Assembly (NCBI GenBank): GCA_037176725.1 | Contig: JAZBRS010000049.1 | Location: 14,960,001-15,024,000 of the forward strand | Length of the DNA: 64,000 bases | Direction of reading: 5' to 3' | Source: Posidonia oceanica | Taxonomy: Eukaryota; Streptophyta; Magnoliopsida; Alismatales; Posidoniaceae | Shown: positions 1 through 64,000 of the stretch, one piece after another | How positions within the stretch are numbered: position 1 is the stretch's first letter | How the letters are laid out: each line of letters opens with the position of its first letter | The notes under the pieces: generated by a model | The model's database searches: none | The model's input: the letters and a program-made list of their open reading frames with translations, nothing else | Told to the model about the DNA's origin: nothing | Translations under genes and position numbers: made by a program

Positions 1-1721
1 GGAAGGAAAAGAAAGAAAGAGGAGAAAGAAGAAGGATAAAAAAGAATAAAATAAAATAAAATGGGAATAAAAATAAAAAGACTTTAAGGTGATTGCCCAA
101 GTTAGGATTTTTAGATTAGGTTTTTTAATGGTTGTTTTTAATTAGGATTTTAGGATTAAGGAGTTTTAGTTTTGATTAGGATTTGAGTTTTCTTTAAGTG
201 GTTTTTGATTTTTGCTTAAATGTTTGTTAAGTTTTAAAATTGTCTTTTAGTTATGTTTTTCTTGTTAAGTCTTTGGAATTTTTGATTAGGCTTTTTAAAG
301 ATCGTTTTTAAATTAATTAGGGAGAGTTTTAGCCTTTGATTTTAATCTTTTTTAGGGTTTTGTTTAAGTTTTGTTTTAAATTTGATTTTGTTTGTTGAAT
401 TCTTTTAATATATATTTCTTTAGTTAAGTTTTTCTTGTTAGGTTTCTAATTAAGTATTTTCTTCTAATTTTGATTGTTTGTTCTTTTCTTTTTAATTAAG
501 TTTTCAAATTGTTTCTTTTAGAATTGTTAAGTTAAGTTTTCCCCCTTTTTTTTTTGATTACTTGCCTTAGTATTTTAAGTTGTTCTCTTTCTTTCTAGGA
601 TTTGTTTTTTTTTATTGTTCTCAGTAGGGTTTTTTACTCTGGCTTGTTTTGATTACATTTTGGTTTTTTCTCTGATTTTATAGCATTTTCTTTGTTTGTT
701 TTGCGTTTTTTAGCTTACATTCTTGGTTTCCTTTTTTAATTGGATTTAGTTAGGTTTTCGTTTTTGATTGTTTGTTTAAGTTTTTAATTATTTATTTAGG
801 ATTTTGACTTGTTTCTCTTTTGTTTTAGAGTTTTAAATGTTTTTAAAGGTTTTTTAGGGGTTTAGTAAGAGAGGAGAAGAGGAAATTAGAAAGGAGAGAA
901 AAAGGGAGAAATGGAGGGATAAATAGGAGAGAGAGGAGTTGAAGGAAAATAATTTTTTGAAAATAAAAAAAAATGTCAAAAATAGGATAAAAATAGAAAT
1001 AAGATTGAGAAGAGATAGATGCACAAAGGGGACCCACATCCAGGCAAGAAGAAGAGAGAGAAGGGAGTGAAAAGAAGGAGGATAATCAGGAGAGAGAGAG
1101 GAGAGAGAAAAGAATAATCTAGGAGAGAGAAAAGGATAATTTGGGTAAATGGAGGTCTTAGAGGTTTCAAAAAGGTGTGAAATTTGGTAGGTTTGTAGTC
1201 TAGGGTCTCTAGTCTTGGTCCCATGGTTTTGGTTTGGTTTTGAGAAAGTTTTGGAAGGGTTTTGAGGTGTAGAAAAAGGGTAGTTTTACCTAGGTTTTCT
1301 AGGGTTTTTAGGAGTGGTTTTGGTTTGAATGTTTCTAGGATTTTTGGTGGGTTTGTTAAGTCAGGGATGGTGAGTTCTCCTATGGTTTTTGGTTAGTTTT
1401 TGGACTTGGGAAAGGGGTGTGATTGTAGGTTAAGTTTAGGCTGGTTTTGGAGGGAAAGAGAAAGGGAGAGGTGTGGATTTGGACCTGCATTTGGATGGTT
1501 TTAGGGTAAGGTCTTGAGAGGATTTCAGGGTAAGGTTTTGAGAGGGTTTTGGGGTGGTTTTCTGGGTTAGAAAATGGGTGTAGTTCTAGGTTTGGTTTTG
1601 AGGTTTGAGTTGGAGTTTTGATTTGAAAGGAAGGGTGAAGAGAAAGGTGTAATTTTGGGTTTTTCCTAGCCGCTAGAGAGATCTGCCAATTCAGCCTTGT
1701 TGAAATGGGGTGTCAGCAACA
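1..1721 (-). mobile_element. Giant Tat/Ogre-type LTR fragment (F), left-truncated by window
   Basis: The right edge ends in GGGGTGTCAGCAACA, which on the minus strand is a TG start of the TGTTGACACCCC type seen in the other large LTRs of this window. Inward there are TTTAGG/CTAGG-rich stretches (1,240-1,680) and a purine tract (860-1,140), the same order as in LTRs B and E. No protein-coding signal; short ORFs here are low-complexity. The element lies in - orientation and continues beyond the left edge. Whether it is a solo LTR or the 5' LTR of a full copy cannot be seen. Confidence 0.6.
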
Positions 1722-1880
1722 GCCGTAATGCCGTCCAACGTTAGCCGTGGTGCTTCAAGCGTCCAACGTTGAACACTAAAAATCTAGTGTCCAACGAGTC
1801 AAAGTAGATTTGAGAGCAGAAAAGAAGACCCCGGAGCACATCGAGTCAACAAAGCAAGCTAAGTCAAAAAGTATCCTTTT
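1722..1880. repeat. Remnant with GTCCAAC-type hairpins beside LTR F
   Basis: Contains several CGTCCAACG motifs and the inverted pair GTTGAACACTA / TAGTGTCCAAC around 1,765-1,800, a diverged relative of the double hairpins found in LTRs A, C and G. It then runs into a CGGAGCAC motif and the tandem arrays of element A. Its membership (A or F) is uncertain. Confidence 0.4.
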
Positions 1881-2920
1881 CGACTCCCTCGGGTCTTCCC
1901 CTAGGCATGTCAAGTTTTTATCTTCGACTCCCTCGGGTCTTCCCTTAGGCACGTCAAGTTTTTATTTTCGACTCCCTCGGGTCTTCCCTAGGCACGTCAA
2001 GTTTTTATTTCCGACTCCCTTGGGTCTTCCCCTAAGCACGTCAAGTTTTTATTTCCGACTCCCTCGGGTCTTCCCCTAGGCACGTCAAGTTTTTATTTCC
2101 GACTCCCTCGAGTCTTCCCCTAGGCATCTCAAGTTTTTATTTTCAACTCCCTCGGGTCTTCCCCTAGGCACGTCAAGTTTTACTTTCACCTCCCTCAGGT
2201 CTTCCCCTAGGCACGTCAAGTTTTTATTTTCGACTCCCTCGTGTCTTCTCCTAGGCACGTCAAGTTTTTATTTTCGACTCCCTTGGGTCTTCCCCTAGGC
2301 ACGTCAAGTTTTTATTTTCGACTCCCTCGGGTCTTCCCCTAGGCATGTCAAGTTTTTATTTCTGACTCCCTTGGGTCTTCCCCTAGGCACGTCAAGTTTT
2401 TATTTCCGACTCCCTTGGGTCTTCCCCTAGGCACGTCAAGTTTTTATTTTCGACTCCCTCGGGTCTTCCCCTAGGCACGTTAAGTTTTTATTTTCGACTC
2501 CCTCGGGTCTTCCCCTAGGCACGTCAAGCTTTTATTTTCGACTCCCTCGGGTCTTCCCCTAGGCACGTCAAGTTTTTATTTTCGACTCCCTCGGGTCTTC
2601 CCCTAGGCACGTCAAGTTTTTATTTTCGACCCCCTCGGGTCTTCCCCTAGGCATGTCAAGTTTTTATTTTCGACTCCCTTGGGTCTTCCCTTAGGTACGT
2701 CAAGTTTTTATTTTCGACTCCCTCGGGTCTTCCCCTAGGCATGTAAGTTTTTATTTTCGACTCCCTCGGGTCTTCCCCTAAGCACGTCAAGTTTTTATTT
2801 TCGACACCCTCGGGTCTTTCCCTAGGCACGTCAAGTTTTTATTTTCGACTCCCTCGGGGCTTCCCCTAGGCATGTCAGGTTTTTATTTCCGCCTCCCTTG
2901 GGTAATCCCCTCGGCAAATC
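1881..2920 (+). repeat. 44-bp tandem satellite array, about 23 copies (R1)
   Basis: The unit starts CGACTCCCTCGGGTCTTCCC and ends in a T-rich linker (GTCAAGTTTTTATTTT); the period is 44 bp with mostly single-base differences. Each unit can fold as CCTCGGG-TCTT-CCCCTAGG. The array sits in the 3' non-coding part of element A, upstream of its polypurine tract, a place where Tat/Ogre elements commonly carry tandem repeats. The apparent ORF through the array is a by-product of periodicity. Confidence 0.9.
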
Positions 2921-3620
2921 AGAAAGATCCTCGGAGCACAACTGGGACAACAAAGCAAATCAATCAGAAAGATCCCTGGAGCACAATCGGGACAACAAAG
3001 CAAATCAATCAGAAAGATCCCCGGAGCACAACCGGGATAACAAAGCAAACCAATCAAGGAAAGAGCCCCGGAGCACAATCGGACAAACAAAGCAAACCCC
3101 GGAGCACAACTGGACAAATAAAGCAAGCCTCGGAGCACAACTGGACAAATAAAGCAAACCCCGGAGCACAACCGGACAAACAAAGCAAGCCCCGGAGCAC
3201 AACCGGACAAATAAAGCAAACCCCGTAGCACAATCGGGATACCAAAGCATAGATCCCTGGAGCATAACCGAGATACCAAAGCATAGATCCCTGGAGCATA
3301 ACTGAGATAGCAAAGCATAGATCCCTGGAGCACAACCGGACAAATAAAGCAAACCCCGGAGCACAACCGGACAAACAAAGCAAGCCCCGGAGCACAACCG
3401 GACAAATAAAGCAAACTCCGGAGCACAACCGGACAAACAAAGCAAGCCCCGGAGCAAAACCGGACAAATAAAGCAAGTCCCGGAGCACAACCAGACAAAT
3501 AAAGCAAACCTCGGAGCACGACTGGACAAACAAAGCAACCCCGGAGCACAACCGGACAAACAAAGCAAAATCAAATCAGCAGAAAGAACCTCGGAGCATG
3601 ATTGGGTCAACAAAGCAAAG
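2921..3620 (+). repeat. 31-bp tandem array, about 20 copies (R2)
   Basis: The unit is built on CCCCGGAGCACAACCGGACA followed by AACAAAGCAA; the period is 31 bp in the middle, with longer units of about 44 bp at the left end (linker CAATCAGAAAGAT) and variants with GATACCAAAGCATAG around 3,236-3,330. It directly follows R1 and belongs to the same 3' region of element A. Cysteine-rich ORFs read on the minus strand are translations of the repeat, not genes. Confidence 0.88.
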
Positions 3621-3990
3621 CCAACGGTATTAGTGAACCCCCTGTTCACTAACTCCCGGGTCAGAAGATGATGGTCCCCACCGAGAATGTAGGCAACATT
3701 CAATGAAAGGACACTTGATTCTGACGAATAACGCCAATGGTATTAATGAACTCATCGTTCATTGATTCCGGGTCACGGGATGACGGTCTTTGTCGAGAAT
3801 GTAGGCAACATTCGATGAAAGGACACCTAATTGTGATGAATCGAGCCAACGTGGTCGGCAGAGAAGAGATCATTTCCCCTTTTGCCTGGGAGCATCATGG
3901 GCCTCTCGCTCACCAACCCGCGTATCATGAGACGACGGTCCTTTGGGAGAGTGTAGGCTACACTCGAGGAAAGGGCACCTGATCATGACA
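3621..3990 (+). repeat. About 110-bp tandem repeat, 3 diverged units, each with a hairpin (R3)
   Basis: Three units share GAATGTAGGCAACATTC and GAAAGGACACCT-like blocks. Unit 1 has perfect arms TTAGTGAAC / GTTCACTAA (3,630-3,652). Unit 2 has AATGAAC / GTTCATT (3,745-3,763), where the changed base is matched in both arms. Part of the element A 3' region. Confidence 0.7.
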
Positions 3991-4229
3991 AATTGCATTC
4001 ATGCATATGTCAGTCTGCCTTGGGTGGTGAGAAAAATTCTTGAGCCAACCCGATATACAAATTAAAGCCGGCGATGATGGAGGAACCTCATTACCTAGGA
4101 TCATGCATTGCATATCATGACCCCTTTTGCATTCCCGTCAGCACGCATCCATGCATAGCGCATTGTACTACATTCGCATTGTACTACATTCGCATTGAGT
4201 GTTCGTCGGAATCATTAGCTATCCATCCT

Positions 4230-4465
4230 TTTAGTTTGACCCCCGCGGCATGTCTTTTAGCTTTACCCCTGCGGGCCATCCCTGTAGCATGTCTTTTAGT
4301 TCAACCCCTGCGGGCCATCCCTGTAGCATGTCTTTTAGTTCGACCCCCGTGGGTCTTCCCCACGGCAGTGTCCTTTAGCTTGACCCCCACGGGTCTTCCC
4401 CATGGCATGTCGTTAGTTTGTTCCCCTTAGGCAATCCCCTTGGCCGTGTTTCTTTAGCCGACCCT
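4230..4465 (+). repeat. About 38-bp tandem repeat with covarying hairpins (R4)
   Basis: Five or six units of the form TTTAGTTCGACCCCCG...GGCATGTC. Hairpin cores change in step: CCGTGGG-TCTT-CCCCACGG, CCCACGGG-TCTT-CCCCATGG, CTGCGGG-CCAT-CCCTGTAG. R4 looks like a diverged relative of R1, with the same TCTT loop and the GGCAYGTC tail. It lies 120 bp before the element A polypurine tract. Confidence 0.7.
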
Positions 4466-4584
4466 CTTTGTGTCCCGTTCAAGTCTGGTGGCAGCAGGCA
4501 TTGGATTTCATTTAGGACCCCCAGATAGCGCCACACAAGGGTATCGTCTCGCCTTGTAGATAGCTTCGTGCCGAAGCCGTCTTC

Positions 4585-4598
4585 AAGGAGGGGCAATC
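4585..4598 (+). other. Polypurine tract of element A
   Basis: AAGGAGGGGCAATC stands directly before TGTAGATACCCC, the start of an LTR. A polypurine tract primes plus-strand DNA synthesis and marks the 3' LTR border, so element A is in + orientation. The same AGGAGGGGCA core occurs, reversed, at the 3' LTR borders of C (12,085) and G (60,173). Confidence 0.85.
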
Positions 4599-4807
4599 TG
4601 TAGATACCCCGTTTTGGCACTCCCTTCATGTTAGGATAGTCTCTTGCATTAGGTCGCTTTTAGAGGCCCTCCACCCATTGCTGAATCTCACTTGAGCTAA
4701 ATGTTCCTCTCAAGTCCAAAATGCTATACCTTTCTAAGCCCCAAATGTTGGCAACCTGAGTATTCTTCACGTCCTGACCAAATTTGGAAGTCAAACTGAC
4801 TAAGGGT

Positions 4808-4891
4808 GTTGTCCGCTGGATTCTCAGCGTACAACGTTGGCCGCTGGTTTTCCAGCGGTTAACATTGGCCGCTGGCTTTCCAACGTCCAAC
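4808..4891. repeat. Triple hairpin array in LTR A
   Basis: Three consecutive units with about 12-base arms and about 4-base loops: GTTGTCCGCTGG / TCAGCGTACAAC, GTTGGCCGCTGG / CCAGCGGTTAAC, and ATTGGCCGCTGG / CCAACGTCCAAC. Same architecture as the double hairpins of LTRs C and G but with different arm cores. Confidence 0.85.
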
Positions 4892-5063
4892 GTGGCAACC
4901 CAGTCAGCCAAAGCTTTCCTTATTTGGCCTAATCTAGAAATCATGTTTTTGCCTTCTTTGGAACCTGTTGACCGGTCAAAGCCATCAAAGCCGAGTTTAA
5001 TCACACTTAAAGACTCATTAATTGGAGAATCTTCTCTGATCCTGGCAGTTATGCCTCGGAGGC

Positions 5064-5120
5064 CGTTATACGCGAGTTCTCTTGCTTATAACGTTATACG
5101 CTGGTATTCCAGTGTATAAC
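5064..5120. repeat. Double hairpin just upstream of the LTR A TATA box
   Basis: Two units: GTTATACGCGAG / CTTGCTTATAAC and GTTATACGCTGG / CCAGTGTATAAC (loop TATT). The arm core TATACG replaces GGACG of the other arrays, yet both arms changed together. It ends 65 bp before the TATA box. Confidence 0.8.
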
Positions 5121-5184
5121 ACTTCTGAAACAGGAAACTCTACTGACTTGGCATTTGTGTCCTTTTTTGTTCCTCCCTTGCTTC

Positions 5185-5192
5185 TATAAAAG
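5185..5192 (+). promoter_or_regulatory. TATA box of LTR A
   Basis: TATAAAAG in a C/T-rich context, followed about 30 bp later by GTGTTGAGGGCC, a plausible transcription start. It is the clearest TATA box in any LTR of the window. Confidence 0.6.
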
Positions 5193-5631
5193 CATGGGTA
5201 CCCCTACAGTGTTGAGGGCCGGAATTTTGAGAGAGAAAAGAGCTAAGAAACTTTTGGAACTCACATGCTCTTGAGATTAAAAATATTAGAGAAGTGAGGT
5301 CCTTAAGAATTGAAAGAGAGAAGAGAGTTTTTGAAAGAAGGAGAGTCTTAGAAGAAGCTTGAGGATCCTTTTGTCGTTGTTGGCTTCATGCCAACACGGT
5401 TTGCACCTTGTGCATAGACAAAGGAGACTCTATTTCATTCATTTCTTTTTTATTTCTGATATTGCATGTTTAATTCCGTAGTATAATCAAGCATTTTTAT
5501 TTCAAGCTCATATACTTCTAACTAGGCATACATCTCTTTCATTTGCAACCGGGGGGATTAAACCCCTTGGGTACGTATCTCACTACGTTTTCTTTACTTT
5601 CATTTCTACTAACTCTAGATATATTACTACA

Positions 5632-6424
5632 CATATTGATCCATTTTTATATTGTCTTGTTTGTTTTGCTTTGCTAACATTTGTCATAAAAGGAGGAAGA
5701 AGGAAGAAAGAGCTTACCGAGCACGGGCACCCTTAGGTAATGCTGGCGGTGTCCCAAGGTAGCTAAACTCGCAACCACACTACATCTCCCCAAAGGTGTC
5801 TCGAGGGCCGGTGAAAGTGAACCGAGAGTGGTGATCACACCGATTCCATCACACGTGGAGTAATGGAGTCGGATACAAAGAAGGGGGACCTCGAGGAAGA
5901 GAAGATAGAGCAAGCAAAAGAGGGAGCCAAAAGAAGCCTTCTTCTTCCCCAGAAACCATCCATCTCGTCATCTTCATCCTCGCTCACCAAAAACCCCATA
6001 TCCACAATGGCAAGCAAACAACATACAATCACTGCAAAAAGCATGGGCATGGCATGTGCATGTGTATGTGGACTTGATAGTAAAAAAAAAACACTTAGCA
6101 TGTTAAAAGGCAGGTATGCATGGCATGTGCATGTGTTGTGGCATAGCAATTGTGTAAAACAAAGCATTTACCACTCAAAAGGCATGTATAGTGCGACAAG
6201 CAAGTATTTAGGCATGTATAATGCATAAATAAAGCAAGTAAAGGCAATGTAAGCGTAAGGCAAGTAAACAGGCACATGGCAAGCAATAAAGCAAAGAAGC
6301 AGGCATAAAGTAGGCATAAAGCAAGCAATAAAGCAAGGCAGGGCAAGCACAAGCAAAAATAATGCAAGCGGAAAGCCAAAATCGAAAGCCGGAGTCTCGA
6401 TCCCCAGCGGAGTCGCCACTTTCC
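5632..6424 (-). mobile_element. 5' leader of element B with primer-binding site at 6,401-6,418
   Basis: Read on the minus strand, an 18-base TGGCGACTCCGCTGGGGA primer-binding site lies a few bases after the LTR end. This matches the tRNA-Arg type used by Tat/Ogre elements (recalled, not searched). The following leader resembles that of C (23.7-24.6 kb): both share GGCATGTGCATGTGTATGTG and the ACTTAGCATGTTAAAAGGCAGG-like block. It is cut at its far end by LTR A. Small ORFs here are not gag. Confidence 0.75.
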
Positions 6425-8720
6425 TGTGACCGACCGTCGCTCGGGCCCACGGCGAGCCTCGCAACGCTACCATAGCTCGTGATGCGATCGTACCGTGAGA
6501 GAGGGAGGGAAGCCACGGTTAGCAGTGAATCTAAGGAGAAACTCGACTCGAAAACACCAGGAAAACGCAAATAAAATAAAGATAAGACAAAAGGGAGTAG
6601 CCACCTAGTCTATTATCAGAAAGACGAGGAAAACCAAGGAAAAGCATAGAAAACAAGCAAATGAATGCAATGCTATGCGAAATGTATGACTCGTGCCAAG
6701 GATGAGGGCAAAATGGTCACTACGGGCCAGAGAAAGGGTAAGGACTCCTGTTACGTGCGAGAAAGGTATTAGGCACCCCCGACACGCCCGAGGAATCGGT
6801 CTTTCCTGGCTAAACGCTCGCATTTGCAAGAATTCGACAAGTGATTGCCTTTGACTGCACGTCCAAGGGACAGGGAATGCTAATGCCATACTATGATTGC
6901 TAAAAGGTGTGCTTGAATGCCTATATGCGATGTACGATGTGACTACTTGCCTAAATGTGTGCTTTAAGTGATATGATGCACAAGGAAAGTAAATGTGCAA
7001 CCTATGTGCTCAGCAGCACTGTCAGTGTTCCGAACCGGGCGAACCCTGATTCGTGAGAACTCCAGACAGTAAGCATCACTGCCCCAATGCAAATGCAGGT
7101 GATAAAACAAAACGCTGATAAAACCACGGAATGCAAGTGTACGACATGCAAAGGGGAAAGGAAACAAGGGCAGAAAAACCAAGTAAAATCACACAATGCA
7201 AGTGTAAAACAAGCAAAGGGGAAAAGGAGACAAGTGCAGAAAAGCCAAGTAAAACCACGCAATGCAAGTGTGAAACAAACAAAAGGGAAAGGAAACAAGG
7301 GCAGAAAACCCTAATCTACATGCACGAGAAAACAGGATGCGAAAACAATGCATGCAGTGCAAGTGGTAGGCAATAAGTGGTATGCAGTGATTCATATGGA
7401 CTTATCTTGAAAATCTGAGGCCTGATCTGAAATAACTTTGGTTAGAATGAAAGATCATTCAACCAGGAAGACCTGGATAGCTAGATCGTGAAGATCCAAC
7501 AGTTCGATCAAAAGTTATTTAGGTTTCAAGTCAGATAGCTCAAGGGCCAGAAAAAGTTGTCTAAGTAGGGGCCTAAGTGGAAAATGTCCCTAAGTGTGTG
7601 CAATGCAGGGTGTCCTACATGTAATGAGGCTAAGGGTGCTCAAGAGTATGCAAGAGTGCAATATGCAATGATATGGGAATGTAATGCATGCAATAATGCA
7701 AAACAAGGACCTAAGTGCAATTAAGGGAAACTGCAGGGGCTTAAATGCAAAATGTCCCTATGTGTGTGCAATGCAGGGCAAATGCATGATAGAAACCAAT
7801 GCAGCAATGCAATAGGCAAGCATGAGCAGAATGCAACATTGATTAAAAGATGTGCATGCAATAATGCAAGAAAAGGACCTACATGCAATTAGCATAAACT
7901 ATTGGACTAACTTGCAAAAGCAAGATAAACAAGCAAGCATGCAATGATCTTAACATTTTTTGGATTGATATGCAATTAAAACAAACTATTGTATTTTACT
8001 GCAATGCAATATGGTTTAAATGCAACTTAAATGGCATTCAAATGCAAAAAGGAATAAAATGCAAATAAAACAAGTTATTGGACTAAACAGCAATGCAATA
8101 TAGTTTAAACAGAATTTAAATGAGTGATTAAATACAAACTGGATTGATATACAATTATAACAAAATTCTGGATTTTTTCTGCAATGCAATATAGTTTAAA
8201 ATGGAAATTAAATGAAATCTAAACTGTTGCTGGACTAATGTGCAAATAAAACATATTTTTAGATTTTTCAGCAATGCAATATAGTTAAAACAGAAATTTA
8301 AATAACTGATTAACAACAGATTCAACTTATATGCAATTATAACATATTTTTGGGTTTTTCTACAATACAATATAATTTCAAAACATGATTTAAATAATTG
8401 ATGGATGATCTGAGGACTTACATGCAATTAAAACATATTTTTGGATTTTTCTGCAATGCAATATAGTTTTAAAACATGATTTAAATGAAATCTACAACAA
8501 AATAGGACTGATGTGCAAAAAAAGGAAAAGACAGGATGAAAATGTAATGCAATAAGGTAAAATATGATATTTAAATGCTGTGATAAATAAACTGAGGACT
8601 GAAATGTGATAAAAACAAAATACAGGATTAAAAATGCAATGCAATAAGGCAAACATGGAAATTAAATGATTTCTGATATGATCTAAGGACTGAAACGCAA
8701 TAAAAATAAACTACAGAATT
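6425..8720 (-). mobile_element. 5' LTR of element B, part 1 (U5 side)
   Basis: Starts at TGTGACCGACC beside the primer-binding site and runs to the GAATT target duplication at 8,716-8,720, where element C is inserted. The rest continues at 27,986-30,723, giving an LTR of about 5.0 kb. It includes the conserved U5-side block (6,690-6,815), a second conserved block with CAGTGTTCCGAA (7,021-7,085), a 67-bp triplication (7,115-7,310), and diverged AATGCAATGCAATA-rich repeats (7,600-8,715) shared with the solo LTR. Confidence 0.8.
7115..7310. repeat. 67-bp triplication inside LTR B
   Basis: Three units each containing AATGCAAGTGT, GCAAAGGGGAAA and ACAAGGGCAGAAAA/CCAAGTAAAA. The solo LTR has its own, differently sized triplication at the equivalent position (18,600-18,990), so this LTR site repeatedly gains tandem copies. 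Confidence 0.7.
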
Positions 8721-11700
8721 TGTAGCGATCCCAAAATTCGGATCGTCCATGCATGATGTCAAAGCTCGCGTGCACCGATCAGAACTAGGTTCATTATTAG
8801 TGGGTGGTCCGAGGAGGAAGCTTGACTCAAAACACCGAAAACAGGGATGCAAAGCCAAAGGGAAAAAGAAAGAAAGGACAAAAGGGAGTCGCCACCAAGT
8901 CTATTATTGGGAAGACGAGGAAAACCAAGGAAAAACATAGAAAACAAGCAAATGAATGCAATGTGATACAGAAAGGATGACTCGTGCCAAAGACGAGGGC
9001 AAAATGGTCACTGCGGGCTAGAGAAAGGGTAAGGACTCCTGTTACGTGCGGAGAAGGTGTTACGCACCCCCGACACGCCTGAGAAGTCAGTCTTTCTAGG
9101 CTAACTCGCTCGCATATGCCGAATATCGGCAATCGCTTGCCTTTGCTATACACCCGTAGGCGATAGATGCCATGCTATGCTATATATGCTTTAACTGCTT
9201 AAAGTGCCTAAATGCCATGTATGGAAATTAAATGTGCTGTCTATGCGCTCAGCAGCGCTGCCAGTGTTCCGAATCAGGCGGATCTTGGTTCGTAAGAACT
9301 CCAAGCAGCAAGCATCACTGCCCTAATGCAAATGCAGGCGATAAAGTAAAACTGCGAGGAAGATCATACAATGCAAGCGACATGCAAGGGAAAGCAAGCA
9401 AAGTGGGTGCGAGGCTAAAACCACAAGAAAGCGTGCAAGGCGAGGTGCAAAACATAAACTAGGGTCCCGACAACATGCATGGGTGTCGTAGGCATGTACC
9501 GGGACCAGCGAACTGCAATGGGCAGCGATCAAAACGGATGCGGCGCTTAAAACAAAGGAGCAGCTTACTGCAAGTGTTGGACGTAGCCACCAGCAGCGTC
9601 CAATGTTGGACGCTGGGATAGCTGGCGTCCAATACAGACAACAAGCGAAACAGCAGAAAATCATGCATATGAGTTTGGAAATCATGGGTTTGATGCAATG
9701 TAAAAACCCACGGGCAGATAGAGCATGCTGGGAAACCAAAATACAAGGCCCAGAAACCAAAAGCAAGATCCAAACGATTTTAAAACGGGCAGAGGGTGTT
9801 GGACGCTCAGAATGACAGCGTCCAATGTTGAACGCTGGGAACTGAGGCGTCCAACAACCAAGCCATGCTTTTGAAAGAAATGCATGCATGCAGGCTATAT
9901 AAATGCGATGTAAATGCTGCATGAGAGTGCATGACATGTATAACATGCAAGGTAGTCAATATAAACATCCAGAAGGAGATTCAATGGCAAGATGCAAGCA
10001 TGAATGAGGTTTAAGCTACTGCAAGGTGTTGGACGCTAGAACATACAGCATCCAACATAGGACGCTGCAGTATCCAGCGTCCAACACTCTAGAACAGACA
10101 GATGGCAAGATAGCATGCAAACTGGTAGAGCAAATATCAAGGCATGCATTCATGTTGCTGTAAACAAGCATAGGCAGGGCATGCATACAGGGATCAAACA
10201 AACATAAGAGATCAGAGCATCATGCAAAGCATTTAAATGGAAGTTACTAAGCAGAAACGTAGGACGCTGGTAACATCAGCGTCCAACGTAGGACGCTGAA
10301 TGTTCCAGCGTCCAACACATGAAGTATGCAAACCCACCTGCAAGGGGGAGCTGAGCTCAAAACGCCACTCAATCATGCATGCAAACAACTGAGAATATGC
10401 CAGATCATGACAAACCACACAAGCCAAGCATGTAATCCATAAGAAGCAAGTAAGAAAGAGGTGCAGAGAAATAAAGGGATAAAAACCCCACATATATAAA
10501 CATGCGGTTAAAGAGGAGACTAGCAAGCTTAAACATAGGTGCCATAGAGGCCAGACATCACTAGGCATGCATAGATCATAGATATAACTCAAAAATAAGC
10601 AATATGCAAGCATGGCAGCAGATGTAAGCAAGCAGGGAAGAAGGACGTTGGATGCAACAGCGTCCAATGTTGGACGCGACGCACTCCAGCGTCTAACACA
10701 GGCAAGCAGCACATTGATCTAAAGCATGAAGTACTGATCCAAGCAAGGATCAAAACAAGATATTAAGCATGATAAGGCATCAATGAACATATAAGGAAGC
10801 ATATACCACAAGCTCATAAACATGTAAATAAAGCATGGCAAGCTTGAAAGCAAAAACAGAGCAAAAGAAAATAGTGAACAGTTGGGTGTTGGACGCTGCA
10901 CTATGGCACGTCCAACGTTGGACACACCAGGCTGTGCGTCCAACAAGTCGGGAACTTTCCCAGCCAAAGAAAGTTGCCAAATCAGCCAAAAAGCTTAAAC
11001 TAACTTGCTAGGAAGCAAGAGTGGCCGACGACGAGCATGTCCATATGCTCGGTGCCGGAAATAGGTGGGTGGATTGCTCCACCCACCCCCTCCCCCTTGC
11101 GGCCGAAAAGCCAAGGCGGGGAGGGGTGTGTGTTGTGCAAAAGTGCGGGGAAACAAGCTAGTAACTTTACCACATGCATGCACGAGCTATGGGGATCGAA
11201 AGCCTACCTTGGTGCAGCTTGAAGTGGCATGTCCACTCTCGACCAGTCGGCGCGGAAGGTGGTGGCAAGCCAACTCCGGTGAGCTTCCTTGGCGTGTAGG
11301 AGGCACGAGAGGGGGAGCTGGAGGTCTGGGGGCGATCGTGGGTAATCGCTCCTGGCTCTGGTGTCGCTCAGTTCTCTCTCAAATGGGTGTGGCCGACTGA
11401 ATTGGGAGGTGAAGTTGCCGTTTTGTTCATGGGTGCATGGGTTCGAGTGTTGGGTTGCAGAGATTTTGCAGGTGTGGCAGTGGCGTGGTAGGCATTGGCA
11501 GAGGTCGCTGGGTGTGGGGAGTCCACGAGGGATGTCAGGTGGAGGCGTGGGCCTTGTCAGAAGGGCGAGAAAGTCCTGGTGGTGGTAGGAGGAGGCGGCC
11601 GAAGTCAGTGACCTGTGGTGAGAGCGGAAGAGGTGCTGGGGAGGAGAGGTTGGCTTGGCAGGGTAGTTACTCACGCTTGGAGGCTAGTGGGTGGCTGTAG

Positions 11701-12084
11701 TGGGCTGAGGGGATGGCGAGTAAGTGTGTACGGGCGGTGGAGGGGACAGGAGGTGAGCCGAAGGTGGCAGAGCAGCCGCTGCAACTCCCGGGACGTTGGA
11801 CACTAGCACAGAGCGCGTCCTACATTGGACGCTGCCCGTGCCAGCGTCCAACACGCCCAGGAGGCCAAAGGCTGAAATGGGCTTGGGCCTTGGTTTAAAA
11901 TGTTTTAAAAAAAGGTGTAAAAGGCTTAGGTTGAGTTGGGTGATGGTTTTGGGTTGGTTTAGGCATGGGATTTGGTTTTTAGGTTCAAATGGGTTAATTT
12001 GAAAAGAGAGAGCCATCCTAGAATCCAAGCAAGCTTTCCAGAGTAGTTCGCCATCTTCCAAGCAGTCAAAATGGGGTGTCAACA
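8721..12084 (-). mobile_element. 3' LTR of element C (3,364 bp)
   Basis: Bounded by TGTAGCGATCCC on the left and GGGGTGTCAACA on the right; on the minus strand it is TG...CA. It is nearly identical to 24,657-27,985. It is flanked by GAATT (8,716-8,720), matching GAATT at 27,986-27,990. Seven double hairpins lie inside. A GC-rich, exon-like part (11,200-11,860) ends at a donor-like AAG|GTAGGC (minus strand, 11,207). Relative to the other copy it has about 30 extra bases near 11,055-11,095 and several C-to-T type changes in hairpin arms (e.g. near 10,648 and 10,923). Confidence 0.93.
9576..11852. repeat. Seven interspersed double hairpins (GGACGCT...AGCGTCC) in the C LTR
   Basis: Copies at 9,576-9,633, 9,798-9,855, 10,028-10,085, 10,259-10,315, 10,641-10,697, 10,888-10,944 and 11,794-11,852. 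Each is about 58 bp and has two tandem inverted repeats of the form GTTGGACGCTgn / ncAGCGTCCAAC with short loops. The first four are spaced about 225 bp apart; sequence between them is unrelated. The same set is present in the 5' LTR, offset by about 15.9 kb (25,509 to about 27,750). Confidence 0.95.
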
Positions 12085-12098
12085 GATGCCCCTCCTTG
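12085..12098 (-). other. Polypurine tract of element C
   Basis: Minus strand CAAGGAGGGGCATC directly precedes the TGTTGACACC start of the left LTR, fixing the orientation: 5' LTR on the right, 3' LTR on the left. The same tract borders the G LTR at 60,173. Confidence 0.85.
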
Positions 12099-12950
12099 AG
12101 CGAGGTCAAGGGGACTGAGGCCGCTGCTCAGGATAGACAAGACACCCCTCCTGATGCCGGTAGGAGCGCAAAATTGCTGTAGGCCTGAGTCACTTATTCA
12201 GCAGATATGCCGAAGATCACGACTCGCCGCCGCAATGAAGATGCAAATGCAATGCTTACACTAATGTGATGCTTACACTAACGCTCATTGCGCTGTACTC
12301 CACTGGTGGAAAAAACGGATGATGCACGCACGTGGTGTGGTGGAAAAATGAATGCAACATCGCCAGGTAGTACTTCGGGAGTGCCAGACGATTTTCAGTG
12401 CCATTCACCTAGCAGTCTCGAGGTGAGGGGCAATGCAAGTGTTGAAAGTAGGATGCAGTGGATGTGCATGCGGTGGTGGGCACGTAATGCCAAGGAAACG
12501 ATCCTGGGCTGTGCACTACCGCGGGCGCCATAGTGAGCAGGCTAACTGTGCAGAGTTGCGGATGCTGAGGATGTCACCTTAAGCAATGCGCGAACTAGGG
12601 GTTCGATTTCCTAAGCACGTCATGTCCGGGAAAGCAGAATGTGGGAATTGGTGTGATGACTACAGAGGAGTAGCAGTGCAATAAGAATGCAATGTGATGC
12701 AATGTTATGCAGTGAAATGCAGGGTATAAATAGTGGAACGTCGAGCACGTGGAACCGAGAAAACGATCCCAAGGCCGTGCACTACTACGGGTGCCATCCA
12801 AAGCCGGTAAGCTGCGAAAGACTTGCGGGTGCCTAGGATGTTACCTTAGGTAATACGCAAACCAAGGGTTCGAATCCTAAGCATGCAATGTCCGTGTGAT
12901 GATGAAATGTTAATGCCATGCAACAGAATGCTATTACACTACGACGAAAG
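12099..12950 (-). other. 3' untranslated region of element C
   Basis: No coding signal. The part next to the polypurine tract (GACACCCC...GCCGGTAGGA..., ACTCGCCGCCGCAATG) is clearly related to 60,187-60,400 in element G. Further in are duplicated blocks sharing GATCCTGGGCTGTGCACTAC / GATCCCAAGGCCGTGCACTA and ATGTTACCTTAGGTAA (12,500-12,860), a roughly 270-bp direct repeat. Confidence 0.6.
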
Positions 12951-13810
12951 GGTGATAAGTTAACAGACTTATCGCCGGATAGTTAGGGAGTATCAGCCCT
13001 CTGAGGAGTTGACGGACTCATCACCGGATAGTTAGGGCTATTAGCCCGCTGAGGAGTTAACGAACTCATCACCGGATAGTTAGGGCTATCAACCCGCGAG
13101 GAGTTGACAGACTCATCACCGGATAGTTAGGGCTATCAGCCCACTAAGGAGTTAACAGACTCATCACCGGATAGTTAGGGCTATCGGCCCGAGGGGTGAC
13201 AGGCCAGCGAGTCTGTCAGGCAAGAGAGGTGGTAACAAGTGGAATGACTTATAACTACGAATGCAACGAGAATACCATACCCGAAGGTGTGGCAGAGGTC
13301 CGTAGACGCTCCCATGACAGTTGGGGATGTCAGCCCAAATGTAGATGGAGATGGGATACCATGGGGCAGCTAAATAAAGATGCCCCTGGTATCGATGAAC
13401 GATACCAGGGGACAGCCGAAGCGCCCATGGCATAAAAATGCAAGATGGAGACAAAACTAACGAGTTTGTCAGCCGAGTAGTTAGGGATACCAGCCCGAAT
13501 GCAATGAGATGGACGAAAGGGCTCATCGTGCGAAGTGCAATGCTGGTGGGGAATGCAATGGGATAATGCAAATGCAAGGTGATAGGTTAACGGACCTATC
13601 ACCGAATAATTAGGGATATCAGCCCGATGAGATGAGGGGGACGATACCACAGGGCAGCAAAAAAGATGCCCCTGGTATCAGGGATGATACAAGGGGACAG
13701 CCGAAGCGCCCCTGGCATCGATATGCAAGGATGGATGGATGGATGCGAGATGATAGGTTGACGGACCCACCGCCGAGTAGTTAGGGGTGCCAGCCCGATG
13801 CAAGGAATGA
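12950..13810. repeat. 48-bp hairpin satellite array of element C (R5)
   Basis: Five regular units (CCGGATAGTTAGGG at 12,974, 13,023, 13,071, 13,118, 13,166; period 47-49 bp) followed by scattered degenerate ones. Each unit holds two small hairpins: GATAG-TTAGGG-CTATC and a variable one such as GATAAGT / ACTTATC, GAGT / ACTC or GACAAA / TTTGTC. A 12-bp perfect hairpin CCCCTGGTATCG / CGATACCAGGGG lies at 13,383-13,411, and a near copy at 13,669-13,696. Confidence 0.85.
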
Positions 13811-14189
13811 ATGCAGGAAGATGCAGAGAAGACAGGTAACCCCCCACGGTAGGTGTGCAATGGTCTCAGAGTGGGCATGCGATGCTACGTCATGGAGTGA
13901 CGAACAAGGGACATGCCGGTCATCAAGGACCTGCCCCCGCGGTGGGTGGCAAAATTTGAAAAGCACGGGGCCTCTAAGTGAGGTAGGCAAAAGTGCTCAT
14001 CCTTGGCTCCGATTTTCGAAAACAGGGAGAAGGGAAGATAAAAATATATTACAGCATGCATGTTTTGGTGGCTTTGGACTCAAAGCAGTTGCGCTAAGAG
14101 GGTGCTTCTGCACTTTCTGACTCAGGAGACTCGATCCTCGTGCAACACCATGCCGAGTTGTGGTCGATGGCTCTCATTGACCTCCTGGT

Positions 14190-14331
14190 ATAACTGCTCA
14201 TACACCCTAATTGGTTCGGGCGTTCTTTGACCTCCTGATATCAAGGTATAGAGGCGCCTCAGGTGGGATCTCACTAACGGGCGAGAGTCCCTGCACCTTA
14301 GCTTTGCAGAGTATAGCCTTCAGCTGTAGGG
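14190..14331 (-). pseudogene. C-terminal remnant of the extra ORF in element C
   Basis: A minus-strand frame reads KVQGLSPVSEIPPEAPLY and ends in a stop. It aligns with the C-terminus of the extra ORF of element G (KVQELWPINEIPLGSPLF at about 62,340-62,400), shown directly by the sequence. The upstream portion is separated by insertion of the solo LTR at 14,332. So C once carried the same extra ORF, in sense orientation, between gag/pol and the 3' LTR. Confidence 0.6.
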
Positions 14332-16859
14332 TGTAGACACCCCATTTTGACATGCTCATTTGGTGGTTTCTCTCTCTGGTAGCTTCAAAATCCTTTTTTA
14401 AACCTTAAAAAATCCTAGAAGAACTCTAGGTTTGCACTCACCAAAATCCTAGAAAAACTCTAGGTAAATCTCTCCTAAAATCCTAGAAAAGCTCTAGGAT
14501 AGCATCTCTTAAACCCTAGGTCAGCATTTAAACCCTAGGTTAGCATAGGATACTCCCATGCATGCACAAGCCCAAGTCCTTCTCCTTCTTTTTCTTCTGA
14601 TTATCCTTTTCTCTCTCCTCATTATCCTTTTCTCTCTCCTCTTTATCCTTTCTCTCTTTCTCCTTTTTTTCCTCTCCTTCCTTCTTCTTTTCTTGTTCTC
14701 CATGGGCTCAGCCCATTTCCTCACTTCTTCCCCTTCCTTTCTTTTATTTTATTTCTATTTTTATTTTATTTTATTCCATCTTATTTGTTTTTTAATTTCC
14801 TTTTTCCCTTTCTTTCCTTCTTTCTTTCTTTCTTTCTTTCTTTTCTATTTTCCCATTTCTTTTTCTCCAAAGCCCAATCCAGCCCCCTTCCCTTTTCATT
14901 TTTATTTTCCCCTAACCAAGCCCAGCCCACCATTCCAACCTCCTTCCCTTTATTTTCTTTTTTTCTCTCCACTCAACCCAGCCAAGCCCGGCCCAAAGCT
15001 TCCCTGCCTTTTTTTCCTCTTTCATCAAATCCAGGCTCGGCCTGCGATCCCCTCCTTTTTTCCCTTCTCTTTTTTCTTCTTCCTCTTCTCCTCCCAGCTA
15101 CTGCAAACCACTTCTCACCCCCCCCCACCCCCCATGATTTCCCTCCTCTTTTGAATCCCTGACAGCAGCCGCGTCTCCACGGCACGCTTCCCCTGCCAAG
15201 CCAGCCCACAGCCCCCTCACAGCCGCGCCCCATTGGCCTGCCATAGCACACAACCACCCTCACTGCCACCCTCTTCCATTTCTCCTGTTCGTCCTTCCCC
15301 CACTCAAGTGCAACTCCTCCGAACAAAACCAGCACCTTCTTCCCCCTTCAGACCTTACCTTTCTAGAGCGTGCAATCGAGAGCAACCAGCAACTAGAGTC
15401 TCTCCTTCCTCCTCTTCCAGTGCTTCCAGTTTTCTTCCAAGCAACCTAGCCACCTAATAGCTCCCACAAATGCCCGCATTCCACTCTCCAGACCCACACC
15501 TAACGACCCAGCTTCCACTCCCCACATCAGAGCCCAGAACACAACCCAGAAACCACCCAAACACCCACAGCCTTCACACACACACAGACTTGCCATCTCC
15601 TTCAAAATTCTCAGCCCTTAGCCCACACCATCTCCTCCAGCTCTTCCATCCCACTCCCTGAGCATCCACCTTCCCAAGACATCCCTCCATCCAGCCCGAC
15701 ACACCCTGTGCATCCCCAGTTCCACCACAAACACCTATGCCCAGAACCTGCCTGAAAACCTCCAACTTCTCCACCTCACTCCAGAACAGCCTCCACCCCA
15801 ATCCGACCCTTCCTACACCTTCACAGAAGTCCCACCAACCCAGAGGGAGAGCCTCGAGCTCAAGAGAGAGCCACACCTGCAAAAAAGAGAGAAAAATTCC
15901 ACAGTCAACCCAATTCTCAAAATCCTGCTCAGTGCAACGCAACGGCCTTCTGGTTTGCTCCGGACCTCCACCGGACCTCCTAGAACTCACACCGATCCTC
16001 CCCAACAGTCAGCACCGCCCGCAGCACTGCCCCGACCTCCGCCGGCACAGCAGCAACCCATCGAGGTCGACAGACCTCCTCAGCCACCTTCACAGGTAAG
16101 TGACTTTATTTTCAAGCTCCATGCATGCTCCTTTTGCTTTCTAACTAATTAGAAATAGGATTAGAAGCCTAGCCTAGGAAGTCGTCGCCGCCACTCTACC
16201 CTTCGTCTTCAGCGCCGGCAGACCACAGCAGAAGCCTCCTGCTGCGCTCCAGGCTCTGCAGCTCTTCGAATTGCTCCCCGAGCTCTGCCAGGCCTCCAGC
16301 AGCAGCCTCCGCACGCCCGCAGCAGCTTCCTCCGTTGCTGAGCTTCGCCGGACACCTCTGCAAAATTTGCAGAGGTTGTCTAGCAGCTCCAGCCACCTCC
16401 CCGTGTCGCTCGAGCCACCGACGCGTCCACAGCAACTCCCTCCAGCTCCCCAGCACCTCCGCAGCAACTGCAGCATGCCGGAACCACCGTGCAACTGTGC
16501 TTCTTCTCCGACGACGATCTGCACCGCCGCCGCGCCTCCGACACCCGCAGCCCTCCGGATCTGCTCTCCTAGCACCGCCGAATCACCAGGAAGACGATCC
16601 GATGCCGCCCCAGCCCTTCTGCAGCCTCCTGCGACCGCCCCACCTCTGGCAAGTTTCTGCAAATCGACCTACGTCAGTAGACCGCGCTGAGCGACCTCCC
16701 ACGCCGCCAAGACCATCGCCGTGCTCCCCTATGCCAGCTCCAGCCTCTTGGGCCATCAGCTTAGCCTGCCGCTCACCGAATCGCCGCCGTGCTTCCTCCT
16801 CCTCTACTGCAGTGCTGTAGGTGTCAAAAGACACTGTAGCACTGTAGCAACTTAAATCC

Positions 16860-18300
16860 AGCTTTTATTTTTTTTATGTTAATTGTTGCATTGCATTTAG
16901 GCCCCTAGGTTTCTTTTTCTTTGCATCTAGGTCCTTGCATCAATTGCATTTCATTTAATGCATGTATTTAAACTATATTGCATTAAAATAAAGTATTGCA
17001 TGTTTCTTTATTTGCACTCAGTCCTTTTTAGCTTCTGTAACTTAAGTTTATTTGCATGCATTGCATTTAGGACCTTATATTTATTTTATGTTTGCATTTA
17101 AGTCCTGCATCAATTAAAATTATTTAAATTAGCATTTTAACTTTATTGCATTGCATCTAAGCCCACTGCTTTACTTTATTTGCACTTAAGTCCTAAAATA
17201 AATCACAGCATGCAATTAATTTAGCATTTTACATTACTGTATTGCATTTGCACCCCTACACTTTAATTTATTTGCATTTTGGTCCTAATTAAATCACAGC
17301 ATGCATTTAATTGAAAATTTTACCTTGCTGCATTGCATTTGCACCCTTAGCTTCTAATTTAATTGCATATTAGTCCTGCATCAATTAAGCATTCATTTAA
17401 CATGTATTTTTGACTTTATTGCATTGCATAAAACATCTGCAAGTTCTGAAAATTACATTTAAGTCCTGTAACATGTTTACATGTGATTTAAATGAGATTT
17501 TCTTGCCTTATTGCATTGTAAATAAGTCCCCAGAGTTTTAATATTTGCATTTAGGTCTTGTTTTGCTATAAACTGTGATTTAAATGCAAGTGTTAACCTA
17601 TTTACATTGCAATAAAGCCTAGCATGTTTTAAAAATTGCATTAAGGTCCTTCATGCTTCTAGAAGCCCTTTAATTGTATCCTTTTTAACTGCATCGCATT
17701 GCATGCTAATTTTGCACCTCATTTAACTGCATTAAGGACTTGCCTGCATCTAGAAGTCTTTTAATTGCACTTTTAAAGTTAACCTGGCATTGCATTTTAA
17801 CCCTGCATTAGGTTTTAACTACATATAAGCCCTACCTGCATCTAGAAGCCATTAAATGCCACGTTTTAACTTCATTGGCTTTGCATTTGCATCCTATATT
17901 TGCATATAAGCTCTACATGCATTAATCTTTGCATTGAGCATCATTTAGCTGCCATGTTGCATTGCAAGCATGTACAACAGTCATTTGCATTGCATATCTT
18001 AACTGTTGCAGGCTTTAATCTTTGCCATTGCATTGCACAGCATCTGGCATGCTTTCTTGCATTGTATATAGGTCTCCATGCTGCATGCATTTGCATCTCT
18101 AGCCCTGCATTGCATTTAAACCCTGTAGTTTTCTAAATTTGCACAAAGGACCCTATAGTTTTCCAAAATTGCACATAGGTCCCTGCATTTGCATCGTTGC
18201 ATGCATAGCGTCCCCTTGGCATTGCACATGGTCCCATGCATTCATTTGGGCATTGTTAGCCTTCTAACATGTAAGCCATCCAGCATTGCACGCATTTAGG
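16860..18300. repeat. Diverged about 90-bp repeats in the solo LTR
   Basis: Recurrent modules TTGCATTTAGG/TTGCATTTGCACCC followed by TTAGGTCCT(G)CAT and ATTTAATT-AGCATTT. They are the reverse complement of the repeats in LTR B (7,600-8,715 and 27,990-28,400), so the two LTRs belong to one family. No coding content. Confidence 0.7.
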
Positions 18301-18599
18301 AGCTAATTGCACTTAGACCCCTACCTAGCTCCCTTTTGCTGGCCCTTGAGCCTTCTGACTTGCAATCTGAATAACTTTTGATCGGACCGTTGGATCTTTG
18401 CAATCTAACTATTCAGGTCTTTCCGATTGAATGATCTTTCATTTAAACCAAAGTTATCTCAGATCAGGCCTCAGATTCTCAAGATAAGCCCATCTGAAGC
18501 ACTGCATAGCATCCATTGCATTCCCATTTGCATTGCATGCATCATTTTGCACACCTGTATTTGTTTTCTTCTACATTTGCATCGTTTTGCATGCATGCA

Positions 18600-18990
18600 T
18601 ATATTTTCTTCCGCATTTGCATCTGTTTTCTTCCGTATTTGTATCGTTTTGCGTGTTCGCCTTGTTTTCTTTTGCATGTTGCATCGTTTTGCGTGCTGCT
18701 TTGTTTTATTTGCATATCGCTTGCATTTTTGCATCATTTTGCGTGCTCGCCTTGTTTTCTTTTGTATTTTGCATCGTTTTGCATGCTGCTTTGTTTTATT
18801 TGCATATCGCTTGCATTTTTGCATCGTTTTGTGACTCCACCTTGTTTTCTTTTGCATGTCGCCTCGTTTTGCGTGCCGCTTTGTTTTATTTGCATATCTC
18901 CTGCATTATTGCACTGTTTTGCGTGCCTGCCTGCATTTTTTCCTGCTCTGCACCATTTTCCGCACCCACTTTCGTTTTCCCCTTGCATGT
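18600..18990. repeat. About 100-bp tandem repeats in the solo LTR
   Basis: Three to four units with CGTTTTGCGTGC, CGCCTTGTTTTCTTTTGCAT and GCTTTGTTTTATTTGCATAT. ORFs crossing this region on both strands are produced by the repeat and show no known domain. Confidence 0.8.
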
Positions 18991-19651
18991 CGCTTGCATT
19001 GCATTGTTTACCGCTATTTTGCTTTATCGCCTGCATTTGCATTTGGGTAATAATGCTTACTGCCTAGGAGTTCTCACGAACTAGGGTTCGCCCGGTTCGG
19101 AACACTAGCAGCGTTGCTGAGTACATAGCTTGCACGTTTAATTCCCTGCACGCATATTAGCACCTAGAGCACGCATTAGAGCATGCATTCAGACATTCAT
19201 TGCATTTAGGCATTGGGCAAGCATTTCCCTGCATTTGCGAGCGAGATAGCCTAAGAAAGACTGATTCTTGGATGTATTGGGGGTGCCTAACACCTTCCCC
19301 GTACGTAACAGGAGTCCTTGCCCTTTCTCTTGGCTCGCAATGACCTCTTCCTTCATCCTAGGCACGAGTCATAGCATAGCAGAGCATTGCATTGCATCGC
19401 ATCTCTTTGCATCCTCTTTGCATCCGATTTTGCATGTCTTTTCATGCATTACCCTCAGTTTTCCTTATCTCCCAATTTAATAGACATGGTGGCGACTCTG
19501 ATTTGTCTTATCATTTCTTTTTCCTCTTTTTACCAGCATTTCCGAGTCAAGTTTCCTTCCTCAGATTCCGCCGCATATAGTGAGCCTAATGTCGATCGGT
19601 GCACGTGAGCTTTGGCATCATGCATGGATTCGATATTTCAGGATTACTACA

Positions 19652-20659
19652 CAGGGTAGCAGAAGCGTTGGATGCAGCTTCTTAGCCTCCGTCTCAATTC
19701 CTCGGGGACCAACTACCGCTTTTGACCCTCACGAAATAGATCTTTCTTTTCCCCTCATGAGTGACTGGAGTTGCATCTAGCTTGCCAAGGAGGTGGTTGT
19801 TGTCTGTAGAGGGGATTGGAGCGTGCTGCTGCGCTCGGAGGGTGGGGCCAGGTGCTCCTGATAATGCATCCCGTGCAGTTGGCAATGCGGTGCTTGAAGT
19901 TGATAGCTGAGGGGGCTTCGACACTCATCCGAGTCACTCCTCTCATGAGCACCTTCTTTCTTCAACTTCTTGCTTCATTGTTCTTTTATGCTCAGCATGC
20001 ATATCATGTTATCATCATTTTTTTCTCACATGACCTCTATTCTTTTGGATATGCATATCTTCGCCCTCTTGGGGTAGCAGTCCCGGGTGAGGCATTGAAA
20101 GTTCGGCTGATCAACGTACACCCTCAGCCTCTGCAATATGTAGACAGCCTCTGGCTATGCTCTGCTCTACTTTGGTCCTCTCCATGATCGGTGGACTCTC
20201 TTGATAAGGTGGATCTTGCTTCTGGGAGTTTTGAACTCAGCAAGATGCTCTGTTCTGCTCTCAGTCTCACTATGTAGCCACATGCAAGAGATGGCACTGC
20301 TCAGGTGAGACTTGTCTGAGATTGTCACTGCTTGACATCCTCTAGGTGCTGCTTGTTGTCCAAAGCCGAGTTTCTGATTATACAAATGTTTGTGGGTTTT
20401 GTATTTTTTTAGAAAGGGGGAAGGACAAACATGTTTTTAGGTTTTTGCATTGGTTTTGTATTTTTTATGGTTTTTGGTTTAGGAAAACCAGCAGAAAGGC
20501 GAAGAAAATATTTTTACGGTTTTTTGATTTTCTTGATTTTTTTGTTTTTGGTGCTTTTGTCTTTCATAGGATGCAAGAAATGATATGTACATGCAGTAAA
20601 TGACGATACATGATGACAGATATGTGCAAGATGATTGATATGCATGCAAAGTGATTGAT
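19652..20659 (-). other. Element C interior between solo LTR and small hairpin array
   Basis: No recognisable protein domain. The part 19,690-19,965 has a minus-strand open frame of about 76 codons, low in resemblance to anything I know; it could be the middle of the decayed extra ORF. The T-rich stretch 20,380-20,560 (GGTTTTTGCATTGGTTTTGTATTTTT) is partly repeated at 20,905-20,960. Confidence 0.4.
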
Positions 20660-20875
20660 ATGTGCCAGGTGATAAGTTGATGGACCTATCGCCGAATAGT
20701 TAGGGATATCAGCCCGAGGGTGATAGGTTAACAGACCTATCGCCGAGCAGTTAGGGTTGCCAGCCCAATGATGATAGGTTAACGGACCTATCGCCGAATA
20801 GTTAGGGATATCAGTCCGATGATGATAGGTTAACGGACCTATCGCCGAATAGCTAGGGATATCAGCCCAATGAGA
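20660..20875. repeat. 54-bp hairpin array, 4 units, element C (R5b)
   Basis: Units read GGTGATAGGTTAACGGACCT-ATCGCCGAATAGTTAGGGAT-ATCAGCC. Each holds GATAGGT / ACCTATC and ATA..TAT-type arms. It is the same family as R5, so the array flanked the extra-ORF region on both sides. Confidence 0.8.
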
Positions 20876-21040
20876 TGCAGGGAATGAATGCAAGAAGCAA
20901 AAAGGGATGTATGTTTTTAGGTTTTGTTGATTTTATACTTTTTATGATTTTCTGACAAGGCGAGAAAACACAAAAAACAAAATAAAACGAAAAGAAAAGA
21001 CAATGTAGGAATCAAAAGAGAGGCAAGGGAGACTTACCTG

Positions 21041-23521
21041 TCAACAACCTCGGGAGGGAGGCACTAGTTTCGCTCCTACGCTGCTGATGCTGTCGACGAG
21101 GTCCACTGTTGGCAGTGTGGGGAGCACTGGGGCTATTGGAGCTGCTGACGGCAGTGCAGGGAGCATTGGAGCTGCAAAAGTTGGAGGAGGAGCTAACCTG
21201 GATGACGCTGCGACTAGGCTTGCCATCGACGCTGCCGTTGCATCTCTAAGCATCCCTCGGACGAGATAAGAAAGGCAGGGAAAGGGGATTGCGCCGATGG
21301 GATCAGAAGGATCCACTAGGGCAGAGCTGGACTCAGAAAAGCCTGGTGTAAACCCCCGAGGTTCCAACAGCTGCAAAGCCTGCAGGCTCAGAAGATGAAG
21401 GGTCAGCTACACTAGGGTGTGCGAGTGCAAGTGCAAGTGCATGTGCAAGTGTATGTGCAGCCTCCTGCTCGTCAACGCTGATGATCCTGCGATCGATCAG
21501 GCGCTGAACGGCATCCCGGAGAGTGAGGTAGTCATCCATCGAGTGCCCGGTGGCCCGATGAAAACTGCAGAACTGATCCATATTATGCCACCACGGAGAG
21601 GGGTTTGGTGACGGACGGACAGCCAGGAGTCTCAGGAGCGACTCAACTTGAGGGAAGATGACACTCAGTGGTTTAGGCAGAGGTGTGTAATCACACTCAG
21701 CCCGACGAGGTCGTCTTTGCCCTGGATGGAGTCCTTGCCGAGTGGGTGCGACGTGATGCACGGGCTCGACGGTGGCAGTGTGTGCAGTGGGTGCAGTGGG
21801 TGCATAATTAGGTGCGTGCTCTAGCGGAAAAGGGTCTAGCTGACTCTCTACATAGGTAGGCTCTTCGAGAGGATCAGCGCATGCTTCAGTGTGCTACTCA
21901 GAGTAACCAGGAGTAGAGATGTTGTTGTTGTTGCTGCTACAGCGATTGCTGGAGGTGTTGGCCTGCCAAGCCAATGCAGAAAGTGCGGGGAAATGCCCAC
22001 TTCGCAGTGAGCTCTCCACGCGAGCGCAGCCCTAACCAGCGATGCAAAGCTAGTGTTGTGCTGAATGCAAAGCAGAGTCGCAGTTGCTGGCAGCGCCCCC
22101 TTGATGATCATCTCGATAGAATCCTCCTCAGAGGGTCTACCTTTGACCTGGACAGCTAGGAGCGCCAGTGACCGACATACTCCCCGAATGACTCTTGGGG
22201 CCTCTGCCGGATGGCGACGAGATCCTCCCTCTTGGGGATCAAGTCGAGGTTGAATGCATACTGCTCAAGGAAGGCCTGAGAAAGATCAGTCCAAGTCTGA
22301 ACCACAGCCATGTCAAGGGAAGTGAACCACTTGAGCGCAGGACCCGTCAAACTCTTCTGAAACAGGCGGATAAGGAGCCTTTCATCAGTCTAGAGCTATG
22401 CAAGGTCCCCGCAGTACGCCTTCAGATGCAAGATGGGACAGCCTCTACCATTGTATTTATCGAAGTCTAAGATGCGAAACTTCGGAGGGAGTGCGGCCCC
22501 GGGAAAGAGACAGAGATCGTGAAACTGGTAAGACTGGTGGTCCTTGCCCTGCACTAGACGTAGTGCTTTCTCCAGAATGGCAAACTTGTCGTCCTTGGAT
22601 TCTAGAGCTGCTGCTAAAGGAGGTGGTGCAGCAGGGACAGGGGCCACATACACCGAAAAGGACGCACCGAGGTGCTCCTCCGGGTCCACCATTGCGTCGC
22701 CTGGTGGCGCGACATGATGGTCGGCGTATCCGTGCGTGCGTGCGGTGTAAGCAGGAAAGTATGCTGGGTCTGAACTTGATGCAAGGGGGTGGATAGATAA
22801 TATGTTGTGCAACAGGAGGTGCAGAGTGTTGGAGCAACAGTTGCTGCACAGGCGCGATGCTGGGCAGCAGACCTGTAGGGTACTGTGCTCCAACCAGCCC
22901 GAGGTACTGATCACCAGATGGCGGAGGTGCATGCAGTGCATAGTGTTGTGCAGAAGCAGGAGGCAGATGCCGCGCCCCCATCACCGGAGCAGTGAGCAGC
23001 TGAGGCGATGGTCTAGGCGGAAGTGCAGTGTGTGCAGGTGCAGGTGCAGGCTGCAGAAGAACCTCAGGAGTAGCAGGAACACAAGAGGGGCGAACTGATA
23101 GAGTCATGCCCTGCAATGTTTGGGCAATCTCCATCAGGTGCCGATATCGCACTTTAGGGGACCCGTGAGTGGGAACGTTGAGTTGCATGACCGACCGGGG
23201 GGTAGACTCAAGAGGTTGGGAACCTATGGCAAAGGTCGCCACAGTAGTAGGGATGTCGAGAGTGACATAGCCCTGGGACGGAGGGGTCAGAGGCGCCTCC
23301 GGAGCGCGAGGGGCGGTCATCAAGACAGGCTTGCTGACCGGATCTGGAGGGGCGCAGGTCTGCCAATGCCCCGTAGCAAACTGGGGTGCCCTAGACACTT
23401 GAGGGTGGAATCCTGGTGTCACAGAGGGCACAGAGTGAGTGGCAGTAAAATCCAGAGGGACCCAAGTGGTAAACCCCTCCGAGTCAATAGAAAAACGGAG
23501 CTCACCGGCAAACTGGGCCAT
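21041..23521 (-). pseudogene. gag: gag polyprotein of element C (Tat/Ogre type), frame-disrupted
   Basis: Gag forms the virus-like particle that packages the element RNA. Visible in order on the minus strand: N-terminal proline-rich segment (first 300 codons from 23,521), a coiled-coil-like LEKALRLVQGK segment and the FRILDFDKYNGRGCPILHLK motif (about 22,450), the retrotransposon-gag core GPALKWFTSLD...WTDLSQAFLEQY (22,156-22,350), a linker, then CSFHRATGHSMDDYLTLRDA, a knuckle-like motif typical of Tat gag (about 21,580). At least three frame changes and paired TAG stops (near 22,390) break it. Full length would be about 820 codons. No protease or pol follows. Confidence 0.85.
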
Positions 23522-24637
23522 CGCTGATCGAGTCTGAGTGAGGGAAGGTTGCGACGAGAGAGTAAAGATGCGAGACCTAAAGGGGAGCTACTGCCGGAAG
23601 CGACGAGTAGCTTAGAGACAGAGGAGGGACGCTCAGGGTCCGGGCAGCGGATCCTGCACCTACCTATTAAAACAGCAAAGACGTCAGAGGTCGAATGCAA
23701 TAAAGCATTATTAGGGGTGGCATGAATGGCATACGTGCAGATGAATGCCCTAATATGCGCTCTCTCACCATGCATGTCCTGAGTAGATGACCTACTAGGA
23801 CGCACTCATGGGTAATGGGATTTATTGACTCCAGGTCAAAAAATAAGGCTCCCGTCTGGACCCTGGCCCAGAGCTCAGGTATAACGGGTGGCGCCGTAGT
23901 GGCCTTGACCCTGCCTAGGCATGGGCTGTACCCTCTAGTAGCACCGACACAACCCCAGACAAGGGGGGACAGACTGACCTACTCGCCTTGTGCCAAAGTA
24001 GCTGAACGAGAGACCGTGACTATCCTTCTCAGACTAAGTGGGTGGACTTAGGGATGAGAAGATGCATTCTTTCTAAAATAATCAGACATGCGATATGCAT
24101 TAGAGTTTTTTACTTGCATTTTATTAACCAGGGGGGAAATTGCAAGTTTAGCTCTAGTTGTGCTTGAATGTTAAATGTTGGCTTTATTGTTGCTTTTAAA
24201 TTTAGCCAAAGGGGAGCAAACAAGTTTCTAATATCCTTAACATGGCAAAAGCATGAAGGGGAAAGAAACAAGAAGTCATGGCATGCGGACAATCACGCAA
24301 CAAGGCAAAAGGCATGTGCATGGCATGTGCATGTGTATGTGGACATGATAGTGGAAAAAGAAACACTCATGTTAAAAGGCAGGTATGGCATGTGCATGTG
24401 CAGTGGCATAGCATTTGTGTAAAACAAAACACTTAACACCCAAAAGGCATGCATAGTGTGCCAAGCAAGTACTTAAGCATGTAATGCGAAAAAATGAAGC
24501 AGCGCAAGCAAACATGGCATAAAGCGAGTAAATAAACAGGCAAGCAGGTAAGCAAGCAAGGCATGCAAAAGCATAAGGCAAGCAAAAACGCAAAAAGCTA
24601 GCGGTGAGAAAGCCAAAACGAAAGTCGGAGTCTTGTA
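23522..24637 (-). other. 5' leader of element C
   Basis: About 1.1 kb between primer-binding site and gag. The part 24,250-24,600 matches the leader of B (ATGTGCATGTGTATGTGGAC, GGCAGGTATGGCATGTGCAT). The part 23,700-24,060 is GC-richer with GTAGCTGAACGAGAGACCGT, also similar to B at 5,755. No ORF of note; long leaders are usual in this lineage. Confidence 0.65.
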
Positions 24638-24655
24638 TCCCCAGCGGAGTTGCCA
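24638..24655 (-). other. Primer-binding site of element C
   Basis: Minus strand TGGCAACTCCGCTGGGGA, one base after the LTR end. It differs by one base from the copy in B (TGGCGACTCCGCTGGGGA). tRNA-Arg is the usual primer of Tat/Ogre elements. Confidence 0.85.
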
Positions 24656-24656
24656 C

Positions 24657-27600
24657 TGTAGCGATCCCAAAATTCGAATCATCCATGCACGATGCCAAAA
24701 CTCGCGTGCACCAATCAGAACTAGGTTCACTATTAACAGGTGGTCCAAGGAGGAAGCTCGACTCAAAACACCGAAAACAGGGACGCAAGCCAAAGGGAAA
24801 AAGAAAGAAAGGACAAAGGGAGTCGCCACCTAATCTATTATTGGGAAGACGAGGAAAACCAAGGAAAAGCATAGAAAACAAGCAAATGAATGCAATGTTA
24901 TGCAGAAAGGATGACTCATGCCAAAGACGAGGGCAAAATAGTCATTACGAGCCAGAGAAAAGGTAGGGACTCCTGTTACGTGTGGGGAAGGTGTTAGGCA
25001 CCCCCGACACGTCCAAGAAGTCGGTCTTTCTAGGCTAACTCGCTCGCATATGCCAGATATCGGCAATCGCTTGCCTTTGCTATACGCCCGTAGGCAATAG
25101 ATGCCATGCTATGCTATGTATGCTTTAACTGCTCAAAGTGCCTAAATGCCATGTATGGAAATTAAACGTGCTGTCTATGCGCTCAGCAGCGCTGCCAGTG
25201 TTCCGAATCGGGCGGATCCTGGTTCGTAAGAACTCCAAGCAGCAAGCATCACTGCCCTAATGCAAATGCAGGCGATAAAGTAAAACTGCGAGGAAGATCA
25301 TACAATGCAAGCGACATGCAAGGGAAAGCAAGCAAAGTGGGTGCGAGGCTAAAACCACAAGAAAGCGTGCAAGGCGAGGTGCAAAACATAAACTAGGGTC
25401 CCGACAACATGCATGGGTGTCGTAGGCATGTACCGGGACCAGCGAACTGCAAGGGGCAGCGATCAAAACGGATGCGGCGCTTAAAACAAAGGAGCAGCTT
25501 ACTGCAAGTGTTGGACGTAGCCACCAGCAGCGTCCAATGTTGGACGCTGGGATAGCTGGCGTCCAATACAGACAACAAGTGAAACAGCAGAAAATCATGC
25601 ATATGAGTTTGGAAATCATGGGTTTGATGCAATGTAAACACCCACGGGCAGATAGAGCATGCTGGGAAACCAAAATACAAGGCCCAGAAACCAAAAGCAA
25701 GATCCAAACGATTTTAAAACGGGCAGAGGGTGTTGGACGCTCAGAATGACAGCGTCCAATGTTGAACGCTGGGAACTGAGGCGTCCAACAACCAAGCCAT
25801 GCTTTTGAAAGAAATGCATGCATGCAGGCTATATAAATGCGATGTAAATGCTGCATGAGAGTGCATGACATGTATAACATGCAAGGTAGTCAATATAAAC
25901 ATCCAGAAGGAGATTCAATGGCAAGATGCAAGCATGAATGAGGTTTAAGCTACTGCAAGGTGTTGGACGCTAGAACATACAGCATCCAACATAGGACGCT
26001 GCAGTATCCAGCGTCCAACACTCTAGAACAGACAGATGGCAAGATAGCATGCAAACTGGTAGAGCAAATATCAAGGCATGCATTCATGTTGCTGTAAACA
26101 AGCATAGGCAGGGCATGCATACAGGGATCAAACGAACATAAGAGATCAGAGCATCATGCAAAGCATTTAAATGGAAGTTACTAAGCAGAAACGTAGGACG
26201 CTGGTAACATCAGCGTCCAACGTAGGACGCTGAATGTTCCAGCGTCCAACACATGAAGTATGCAAACCCACCTGCAAGGGGGAGCTGAGCTCAAAACGCC
26301 ACTCAATCATGCATGCAAACAACTGAGAATATGCCAGATCATGACAAACCACACAAGCCAAGCATGTAATCCATAAGAAGCAAGTAAGAAAGAGGTGCAG
26401 AGAAATAAAGGGATAAAAACCCCACATATATAAACATGCGGTTAAAGAGGAGACTAGCAAGCTTAAACATAGGTGCCATAGAGGCCAGACATCACTAGGC
26501 ATGCATAGATCATAGATATAACTCAAAAATAAGCAATATGCAAGCATGGCAGTAGATGTAAGCAAGCAGGGAAGAAGGACGCTGGATGCAACAGCGTCCA
26601 ATGTTGGACGCGACGCACTCCAGCGTCTAACACAGGCAAGCAGCACATTGATCTAAAGCATGAAGTACTGATCCAAGCAAGGATCAAAACAAGATATTAA
26701 GCATGATAAGGCATCAATGAACATATAAGGAAGCATATACCACAAGCTCATAAACATGTAAATAAAGCATGGCAAGCTTGAAAGCAAAAACAGAGCAAAA
26801 GAAAATAGTGAACAGCTGGGTGTTGGACGCTGCACTATGGCACGTCCAACGTTGGACGCACCAGGCTGTGCGTCCAACAAGTCGGGAACTTTCCCAGCCA
26901 AAGACAGTGGCCAAATCGGCCAAAAAGCTTAAACTAACTTGCTAGGAAGCAAGAGTGGCCGACGACGAGCATGTCCATATGCTCAGCACCCTCCTCCTCG
27001 TGGCCGAAAAGCCAAGGCGGGGAGGGGTGTGTGCTGTGCTAAAGTGCGGGGAAACAAACTAGGAACTTTACCACATGCATTCACGAGCTATGGGGATCGA
27101 AAGCCTACCTTGGTGCGGCCTGAAGCGGCGTGTCCACTCTCGACCGGTCGGTGCGGAAGGTGGCAGCAGGCCAACTCCGGCGAGCTTCCTTGGCATGTAG
27201 GAGGCACGGGAGAGGGAGCTGGAGGTCTGGGGGTGATCGTGGGTAATCGCTCTTGGCTCTGGTGTCGCTCAGTTCTCTCTCGAATGGGTGTGGCCGTCTG
27301 AATTGGGAGGTGAAGTTGCTATTTTGTTCATGGGTGCATGGGTTCGAGTGTTGGGTTGCAGAGATTTTGCAGGTGTGGCAGTGGCGTGGCAGGCATTGGC
27401 AGAGGTCACTGGGTGTGGGGAGTCCACGAGAGATGTTAGGTGGAGGCGTGGGGCTTGTCAGAAGGGCGAGAAAGTCCTAGTGGTGGTAGGAGGAGGCGGC
27501 CGAAGTCAGTGACCTGCAGTGAGAGCGGAAGAGGTGCTGGGGAGGAGAGGATGGCTTGGCAGGGTAGTTACTCACGCTTGGAGGTTATTGGGTGGCTATA

Positions 27601-27985
27601 GTGGGCTGAAGGGATGGCGAGTAAGTGTGTACAGGCAGCGGAGGGGACGGGAGGTGAGCCGAAGGTGGCAGAGCAGCCGCTGCAACTCCTGGGACGTTGG
27701 ACGCTAGCACAGAGCGCGTCCAACGTTGGACGCTGCTCGTGCCAGCGTCCAACACGCCCAGGAGGCCAAAGGCTAAAATGGGCTTGGGCCTTGGTTTAAA
27801 ATGTTTTAAAAAAAGGTGTAAAAGGCTTAGGTTGAGTTGGGTGATGGTTTTGGGTTGGTTTAGGAATGGGATTTGGTTTTTAGGTCAAAATGGGTTAATT
27901 TGAAAAGAGTGAGCCATCTCAGAATCCAAGCAAGCTTTCCAGAGTAGTTCGCCATCTTCCAGGCAGTCAAAATGGGGTGTCAACA
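24657..27985 (-). mobile_element. 5' LTR of element C (3,329 bp)
   Basis: Boundaries TGTAGCGATCCC...GTGTCAACA, followed by GAATT at 27,986-27,990, the partner of 8,716-8,720. It carries the same seven double hairpins, conserved U5 block (24,911-25,040), GC-rich part and donor-like AAG|GTAGGC (about 27,118, minus strand). Hairpin arms are in places better preserved than in the 3' LTR copy, e.g. GGACGCTGG at 26,578 versus GGACGTTGG at 10,642. Confidence 0.93.
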
Positions 27986-30723
27986 GAATTAAAAATGCAA
28001 CGTAATAAGATAAAACATAAATTAAATGATTACTAATATGATCTAAGGACTGAAACGCAATAAAAATAAACTACAAAATTAAAAATGCAATGTAATAAGA
28101 TAAAACATGAATTAAATGATTTCTGATATGGTTTGAGGACCTAGATGTGATAAAATAAACAACAGAATTAAAAATGCAATGCAATAAGGTAAAAATCAGA
28201 AATTAAATGAAACTGATTTGGTCTTAGGACTTAGATGCAAATAAAATAAAACACAGTACTTAAATGCAATGTAATAAAGTTTAAATGCAGATTTAAATGA
28301 AACTTAAACTGACTCTTGACTGGAATGCAAATACGCTAAACCTAGGGACCTAAATGCAATGCATGAATTAAACTGAGAAATAAAAACCTAACTTAAATGC
28401 TACAGTATCTACAATGCATCCTGACTCTCCGACATTGCAGCGACTGAGGACGGCGCTCCAGCGACGGCGGGCTTGGCTGAGGCCTCAGGAGGTGCCGGTG
28501 GCCTTGGTGGCGCGCGACGGTGACCGGAGCAGTCTGTCGGCCTCTGTGGTTTTCTATAGAAGACTGTCGGAGGTAGGCCGGCTGCTGGAGGCTGCAGAAG
28601 GGCTGGCTTGAGGCACGGATGAGCTACTGGAGCTCAGGCGAAGCTCTCGAAGAGGTCTGGAGGAGCGGAGCTGGCCGGAGCGACGCGGCGCGCGGTTGCA
28701 GAAGCTGGCCGGCGCCGGAGAAGAAGGCGAGCAAGGCTGAACTCAAAAACCGACCTACAGCCCTAATCTAACTTTTAAGGGGTTGGGGAGCACGACGGGG
28801 CTCTAACTAAGCTAGAGGGGACGTTAGTTACCTGAGGGAGCGCGTGTGGAGGTCTGCCGACCTCGGTTGGGTGAAGTACTATGGCTGGAGGTTGCGGCGA
28901 GCTGCAGGCACGACCGACGCAAGTCACTGGAGGTCCTCCAGAGCTCGGGGAGTGGTCAGAGGTCCATTCGCACGCTCAGAGAGTGATTTGAATTTTGTGG
29001 GTGGCCTACTGTGGATTTTGGGTCTTCTTCTGCTGTGTTGCTCTTAGGGTGGTTGCAGCTCTCTCCGGCGGCTCGTGGAGGTCCTGTGAGGGTGGAGAGG
29101 AGGCTGAATTGGGGGGGCGTTGTGTCTAGAGTGAGGTGGGTTGAAATGGGTGTTTTGGGATGAAATGGGTGCGCAGGTGTTTGTGGTGAAGAGGGGAGTT
29201 TGCCAGGTGTTTGGGGGTGAGTTGGGAGTTGGCCTGTGGTCGTGGGTGTTCTGGGAGTGCCGTGGAGGAGTTGGAGGAGCTGGGGATGGCTATGGTGCGC
29301 TGGTGAGGAGAGAGATTGCAGTGGTGTGGGTGCTACTGGAAGGTGGGGGTTGTAGGTGGGTTCTGGAGGTGAATTCTGGGGGTTCTGAGGAGGTTCTGGG
29401 GTCGTGAGGATCTGGAGATGTTCTGGGGATCTGGAGGCGCTCTCTGGATGCTTCAATTGTGGAAGAGAGGGGTAATTCCAAGTCTGCGGGTTTGGGTGGT
29501 TTTGGATGGTCTCCGGTCTACTGTCAGGGCATGGTGGAGGCAGGCCATGGTGGTGGCAGGCCAAGGGGTGTTGAGGCATGGTGGAGGGGTGTTTGCATGC
29601 CAGTGTCAGACTTGAAAGTGGAGGAAAACTGGAGGGAAGGAGGCTACTGTCGTTAGTGGTTTGTCTGCTGAGGAGAGGAAGAAGAGGAGGGAAATGGAGA
29701 AAAAGGGAAAAGACAGGAGTTGGGCTGGGCCGTGCGGTGAGAAAAAAAAGAAAAAAAGAAAGGGAAAGAAAGGGAAAGGAGGTGGGTTGGGCTGAGAGGT
29801 GAGAAAAAAAGAAAGAAAAGGAAAGGAAGAGGTGGGTTGGGCCGTGAGGTGGTCAGGGAAAGAAAAGAAAAAAGAAAGGGAAGCGGAAAAAAAAGGGAGA
29901 AGAAAAAGAAGAAAAAGAAAAAGAAAAAAAAGAGGAAGGAAAGAAAGGAGGAAAGAAAAGATGGGCTTGGGCTTAGGTGGGCTTGGAAATTGGGTTTTGG
30001 GAATAGGTCCCTAGGGTTTAGCTAGGGTTTAATTTGGGTTTAGTGAGTGATTTGCTTAGGGTATTCTAGGGTTTTAATGAGGGTTTAAATGAGGGGCTTG
30101 GAAGTTGTGGGCTTAAACTTAGGTTTTGGTTTTAGGATCCTAACCTAGGGTTTAGTGGGTGGTTTAAAATTGTGGGTTTAAATGTGGAGTGAGTGTTTTA
30201 ACCTAGGATTTATCCTAGGGTTTAGGGTTTAGGTTTCTTAGGGTTTTTTAGGGTTTGGTTTGAATCCTAGGGTTTAGGGTTTAGGTTTCTTATGGTTTTA
30301 GGGTTTGGTTTGAATCCTAAGGTTTAGGGTTTAGGTGAGTTTTGGGATTGGTTTGAATCCCAGGGTTTAGGGTTTAGGTGGGTTTTGGGGTTTGGTTTGA
30401 ATCGTAGGGTTTAGGGTTTAGATTTTGCTAGGTTTTGTGAGAGTTTAGTGAGAAGTGTGAAGCCCTAGGTTTTTTCTAGGGTTTTCAATGTGGATTTCCT
30501 AGAGTTTTCTAGGATTTTAGGTTTAGGTTTTTACCTAGGTTTCTAGGGTTTGACCTAGGGTTTAACCTAGGGTTTTGTGAGTGTAAACCTTGGGTTTCTA
30601 GGGTTTTGGTTTCTAGTTTTCTAAGTTTTTTAATTTTATGGTTTTTTGTGTGGGGATTTTCTAAGTCATCCCACTAGAGAGAGAGAGAGCCACTAAACAG
30701 GGGTCAAAAATGAGGTGTCAACA
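27986..30723 (-). mobile_element. 5' LTR of element B, part 2 (U3 side)
   Basis: Continues LTR B after the C insertion and ends GGTGTCAACA at 30,723. It holds the same AATGCAATGTAATA repeats (to about 28,400), a GC-rich exon-like part with a donor-like CTCAG|GTAAC (minus strand, 28,831), a purine tract (29,690-29,960) and a CTAGGGTTTAGGG-rich zone (30,000-30,660). The cysteine-free proline/serine ORFs seen on the minus strand in the GC-rich part have no known domain. Confidence 0.8.
30202..30425. repeat. Telomere-motif tandem repeat in LTR B
   Basis: Five units of about 44-52 bp, each with CTAGGGTTTAGGGTTTAGG and GGTTTGAATC. TTTAGGG is the plant telomere unit and, reversed (AAACCCTA), the telo-box promoter motif; here it is embedded in a longer non-telomeric unit. 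Confidence 0.8.
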
Positions 30724-32140
30724 AACCGGATTTTGGATTTTGGGTGCCTCTGAAAATTTGGGTCCTTTTAAGGTGGTGTGTGGCTCTCTTGAGCTGTGAA
30801 TCCTCTCTCTAGGTTGGTGGAGGGCTGAGGAAGATGATGGTGGTGTTTGTGGAGGCTTCTGGGTGGTGTTTGTAGTGAAGAGGAAAAATGGGTCCTCTAT
30901 GGAAGTTGGGTTTTCTGTCTGTATGCTGCTCTGTGTGTGTGTGTGTGTGGGTGTTGGGAGTGTGAGGATTGTGAAGTGAATTGTGTTGCCACCCCTTTTG
31001 CTGGGGAATAGAGGGGTTGGTTTTGTTGTGGAGGGAAGCTACTGAGGTTGAGTGTGAGGGGTGCTGTTTTTGCAGAGAAATGGCCGGCATTGGGTGTGTG
31101 ATTGGGTGTGTGATTGGGCTGCTGGTGAGAGGGAAAGAAGGAGAAAGTAAGTGTTGAATGGATGGATAATGAGTGAAGAAGGGGATGCATGGAAGGCTGT
31201 GTAGAGGAAGGCCGTGAAGGAGGTGATGCTGTGGTTTTACAGCAGGAGGAGGGAAAAAGAAGAAGAAAAGAAGAGAGGTTGGGCCTGGCTGGGGAAGAAA
31301 AGAAAGGAGAAAAGAAAGAAGGAGAAGGCTGTGGAGTGGGCTAGGCTGGATGAAAAAAGAAATAAAAGAAAAGAGAAAGGAAGGGAGAAGAATGTTGGGC
31401 TGGTGGAAGAAATGAAGAAGGAGAGAAAAAAGGAAGATGGAGGTGGAGTGAAGTGGGCTGGGCTGTGGTTGAAAAGGAAAAAAAATAAATAAAAAGGAGG
31501 AAGGAGGTGGAGTGAAGTGGGCTAGGCTGTGGTAGAGAAAAAAGGAAAAAAAAAGGGGGGAGGAAAAGGAGAGAGTGAGTGGGCTTGGGCTGAAGTGGTA
31601 AAAAGAAAAAAGGAGAAGAAAGGAAGGAGTGAGTGGGCTTGGGCTGAAGTGGTTTTGGAGAAAATGAACGAAAAAAAGGGAGAAAATAAGAAGGAAAAGA
31701 GGAAGAAAAAGAAGGGGAAAGAAAGAAGAAGAAAAAAGTGTTAGTGGACTTGGGCCTGATTTGGGTGTGAGTGAGTTTCTAGGTTTTAAGGTTTGTTTTG
31801 AGTGTGATCCTAGGGTTTTCTAGGGTTTTAACTTAGGATTTTTCTAGGGTTTAGTGAGTGTGATCCTAGGGTTTTCTAGGGTTTTAACCTAGGATTTTCC
31901 TGGGGTTTAGTGAGTGTGATCCTAGGGTTTTCTAGGGTTTTAACCTAGGGCTTTTCTAGGGTTTAGTGAGTGTGATCCTAGGGTTTTCTAGGGTTTTAAC
32001 CTAGGGTTTTTCTAGGGTTTAGTGAGTGGTTTTTGGTTTAGAAAATGGGTGTGGTTTTGGATTTGGTTTTAGGGTTTGTTTTGAAGCCACCAAAGAGAGA
32101 GATCCAATAGCACAAAAATTGAAAAAATGGGGTGTCTACA
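30724..32140 (-). mobile_element. LTR E fragment (U3 part), interrupted by element B
   Basis: The right end reads ATGGGGTGTCTACA (minus strand TGTAGACACCCCAT, the same start as the solo LTR) and it carries TCTCTCTTTGGTGGCTTCAAAA-like sequence near that end, also as in the solo LTR. It contains four 56-bp repeats with GATCCTAGGGTTTTCTAGGG (31,800-32,025) and a purine tract (31,230-31,740). It is cut on the left where the B LTR begins. Directly right of it a Tat pol starts in mid-sequence, so E inserted into D. Confidence 0.75.
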
Positions 32141-33184
32141 CCTACGCACTTGTATCAGTCGGCTCTTGTCGGTTCCGAGTCAGCAATTCACATGATAAAG
32201 TTGACCGCAGAGCCGGAGCGCACCATTGTGCAGTCCACCACACAATCTCGAGCTCAGTCTCCTATCTGTTTGCTAGCCAGACCTTAGCCAGGGCCTTCTC
32301 CATCATCAGCCCAGTATCAATCCTTGCCAATTTCTTCTCCTGCCGGCCTACCTACAATCTCGTTGGAGCTAGCAGCTCACACCCCTCTGGTCATCAACCT
32401 GACTACGGATACCCACTGCGTTCCCTACGATTACATCACAGAAATGTGTGCCGAAATCACGCGGTCTGGGAGGGTGTACAAACCAGCGGTGCTAGTATCC
32501 AAACCTAACCACCCGGAGCCAACTCCTTCACCTCTCGTGGGACAACCTGCTAGGACTTTCACTGTTGACAACCTAGCTTAGCCCTCCACCTCATCCCTTG
32601 CTGCTCTGAAGAAGGATCAGCCTTCTGCTAATATCACAGCTCAGTTGAGAAAAGTGAAGGCTGATATTTCAATTTGGGATCTTATCCACACATCCTCAGA
32701 GCACAGGGAGACCTTTCTTAGAGTTTTCCAGGCTGCCCACGTCTCCCCGAGCATTGAGCCTGCTGCCCTCGAGACCATGGTGGGCATGATTGCGGTTCCC
32801 CAAGTCATTTCTTTTTCAAGTGATGAATTGCCTCTGGTGAGGATAAACCATAACCAACCCCTTTTCATCACGGTGCAGTTCTAGAAATTCTGTATTCCCC
32901 TAACGCTGGTAGATAATGGAGCGGGCCTTAATGTCTGCCCCTTGTGCACAGCAAGCAGGCTCGGATTCAAGGCCAAGGACATTGCACTGGTCACAAAGGG
33001 AATGACCGCCTTTGACAATATGCATCATGATGCATTGGAAATCTTGATTATTACCCTCACCATTGGTCCTGTTGTTTTTGATGTAGAGTTTTACATCGTT
33101 GATGTGGAGCCATCTTTCACCTCCTACTTGGGCGCCCTTGGCTCCACAAGCATCAAGTCCTCCCCTCGACTCTCCATCGCATGA
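32141..33184 (+). pseudogene. pro: Protease region of Tat-like element D
   Basis: A broken frame reads PYDYITEMCAEITRSGRVYK, then an aspartic-protease core LTLVDNGAGLNVCPL (about 32,895-32,945; DNG in place of the usual D-S/T-G, as is common in Tat elements), then FDVEFYIVDV...SYLG. Stops TAG at 32,579 and 32,882; a frameshift near 33,140. The protease would process the Gag-Pol polyprotein. The gag part is missing because LTR E abuts at 32,140. Confidence 0.75.
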
Positions 33185-34705
33185 TAAAGTTCCGTTGGGG
33201 CGACGACGTCGTTGTTGTCATGGCAGAAAATTTCGATAAGGAGAAAGTCAAGGTTGTCTCTTTTGTGTCTTTACAAACTGTCCAGTTCGATCCTAAGCCT
33301 TCTAATGTTCTATATCGTGTCAACTGATTTGAGCCAGTTAATTTCATTCCTGATCTCGATCATGCTAGCCTGGCTGTTCATTGCAACCACTTTTGATGGT
33401 CAAGAACTTGTGTCACAGATGGGGTTATGAGAAAGGAACACCACTCAAGTGGTACGACCAAGGGATCATCGAGCCCGTCGCAGCAGCGGAGAGGAGAGAC
33501 AACGAAGGACTTGGCTACGACTGGCAGCCTCACAAAGATGGATTCGCGTGCCCGAAGAACCGAAAGCTGATCATTCCGTAGGACCTTACCAACTTCATCA
33601 GTGCAGGCACCCCTGATCCCAACTAGAGTCAAACTTCCGCACAGCCAGCACCATTCCAGACTTCCTCACTGCCGGCAGAGGAGTGTGTCTGCGGCGAGGA
33701 CTTCTATTCAGATGAGGAGCATATGACAAAGACAGACCAGACCGGCAAAGAGGTCCAGACAATTGAGCATGTGGCCCCAGGAGCGATCGGAGCCTACTAC
33801 GTTGATTTCGCTTTAGATAATGATGAAGGAGTGATCGTAGAGGCACAAGTAGACAGCAGCTTGCTCGGTGATCTAGAACTTTTGTTTCAAGAGCAGCTCA
33901 CTATGCTGGCAGAGGATGCCGCAGAGCAACATGCGCTGAGGAAAGGAAAGGCAGTGCTTATGGACCTTGAGCCTGAGAGTTTCGACCAGCCGTAGGACCA
34001 TCCAGCTGTCATGGTCTTGGAAGAGTCAGAGGCTACACCTACTAGACCAATCGAGTTGATCATTCCGTAGTCAGGAGGCGGGTCTAGATGGTATGTCCAG
34101 CCCAAGCCCCACCTCAAGCGTGGTGGGGGTCAAAAAAAAAACGCCGATTTAGGTTTGGGCAGTGACCCAAGTGGCAGTAGTCGGATCAGTCAGCAAAGGA
34201 CAATAGCCAGTTCCAGCATCACCTGTGTATACATCAGAAAATCCAAAAAAATTAGAAAGTTTGGAAAAAAAAAAACTAAAACACAGTAGAGGTATTAGAG
34301 GTAGAGCGACCTGGTCAATCAGCAGGTCTGGAGACTACCAGGGCAGAGGTCACACATCGTCAGCATAAGAACACCAGAGTCAGCGTGACCATCTTGAAGC
34401 GTCAAGGGCAGAGCATCGAACGCGTCTTCTCCTTCGATGTCATTGATCAAATTTTTGAGAAGGAGATCCTCTCAGAACTTATTGCATACAAAGAGGAGGA
34501 TGATCAGGAGGATGATGTTGGCATAGAAGAGGAAGCGATGCCTGAATTCCAGCCCTATGACGACGACCCAGAGGGACCAAACCTTCATGTTGAAGAGGAG
34601 ACAGAGGTTGTCAACATTGGCACAGCCGAAGAAGTTAAGAGGTCCGCATCAGCGCCAAGTTGACACCCCAAGCCAGAGCAGAATTCATAGCATTCCTCAT
34701 GAAAT
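33185..34705 (+). pseudogene. Protease-to-RT linker of element D
   Basis: Decayed spacer with short open pieces, e.g. an acidic frame with KRQGQSIERVFSFDVIDQI (34,385-34,663). Such long low-conservation linkers are normal in this lineage. Stops at 33,579, 33,993 and 34,069 are all TAG. Confidence 0.55.
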
Positions 34706-35860
34706 ATGCAGATGTCCCACACATTGATGTCCCACTACAGAGATCTGAACAAGGCGAGTCCCAAGGACGACTTCCCACTACCACACATTGATGTCCTAGT
34801 TGACAATACTACGGGGCACAAGATGCTTTCAATCATGGATAGCTTCTCGGGCTACAACCAAATCAGAATGGTAGAGGAGGATATGCAAAAGACATCCTTC
34901 ATCACCCTTTGGGGAGTTTTCTGCTTCCGAGTGATGCCTTTTGGACTCAAGAATGCAGGGGCAACGTATCAGAAAGCCATGACTGCATTGTTCCACGACC
35001 TCATGCACCAGGAGGTCGAGGTTTATGTGGACGATATGATCGCCAAGTCCAAAGAGTCCGAGGGTCACCTATCCTACCTTAGAAAGCTCTTTGACCGCCT
35101 GAGGCGCTACAAGCTTCGCCTCAATCCCAACAAATGCGTGTTCGCAGTCTCTTCTAGGAAACTCCTGGGCTACATCATCAGCCAGAGGAGAATTGAGGTG
35201 GACCCTAGCAAAGCCAGAGCAATCATTGACATGCCTCCCCCTGCAATCGAGAGAGAAGTCAGAGGACTGCTGGGATGCTTGCAGTATATCAGTCGGTTCA
35301 TAGCACAGCTCACGCCTATTAGCGAGCCGATCTTCAAGCTCCTGCCGAAGAATGCATAGATCAGTTGGAATGAGGAGTGCCAATCTACATTTGACAAGAT
35401 CAAACAACTCTTGGTCAAGCCTCCTGTTTTGGTTCCTCCCACACCAGGGAGACCTATGCTTCTCTATCTTTCCACCACTCAACATTATATGGACGCAGTC
35501 TTGGGCCAACACAATGAGTCAGGTTGTAAGGAGCAGGCCATCTACTATCTCAGCAAGAAATTCAATGACTGTGAGGCCAAGTACAGCACCATCGAGAAGG
35601 TCTGCCTATCCCTTGTCTAAGCCACATAGCGATTGAGGCACTACATGATGGTGTACCCTGTTCTACTTTTGTGCGACACGATCCAATGAAGTACCTCTTC
35701 CAAAAGCCAGCACTGGTGGACAGATGCGTCAAGTGGCAAGTGTTGTTGTCCCAATATGACATCACTTTCGTAACACAGAAATCAATGAAGGGGCAGGCAA
35801 TGGCAGACCACTCAGCCGACTTACCTCTACCTGAGTATCACTCCCTCTAGACACAGTTCC
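34706..35860 (+). pseudogene. pol: Reverse transcriptase and RT-connection of element D
   Basis: Reads YRDLNKASPKDDFPLPHIDV, GYNQIRMVEEDMQKTSFIT, FRVMPFGLKNAGATYQ and the catalytic VEVYVDDMIAKS, followed by thumb and a decayed first RNase-H-like segment (LSKKFNDCEAKYSTIEKV). The N-terminal RT part before YRDLNKA is deleted, and the breakpoint carries a patchwork duplication of CCACACATTGATGTCC. Stops: TAG at 35,357, 35,627 and 35,848, TAA at 35,618. Converts element RNA to DNA in an active copy; inactive here. Confidence 0.9.
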
Positions 35861-36310
35861 CTGACGAGAACATCTTATTTGCCATGGAGGACTCAGAGCC
35901 AAAGGGTCCCGAGGATGAGTAGCATTGGCATTTGTACTTTGATGGCACTGTCAACAAAAGGGGCAGGGGCAAGGGCATTGGTGCAGTTCTCGCGTCGCCG
36001 TAAGATCAGTGGATCCCTTTTGCGAGAAAATTGATCTTTGAGTGCACCAACAATGAAGCTGAATACGAGGCATGCATCCTAGGACTCCAAGTCGCACTTG
36101 AGCACGGCGTGCGAAAGTTGCGAGTATATGGGGATGCAATGCTCGTCATTTCTCAGGTCAATGGAGAGTGGAAGACTAAGGACCCCAAGCTTGTGCCATA
36201 TCATGAGTATCTTCTGAAGCTCATTGAAGAGTACGAGGAGATCCATTTCACCTTCATGAGTAGAGCCAAGAACGCCTATGCAGATGTGCTGGCAACTTTA
36301 GCATCTTGAC
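35861..36310 (+). pseudogene. RNase H of element D
   Basis: HWHLYFDGTVNKRGRGKGIG gives the first catalytic aspartate, CTNNEAEYEACILGLQVALE the glutamate, and RVYGDAMLVISQV the second aspartate. The order and the NNEAEYEA motif are those of the archaeal-type RNase H carried by Tat/Ogre elements. TAG at 35,920 and TAA at 36,001 interrupt it. Confidence 0.85.
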
Positions 36311-37660
36311 TCTCCATATCAGAAGACCATGCAGTGGATGTGTCAATCACCCGTATCGAGTAGCATGCACACTGCATGAACATCGAAACGGCGGACCCCT
36401 CAGAACAACTCCCTTGGTACCATGACATCAAGATCTTCCTGGAATTTGGTAGACTTCCACCCAGTGCTTCAGCAGCCGACAAGAAGACTTTGGCACGTCT
36501 GGCATTGAGATATGTGTTAGGAGCAGGACACCTTTATAGGAGATTTATAGGAGATCTTACAATCAGATGCTCCTTCACTATGTAGACAAGAAGGAAGCCA
36601 ACACACTGTTGCTCCAAGTTCATGCAGGGACATGCGGCCCTCATATGAACGGTGTGTTGCTAGCCAAGAAGTTCATGCTTCAAGGCTATTTCTGGTCAAC
36701 TATGGAGGCAGATTGCTGCCAGTTTGTGCGTAGATACCAAAATTGCCAAATCCATGGGAACTTCATCCATGCTCCCCCACAGCAATTGCACAGCATGTCA
36801 TCGCTATGGCCTTTCTCTACATAGGGAATTGACGTCATCAGGGCTATCCATCTTGCAACCTCCAATGGACATCGCTATATCTTGGTGGCGATTGACTACT
36901 TGACCAAGTGGGTGGAAGTGGCCTCGTACAAGATTGTCATAGCCGCGGTGATGGAGAAAATTATCAGAAACAACATCATCGCCCGGTACGGAGTCCTGCA
37001 CGCCATCATCTCTGATAACGGCAAGAACTTCATAGCCCAGAGGATTATTTCCAAAGCTTCAAGATTAAGCACCACAGATCCTCACCTTATCGACCGTAGA
37101 TGAATGCCGCAGTTGAGTCGACCAACAAGAACCTTGTGAAAATCCTGAAAAAGATGACCGAGACTCATAAGGACTGGCATTACAAGCTTCCATATGCGCT
37201 TTGGGCATACAAAACATCGATCTGGACTTCAACAGGGGCAACTCCATATTCACTTGTGTATGGCATGGAGGCAGTTCTGCCCATTGAAGTGGAGATCCCA
37301 TCACTCCGGATCCTACGAGAAGCTGAGCTGGAGGAGGCAGAATGGATTGAAGACCACTGCATCCAACTGAATCTGGTCGACGAGCACAGGTTGCAAGCCA
37401 TGCATCACGCCCAATGCTATCAGAGGCGCATGGCTAGAGCTTATCAGAAGAAGGTCAGACCCAGAAATCTCGCACCCGGTGATCTAGTTTTGCGGGCTAT
37501 TCATCTGCCTGACACTCGTGGCAAGTTCAGGCCCAATTGGCGTGGCCCTTTCATTATCAAGCAGATCTTCTCCGATGGTGCGGCGATCCTTGAGGACATG
37601 AACCAGGTTGAGTAGTCAGAATCGGTCAACTCTTACTACCTCAAAAAGTACTACCAATGA
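36311..37660 (+). pseudogene. Integrase of element D
   Basis: Zinc-binding HHCC domain about 36,600-36,770 with one cysteine lost (FVRRYQNCQ instead of a C-x2-C pair). The catalytic core keeps D (GIDVIRAIH), D (IISDNGKNF) and E (MNAAVESTNKN); the C-terminal GP[FY] module reads FRPNWRGPFIIKQI. TAG stops at 36,361, 36,822 and 37,613, TGA at 37,101, and a frame change near 36,590. Integrase inserts element DNA into chromosomes; this copy is dead. No chromodomain follows, consistent with Tat. Confidence 0.88.
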
Positions 37661-37875
37661 CCCGAGACGGTATCCTTGCCTTGTAGAGTCTTCTTCTTTT
37701 GTTTTATTTCATGTATTCATTACTTTGTAGTCATGTATTTGAAAATTGCATCTGCAAACATTCTTAGCATTGCATACTTTTCTTTTTCTAGCTTTCCTGC
37801 AGCATACAAAATCAACATGCACTTGTAGCAGCATCAAAAAAAAAATCAAAAAAATCAATCATCCTCATTCATGAT
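37661..37875 (+). other. Start of the element D 3' untranslated region
   Basis: AT-rich, non-coding, with A-runs at 37,837-37,856. No polypurine tract or LTR of D is visible before the H LTR begins. Confidence 0.4.
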
Positions 37876-38800
37876 TGTGACCATGAGACTAAATGGCTCG
37901 ATCGCCTGATCACGGGCCATGGCCAACAGTGCATCCGAGGAGCACTCGACTCGGGTGAGAACACCAGAAAATGGGCAAAAGCAGAGGAAAAAAAAGCCAA
38001 AAAAACATGGAGTCGCCACCTAATCTATTAAAAGCTGGGAGACAAGGAAAACCAGATGTTAAAGAATATGCGAAACTCAAGCGATATGAAAAGCATGTAA
38101 ATCCGACCAGAATGTGTACGATACAAGGTCATTACGGTCTAGAGAAAGGGTAAGGACTCCTATTATGCACAGGGAAGGTGTTAGGCACCCCCGATACGCC
38201 CGAGGAAGTCGGTCTTTCGAGGCCAATCCGCTCATTGTGGCTAAATGTAGGCGTAGAACGCCGATTTATGTTCACCCGAGAGCGGTATGCAACATGCATT
38301 AAAAATACTATGTAAAGCTTAGCGAGGACCATGCCAAAATGACTAACTAAGGTTGAAAAAACATGATGTAGTGGTAAACAAGCTAGGGAAGCAAAACCAA
38401 GGCCAAGCGAGTCAAGTAAACAAAACAAGGTGGCAAACGGGGGCTCTGTTCATCGCCTGGCCTCTAGCGGGTGTCGCCACTCAAAGCGGCGACAGCTCAC
38501 GTGGCCTCTATAAGCGGCAACTGAGTGAGTCACCTGCAGGAGCGCCAACAGAGTAAGTCGCCTGTAGGACAGGAGACGACAGCCTTTGTCCGCTGCTTCA
38601 GACAGTGGACGTTCATTGCCATGCAAATGCCATGCAAGCGAAACAAAAGACATGGAAAGGAAATATCAAGGTAAAAACCATTATGCAAGTACTTAGGAGA
38701 AGAAATGCATGAGGAAAACGCAAGCCAATGCGAAATCGAAAAGAGAAAGGAGATGCAAATGCTAGGTGTGACCAATGGGATCTCGACCAAGTAGGCCATT
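37876..38800 (-). mobile_element. Truncated Tat/Ogre LTR (H), U5 side only
   Basis: Begins TGTGACCATGAG, matching the TGTGACC end of LTR B, and contains the conserved block (GGTAAGGACTCC...GGCACCCCCGA, about 38,110-38,225) plus GGAGTCGCCACCTAATCTAT near 38,010. Only about 0.9 kb is present; the right boundary is approximate because similarity fades into unique-looking sequence. Confidence 0.65.
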
Positions 38801-41277
38801 AAGGGGAGTTGGTGGTTGCTAAATTGGTGTTACCTTTTCAATTTTAATTTTGAATTTATCGGAGATGGTGGTTTTGGGAAAAATGGTTTTAGGTTTTGGT
38901 TGTTTTTATGATCATCTTGTTAAGTAATGTAGGGCTAGAATTATGTCTCATTTTTAGTTAATTTGAGGTAGGATGCAAGAGATATGCTCTCTCTCTCTAT
39001 ATATATATATAGAGAGAGAGAGAGAGAAGTTAGAATGAGCCTCCTTTTAACTCTCTTGTAAAATTCATTGTATATCATTCATAAGAAAAATCTAAACAAT
39101 AGATGTTGATTTAAAATGCTTAAAATATATATAGATGAAAATTTAAGTCAATCGAAGACTTCTAACTTTACGATTTAATTTACACAAATTCATCGGTTTT
39201 CTATTAATTGACAAAAATGTAATTTCATAAATACCTTATTTCTTAAGATACAATTATCAAAATCACTTGATTTTTGGATCATAAATATCATGAAAAATGT
39301 AGACCATATCCACCATTTGGATTTTACATTTGATGAATAGATTTCAAGATATAACGATAAATTCAACACTCATAGACTTATGTTTATTTGAAAATTTTTA
39401 TTTATCTATGATACTTAACATTAAAATTTCAGAAACAATTGGTATTTGATATGTTGAATCTATATATGACATAGATCATATCCTATGATTGAGAATTTGA
39501 TATTACCTATGGATTATGAAAGTGACATGAGAGCTCAATTTACATAAAATGAGCCTTGGACTCCTCATTCTTGTAATTTATGGATAGGGTATATTTGACC
39601 ATTTGATAATGATCTTGTGGTATAGTGTTGGGTTGGACTTCTTGGAGACAACTAACTATGGTGTTTATATCAAGCAATCATCTTATATCCTTGGTGATCG
39701 CTAGTGTGAACGCATTTACTTACTAAGTGTGAAAGCAGTAATAGATGTGAACATAGTCATTCCCTAGGTGTGAACATAGTTTTTTTTTTTGTAGATATCG
39801 GGAGAGAGCTATTGATGTTTTGTTGAATATGTGTATATACTGAATTTTTGTATAGATATTGAATTTTAGTAGAAGATATTAAATATCTACAGACACTGAA
39901 TTTTATAATGGCTACTAGGGGTCAAGTAAGCCATATCTTCTTGTATAAGACCTAACCCCAAATTGAAAAAAGAACTATCAACAATCATCCTATCAAAAGA
40001 AAAATCAAGCACCATAAATATTAATTTTAGTAGTTAAAACAATTTTAGTAGTAATATTAGTAAATTAAAATGAAATTAATTTTCAGTGTTTGATTTTTAA
40101 TTTCAATATAGTAAATGAACAAGAAAGTCAAAATAAGTAAATAATTCGCAAACATTTGATAAGAACTCAAAATAACAGTAGCAATGACTACTAGATTAAA
40201 TGTCAGTGTCTGGCGTTAAATTTTAGTATTATACATGAATAAAAAATAAAAATAAATAAAATAGAAATAATAAGCAAATTTCAATGTCTAATGTTTGATT
40301 TTAGTATTGTAAATGAATAGAAAACAAATGATTGCAGGGAGAGGAGGGCACGTAGGTTGATGTGGTCACCACAACGTTTTTTAATAGCTCATTAAGTTAG
40401 ATCATGGATTAAGTTAGCTCATTAAGACTATTTAAGAACAATTAGGCAATTGATTCATAGCGTAGATTGTGTCCACCGCTCAAGTAATCCTTTTCCAAAA
40501 GAGCATTTTATTTTTTTCTACATATTTTTCGGTTGATGATTGAAACCCTTTTGCATGAATCACAGGGAGGGATAATGACTAATATTATGGTTCATGTATA
40601 TTTCTGCTAGAGGTGCGCAGGCAAGCTCATATTTCTACTATATTTTACGTTTATGTATTGCCTTTATATCATTTACGTGACTACTGAATTGGAACTTGTA
40701 AATTTCCAATGGTAGCTGGTTTACAAATTCACTCGGATTTCAAGAGTTTAGTGCAATCTCAAGCTCCATTTTGACAAACGGAAATGATTACAACATTTCC
40801 CATCATCCAACTCTTTGAACGAAGAAAGCTCTGTAATTGTTCAAAAAATGTGAGCAAAGTGACATGTGGAATTAGTACCTTGCAAATTGGTGATGCAAGG
40901 GAGCATTAATTCATCCCTTGTAAAAAGAACAACCACATAGGGCCGTTGAGCAGCAGAGGAAAAAAGGATTAAAAACTTGTCTCTCTACAATTCCAGCAAA
41001 CAATTTCCTGATTAGTAGCTGGGACAGAGGAAGCTGATTCACCTCCTTTACCATGGTGTGGATAGAAGCATCTCTAAAGAAAAGGTAAAAAGGGACAGAC
41101 AAGCTGGAGTTACGGTGGATTAGAAGAAGAACAATGACTTTTAAGAAGGTGAAGAGAAAAAGAGTTTTTTAAATAGGTAGATTGGAGGGCATTCTTGTCA
41201 TGATCTTACTATAAAGTAAATGTAAATTGGCAAAATAACTATAGTGTACTAAAGTGAATGAATTTGAATTTGATGAC
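38801..41277. other. AT-rich intergenic DNA, no gene seen
   Basis: No ORF with protein-like composition. Contains a palindromic microsatellite (38,987-39,027) and a possible old MITE between AGAATGAG near 39,033 and CTCATTCT near 39,570, for which I cannot show a target duplication. The 40,911-41,102 minus-strand frame is short and unsupported. Confidence 0.6.
38987..39027. repeat. Palindromic (CT)n(AT)n(AG)n microsatellite
   Basis: A compound run of CT, then AT, then AG dinucleotides, self-complementary over about 40 bp, so it can extrude as a cruciform. Confidence 0.9.
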
Positions 41278-41285
41278 GTTGAAGT

Positions 41286-41401
41286 TAGGGATGGGCACAA
41301 TTCGGTTTGATTTAAATCATAGGAATCGGTTTGAAAAATCAAATTGAACCACTAAAAATGGTTTGATTAACCGGTTTGGGCAGTTTTGATGTCCACCCCT
41401 A
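41286..41401. mobile_element. 116-bp hAT-type MITE
   Basis: Terminal inverted repeats TAGGGATGGGCA and (reversed) TAGGGGTGGACA, flanked by GTTGAAGT (41,278-41,285) and GTTGAAGC (41,402-41,409), an 8-bp target duplication with one mismatch. The size of the duplication and the CAGGG/TAGGGRTGG-type end indicate hAT. Non-coding interior rich in GGTTTGA motifs. Confidence 0.8.
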
Positions 41402-41409
41402 GTTGAAGC

Positions 41410-42228
41410 AAAAATTGGTGCAATTACAGGATTTCATCGAGTAAATTACTTTATATTAAAGCAAGTTGAAAAATGTGTAACATGCTTGATTTATTATATG
41501 GTTATACATTCTTTATCAAGGAATTTGTTTCCAATTAACTACCATATCAATGCTCCTTTTGCTATCTTTATATGCATTTTCTCTATAAATTAGTCATGTT
41601 TGGTTAGCAGAATCGTAATTTAATGTAATCAAATTACAAAGAATTTGATTGTATGGAATTAAATTATGTTGTAAGGAGATTAAAATTTGTAATTGATTAA
41701 ATATTATAAAATTGATTCCAAGATTGTTTGAGTAAACAGATGATTGCCGGAATTTACTCTTATTCCGTTTAACATTTTTCTAGAAGTCATCAATTGTACG
41801 TTCCTGCCTACTTGACGCAATAACTTAACATCAAGCAAGACTTTCAAAAAGAAAAACCCATCACACTAGATGCCGGGAATCAAACCCCGTGTAGCCAATA
41901 AATTACAAGGTACTAGAGAAGAACAAAGCTCTTCCCATGGTCATTCAGGAGTTGGATTCTACCCTAAGACTAGTGATACAAGCTGGATCCTTTGAACAAT
42001 GAAACAAACTTAGTAGACAACAAGAAATGATAGTGATCTTTCGAAGAAACCTAACAATTCTTCCGTGTGGACTGTGAGACTTTCCTGGTCATATAATCCA
42101 GAAACTTAGATATTTTTTTTCTTTCTTGAAGCCTGGCATCCCTATTGATTATTCACATGGCAGACGCATGCATCTACTTATTTTTGCTTCTTGTTGCTGT
42201 AGAACGACCAGCAACTAGTCAATCCCCT
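41410..42228. other. AT-rich intergenic DNA, no gene seen
   Basis: No convincing ORF. The stretch 41,595-41,720 (CATGTTTGGTTAGCAGAATC) resembles ends of small plant transposons, but no matching second end was found. Confidence 0.5.
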
Positions 42229-42640
42229 GCATTAAAAAGGTTGAACAATAAATATCCAATTATTTTTAGAATGAAAATAAAAATAAAATGGCTACCTTCG
42301 GGAAAAAAGAAACCAGAATGATCCCAATTGAGATGGCCCATGAGGAAATAATCTATTATGTGTGTTCTGCACTAGAAATTCAGGAAAAGAGAGTAGAATT
42401 TGTGATTTCTCGTCTCTCTTTTTTTCTTTTTTCCAAATCCATAGCTATGCATTAAAAAGGTTGAACAACATCCAATTATTTTAGAATGAAAATAAAAAAA
42501 AACTGGCTACCTACAGGAAAAAGAAACCTGAATGATCCCAATTGATAGCCCACGAAAATTCAGGAAAAGAGAGTAGAATTTGTGATTTCGCACCTCTTTT
42601 TTTTTTTTTTTTCTTCAAATCCACAGTTATGCATGCATAT
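42229..42640. repeat. Imperfect 220-bp tandem duplication
   Basis: GCATTAAAAAGGTTGAACAA starts at 42,229 and again at 42,449. The two units share AAAATAAAA..TGGCTACCT, GAATGATCCCAATTGA and AGAGAGTAGAATTTGTGATT. Unit 2 lacks a piece around CATGAGGAAATAATCTATTA. It lies just downstream of the 42.7-43.4 kb gene, perhaps covering its 3' end. Confidence 0.85.
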
Positions 42641-42686
42641 ATCTAACATGATTAAAGATGGTACACTTAATTTCACTCTTAAACCT

Positions 42687-43388
42687 TTACCTGCTTCTAT
42701 GATCGCTTTTGCTACTACTGCTGCTTCTGCTCGTCTTCTCATACATGGTCTGCCCATCGAATGATACGTGCTTTGGCGACACCTTCGATCCACCTCTTCC
42801 TGGACACTTAGTTCTCCTTCTTCCATCCCAAGCCAGAGGCGAGAACATCATCTTCAAGAGGAAAACTCCACCTTCCATTCTTTGGTTTTTTCTTACATTC
42901 TCCCTCTTCCCTGTGATTTCCTTCTTCTCCTCCTTTGCCAACTCCCTACCTTTCTCTGGCACATCGTCTTCTACAGTTTTCACTGTGCTGGGCTTCTCCA
43001 CAATATCCTGTAACGTGAGCTCGTAGTTCAACTCCGTCATGTCTTGCACCAGCTTCATCATCTCTTTTTGGTGTTTGGCAATTGCTTGTGATCTTGCAGA
43101 GGTGGAATCGTAACTACCCATGTGGTATGTACTTTTGGAGGTTGGATTCCACTTCTGGGCGTCGTTCTTCTTCTCTCCCCTGGCCTCCCACTGGAACTCT
43201 ACTCCATACAACTTGCTAGAATGCACGTAATTCCTGGGACCTCCACGACGAGCCCAAGCACCAGAATTTTTACTGCTACTGTAACCATTGTTCCCCATTG
43301 CTTCTTGAATCCATTTCTTGTACCCAGCATCATTATCCTCTCCAAATTGCTGGTATTCACGTTGAGCTAGATTTCTCTGAGGAGGCAT
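42687..43388 (-). CDS. Plant protein of unknown function (probable host gene)
   Basis: An uninterrupted frame of 233 codons from the first ATG (43,388) to TAA at 42,687. The frame stays open a further 29 codons to a stop at 43,476-43,478, so an upstream exon joined nearby is possible. Composition is protein-like: a hydrophilic N-terminus (GYKKWIQEAMGNN), a GAWARRGGPRNY basic-aromatic patch, a helical block SQAIAKHQKEMMKLVQDMTE followed by YELTLQDIVE, a charged lysine/glutamate stretch, a short hydrophobic VFLLKMMFSPLAW segment, and a serine-rich basic tail (SRSSSSSKSDHRSR). No transposon domain, signal peptide or enzyme motif is seen. I do not recognise a named family. It is the only long non-transposon ORF in the window. 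Confidence 0.6.
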   Translation of the reverse strand: MPPQRNLAQREYQQFGEDNDAGYKKWIQEAMGNNGYSSSKNSGAWARRGGPRNYVHSSKLYGVEFQWEARGEKKNDAQKWNPTSKSTYHMGSYDSTSARSQAIAKHQKEMMKLVQDMTELNYELTLQDIVEKPSTVKTVEDDVPEKGRELAKEEKKEITGKRENVRKNQRMEGGVFLLKMMFSPLAWDGRRRTKCPGRGGSKVSPKHVSFDGQTMYEKTSRSSSSSKSDHRSR

Positions 43389-43563
43389 GCTGTAACTGGA
43401 GCGTGCTTCAGAGGAGAACGAGAACTGGGAATGGTAGGTGGTGTTTGTTGAGAGAATATCCACAGCCCCAGACAATTATGCCCTTGGTTCCATTAATAAT
43501 TAAGTGTAGTTTCGTTCTCCATTCTGTGGTTGGAATCGAAGAGACGCCACCAAAGTCAAGATT

Positions 43564-43698
43564 TTCTAGAAGGGTTCAAACGTGCATCTCCTAATGTCCA
43601 CATGGTTTTCTAGAAGGGCTCAAACGTGCATCTCCTAATGTCCACATGGTTTTCTAGAAGGGCTCAAACGTGCATCTCCTATTGTCCAGCTCATTATG
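43564..43698. repeat. 44-bp tandem triplication upstream of the host gene
   Basis: TTCTAGAAGGGYTCAAACGT-GCATCTCCTAATGTCCACAT-GGTT starts at 43,564, 43,608 and 43,652; the third unit diverges at its end. It lies 180-310 bp upstream of the ATG on the gene's 5' side, so it falls in the presumed promoter or 5' UTR. TTCTAGAA is a perfect palindrome resembling a heat-shock element half (TTCnnGAA). Confidence 0.85.
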
Positions 43699-44023
43699 GT
43701 TTTCTTCCATTTCTTCGTCTCCAAGTCCTCCTTGTGTCCTTGTCATGGTGGAAGACTTTGGAGCTCTCTTGTTTTGATACGCCAACAAAGTCTGCTGAAC
43801 CATACATACATCTGTGTGGTTTATTTAACTCATGTATGATCAAGATCTGACATACACCCATAATCATCACACATACAACTTCCACGATGTCAGCGGTAGA
43901 TTTCCTGCGCTAGCTGAGAAGACCACCAGAAGGAGAATCCTGTTTCTGGAAGCCTCATCACGTCCATGCGATCCTTCCAAATGAAAGCTCAATCGGCCTC
44001 GACACAGATGCATTTTTCTTTCT
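43699..44023. other. Intergenic DNA, no gene seen
   Basis: Unremarkable sequence between the tandem triplication and the copia LTR; only short unsupported ORFs. Confidence 0.5.
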
Positions 44024-44170
44024 TGTAACACCTCATTATTGGCATGTCATCCGAATTAAATAACAATAATCTGAATGGACAGGGACCCACGAATAAACTC
44101 AACTAATCTATAACTAATTGTAACAAACTCAACTAATCAAATAATTATAAGAAAGACTACTAATCTAACA
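44024..44170 (-). mobile_element. Copia-type 3' LTR, 147 bp
   Basis: TGTAACACCTCA on the left and AATCTAACA on the right give TG...CA on the minus strand. Directly to the right stands GGCTCCCTCAAATT, i.e. AATTTGAGGGAGCC on the minus strand, a typical copia polypurine tract. Short LTRs of this size are normal for copia. Confidence 0.7.
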
Positions 44171-45060
44171 GGCTCCCTCAAATTGAGGGTCTAGCAATGA
44201 CAATGAGTTTGTCTCAGAATTTGTGAATGACTCCCTCTGGTAATGGCTTTGTTAAGACATCAGCTATCTAAACTTTTGTGCTTATATATTGAACTGCAAA
44301 TCATTCCGAGCTACTTTATCCCTAACAAAATGAAAATCAACTTTAATATGCTTCGATCTTGCATGAAAAATGGGATTTGCAGTCATGTAAGTAGCACCGA
44401 TGTTATCACACCATAAGAGAGGAGATTTCGGAAGAAAAATGCCAAGCTCAAATAGTAGCGATTGAAGCCAAGTAATTTCGGAGGCAATATTTAAAATAGC
44501 TCTATATTCTGACTCAATACTTGATCGAGCAATTGTTGATTGCTTCTTAGATGCCCATGAAATTAAATTGGTGCCAAGAAAAATAGCATAAGTAGTAGTA
44601 CTCCTTCGATCATCAGCATAGTCAACAAAATTTGAATCAAAAAATGCTTCAAGAGTGACAGAAGGGTTGTTGGAGAGAAACAAGCCGAAGTTAATAGTCT
44701 ATTTGAGATAGCGAAGAAGCCTTTTAACTGCCTACCAATGAACATTTGTTGGTTGTTGCATCATTTGACATAGCTTACTGATAGAGAAAGCAATGTCTGG
44801 TCTTGTAATTAGAACATATTGAAGACCTCCAACAATCTGTCTATAGAGAGTAGTATCTGGTATTAGATCACCTTCAAACTTTGATAATTTCTTTGTATCC
44901 ATAGGAGTAGTGACTAGTTTAGAAGTCTCCATTTTTGCTTTACACAAGAGCTCAGCAACATATGTTTGTTGAGATAAGATCATAGCATAATTTACTTTGA
45001 CTGATTCAACTCCCAAAGGATAAGAAGGATAGCCCAAATCTTTCATTGGAAAAAATGTAC
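44171..45060 (-). pseudogene. Ty1/copia pol remnant: RT C-terminus and RNase H
   Basis: Minus-strand frames read MKDLGYPSYPLGVE, YRQIVGGLQYVLITRPDIAF (RT end), then VKRLLRYLK, FFDSNFVDYADDRRSTT, SWASKKQSTIARSSIESEYR and VDFHFVRDK, the classic copia RNase H series, ending before the polypurine tract. TAG stops at 44,732 and about 44,699. The 5' part is cut at about 45,060 where a GGCTGTGTTTGG terminus begins, so the rest of the element is missing. Confidence 0.88.
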
Positions 45061-45063
45061 TTA

Positions 45064-46322
45064 GGCTGTGTTTGGTAGGGATTCTTACCCACAGCTTTTG
45101 GCAAGAATCGTTTTTTCCCTAAGAAGTCGAAACAAACGTGGAAAAAACTGGAGTTTCTCGCAGGAATCTCCTCCCAACTTCCATGCATAAAGCCAAAAGC
45201 TGAGAAGCTTACCCAAGTGAGCTTTTGGTGAAAAGTTTAATTTATGAATTTTTTTGGACCATATTGTCCTTATAACATCAAAGATATCATAAAAAAATCA
45301 CATGTAAATTACAAATTGTGCCATTGACCTAAAACCAAAAATCGAGAAACAAAAAACCCTATCCCCTCTCTCGCTCGCTCGATCTTCTCTAATGTGCCCT
45401 TGATGGCGACTATCCTCTCGATCTTCTCTTGCAGCGGCAGAGTCGATGACATTGTCTCTCATCCTCTCAGTCGGTTCCATCTCAGTCCTCTTAGTCAACG
45501 CGTTATCCTCTCAATCGACGCTCTCATCTCCACTGGCACGTTGTCTCTCATCCTCTCAGTCAATTCCTTCTTAGTCCTCTTAGTCGGCACGTTGTCCTCT
45601 CAATCGGTGCTCTCATCTCCACCGACGTGTTGTCTCTCATCCTCTAAGTCAGCTCTCCTCTCAGTTGGTTCCATCTCCACCGACGGCTCTCCTCTTAGTC
45701 GGTTCCCTCTCGTCTCTTCTCACCGGTGAGGACAAGGTAAGTGGAGCATCTCAACTCTATTGCGGTTTATGGCTTCGTCTTGAACAGAAAAAAAGAATTT
45801 CTTGTGAAGATTTCTTTCATCAACGCCATGTATCTTGGTCACTTGTTGTTTGAGCTCATCCATGTGTTGACAGTCTGAGAATTAATTTAATTTATTTTTT
45901 TAGTAAACTATTTGAATTGCTAATTTCATTTATTTGACTTGAAATGCAATTTGTATTTTCCTTTTTGGTGACAATGCTTGCTGTTATATCAAATTAAATA
46001 ATCAAATGTTTCTTATTTCTGTTTAGGGTTTTTATTAATACATTATTGTTACTAAAGAAGGGAAAAGAAGAAATCAATTACTGGGATCTCTTTTGTAACA
46101 CAATGCATGTGTCTTGAATATTGGGAGTCTGTTGTTTGCTTGTTGGGAGTCACTGGTTTTTAATCTGATCTTGGAGTTGCTTGTTTGCTTGTTGGGAGTC
46201 TGTTGTTTCCACTTGATTGTTTCTTGGATTGAAGAAGTACTCTTCTAATGCTTGATTAGTCTTTCTTTGTTATTCTTGTTTAGTTTTGTTATTGATGTTA
46301 GCTCTTTGTTATGTTTTGAAGG
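45064..46322 (+). mobile_element. 5' end and leader of a PIF/Harbinger-like element
   Basis: TTA followed by GGCTGTGTTTGGTAGGGATT resembles a PIF/Harbinger end with its 3-bp TTA target site. Near it are inverted arms CCAAAAGCT / AGCTTTTGG (45,191-45,227). A C/T-rich region with degenerate repeats of CTCTCAGTCGGTTCCATCTC (45,395-45,725) follows, then AT-rich DNA. The other terminus was not found, so the element borders are inferred. Confidence 0.5.
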
Positions 46323-47683
46323 ATGGAAAACATTACATTGGATGGTTTATTTGAATATGATATTTGTTCTTTGTTATTGGATGAACAACAACAACAACAA
46401 CAACAACAATAGTCTAAACCATTGAAGAGATTCAAGATGATACACAAGCACAGATTCTTTTCAACACTAATGATGAAGAGAATATTCTATTTAGGTTATT
46501 AATTGAGTACTACGACCAATGCCAAAATATAAGAAATTCAATTCACACTTTACCCATTGCTGGACATCAAGTAGTGTATAACATGTTCAATTCCCATTTT
46601 AGAAACTATTTCGATCATTGTCGAAAGTTGCCCGAGGTGTTCCTTAAGTAATGTGCTATATTCAGAGGAAGGGGTATGTTAGTTGACTCTCATAGTGTTA
46701 GTGTCGAGGAACAAGTGACGGTCTTCTTACAAATCATTGGTCAAGGACATAAGAATAGATCAGTCCAACATAATCTTCAGCATTCAGGGAAACAATTAGT
46801 AGGTACTTCCATGTGGTCTTGGAGGCTGTACTTGCATGGGCACTTGAAATCATTTGTCTAAAAGTTTCCTTTTTTGAAACACCAAAGCATATCCTAGAAA
46901 ATGACATATTTTATCTGTTTTTTAAGGATTGCGTTGGAGTCTTGGATAGGACCCATATTCAGGCAATTGTAAAAAAGGAAGAACAAATAGTATTTCGAAA
47001 TGGACGACATCGGAAGACCTACACTCAAAATGTCCTAGGGGTGTGTGATTTTCATATGTGATTTACATTTGTCTCCGCTGGTTGGGAAGGAACTGCACAT
47101 GATTGCAAGGTCCTCAATCATGCAATATATAACCCCACATATAAGTTTCCGATGCCTTCAAAGGTTAGTATTTGTATAGTTTAAAACAAAGAATCCATCA
47201 TACTTCAACAATTGCTAATAGTTCAATCTTTTTGTTTTTGTTTATGAGTTCAGATAAATACTATCTTATAGATTCTGGATATCCAAACAGGAAAGGATTT
47301 CTAACACCCTATAGAAACACAAGATACCATATTTCAGAATTTCAAAATGTTGGACCAAGAGGAAGCAATCAGATATTCAACAGTTGCATTCTTCCCTTTG
47401 AAATGTAATTGAACGTGCATTTGGAGTATTGAAGAAAAGATGGACCTTACTACAAAAGTTTAGCAATTTTTCATTCCCTGATCAAGTTAAAATAGTCATT
47501 GCAGCAACTGCACTCCATAATTTCATTATTGAGTAAAGGTTGACAGATGAGGTCTTAAGGACCTTTTTCACCACACAAGGCCTACAAGACTTACAAGTTT
47601 CAGTGGATGAAAATGAAAATGTTGACCATGTTGCTTTTGATGAAAGTGAAATGGGAGTTGTACATGATAATATTCGTCAATAA
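46323..47683 (+). pseudogene. PIF/Harbinger transposase (DDE), decayed
   Basis: The frame opens at ATG 46,323 with a polyglutamine run from an (AAC)n microsatellite and a TAG at 46,410. Later: FRGRGMLVDSHSVSVEEQV, FKDCVGVLDRTHIQAIVKKE (first D; the usual DGTH is DRTH), GWEGTAHDCKVL (second D), YYLIDSGYPNRKGFLTPYR and, after a frameshift near 47,390, IERAFGVLKKRW (E). A short intron or insertion lies about 47,165-47,250. An active transposase would cut and paste the element with the Myb-like partner; this one cannot. Confidence 0.88.
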
Positions 47684-47882
47684 ATCATGATGGCCAGAAG
47701 TAGGAGATGCCATTAGTTTTTTTCTATTTGGTCTTGAACTTTAATTGATCTATAATGTTTTGATCGTATTTCTCTACTATGGATTTGTATTCTATATGAT
47801 TATTCAGAACTTCTTATGTAGTTTATTTCTTGTTAACTATTATTGATATTGCACTTCAAACAACTATTTTCTCTTTATTTAG

Positions 47883-48947
47883 ATGAATCCAGTGTCAAAT
47901 GATACGATCGAGGAAAAAAAAGCAAAAGGAAAAAAATCATTAAGTGATGACGCATAGGGATATGAAGTGAAGGCAATTTTGTCTAAACAAAACCATGCTA
48001 CTTGGCTAGTAATTTGTCTAGAAGAGATCAGGGATGGAAACAAAAAGGCTACAACATTAAGTGCATAGGGATAAGCGAACTTAATGAGGGAGTTCGAAGA
48101 AAGAACTGGTTTACGTTACACCTATGCCCAATTCAAGAATCATTGGGATTCAATTCATCGAGATTGGCAAGCTTGGACAACATTGGAGCATGAGACTGAC
48201 CTAGTTTCGATGGGGAGACTGTAGTCCAAGATGACGGTTGGTGGAAATTATTTACAAAGGTTCATAATTTAAATTTGTAAATGTTGTATTTCTTCGTCAT
48301 ACCTTAGCATGCACTAACAAATACTATTGCTCCTGTTTTTTTTTAATGTGCTGAGATATCCTAGGGAGGAGAAGTTTAAGGATGGTCATGTATTGTTGCA
48401 TAGAGACAAGTTGGACCTTCTTTTCAAAGGAAATGCAGCAACAAGTAAATATGTCTTCGTTTCAAGAAGCAATGTAAATGAAGGTAGCACCACATGCTAG
48501 CAAGAAGAAGTAGAGTTTGAGGAAGTAGAAGGTGTGGCTACAACACCCGTTAGTGTTGATGAACCTGAGCCCAATTCAGTTGTAGCCAAGAGTAACAAGA
48601 GAAAGTACCAAGAAAATACAACCAAGCATGGGAAGAGTCCCAAGTCCATAGGAATGTCTGATGTGCATGATTCACTAAACAAGAAATTGGAGTTGGAGAA
48701 GGAATTTATCAATCTTATCAAATATGATATCGAAAAAAATGAGGCCAACAAAGCAACAAAGAACAAGTATTCAATGAGTTGGTGCAGGAGTTGTTGGAGG
48801 AAGCAGGTATCATAAGAAGTAGTGTGGAATTTATGCTTGTTTCACAACTTTTCACAAAGCCAGCAAACCAAGAATTGTTCGTGGACATGGACGGTCCTGA
48901 AGAAAGAGTTCGTTGGGCACTTTGGACATATGATAGGCTAAAGTAAA
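47883..48947 (+). pseudogene. Myb/SANT-like partner protein of the PIF/Harbinger element
   Basis: Decayed trihelix/Myb-like domain: TWLVICLEEIRDGNKKATTL, then in another frame NHWDSIHRDWQAW, the pattern of the Myb_DNA-bind_3 domain (W...EEI..GN, K..WD.L...W). The second half has VHDSLNKKLELEKEFINLIK and ends RVRWALWTYDRLK. A GT-AG interval at about 48,260-48,364 may be an intron. It sits 200 bp after the transposase on the same strand, the usual two-gene layout of PIF/Harbinger. Several stops (e.g. TAG near 47,960). Confidence 0.75.
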
Positions 48948-50475
48948 ATGGGATAAGAAACCCTATGAACTTTTATTTGCTTATGTTATTTTGCAAACTT
49001 AAATATTAACCTCAGAACTAATAGGGTGTATTAAATATTTGCTTTAATATTTTGCAATGTATTGGGGTGGACATGTTAAGTTATGCTCCTCCAACTAGAA
49101 CAATTATTTGCATTTGCATCTATCTAGAACATCTGTTGTTTTCTGTCTAGAACAATTATTTGAATTATCAGATTTGCAACAGGTTTAGAGGCCATTGGAG
49201 AAGTTTACATTTCAAAATGGACACTATAAATATTGGAGCAGGTTATTGGAGCAGTTTTAGAGCACTATAAATATTGTGGCACTATAAATATTGGAGTAGG
49301 TTATTTGATGCTTGTTTAGAGGCTATTGGAGCATAACTAGGCACTATAAATATTGTGGGACTATTGGAGAAGTTTACATAACTTATACATATGTCAGGGG
49401 ATGTATTGCAGGTGTAGAGTATCACAGTTTAGGCTATTGGATGTATTGCAGTTTACATTTCAAAATTGACTAGCATTGTGGGACTATAATTATGTTGGGG
49501 CTTATCATCACCTTGTTCTTGGTGCTTTGATTCACATTTGAGAAATTTACATTTCAGAATTGAAGATTATTTAGCTATTGTTGGTGCTTTGATGATGTCA
49601 GTGAGCAGTAATCCAGAAAGGAACGAAAATAAACTTGATCTAAAACCACCACCTCTACGGCTTGCCACTTTATATTGATCTAAAACCATCACATTTGGAG
49701 TATGAAAATACAAATCAACCAAATGGAAGTCCTGTCGGCTAAGCTAGACATGAATAACAAGTGGGGAAGAATGGCTATTGGCTGTGAAAATTAGCAATGC
49801 TGGATTAACTAATAGTTCTATTGCAAATCAAAGTTTGATCCTTTTTTTCCCAGGTGGCTCTATTCTCTGATGCCTTCTCATGTTATGAGTTTATACAAGA
49901 TCTATCTGGATGCCAAGAGAACACTTGATCCATAATTCCAAACCTTGATTTTCACTTGCCAAATATACATGTTTATTGACAAATATACTTGTAATTCCAA
50001 AGTGTTTCTTGATCTGAAAGAAATTTCTTGTGATCAGTTATGATCTGTAACTCCTTATGAAGTTGAACCATCAAATTATTAATAGTTTACAAACTACTGA
50101 AAGAAATGCCAAATGGATACATAATCCTTTACATAAAAAGATCATGTAATCATATAACTGCATGGTCAAACTTGGAGACCATTCTAGGTTTGAATACATT
50201 ATCACATGGAAATGTCAAACTCGAAGACAATCACGTAATTAAAGTGCTCAATTAACTCATAATCCTTTTTGGTAAAGACATCTTCATTAGAGAGGGGGTT
50301 AGTCTCACAATAGTGCAAGTAATTGTTGTCAAGTTCCTTGTTGATGTCGATTTGGCCATCCTTGTCATCAAACTCTAGAAAATAACACTTCTTTGGTTAA
50401 AAAATATACGTCAATGACTTCAAAGTATAATAGTAGACATTTATCAAACAATGCAAGTCATTTATGAAAACTTAC
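48948..50475. other. AT-rich intergenic DNA with short CACTATAAATATT repeats
   Basis: No gene recognised. Between 49,150 and 49,560 the motifs CACTATAAATATTG, GAGAAGTTTACATTTC and GGCTATTGGA recur several times in irregular order. At 50,240-50,395 the minus strand has an open acidic frame (FDDKDGQIDINKELDNNYLH) that could be a second exon of the candidate below. Confidence 0.5.
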
Positions 50476-50640
50476 ACATTCAAAGTGCCCGAGAGGTGGA
50501 TTACGATTAGGATTTAATGTACGATAACATGCGATGTTCCCACAATGACAGTTCTTCTCTGGTTCACTTGTGAGTGTTTCTTTCATCTTCTCGATAATCA
50601 TCCCACAATCATTCAACTTCCCACAAATACAAATAGAAGA
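50476..50640 (-). pseudogene. Candidate exon with a cysteine-rich CHCGN motif
   Basis: A minus-strand frame reads KLNDCGMIIEKMKETLTSEP, then CHCGNIACYRT...GHFEC, a C-x-C...C spacing loosely like plant GRF-type zinc fingers, ending at a consensus donor TGT|GTAAGT (50,475). A downstream acidic frame fits a second exon only with a frame change. A MITE begins 10 bp upstream at 50,650. It could be a gene fragment or chance. Confidence 0.3.
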
Positions 50641-50649
50641 AAAAGTGTA

Positions 50650-51013
50650 TGTAGGTGCCCACAGGATATTTTTTCGGTAGGCACCTTTTTTTAATTTTTT
50701 GTTTTTAAAAATAAAATCTAATTATATAGTTAGTTAATCTATAAGATAATCTATTATGTGTTAAAGTTTCATCCTAATATGAGTTATATTCACTATTAAT
50801 TTTTAATTTAAAGTTTAACAGTTAAAATTTAGCAAAATGTGTTGAATTTTAAGACTTTTAGATCAAGGGTTAATAGTTGTTTGATTTAAATGAAAATTTC
50901 ACTGTGTATTTATAGATATCTAATAAATACATCGATATGGTTATTTTTTTCCCCTATGTATTTATTAAAAAAAAGAGAGGTGCCTACAACCATGTTAGAT
51001 GTAGGCACCTACA
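50650..51013. mobile_element. Fold-back MITE, 364 bp
   Basis: Outer inverted repeats TGTAGGTGCC (50,650-50,659) and GGCACCTACA (51,004-51,013) are perfect. Each end is itself a hairpin: AGGTGCC / GGCACCT on the left, AGGTGCCTAC / GTAGGCACCT on the right. The interior is AT-rich and non-coding. No clear target duplication, so the superfamily is open. Confidence 0.75.
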
Positions 51014-51359
51014 CCAACTTTACCCTCATACAAATATAATTAAAGTCACTTATTTCATCTTACATAAGCACAATCTACCGTCTTGAAACACAAATGACTT
51101 CATTCTATAAAACAATTAATTCAGCAAATGGTCAAGTACATAATCAAACTAGTAATATTGCTTGCTATACTGATGTCTTCATTCTATTCAAGTACACAAT
51201 CTAACTAGTAATATTGTTTGCAATACTGATATCTTCATTATGTTCAAGTATAAAACATCATTCTATTCACAGTCCAGTTATATTTTTCTGAGTTTGCCAT
51301 ATTAGTTTGCACCAAACCATTTCTTTAGTACATGCAATGGTTGTATATTAGGCAATAAT

Positions 51360-51781
51360 CATATTCTTATTTTCTTTTCATTTTTATTTGTATATGGTTC
51401 CTTTTTATCATCTCTACTACCTCTTAGCTTAGCATGAAGAAATTGTGCCATTTTCCTTTTCATAATTCGCTTGTATGCATAATCAATAAAAGTGAGTAAG
51501 AATTCAATGGTTGGGAATCTGGGTCTAAGCATTTTTTTTAGTAGTCTCTAAGCATTAATTTAATTGCTTGTGATTGTTTGAGTTCCTAATTTATCATGGT
51601 TAAAGTTCACTAGTATAAAATACCATAGATAAACAGCTTGAAAGATGCAGTTCATTTCAAAAAATTTGAATGCATAAATCTGAGTTTGCCATTTTTTTGT
51701 AAAGGATTTACAAAAAAAAAAGGGTGTGCACTTTTTATTTTTTGAGATAAAATAAACATAAATGGACATGAGGAACCACAA
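51360..51781 (-). pseudogene. Possible MULE-like transposase fragment
   Basis: Minus-strand frames QIYAFKFFEMNCIFQAVYLW, LGTQTITSN and PRFPTIEFLLTFIDYAYKRI-MKRKMAQF are protein-like and recall the region of Mutator-type transposases with a TSN/NN...FN motif followed by a P-T/I-..L..I....M.R segment. The match is by memory only and is weak; it could be an unrelated gene fragment. Confidence 0.25.
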
Positions 51782-52001
51782 ACCCTAGCTACCAAAGGGG
51801 AAAGGGGTGAGGTCAGATTGTTACATTGGAGAACGACCCAACAGACGACATTACCAAAGAGGACTCGAGGGGACAGAGATGATCTCGTGAAGAAAAAGCA
51901 GAGAAGATCTCATAACGGTGACGACGAAGATCTTGCAGCCTTGGATAACACGGCAACATCGAGGAACTTGCCAAGGCGACGGCGGCGATGGAGAAGATCT
52001 C

Positions 52002-53859
52002 TGTAACGACCCAAGTCGCTACCAACAAATTCCAATAGCCCAAACAAATTTGAACATAAAATATTGTTACATTTGCAATAATATACAGGCTATTACAATA
52101 ATTATCTGTGCCAGGAATCTGTAGTGAACAGCTACATGACTCCTACTATATGCACTAAGATCCAACACTAGCTAATCATCTGCACCTGCAACTAAAACCA
52201 CAATAAAACACACGTGAGTGACTAGAAATTGTCACCCAATACACACCTCACAAAAATCACGACAAAATCGGAATAAAACCGCAATATGGAATAAACCGGT
52301 CAAAACTCCAAATCCGAGTCAACATAATCATTTTATAATAATAAAACATCCTTCCCAAAGCCCAATAAGCCAAACCGGGAAAACCATATGTAAATCAATT
52401 CTTATTTATTAAAGCTCGGCCCACTGGCCAAAAACTCAGCAAAAACGCAATACCGCAAAAGCGGGAAAAGCTCAAGGCCCAATACAGCCATCAACAAACC
52501 AAAAACAGCCTCGCGGGCATAAAAAACCACAACTAGTTGTGTTGCATGGCGCCAAGCAACTAACCTGGCCTCAAGCAGTAGCTAGGGACTCACCCCTACA
52601 CTGACTGCACTGCCACGGACACCCGCCCTGTGGTGGAGTGTGCCTGTCACAGCATCCTCTCACCAAAGGAGCCTCAAAAGCAATCTCCACCAGGGAAAGC
52701 TACTCACCCCACCTGGGCGAACTGTCCTCAATCAGGACAAAACCATAGGGCACACCTCATTGGCGCCCGCAACAATGTGCTCTGAACCACTCATGGGCTC
52801 CTCAGCACCACAAAAAGGCGAGTCCGGTGCCCGTAGCGACTAGGGTATCACACCTAGCTACGCAGGAGTATCATACCTTCCGAGTCCGCAGCCATAATAC
52901 CATTAGGTACAGACGACACCCCGACCCCCGAACCTCAGCCCAAGCGAAGTGTGCGACACGTCAAGAACGCTGTCGCATCCCCGGGTCTAGGCCACACAAC
53001 TCCCAGGTTTCGGCCTTATAAAACCTTTTGAAAACACATCCATAGTTTCTCAAAAATCATCTTTGAAAACCTTTATCAAGCCATAAGATAATCGTAGGCA
53101 TAAGCATAAATAAATACTAATTAACCATTAATTAAAATCTCTTAAAAACAGGCCTGGGAAACGTCCCAGACCGAGGTTCGGCAGACCGAATCTGATTCGG
53201 TCGACCGAACAGAAGGTCTGATATACATCCAGACCGAGATATCGGTAGACTGAAACTAGTTTGGTTGACCGAAATTAGATTTTGGAGTGTATCCAGAGCA
53301 GGTTTCGGCATGCTGAATCAGTTCGGCATACCGAAACTGGGTTCTGCAGAAAAATAAGGGGATCGAATTTAAAGCCCAAACTACATGCACAAACCACCAA
53401 AAATAACATGCAATATACTGAAATGACCAGAATGAAACAAGGAATCCAACCATATAAGAATCATGGCATTCCAAGGCTCAGAGCTCACAAAAACACCGGA
53501 AAACCACAAAGCATGCATTTATCAACTAAAGTCGGATAAATTCGACTAAAATCCATATAATCCACTAAAAATCCACAAAATGCTTCCATGGCATACAATT
53601 CATGGCAAGGAACATAAATCTATCATTTCCAAGCTATTTAACAAACAATGTGAGAGATGTGCACCTTATGAGACAGGGCAACCACTGTCTCTCCTGCAAC
53701 CTCGCGCACCACCGGCGATCCGCTGCTGCACCAAGCTCCTCACGGCCGTTCTCGAGTTCATCCCGCCACCAAGAGGAAGACCGGAGCTCGCCGCCACCGC
53801 ACGATCCGAGGAGGAGGAGAGGCCGACGATCACCCACCACCGCAGCACAGGGTGTTTCA
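52002..53859 (-). mobile_element. 3' LTR of Tekay-like chromovirus I (about 1.86 kb)
   Basis: Left end TGTAACGACCC is the reversed CA end of the LTR. The right end is placed at CAGGGTGTTTCA, just after the integrase/chromodomain stop, giving TGAAACACCC on the minus strand; that edge is the less certain. It contains three hairpins built on CCGAA/TTCGG (53,176-53,340). Orientation is -, as for the pol genes. Confidence 0.65.
53176..53340. repeat. Hairpin triplet in the chromovirus LTR
   Basis: Three units spaced about 63 bp, each preceded by a (C)CAGA(G/C)C-type lead. Unit 1 pairs GTTCGG-CAG-ACCGAAT with ATTCGGT-CGA-CCGAAC. Unit 2 (53,238-53,275) pairs ATCGGT..CTGAAACT with AGTTTGG..ACCGA. Unit 3 (53,302-53,337) pairs TTTCGG..GCTGAA with GTTCGGC..CCGAAA. 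Confidence 0.85.
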
Positions 53860-53892
53860 GTATAAACACCTAAAAAGGATTTTGCTCTTGAA

Positions 53893-55460
53893 ATCAATGA
53901 TAGCCAAAAAGGTGCGGGTACCGAGCAAGGATGTCATCCTTGCACTCCCAAGTGGCCTCCTCAGCTCCATGATGCTACCATCGCACAAGAACCAGCAGAA
54001 TCACCTTGTTCCGCAACACCTGTTCCCTCTGATCAATAATCTGGACAGCATCCTCAACATAAGAGGGATCTTCCTGGAGCACCTCTGGCTGAACAGGGAT
54101 CACCTGTGACACATCGGCCAGACACTTCCTCAACATGGAGACATGGAATACATCGTGCATTGCTGACAGCTTTGGTGGTAGGGACAATCTATAGGCCACC
54201 TTGCCAACCCTCTTCGTGATCTGGTACGGGACAATATAGTGGGGACTTAACTTCCCGCGTCTGCCAAACCTCATCACGCCTTTGGTTGGTGAAACCTTCA
54301 GGAACACATGGTCCCTCACCAAGAACTCCAACGGTCTCCGTCTCTGATCGGCATAGCTCTTCTACCGACTCTATGCAGTCACAAGCCTTCTACGGATCAT
54401 GTCCACCTTGTCTACATACAGCTGCACAATCTCAGGACCAAGAAGCTACTGCTCCCCTACCTCGCTCCAGCAAACCGGCGATTTGCAGAGCCTACCATAC
54501 AGAGCCTCGTATGGTGTCATCCTGATGCTAGCGTGGTAGCTGTTGTTGTAAGAAAACTCAACCAACGGCAGGTGGTCCTCCTAACTTCCTTGCAAATCAA
54601 CAGCACAAGCTCTCAGCATGTCCTCAGTGTCTGAATGGTCCTCTCTATCTGGCCATCCGACTGGGGGTGGAACGTTGTGCTGAGGTTAAGTACCATGCCA
54701 AAAGCCTCCTGCGAGTCCTCCAAAACCTCAAGGTAAACTGCGTGTCTCTGTCAGACACAGTGGATACAGGAACGCCATGCAATCGAACAATCTTCGATAC
54801 GTACATTTCTGCCAACCGCCACAGAGGGAGACTCACCTAGATTGCTTGAAAATGAGCTGACTTGGTTAGCTGATCTACGATCACCCACACGGTGTCGTTC
54901 TTCCTCACTGTACGCGGCAACCCAGTCACGATGTCCATAGAGATGTGTTCCCATTTCCATTCAAGAATGTTCAGTGATTGTAAGGTCCCTCTAGGTCTCT
55001 AATGCTCTGCCTTGACTAGTTGGCAAGTCATGCACTTTGCCACATAGTCAGCCACTTCTCTCTTCATGCCAGGCCACCAAAAGTTCCTCCTCATATCCTA
55101 GTACATCTTCGTAGTCCCCAAATGTATAGTGTACTTGGATCGATGGGTTTCGTCCAGTAGCCTCTGCCTGGCCTCCTCATGCTGGGGCACATACAGGCGT
55201 AGATTAAATCTCAACTCCCCATGTGTGCCGAAAGAGAAATCAAGTGCTTCCCCAGCTTCCATCTTCTCCACAGTCGCCTGAATAAAAGGGTCCATCTGCT
55301 GACAGGCAATGACGAACTGCACCAGCTTGGGGCAAATAGATAGGCTTGCCATGTAGGCACTGCCCACTCCTCGGTGTAGTCTCTTGAGTCCACAGTCAGC
55401 CAAATCCTCTAGCATGGTCCACTCCTTGACCATAGGCTCGCCATGACGTGCGTATGCCAA
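53893..55460 (-). pseudogene. Chromovirus I integrase with chromodomain
   Basis: From right to left: zinc-binding H2C2 region (HRSKYTIHLGTTKMY...DMRRNFWWPGMKREVADYV, with TAG at 55,098), catalytic core pieces ([20 protein letters not shown]), GP[FY] region (FLKVSPTKGVMRFGRRGKLS, PHYIVPYQITKRVGKVAYRL), HDVFHVSMLRK, and a C-terminal chromodomain-like end (VLVRW then HHGAEEATWECKDDI). The chromodomain guides integration to heterochromatin in this clade. TAG at 53,975 interrupts the chromodomain. Confidence 0.88.
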
Positions 55461-56870
55461 CTCAGAGCATCAGTGACCACGTTGGCCTTCCCAGGGTGGT
55501 AGGACAAGCTGAAATCATAGTCTTTAAGGTACTCCACCCACCTCCTCTGCCGCATGTTGAGGTCCTTCTGAGTAAATATATACTTCAAACTCTTGTGATA
55601 AGTGTAGACCTCGAACTGCTCTCCATACAAATAGTGTCGCTAGAGCTTGAGCGCGAACACCACAGCAACCATCTCTAAATCATGGGTAGGGTAGTTCTTC
55701 TCGTGGTCCTTCAGTTGACGAGAGGCATACGCCACCACATTGCCACGCTGCATCAAAACACCACCCAACCCATCACCACTAGTGTCATTGTACACAGTGA
55801 AGCCTCCACTACCAGAAGGCAGGGCCAAAACAGGAGTTGTAGTTAGACGAGCCTTCAACTCATTGAAGCTTGCCTCACAGTCGCGGTCCCAGATGAACGG
55901 AACCCCCTGTCTGGTCAGAGCTGTTAGGGATGATGCAATAGAAGAGAAATCCCTGATAAATCTCCTGTAGTAACCCGCCAATCCTAGGAAACTTCTAATC
56001 TCCGTCACAGTCCTAGGTCTGTCCTAGTTGTTAACTGCCTCAACCTTGGTAGGGTCCACTCTGACGCCTTCTCCAGAGATAAGGTGGCCGAGGAACATAA
56101 CTTCACTCAACCAGAACTCGCACTTGGAGAATTTGGCATACAACTAGTGCTGCCTCAGAATATCCGGCACCACCCGCAGATATAGAGCATGAGAGTCCTC
56201 ATCAGGAGAGTAGATCAAAATATCATCCACAAAGACCACCACAAACTGGTCCAGATAAGGCCTGAAGATTCGGTTCATCAACTCCATTAATGCGGCAGGG
56301 GCGTTGGTTAAGCCGAAGGGCATAATCGTAAACTCATAATGGTCGTACCACGTCCGGAAAGCAGTCTTCTGAATGTCTGAGTCATGGATCCTCAGCTGGT
56401 GATATCCTGATCTCAGATCTATCTTCAAGAAAATAGATACAGACTGCAACTGGTCAAACAGGTCCTCAATACGGGGTAAGGGATACTTGTTCTTTATTGT
56501 AATCTGGTTCAACATCCGATAGTCAATGCACAGACGGAGTGAACCATCCATCTTACGGGCGAACAAGACAGGCACTCCCCATGGAGATACACTTGGCCTG
56601 ATAAAGTCCTTGTCCAGTAACTCTTACAACTGGGCCTTGAGCTCCCACAACTCAGCTGGTGCCATACGATAGGGATTCTTCAGAATAGCACCGCTTCCCA
56701 GGGCCAACTCAGTGGTGAACTCTACCTCCCTGCAAGGTGGCATGCCAGGCAAATCCTCAGGGAAGACGTTGGGATATTCATACACCACTGAGATGTTGTC
56801 AACACCCAACCTTAGAGAAGCAGAGGTAACCACACTAGCAAGATACCCCATGCATCCCTTAATTAGAAAC
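55461..56870 (-). pseudogene. pol: Chromovirus I reverse transcriptase and RNase H
   Basis: RT reads [62 protein letters not shown] and catalytic FVDDILIYS (about 56,210). Next come [19 protein letters not shown], the RNase H aspartate in [16 protein letters not shown] and [19 protein letters not shown], then [23 protein letters not shown] at 55,640 and 56,144 and TAA at 56,624 interrupt it. The DLRSGYHQ and [10 protein letters not shown] motifs are of the Tekay/Del type. Confidence 0.9.
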
Positions 56871-57353
56871 CTGTAAGCCTTCATAGCAGAGATAACAGAC
56901 TTAGGCTCACCCTAGCGCACACCTTGCACAAAGAAAGATCCAGCCTCAGCAGCTCCAAAGAAAACTCTCCTCCGAGCATAGTCGATTAGAGCAGAATGTT
57001 GGCTCAGCCAGTCCATGCTCAAGATGACATCAAACTCGTTCATGCCCATGAGAATGAGAGAGGCATCGAACTCCTAGCCGTTCAGCTCCAGATCGACAGA
57101 CGGCAGATATCTCCACGCCAAACTGTACTCCCGCAGCGGCGTTACTACATCCAGGTGGAAAGCCAACTTAACCAGCACATCATCCAGTTCCGTCGCAAAC
57201 GACTTGGAGACAAAGGAGAAAGTACTCTCTGAGTCAAAGAGAACATTGGCCATTTGGCCAGCCACAAAAAAGGAACCTAAGGCCAAAACACAACCAACAA
57301 CATCCCCAATTAAACAACATAGCTCATAATATAGGGGAAAAGAAGCAACAATT
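56871..57353 (-). pseudogene. pro: Chromovirus I protease; gag side cut by element G
   Basis: VAGQMANVLFDSESTFSFVS (about 57,200-57,260) is the aspartic-protease site, with DSE where D-S/T-G is required, so the enzyme is dead by substitution as well. Then the frame continues MGMNEFDVILSMDWLSQHSA, a standard chromovirus motif. TAG at 57,074 and 56,912. Gag is absent because the G LTR begins at 57,354. Confidence 0.8.
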
Positions 57354-60172
57354 TGTAATAATCCCGAAATTCAGATCGTCCATGCACAATGCCAAAGCTC
57401 GCGTGTATCGATCTGAATTAGGTTCACTATTAGCGGTTGGTTCTAAGGAGGGATTTCGACTCGAAAACACTGGAAAACAGAGGCAAACGCAAAAGGAAAG
57501 CAAAATAAAAGAAAGAGAGTCACCACCTAATTTATTAAATCGGAAAACTAGGAAAACCATGTAAAGAACATGCAAGGAAAGCATATGTGTTTCGAAAACA
57601 TGCAAAGTTCAATGTAAACGGATGACACAAAGTCAATGCGGTCCAGAAAAAGGGCAAGGACTCCTATTACGCACGGGGAAGGTGTTAGGCACCCCCGACA
57701 CGCCCGAGGAATCACTCTTTCTGACTGATCCGCTACAATGTGGCAAAATATTGGCAAATGAATGTCGATTTATATCGCCCTAAGGCGGTATGCAGGAGGC
57801 AATTATAAACCATGCGGAGCTTAGCAAACCTTGTTTAAAAAACGATTAAGCAAAATCAAAGTGAAAATGTCATAGAAACGGGTAGAGGAAGCAAATCCGG
57901 GGTGCAAAACCAAAAAGCGACCGCTGGGCTACATGCCTAGATGCAATGACATGCTCTGGACACAGCCAAGTACCGAAAACAAGGTGCAAATCGAGAGCGA
58001 TGCGAAGAAATCAGATTCAGCCAACTTAAAACGTTGGATGCTGGATATACCAGCGTCCTATGTTGGACGCGTAAGGTCCAGCGTCCAACACGGAAGTCAA
58101 ATAAACTTGCAGAAAACATGCATATTTTGGAAAATGGGTTTTAATATAATGCAAGGAAAACTGTGGACAGCCAAACCATGCCAGGCAGATAAAACATGTT
58201 GAGGAGTCAAAGTGACAACACAGAAATCAAATGCAAGTGATGGATCTGTTTTAAACAAGCAGAGTGTGTTGAACGCTGTATAAGACAGCGTCCAACGTTG
58301 GACGTTGGAACTCCTAGCGTCCAACACCTGTGCTTGGTTTTTTGAAAATATGAACGCATGCTAAATGATTAAAGCAAGATATTGATGTAATATGCTAACA
58401 GGAAAACATGCAAAGCAGTGTATGGAAACTAGATGAAAAATCCAAGAGATTTGAGAATAGATCACAGGCATTAAACTGATCCAGAGCTATGCAGGTTGTT
58501 AGACGCGTGAGCATCCAGCGTCCTACATAGAACGCTAAAGGACTCAACGTCCAACAAGCAGAAGGCAGAGGCAGCCCAAACACGGAAAACCTGATAAAAA
58601 GCATGATGTAAACTTGCAAACAACTTAGAAGAAGTTCAGATCTGGACATACAAACATGGAGAAGGTAGGCATGTCATGTAAAAACGATTAAAAGATGCCA
58701 AGGTACAAAATAAAGCAGAGGGCAGTAGGATGTGGAGCTGGCCAGCGTCCTGTGTTGGACGCATGAAGCCAAGCGTCCTACACCCCAGACAGCATTCTGA
58801 AAATCCGAAGAAGGAAACCAAACCCAAAACAAACACCAAATTTTTAGCATAGCATCCAGATGTATAAGAGATAGCATACAAGATATTTAAGCATGTAGGA
58901 CGACATTTAGAACATGATATTTAGGAAATAAATTAATGCAAAGCAGCAGAGGTGTTGGACACCACCATGGGCTGCGTCCAACGTTGGACGTGCCAGATGT
59001 GGCATCCAACAAGTCAGGAAACTTCCCGGCCACAAACAGAGCTTGAATCGACTCAAAATTGCAAACTAATTACGTAGGAAGCATCAGCATACTACAACGA
59101 TCATAAACATGTATTTAAACTAAAAAAAACAGTGTGTGGATCACTCCACCCATCTCCTCCCTCTTGCCGCCGGCGTTCATGGCTTTTCTGGCCACCTGGG
59201 CGGCTGGAGAGCCACGAAGCTTGGCTGTGAAGCTTCGAGGATGATGAGGAAGGAGAGGGGGACGCACGAGAGGGAAGTATGTTACCTGTGGGAGGTCCAG
59301 AGACTTTGCGTGCTTGGCCGGCTGGAGACGACAGATGGCGGTGTTGGCGAGCTTGGAAGCGTGGCCTAGAGGCGAGGGAAGGGTGCGGGTAGGTAGCTCT
59401 CACACTCGAGACGCTCTCTGGATCACACAAGGAGGTTGGGGGGAGTTGGAGCTCTCGCAATTCTCATTGGTTTGCTCTGTAAAATGGTGTCCCTCCTTGG
59501 GTTGCAATTGGGGAGCTTGGTTTTGTTTGGGGAAGGTCTGCCAAATGGCAGAGGTGGCAGGAGCACGGTCTGAGGGGAGCAGCAGGACGTGGCATGCACG
59601 GCGAGTGGGTGTGGGCTTGGCAGGCACACCCAGAAGATGGCGTGCACGGCGCGAGTTGTGGCCAACAAACGGTTGGGCAGAAACGTCCAAGCGAGTGCGC
59701 GGCGGGAAAGTGGGGGTAGGTGGCGAGTTGTACGGGCGGCACCGGGGTGAAGCACCGGTTGGAGAGGTGAGCCAAGTGGCTGGGCTGTCCGAGGGATGCA
59801 GCGGAGTTGGCAGAGGGTGGCCCTGGGCGCGGTGGAGGGCGAGCCAAAGGGCTGCCACGGCGACGCGTTGGACGCTACAACACAAGCAGCGTCCAACGTT
59901 GGATGTTGGAATAGCCAGCGTCCAACGTCGCAGAGTGGCTTCAAGGCTGTTTTGGCATTTTGGGCTTAGGTTGGGACTTGGGTATGGTTTAGGTGGGTTT
60001 AAGGCGGTTTTGGTTTAAATTTGGGATTAGCTCAAGGATTAGGGTTTGGGAAATGAAGTTGAGGTTTTGGTCGAGTTTGAATTGGAGTTGAGGTTTTGGT
60101 TGGGTCAATCTGCAATCCAGGTGAGCTTCCAGAGATCCTCCAACAAACAGTTGTCGAAATGGGATGTCTACT
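57354..60172 (-). mobile_element. 3' LTR of element G (2,819 bp)
   Basis: Left end TGTAATAATCCCGAAATTCA matches the U5 end of C (TGTAGCGATCCCAAAATTCG); right end GGGATGTCTACT borders the polypurine tract. The first LTR base is A instead of T (AGTAGACATCCC). Contents follow C: conserved block (57,620-57,725), six double hairpins, GC-rich part with donor-like CACAG|GTAAC (minus strand, 59,285), then GGTTTAGG-type sequence. It is inserted in chromovirus I. Confidence 0.85.
58032..59927. repeat. Six double hairpins in the G LTR
   Basis: Copies at 58,032-58,089, 58,268-58,326, 58,495-58,555, 58,738-58,782 (single), 58,952-59,011 and 59,867-59,927. Example arms: GTTGAACGCTGT / ACAGCGTCCAAC and GTTGGACGTTGG / CTAGCGTCCAAC. 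Spacing is about 230 bp, as in C, while the spacers differ. Confidence 0.92.
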
Positions 60173-60186
60173 GATGCCCCTCCCTG
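60173..60186 (-). other. Polypurine tract of element G
   Basis: Minus strand CAGGGAGGGGCATC, one base different from C. It proves that G runs right to left and that its 5' half lies beyond the right edge. Confidence 0.85.
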
Positions 60187-60720
60187 AGCGAGGTCAAGCG
60201 TAGCGAGACTGTGGCTCAGGGGTGACGAGACACCCCACTCGACACCGGCAAGAACACAAATTGCTATCAGTGTGAGTCACTAATTCGGCGAATGCACCGA
60301 AAGTCGCGACTCGTTGCCACAATGCAACTTGCAGATGCAGATGCGAATGCTGATGAGATGCAATGCATGCCAATGCAATTAGTCTAGCATGCAATGCTAC
60401 AGATGAAGAAGTGCAGGGTTGATGCAAAAGGATGCTAAGAGAGGGTTGCGATGCAATGCATGAATTTAGTGGTTAGTCCAAATTCACGCGAAAGGGACTC
60501 CAGACAAGAGTGACAGACTTGTCATCCGGGCAGTGAGGTCTGCCAGCCCAAAGAGGGGAAAAGAAATAGCCTGTCCCAGCCTGAGGGCACAAGCGAAGCG
60601 GCTAGGGCCGCGCAGAAAAGGGGGCAAAATTCGAGAAAAAATGCGGGAGGAGAGAGGCATCCTCTTCCGCCGTGAGAGTGTGCGGGACTTCGTCTTCCTA
60701 GGACAAAGTCGCGCGGAGGA
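60187..60720 (-). other. 3' untranslated region of element G
   Basis: Shares CACCGGCAAGAACACAAATT-like sequence with C and has no gene. A TGACAGACTTGTCA hairpin at 60,511-60,524 opens the repeat zone. Confidence 0.6.
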
Positions 60721-61860
60721 TGTGATAAGTTTTCAGACTTATCGACCAAAGGTGATGAGTTTCAGATCATCAACCGGGAAGTGATGGTTACGGATCATCA
60801 ACCGGAAAATGATGGTTACGGACATCAACCGGAAAGTGATGGTTACGGATCATCAGCCAGAAAGGTTATAGTTACTGGATATCAGCCGAAAGGGTGATAG
60901 TTGCTAGATATCAACCGGAAAGTGCAATTGCAGGTGATAGTTACTGGATATCAGCCGAAAGGGTGATGGTTTCGGAGCATCAGCCGAAGGATAGATGGTT
61001 ACGAATCATCAGCCGGAAAGTGATGATTACGGTCATCAGCTGGAAAGTGATGGTTACGGATCATCAGCCAGAAAGTGATGGTTACGGTCATCAGCCGGAA
61101 AGTGTTGGTTACGGATCATCAGCTGGAAAGTGATGGTTACGGATCATCAGCCGAAAAGTGATGGTTACGGACATCAGCTGGAAAGTGATGGTTACAGATC
61201 ATCAGCCGGAAAGGTGATAGTTACTGGATATCAGCCGAAAGGTGCAATTGCAAGCGATAGTTACTAGATATTAGCCGAAAGGGTGATGGTTTCGGAGCAT
61301 CAGCCGAAGGATAGATGGTTTCAGACATCAGCCGGAAAGTGACGAGTGATGATAAGATGTCGGACTTATCAGCCAGGAGAGTGATGGTTACAGATCATCA
61401 GCCGGAAAGTGATGAGTTTCGGATCATCAGCCGGAAAGTGATGGATTGATGATAAGATGTCGAACTTATCAGCCAGAAGAGTGATGAGTTTCAGATCATC
61501 AGCCGGAAAGTGATGGTTACGGATCATCAGCCAGAAAGTGATGAGTTTCGGATCATCAGTCGGAAAGGGATGAATTGATAAGATGTCGGACTTATCAGCC
61601 AGGAGAGTGATGAGTTTCGGATCATTAGTCGGAAAGTGATGGTTACGGATCATCAGTCGGAAAGTGATGAGTTTCGGATCATCAACCAGAAAGGGATGAA
61701 TTGATAAGATGTCGGACTTATCAACAAGGAGAGTGATGAGTTTCGGATCATCAGTCGGAAAGTGATTGATAGATGATAAGATGTCGGACTTATCAGCCGG
61801 AAAGTGATTGATAGATGATAAGAAGTCGGACTTATCAGCCGGAAGATTGGAACCCGTGAC
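60721..61860. repeat. About 27-bp hairpin satellite, about 40 copies (R6)
   Basis: Conserved spacer CAGCCGGAAAG alternates with small hairpins whose arms vary: GATAAG...CTTATC, TGATGA...TCATCA, GATGG...CATC, GATA...TATC. Higher-order order is visible (GATAAGATGTCGGACTTATC units return about every 110-130 bp in the right half). It corresponds to R5 of element C but with a different period. A CCCCTGGTATCA / TGATACCAG hairpin follows at 61,921-61,947, the same as in C. Confidence 0.88.
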
Positions 61861-62330
61861 ATCCAGGTATATCGACGGGGAATGATAGGGAATGATAACA
61901 CAGGACAACTAAAAAAGATGCCCCTGGTATCAGGATGATACCAGAGGACAGTCGAAGCGTCCTTGGCATCGAAAAGCGAAGGATAGACAAAACTGACGTG
62001 TTTGTCAAACGAGTAGTTTGGGGTACCAGCCCGACGGAGACTCGACCAAGCGCGCTTAATGGCTTGACTTGACGGTGTGGGTTTGCAGAGATTCTGGCAT
62101 CTGAATTGATTGCTGAGGACTTTCCTGCGCCATTTTGGCAGCAAGTCTGGCCAAGGGCCTTAAGGCATAATTGATAAGAAATGCATTGAGCAATCTTGAA
62201 GTGCAAGCAGATGGCACAAAACACTTTTTGCATTGATAGAACTGTTGATTACACGCCTGTGGCAGGTCAAAAGATACAGCATAACTTGGAAAGAAACTAA
62301 ACAAGCAGCTGCACAAGTGTCCTAGCTGGT
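61861..62330 (-). other. Spacer between hairpin array and extra ORF of element G
   Basis: Contains the conserved CCCCTGGTATCA hairpin (61,921-61,947), a GACAAAACTGACGTGTTTGTC-like hairpin near 61,985 that also occurs in C at 13,452, and otherwise non-coding sequence. Confidence 0.6.
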
Positions 62331-63524
62331 TCAGGCCTTCTTTGATTTCCTGGAGTCAGGGAACAGGGGGCTGCCAAGCGGGATCTCGTTGATGGGCCAG
62401 AGCTCCTGCACCTTGGTCACATACTCAGGAGTGCATCCTAGGCCTCTCACAGCCGCGATGTCTATTGACCGCACTCCGTGCTGCATTAGGTTGGCCAGCT
62501 CTTTTGTTGCAGCAGTTGAATTGAGGGGATATGTCTAAAGAAGCCTGGGTGCTGTGCTGTCAACGAAGGCGGCCTACCAGAAGCCAAACTGCCACATGAC
62601 TTTGATAGGGTAGTATTCCACACCCACAGTGAATCTTGGTAGCACGACCAATCACATGTCGCGGGTGCCGAAGAAGACAGTGAACGGCTCAGCTGCGGAT
62701 GGGATGATATGCCAGGTTACTGCATCATCCGTCAGCTCTGATAGCTTCTCGTACTCCTCCTTGACGCTCTTGATTGTCTTGGCATGGCCGCTGTTACAGT
62801 AGGCTTCAAAAGCATGTGTCTGGGGGCGTAGAAGATCCATCTCTAAGTGTGCAGCTAGTCAGCTCTGTATGAGTGCTCTGCAGCCATGAAAGTGGCGGCA
62901 GCGATGCGAGATGCATTCCAGCCTGCGATATGTCTCTGCTAGGACAACCGGTGCCAGGTCTATTTGCCGAGTCACCACAGCAAGTGCTATTTCAGTGATC
63001 TCAATGGCCACTGTCATTCGACCACGAGTGAAGATCAGCTCGCCTAGGAAGCGGGTGACAAATCCCCGGAGCCACAACTCGTCTCCGAATTCAGCACACT
63101 TTTCCACAGTCTCATCAAAGTATGCTAGGCGAAGAATGGGCGTGAGCCTGCTGGTGTAGATCAGTCTTTGCTGGCAGCCTTGAGTAGAGAGCCCAGTGAG
63201 CTAGCTCAGGACTGCGATGTATTTGTTGCGCCTCATGAAGATAGGCGGTCCCATGATTTTGGAGAAGCCGCAGATCCAGCGCACTTCCTCCAGCGTGGGT
63301 GTCAGCTCTGTTTTGCCAAAGCGGAAGACGTGGTCGCCGGTTTCCAGAACCTTGCAGCGGCGCACAGAAGGTGTCGGCTCACTTCAACATCAGCGGCCTT
63401 CAGAAGTTTGGTTGGAATGCCCCCATAAGCGCAGCTTTTCGCAGTCATCTTTGGTGAGCTTGCCGATCCATTCCCGCAAGACATCGGAGTAAGGCATTGG
63501 GGTCACTAGAGTAGGAAAACCCAT
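62331..63524 (-). pseudogene. Extra ORF of element G, plant-mobile-domain-like
   Basis: From ATG 63,524 the frames read MPYSDVLREWIGKLTKDDCE, VLETGDHVFRFGKTELTPTL and EEVRWICGFSKIMGPPIFMR, then WLRGFVTRFLGELIFTRGRM, KSVKEEYEKLSELTDDAVTW, LVVLPRFTVGVEYYPIKVMW-QFGFW, ending INEIPLGSPLFPDSRKSKKA and TGA at 62,331. The HVFRF..E.TPTLEEV...GF pattern and the VEYYP..V..QFG block resemble the plant mobile domain (aminotransferase-like PMD) found in plant transposons. Tat elements often carry extra ORFs of unknown role near gag-pol. It lies in sense between pol (outside the window) and the 3' LTR. TAG at 62,574 and 62,535, and a frame change near 63,385. Confidence 0.7.
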
Positions 63525-64000
63525 TGCGCAGAGGGAGAATGCAGATGGCTGTTTACAGAATCTTCAGGTACCTGTTACCAAGGCTGTAGATCATCAAATT
63601 TCATACAGGCATACAATCACTGACTGATAAGTAGATTCTGAAGCTAGTAAAGTAGTTCAATTATGTTCAACAGTTAGCATTCAAAACATAGAGACTTAAG
63701 CACATTTAAACAAAGGAGCATTCTATCTGCACAGGCAGGGGCTGATTGGAGTTCTGGACTAGCGAAGCTTGGAGGAGATCAACCTGTGCTCGGTAGGAGT
63801 ACTGTCTCATTGTAGAGGCAACTTTCGCAGAGCAGAATGAAAGAAGGAAAAGGGATGGTTGATGATGCAGATGTATGCATGATTTATGATTGGTATGCTT
63901 TGCCCTCAGCATACGGAGTGCTTTAGCGCCTACTGTATATGAAGGGAGCGGTCCCTGACTCACCGGGCTCTACTCAGACTCCTAGCTTGTTGGTGGCGCT
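63525..64000 (-). other. Element G interior upstream of the extra ORF, nothing recognised
   Basis: AT-richer sequence with a CACCGG/ACTTAAG mix and one unsupported 85-codon frame. pol is expected further right, beyond the window. Confidence 0.4.

Follow-up and report, generated by a model that had tools for sequence, protein, structure and literature searches.

Repeated promoter motifs in LTRs are already known. In plant LTR retrotransposons such as Tnt1, the U3 enhancer repeats are repeated upstream motifs that drive LTR transcription; we know of none in which four boxes abut as a palindrome and the inner segments pair. Retroviral constitutive transport elements, which lie close to the 3′ LTR, consist of hairpin motifs in pairs towards the 3′ end of the retroelement RNA. 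They recall the cassettes described here in that these, too, could give hairpin pairs in that part of the RNA, with export as a hypothetical function in our case, and we know of no constitutive transport element present in many copies per RNA with boxes kept in sequence. In maize En/Spm, the subterminal TnpA motifs form clusters of a short box that occurs in either orientation and is recognised by a protein encoded by the element, and a short box clustered in both orientations is also found in our cassettes; the En/Spm motifs lie at the ends of a DNA transposon and, to our knowledge, have no fixed 29-bp unit. VANDALs are also DNA transposons.

By analogy, the VANC anti-silencing system of the Arabidopsis VANDAL transposons, in which a protein encoded by the element binds the motif and lowers methylation, is probably the nearest published mechanism among those that we found. 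According to the paper, VANC targets are short motifs repeated in non-coding parts of the transposons, often as tandem repeats, and they vary between related elements (PMC5735166). Likewise, the motif found here is short, is repeated in non-coding regions and varies between related families, and a VANC-like system would explain conserved boxes amid changing surroundings. The two cases differ in that the hosts here are LTR elements, the repeats are strict dyads and the box-binding protein is putative; the text of the VANC paper uses neither "inverted" nor "palindrom" (PMC5735166). Among the papers listed by a literature search with most subscription journals outside its scope, we found no description of this four-box element.

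The cassettes and the elements that carry them

The window, that is the whole 64-kb stretch of DNA analysed, contains palindromic repeats that are genuine and far above chance. Their common part is a box of 9 bp, GTTGGACGC. The box pair GTTGGACGC-N11-GCGTCCAAC, with at most 3 mismatches, occurs 31 times in the 64-kb window against 0.02 expected, and 129 raw hairpins were counted against 8-24 in six Markov-1 simulated sequences. A cassette has four boxes that run forward, reverse, forward and reverse; the two boxes of a dyad are separated by 11 bp and the two dyads by 0 bp, which gives 58 bp; the same design was found in the LTRs of several retrotransposon families.

Seven cassettes, 57-58 bp long, lie on the minus strand in one LTR of element C (9576-9633, 9798-9855, 10028-10085, 10259-10316, 10640-10697, 10888-10944 and 11795-11852), and seven matching ones in its other LTR (25510..27753, minus strand). 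On the plus strand, LTR A has a distal cluster of three 28-bp units (4808..4891) and a proximal cluster of two 28-bp units (5065..5120), which stops 65 bp short of the TATA box at 5185. Six clusters lie on the minus strand in LTR G (58033-58089, 58268-58325, 58498-58555, the single unit 58754-58781, 58954-59010 and 59867-59926), and a degenerate pair of 28-bp units (1740..1795, plus strand) lies outside LTRs A, C and G. The first-pass annotation had counted seven clusters in C, six in G and two in A, and these counts are borne out, one G cluster being a single unit and the distal A cluster having three. It had also described the sequence between clusters as unrelated, and unrelated or nearly so it is (28 spacer/flank pairs, z from -1.2 to 4.5). 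The spacing of 225-230 bp that it had noted is found, in C, for three of the six intervals (222-231 bp), the remaining three being 381, 248 and 907 bp long.

In C-like LTRs, most cassettes are spaced by 219-253, 379-384 or 880-925 bp, the exceptions being 446, 456, 629 and 691 bp. Although the spacers diverge, C and the loci L015, L026, L020, L040 and L050-L052 repeatedly have intervals of nearly 230, 381 and 900 bp; the interval of 880-925 bp is also present in G, L020, L026, L050 and L051. In LTR C, about 850 bp (10946-11794) are free of cassettes and have a GC content above that of the cassette-dense part. L034 and L048 have a cassette interval of 78 bp.

In the whole genome (2.96 Gb in 80 contigs) there are 82,515 copies of the exact dyad with the 11-bp spacing, whereas the spacings of 12-30 bp sum to 728 and the reversed control gives 0. 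The geometry was also evaluated on 253 boxes (matches of at least 8 of 9 bases, window plus L009-L048). Precisely, neighbours in >< orientation had a start distance of 20 bp in 72 cases and of 19 bp in 13, and neighbours in <> orientation a start distance of 9 bp, i.e. abutting, in 43, every other class having at most 9 members; 20 of the 253 boxes were orphans, with no other box within 60 bp. Because 20 of these loci were chosen by the A-like pattern, which permits box gaps of 8-15, the genome counts are the unbiased figures for the geometry. The A-like form GTTNNNCGCTGG-N2-9-CCAGCGNNNAAC has 11,502 occurrences in the genome. In 20 arbitrarily placed 10-kb stretches, at least one unit was present in 6 and adjacent pairs in 4 (44 units and 20 pairs in all).

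Element C (8721-27985, with the minus strand as sense and LTRs of about 3.3 kb) is an LTR retrotransposon by its paired LTRs, their TG...CA ends, its target site duplication and its polypurine tract. The 3′ LTR (8721..12084, minus strand) has TG...CA ends and is preceded, in sense, by the polypurine tract GGAGGGGC, which C, G and A all have immediately ahead of the LTR; the 5′ LTR (24657..27985, minus strand) is 95.7% identical to it, and AATTC flanks both outer ends of the element. By eye, the minus-strand open frames look gag-like, but no Pfam family matched them. A tblastn search of the interior, with the two in-window reverse transcriptase (RT) sequences and one presumed integrase ORF, found nothing. 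Since the open frames have no Pfam match and the search with the RT sequences found no relative in the interior, element C is probably non-autonomous. The host elements had been labelled gypsy; for C, the element on which this label was tested, the empty tblastn result means that no Ty3/gypsy-type pol was found, and C is classed only as an LTR element, probably non-autonomous. The reverse transcriptase at 34703-35356 is plant-like, and the named sequences among its best 120 matches are from eudicots. The protein of the ORF at 42687-43472 had no homologue at an E-value of 0.001, the 6.5 kb upstream of the window did not match any of three in-window proteins, and no match was found in the viral contigs searched.

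In A/D-type LTRs, 12 of the 13 scanned loci gave a TATA box with dyads upstream. In nine of these 12 the end of a dyad lies 54-65 bp upstream of the TATA box, and in 11 one lies 285-295 bp upstream, a recurrent distance behind which common descent may lie. A palindrome of the type CCCCTGCTTCTATAAAAGCAGGGG, complete or partial, encloses the TATA box of these LTRs (LTR A, L031, L033, L034, L036, L037, L038, L041, L042, L044, L047 and L048); in LTR A, the TATA region TTCTATAAAAG (5174..5201, plus strand) is within a partial one. LTR C has three TATA-like words, two of them amid the cassettes. Because a comparison of C-like LTRs found no TATA box in a shared position beyond the final cassette, a U3 position of the cassettes is, for these LTRs, only what we infer.

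Other hairpins and arrays were observed as well. A hairpin CCCTGGTATC...GATACCAGGG is present at many loci, in element C near the 3′ LTR: its sites are 13383-13411, 13669-13696 and 61921-61947 in the window and, elsewhere, L009 2159, L015 4660 and 5996, L016 3446, L018 243, L023 8972 and L025 7360, with a paired GTGTC/GACAC variant in L016 and L025. Tandem arrays lie inside or beside elements at 12958-13191, 20670-20873 and 60716-61850, and the first two have, in or beside them, hairpins with arms made of the repeat unit.

Constraint on boxes and inner segments

Among 208 homologous cassette pairs, which are not independent of each other, identity between families is 87% in the boxes and 54% in the inner segments, against 78% in the flanks, a value raised by their local alignment. 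Within the C family, instead, the minority-letter fraction in non-CpG columns is even, with 2.8% for the boxes, 3.2% for the inner segments and 3.1% for the remaining sequence of eight LTR copies, two of which come from element C itself. Conservation at the family level together with even decay among the C copies means that the boxes are maintained during the activity of the element and decay freely afterwards. An earlier conservation test, on fixed 58-bp sets, gave an identity of 0.73 in its null alignment and was set aside.

It had been claimed that complementarity, not sequence, is what is kept. For the 9-bp boxes, we found the reverse. With shuffles within LTRs, the 105 units of 29 bp have 804 Watson-Crick cells in their box pairs against 805.9 expected, and for pairs across units in 55 dimers the corresponding counts are 427 (427.9 expected) at the base and 415 (419.5 expected) at the apex. 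In the eight C copies, single changes in box pairs (36 giving G.U, 33 A.C and 4 other) stand against 2 double ones. Genome-wide, the change of T to A at box position 3 occurs in one arm of a dyad 9,116 times and in both arms 884 times, i.e. single-arm changes outnumber double ones by about 10:1; the 884 are a 3.5-fold excess over the approximately 252 under independence, which family differences could produce, and uncompensated changes dominate. In homologous units, doubly changed box pairs are compensated in 45 cases and not in 1, with 648 single changes, and this 45:1 ratio is made of repeats of a few inherited events, e.g. the difference between A and D at position 6. The boxes are, according to the tests within LTRs, conserved by sequence and not by pairing.

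Box position 4 gave a signal when pooled (93 against 85.1, p 0.002) and less within LTRs (93 against 89.6, p 0.066), and positions 4-6 of A-like LTRs show weak matching with shuffles within LTRs (62 against 51.6, p 0.011). The arm cores had been described as changing from family to family together with their partners. In fact, C and G have one common box, GTTGGACGC; positions 4-6 do differ in A-like LTRs, and there a changed arm has a changed partner in part, L032, L035, L039, L045 and L046 holding many non-matching arms.

For the variable 11-nt inner segments the complementarity claim stands in part, namely in the combined set of C, G, L015, L026 and L030, and with another pairing than had been proposed. 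Since the inner segments pair across the two dyads, the predicted fold of six of the seven C cassettes is one long hairpin, and the fold partner of a dyad in C is mostly the adjacent dyad, not, as had been supposed, its own inverted repeat. The ten sequences folded have z-scores from -4.3 to -10.4, and the long hairpins have 17-26 predicted cross pairs. As a null, inner segments were shuffled among the cassettes of one LTR. In 15 LTR groups with at least two dimers the energy was -2482.9 against -2400.5 (sd 13.6) for the sense strand and -2363.5 against -2308.9 (sd 12.0) for the antisense strand. A strand-neutral score on 41 C-like dimers from nine LTRs was 194 against 58.3 (sd 25.8), a value reached in 0 of 2000 shuffles; in C alone it was 53 against 18.3 (sd 10.6; 3 of 5000) and in three held-out LTRs, taken jointly, 36 against -5.9 (sd 14.5; 4 of 5000), with 196-397 of 5000 when taken singly. 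The shuffles, out of 5000, that reached the native score were 3 for C, 36 for L015, 88 for L020, 218 for L040, 507 for L026, 813 for L030 and 1617 for G, so that G, L026 and L030 are not significant singly. Native pairs also do better than chimeras made from orthologous sites, with z 3.9 for the score and -4.95 for the energy, mainly at two of the eight sites.

The direct similarity between the two inner segments of a cassette is raised too (z 4.0 and 3.2). Subtracting it from the pairing leaves a non-significant difference (z 1.06) in the 42 dimers that consist of two 29-bp units; in the held-out LTRs the difference is negative (z -1.59) and, by energy, it is at z -1.72 in all 53 dimers (177 of 5000); the held-out signal is equally well explained by direct similarity. 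With a split into two groups made after this overall control had been seen, the 29 dimers of C, G, L015, L026 and L030 have an energy z of -5.4, a direct control z of -1.3 and a difference z of -2.5 (24 of 5000), while L020, L040 and L050-L052, the group that includes the held-out LTRs, have no pairing excess over the direct control (z 0.77). Among ungapped inner pairs of equal length in C-like dimers no perfect complement exists, the best having 8 of 11 positions. Cross pairing was absent from 13 D-type and 15 A-like dimers.

We also considered, and rejected, the hairpin within a unit as the covarying unit of C-like LTRs: a pooled signal at inner positions 10 and 12 was lost with shuffles within LTRs in C (joint inner score 23 against 21.5), L015 (14 against 18.5) and L026 (15 against 18.7). 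It was kept in G (17 against 12.0, p 0.008), in L020 plus L040 (38 against 31.0, p 0.027) and in the D group, whose LTRs are homologous (67 against 55.9, p 0.002), and for all 105 units the score was 199 against 181.6 (p 0.016). Inner positions 10-14 compared with 16-20 gave z 0.64 in C-like LTRs and 1.53 in the D group. The 44 distinct inner segments listed first among the exact dyads, some of which lie within loci already used, had a slight excess at two positions, 10 (p 0.08) and 13 (p 0.03).

Possible roles of the cassette

We tentatively prefer, at somewhat less than an even chance, to read the cassette as a cis-regulatory DNA element in the U3 part of the LTR, for a dimeric or tetrameric box-binding protein. 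The four boxes would be recognised by a putative sequence-specific protein, binding as a dimer or tetramer, and several cassettes, often about 230 bp apart, would raise transcription from the LTR or hold it open against silencing. The pairing of the inner segments would be secondary, as symmetric indirect readout or transient cruciform formation. What was observed is the box, its rigid geometry, its conservation between families, its even decay once inserted and its place upstream of the TATA box in A/D-type LTRs; from this we infer the protein, its oligomeric state and its effect on transcription. Four boxes kept in sequence at a fixed spacing near a promoter have the look of dyads for a DNA-binding oligomer, and the stems of RNA elements normally covary. 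For this reason the DNA reading is preferred to an RNA one, the place near the promoter being that of the A/D-type LTRs. The even decay in the C copies is what is expected for a site selected only in active elements. The inner-segment pairing in the 29 dimers is not predicted by a pure binding-site model.

The main rival, possible but doubtful, is a sense-strand RNA hairpin: near its 3′ end the transcript would fold, for C-like LTRs into a single 58-nt hairpin and for A/D-type LTRs into a series of 28-29-nt hairpins, and would serve export, stability, translation or packaging. The single long hairpins of C with their low fold z-scores are in line with this, but a hairpin has no need of a fixed inner length of 11 bp, and the boxes, which make up most of the stem, do not covary, which is unusual for an RNA stem. 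Similarly, the cross-unit inner pairing of the 41 C-like dimers, its presence in the held-out LTRs taken jointly and the advantage of native pairs over chimeras argue for RNA, yet the score is uneven among LTRs, few sites carry the orthologue signal, direct similarity accounts equally well for L020, L040 and L050-L052, and D-type and A-like dimers lack the cross pairing. In 53 C-like dimers, G.U is at 0.94 of expectation, A.C at 0.74 and other mismatches at 0.68, and a tolerance of G.U confined to one strand would speak for RNA; the gain of sense over antisense, however, is -28.7 kcal (p 0.053), the strand asymmetry is not significant (sign-flip p 0.21) and the antisense strand also has a pairing signal (z -4.9). 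In the outer arms (positions 1-9 of the 29-bp units, summed) there are 54 G.U and 54 A.C. At gathering score, Rfam had 0 matches in the window.

A mutational origin is, in our opinion, quite unlikely. Template switching by reverse transcriptase or during replication in near-palindromes would copy one arm to the other without selection, and the boxes would spread by duplication and conversion. The direct likeness between the inner segments of one cassette (z 3.2-4.0) would follow from it, and some A-like arms match as entire changed triplets; arm copying, however, should mend box mismatches, and a T.T at one box position persists in 12 of the 55 dimers at the base and in 10 of 55 at the apex. 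Furthermore, C-like inner pairs have no perfect complement, and conversion leaves the fixed geometry unexplained. That the hairpins serve as a dsRNA source for small RNAs is highly improbable: long hairpins with that many cross pairs are indeed predicted, but it is hard to explain why selection would retain a trigger of the element's own silencing, and dicing would presumably need no sequence-conserved boxes in short stems. The mechanisms proposed in the first-pass annotation (a structured RNA, a protein-bound DNA dyad or a dsRNA source) include both leading readings, DNA and RNA.

Returning to the DNA element, an extended form of it, which we regard as unlikely, is a shared box code, in which many diverged LTR families, including a probably non-autonomous one, would dock one trans-acting protein at a site that is a hairpin or cruciform and must fold. 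The boxes would then be read by sequence and the middles kept solely by pairing. If this were true, one factor would license transcription or escape from silencing across a large part of a 3-Gb plant genome. The abutting four-box palindrome, with its single-base geometry and over 82,000 exact dyads, sets two kinds of constraint apart within one short element, namely boxes kept in sequence and middles kept partly by pairing, and it offers a testable handle on how the elements that fill a large plant genome are switched on or shielded.
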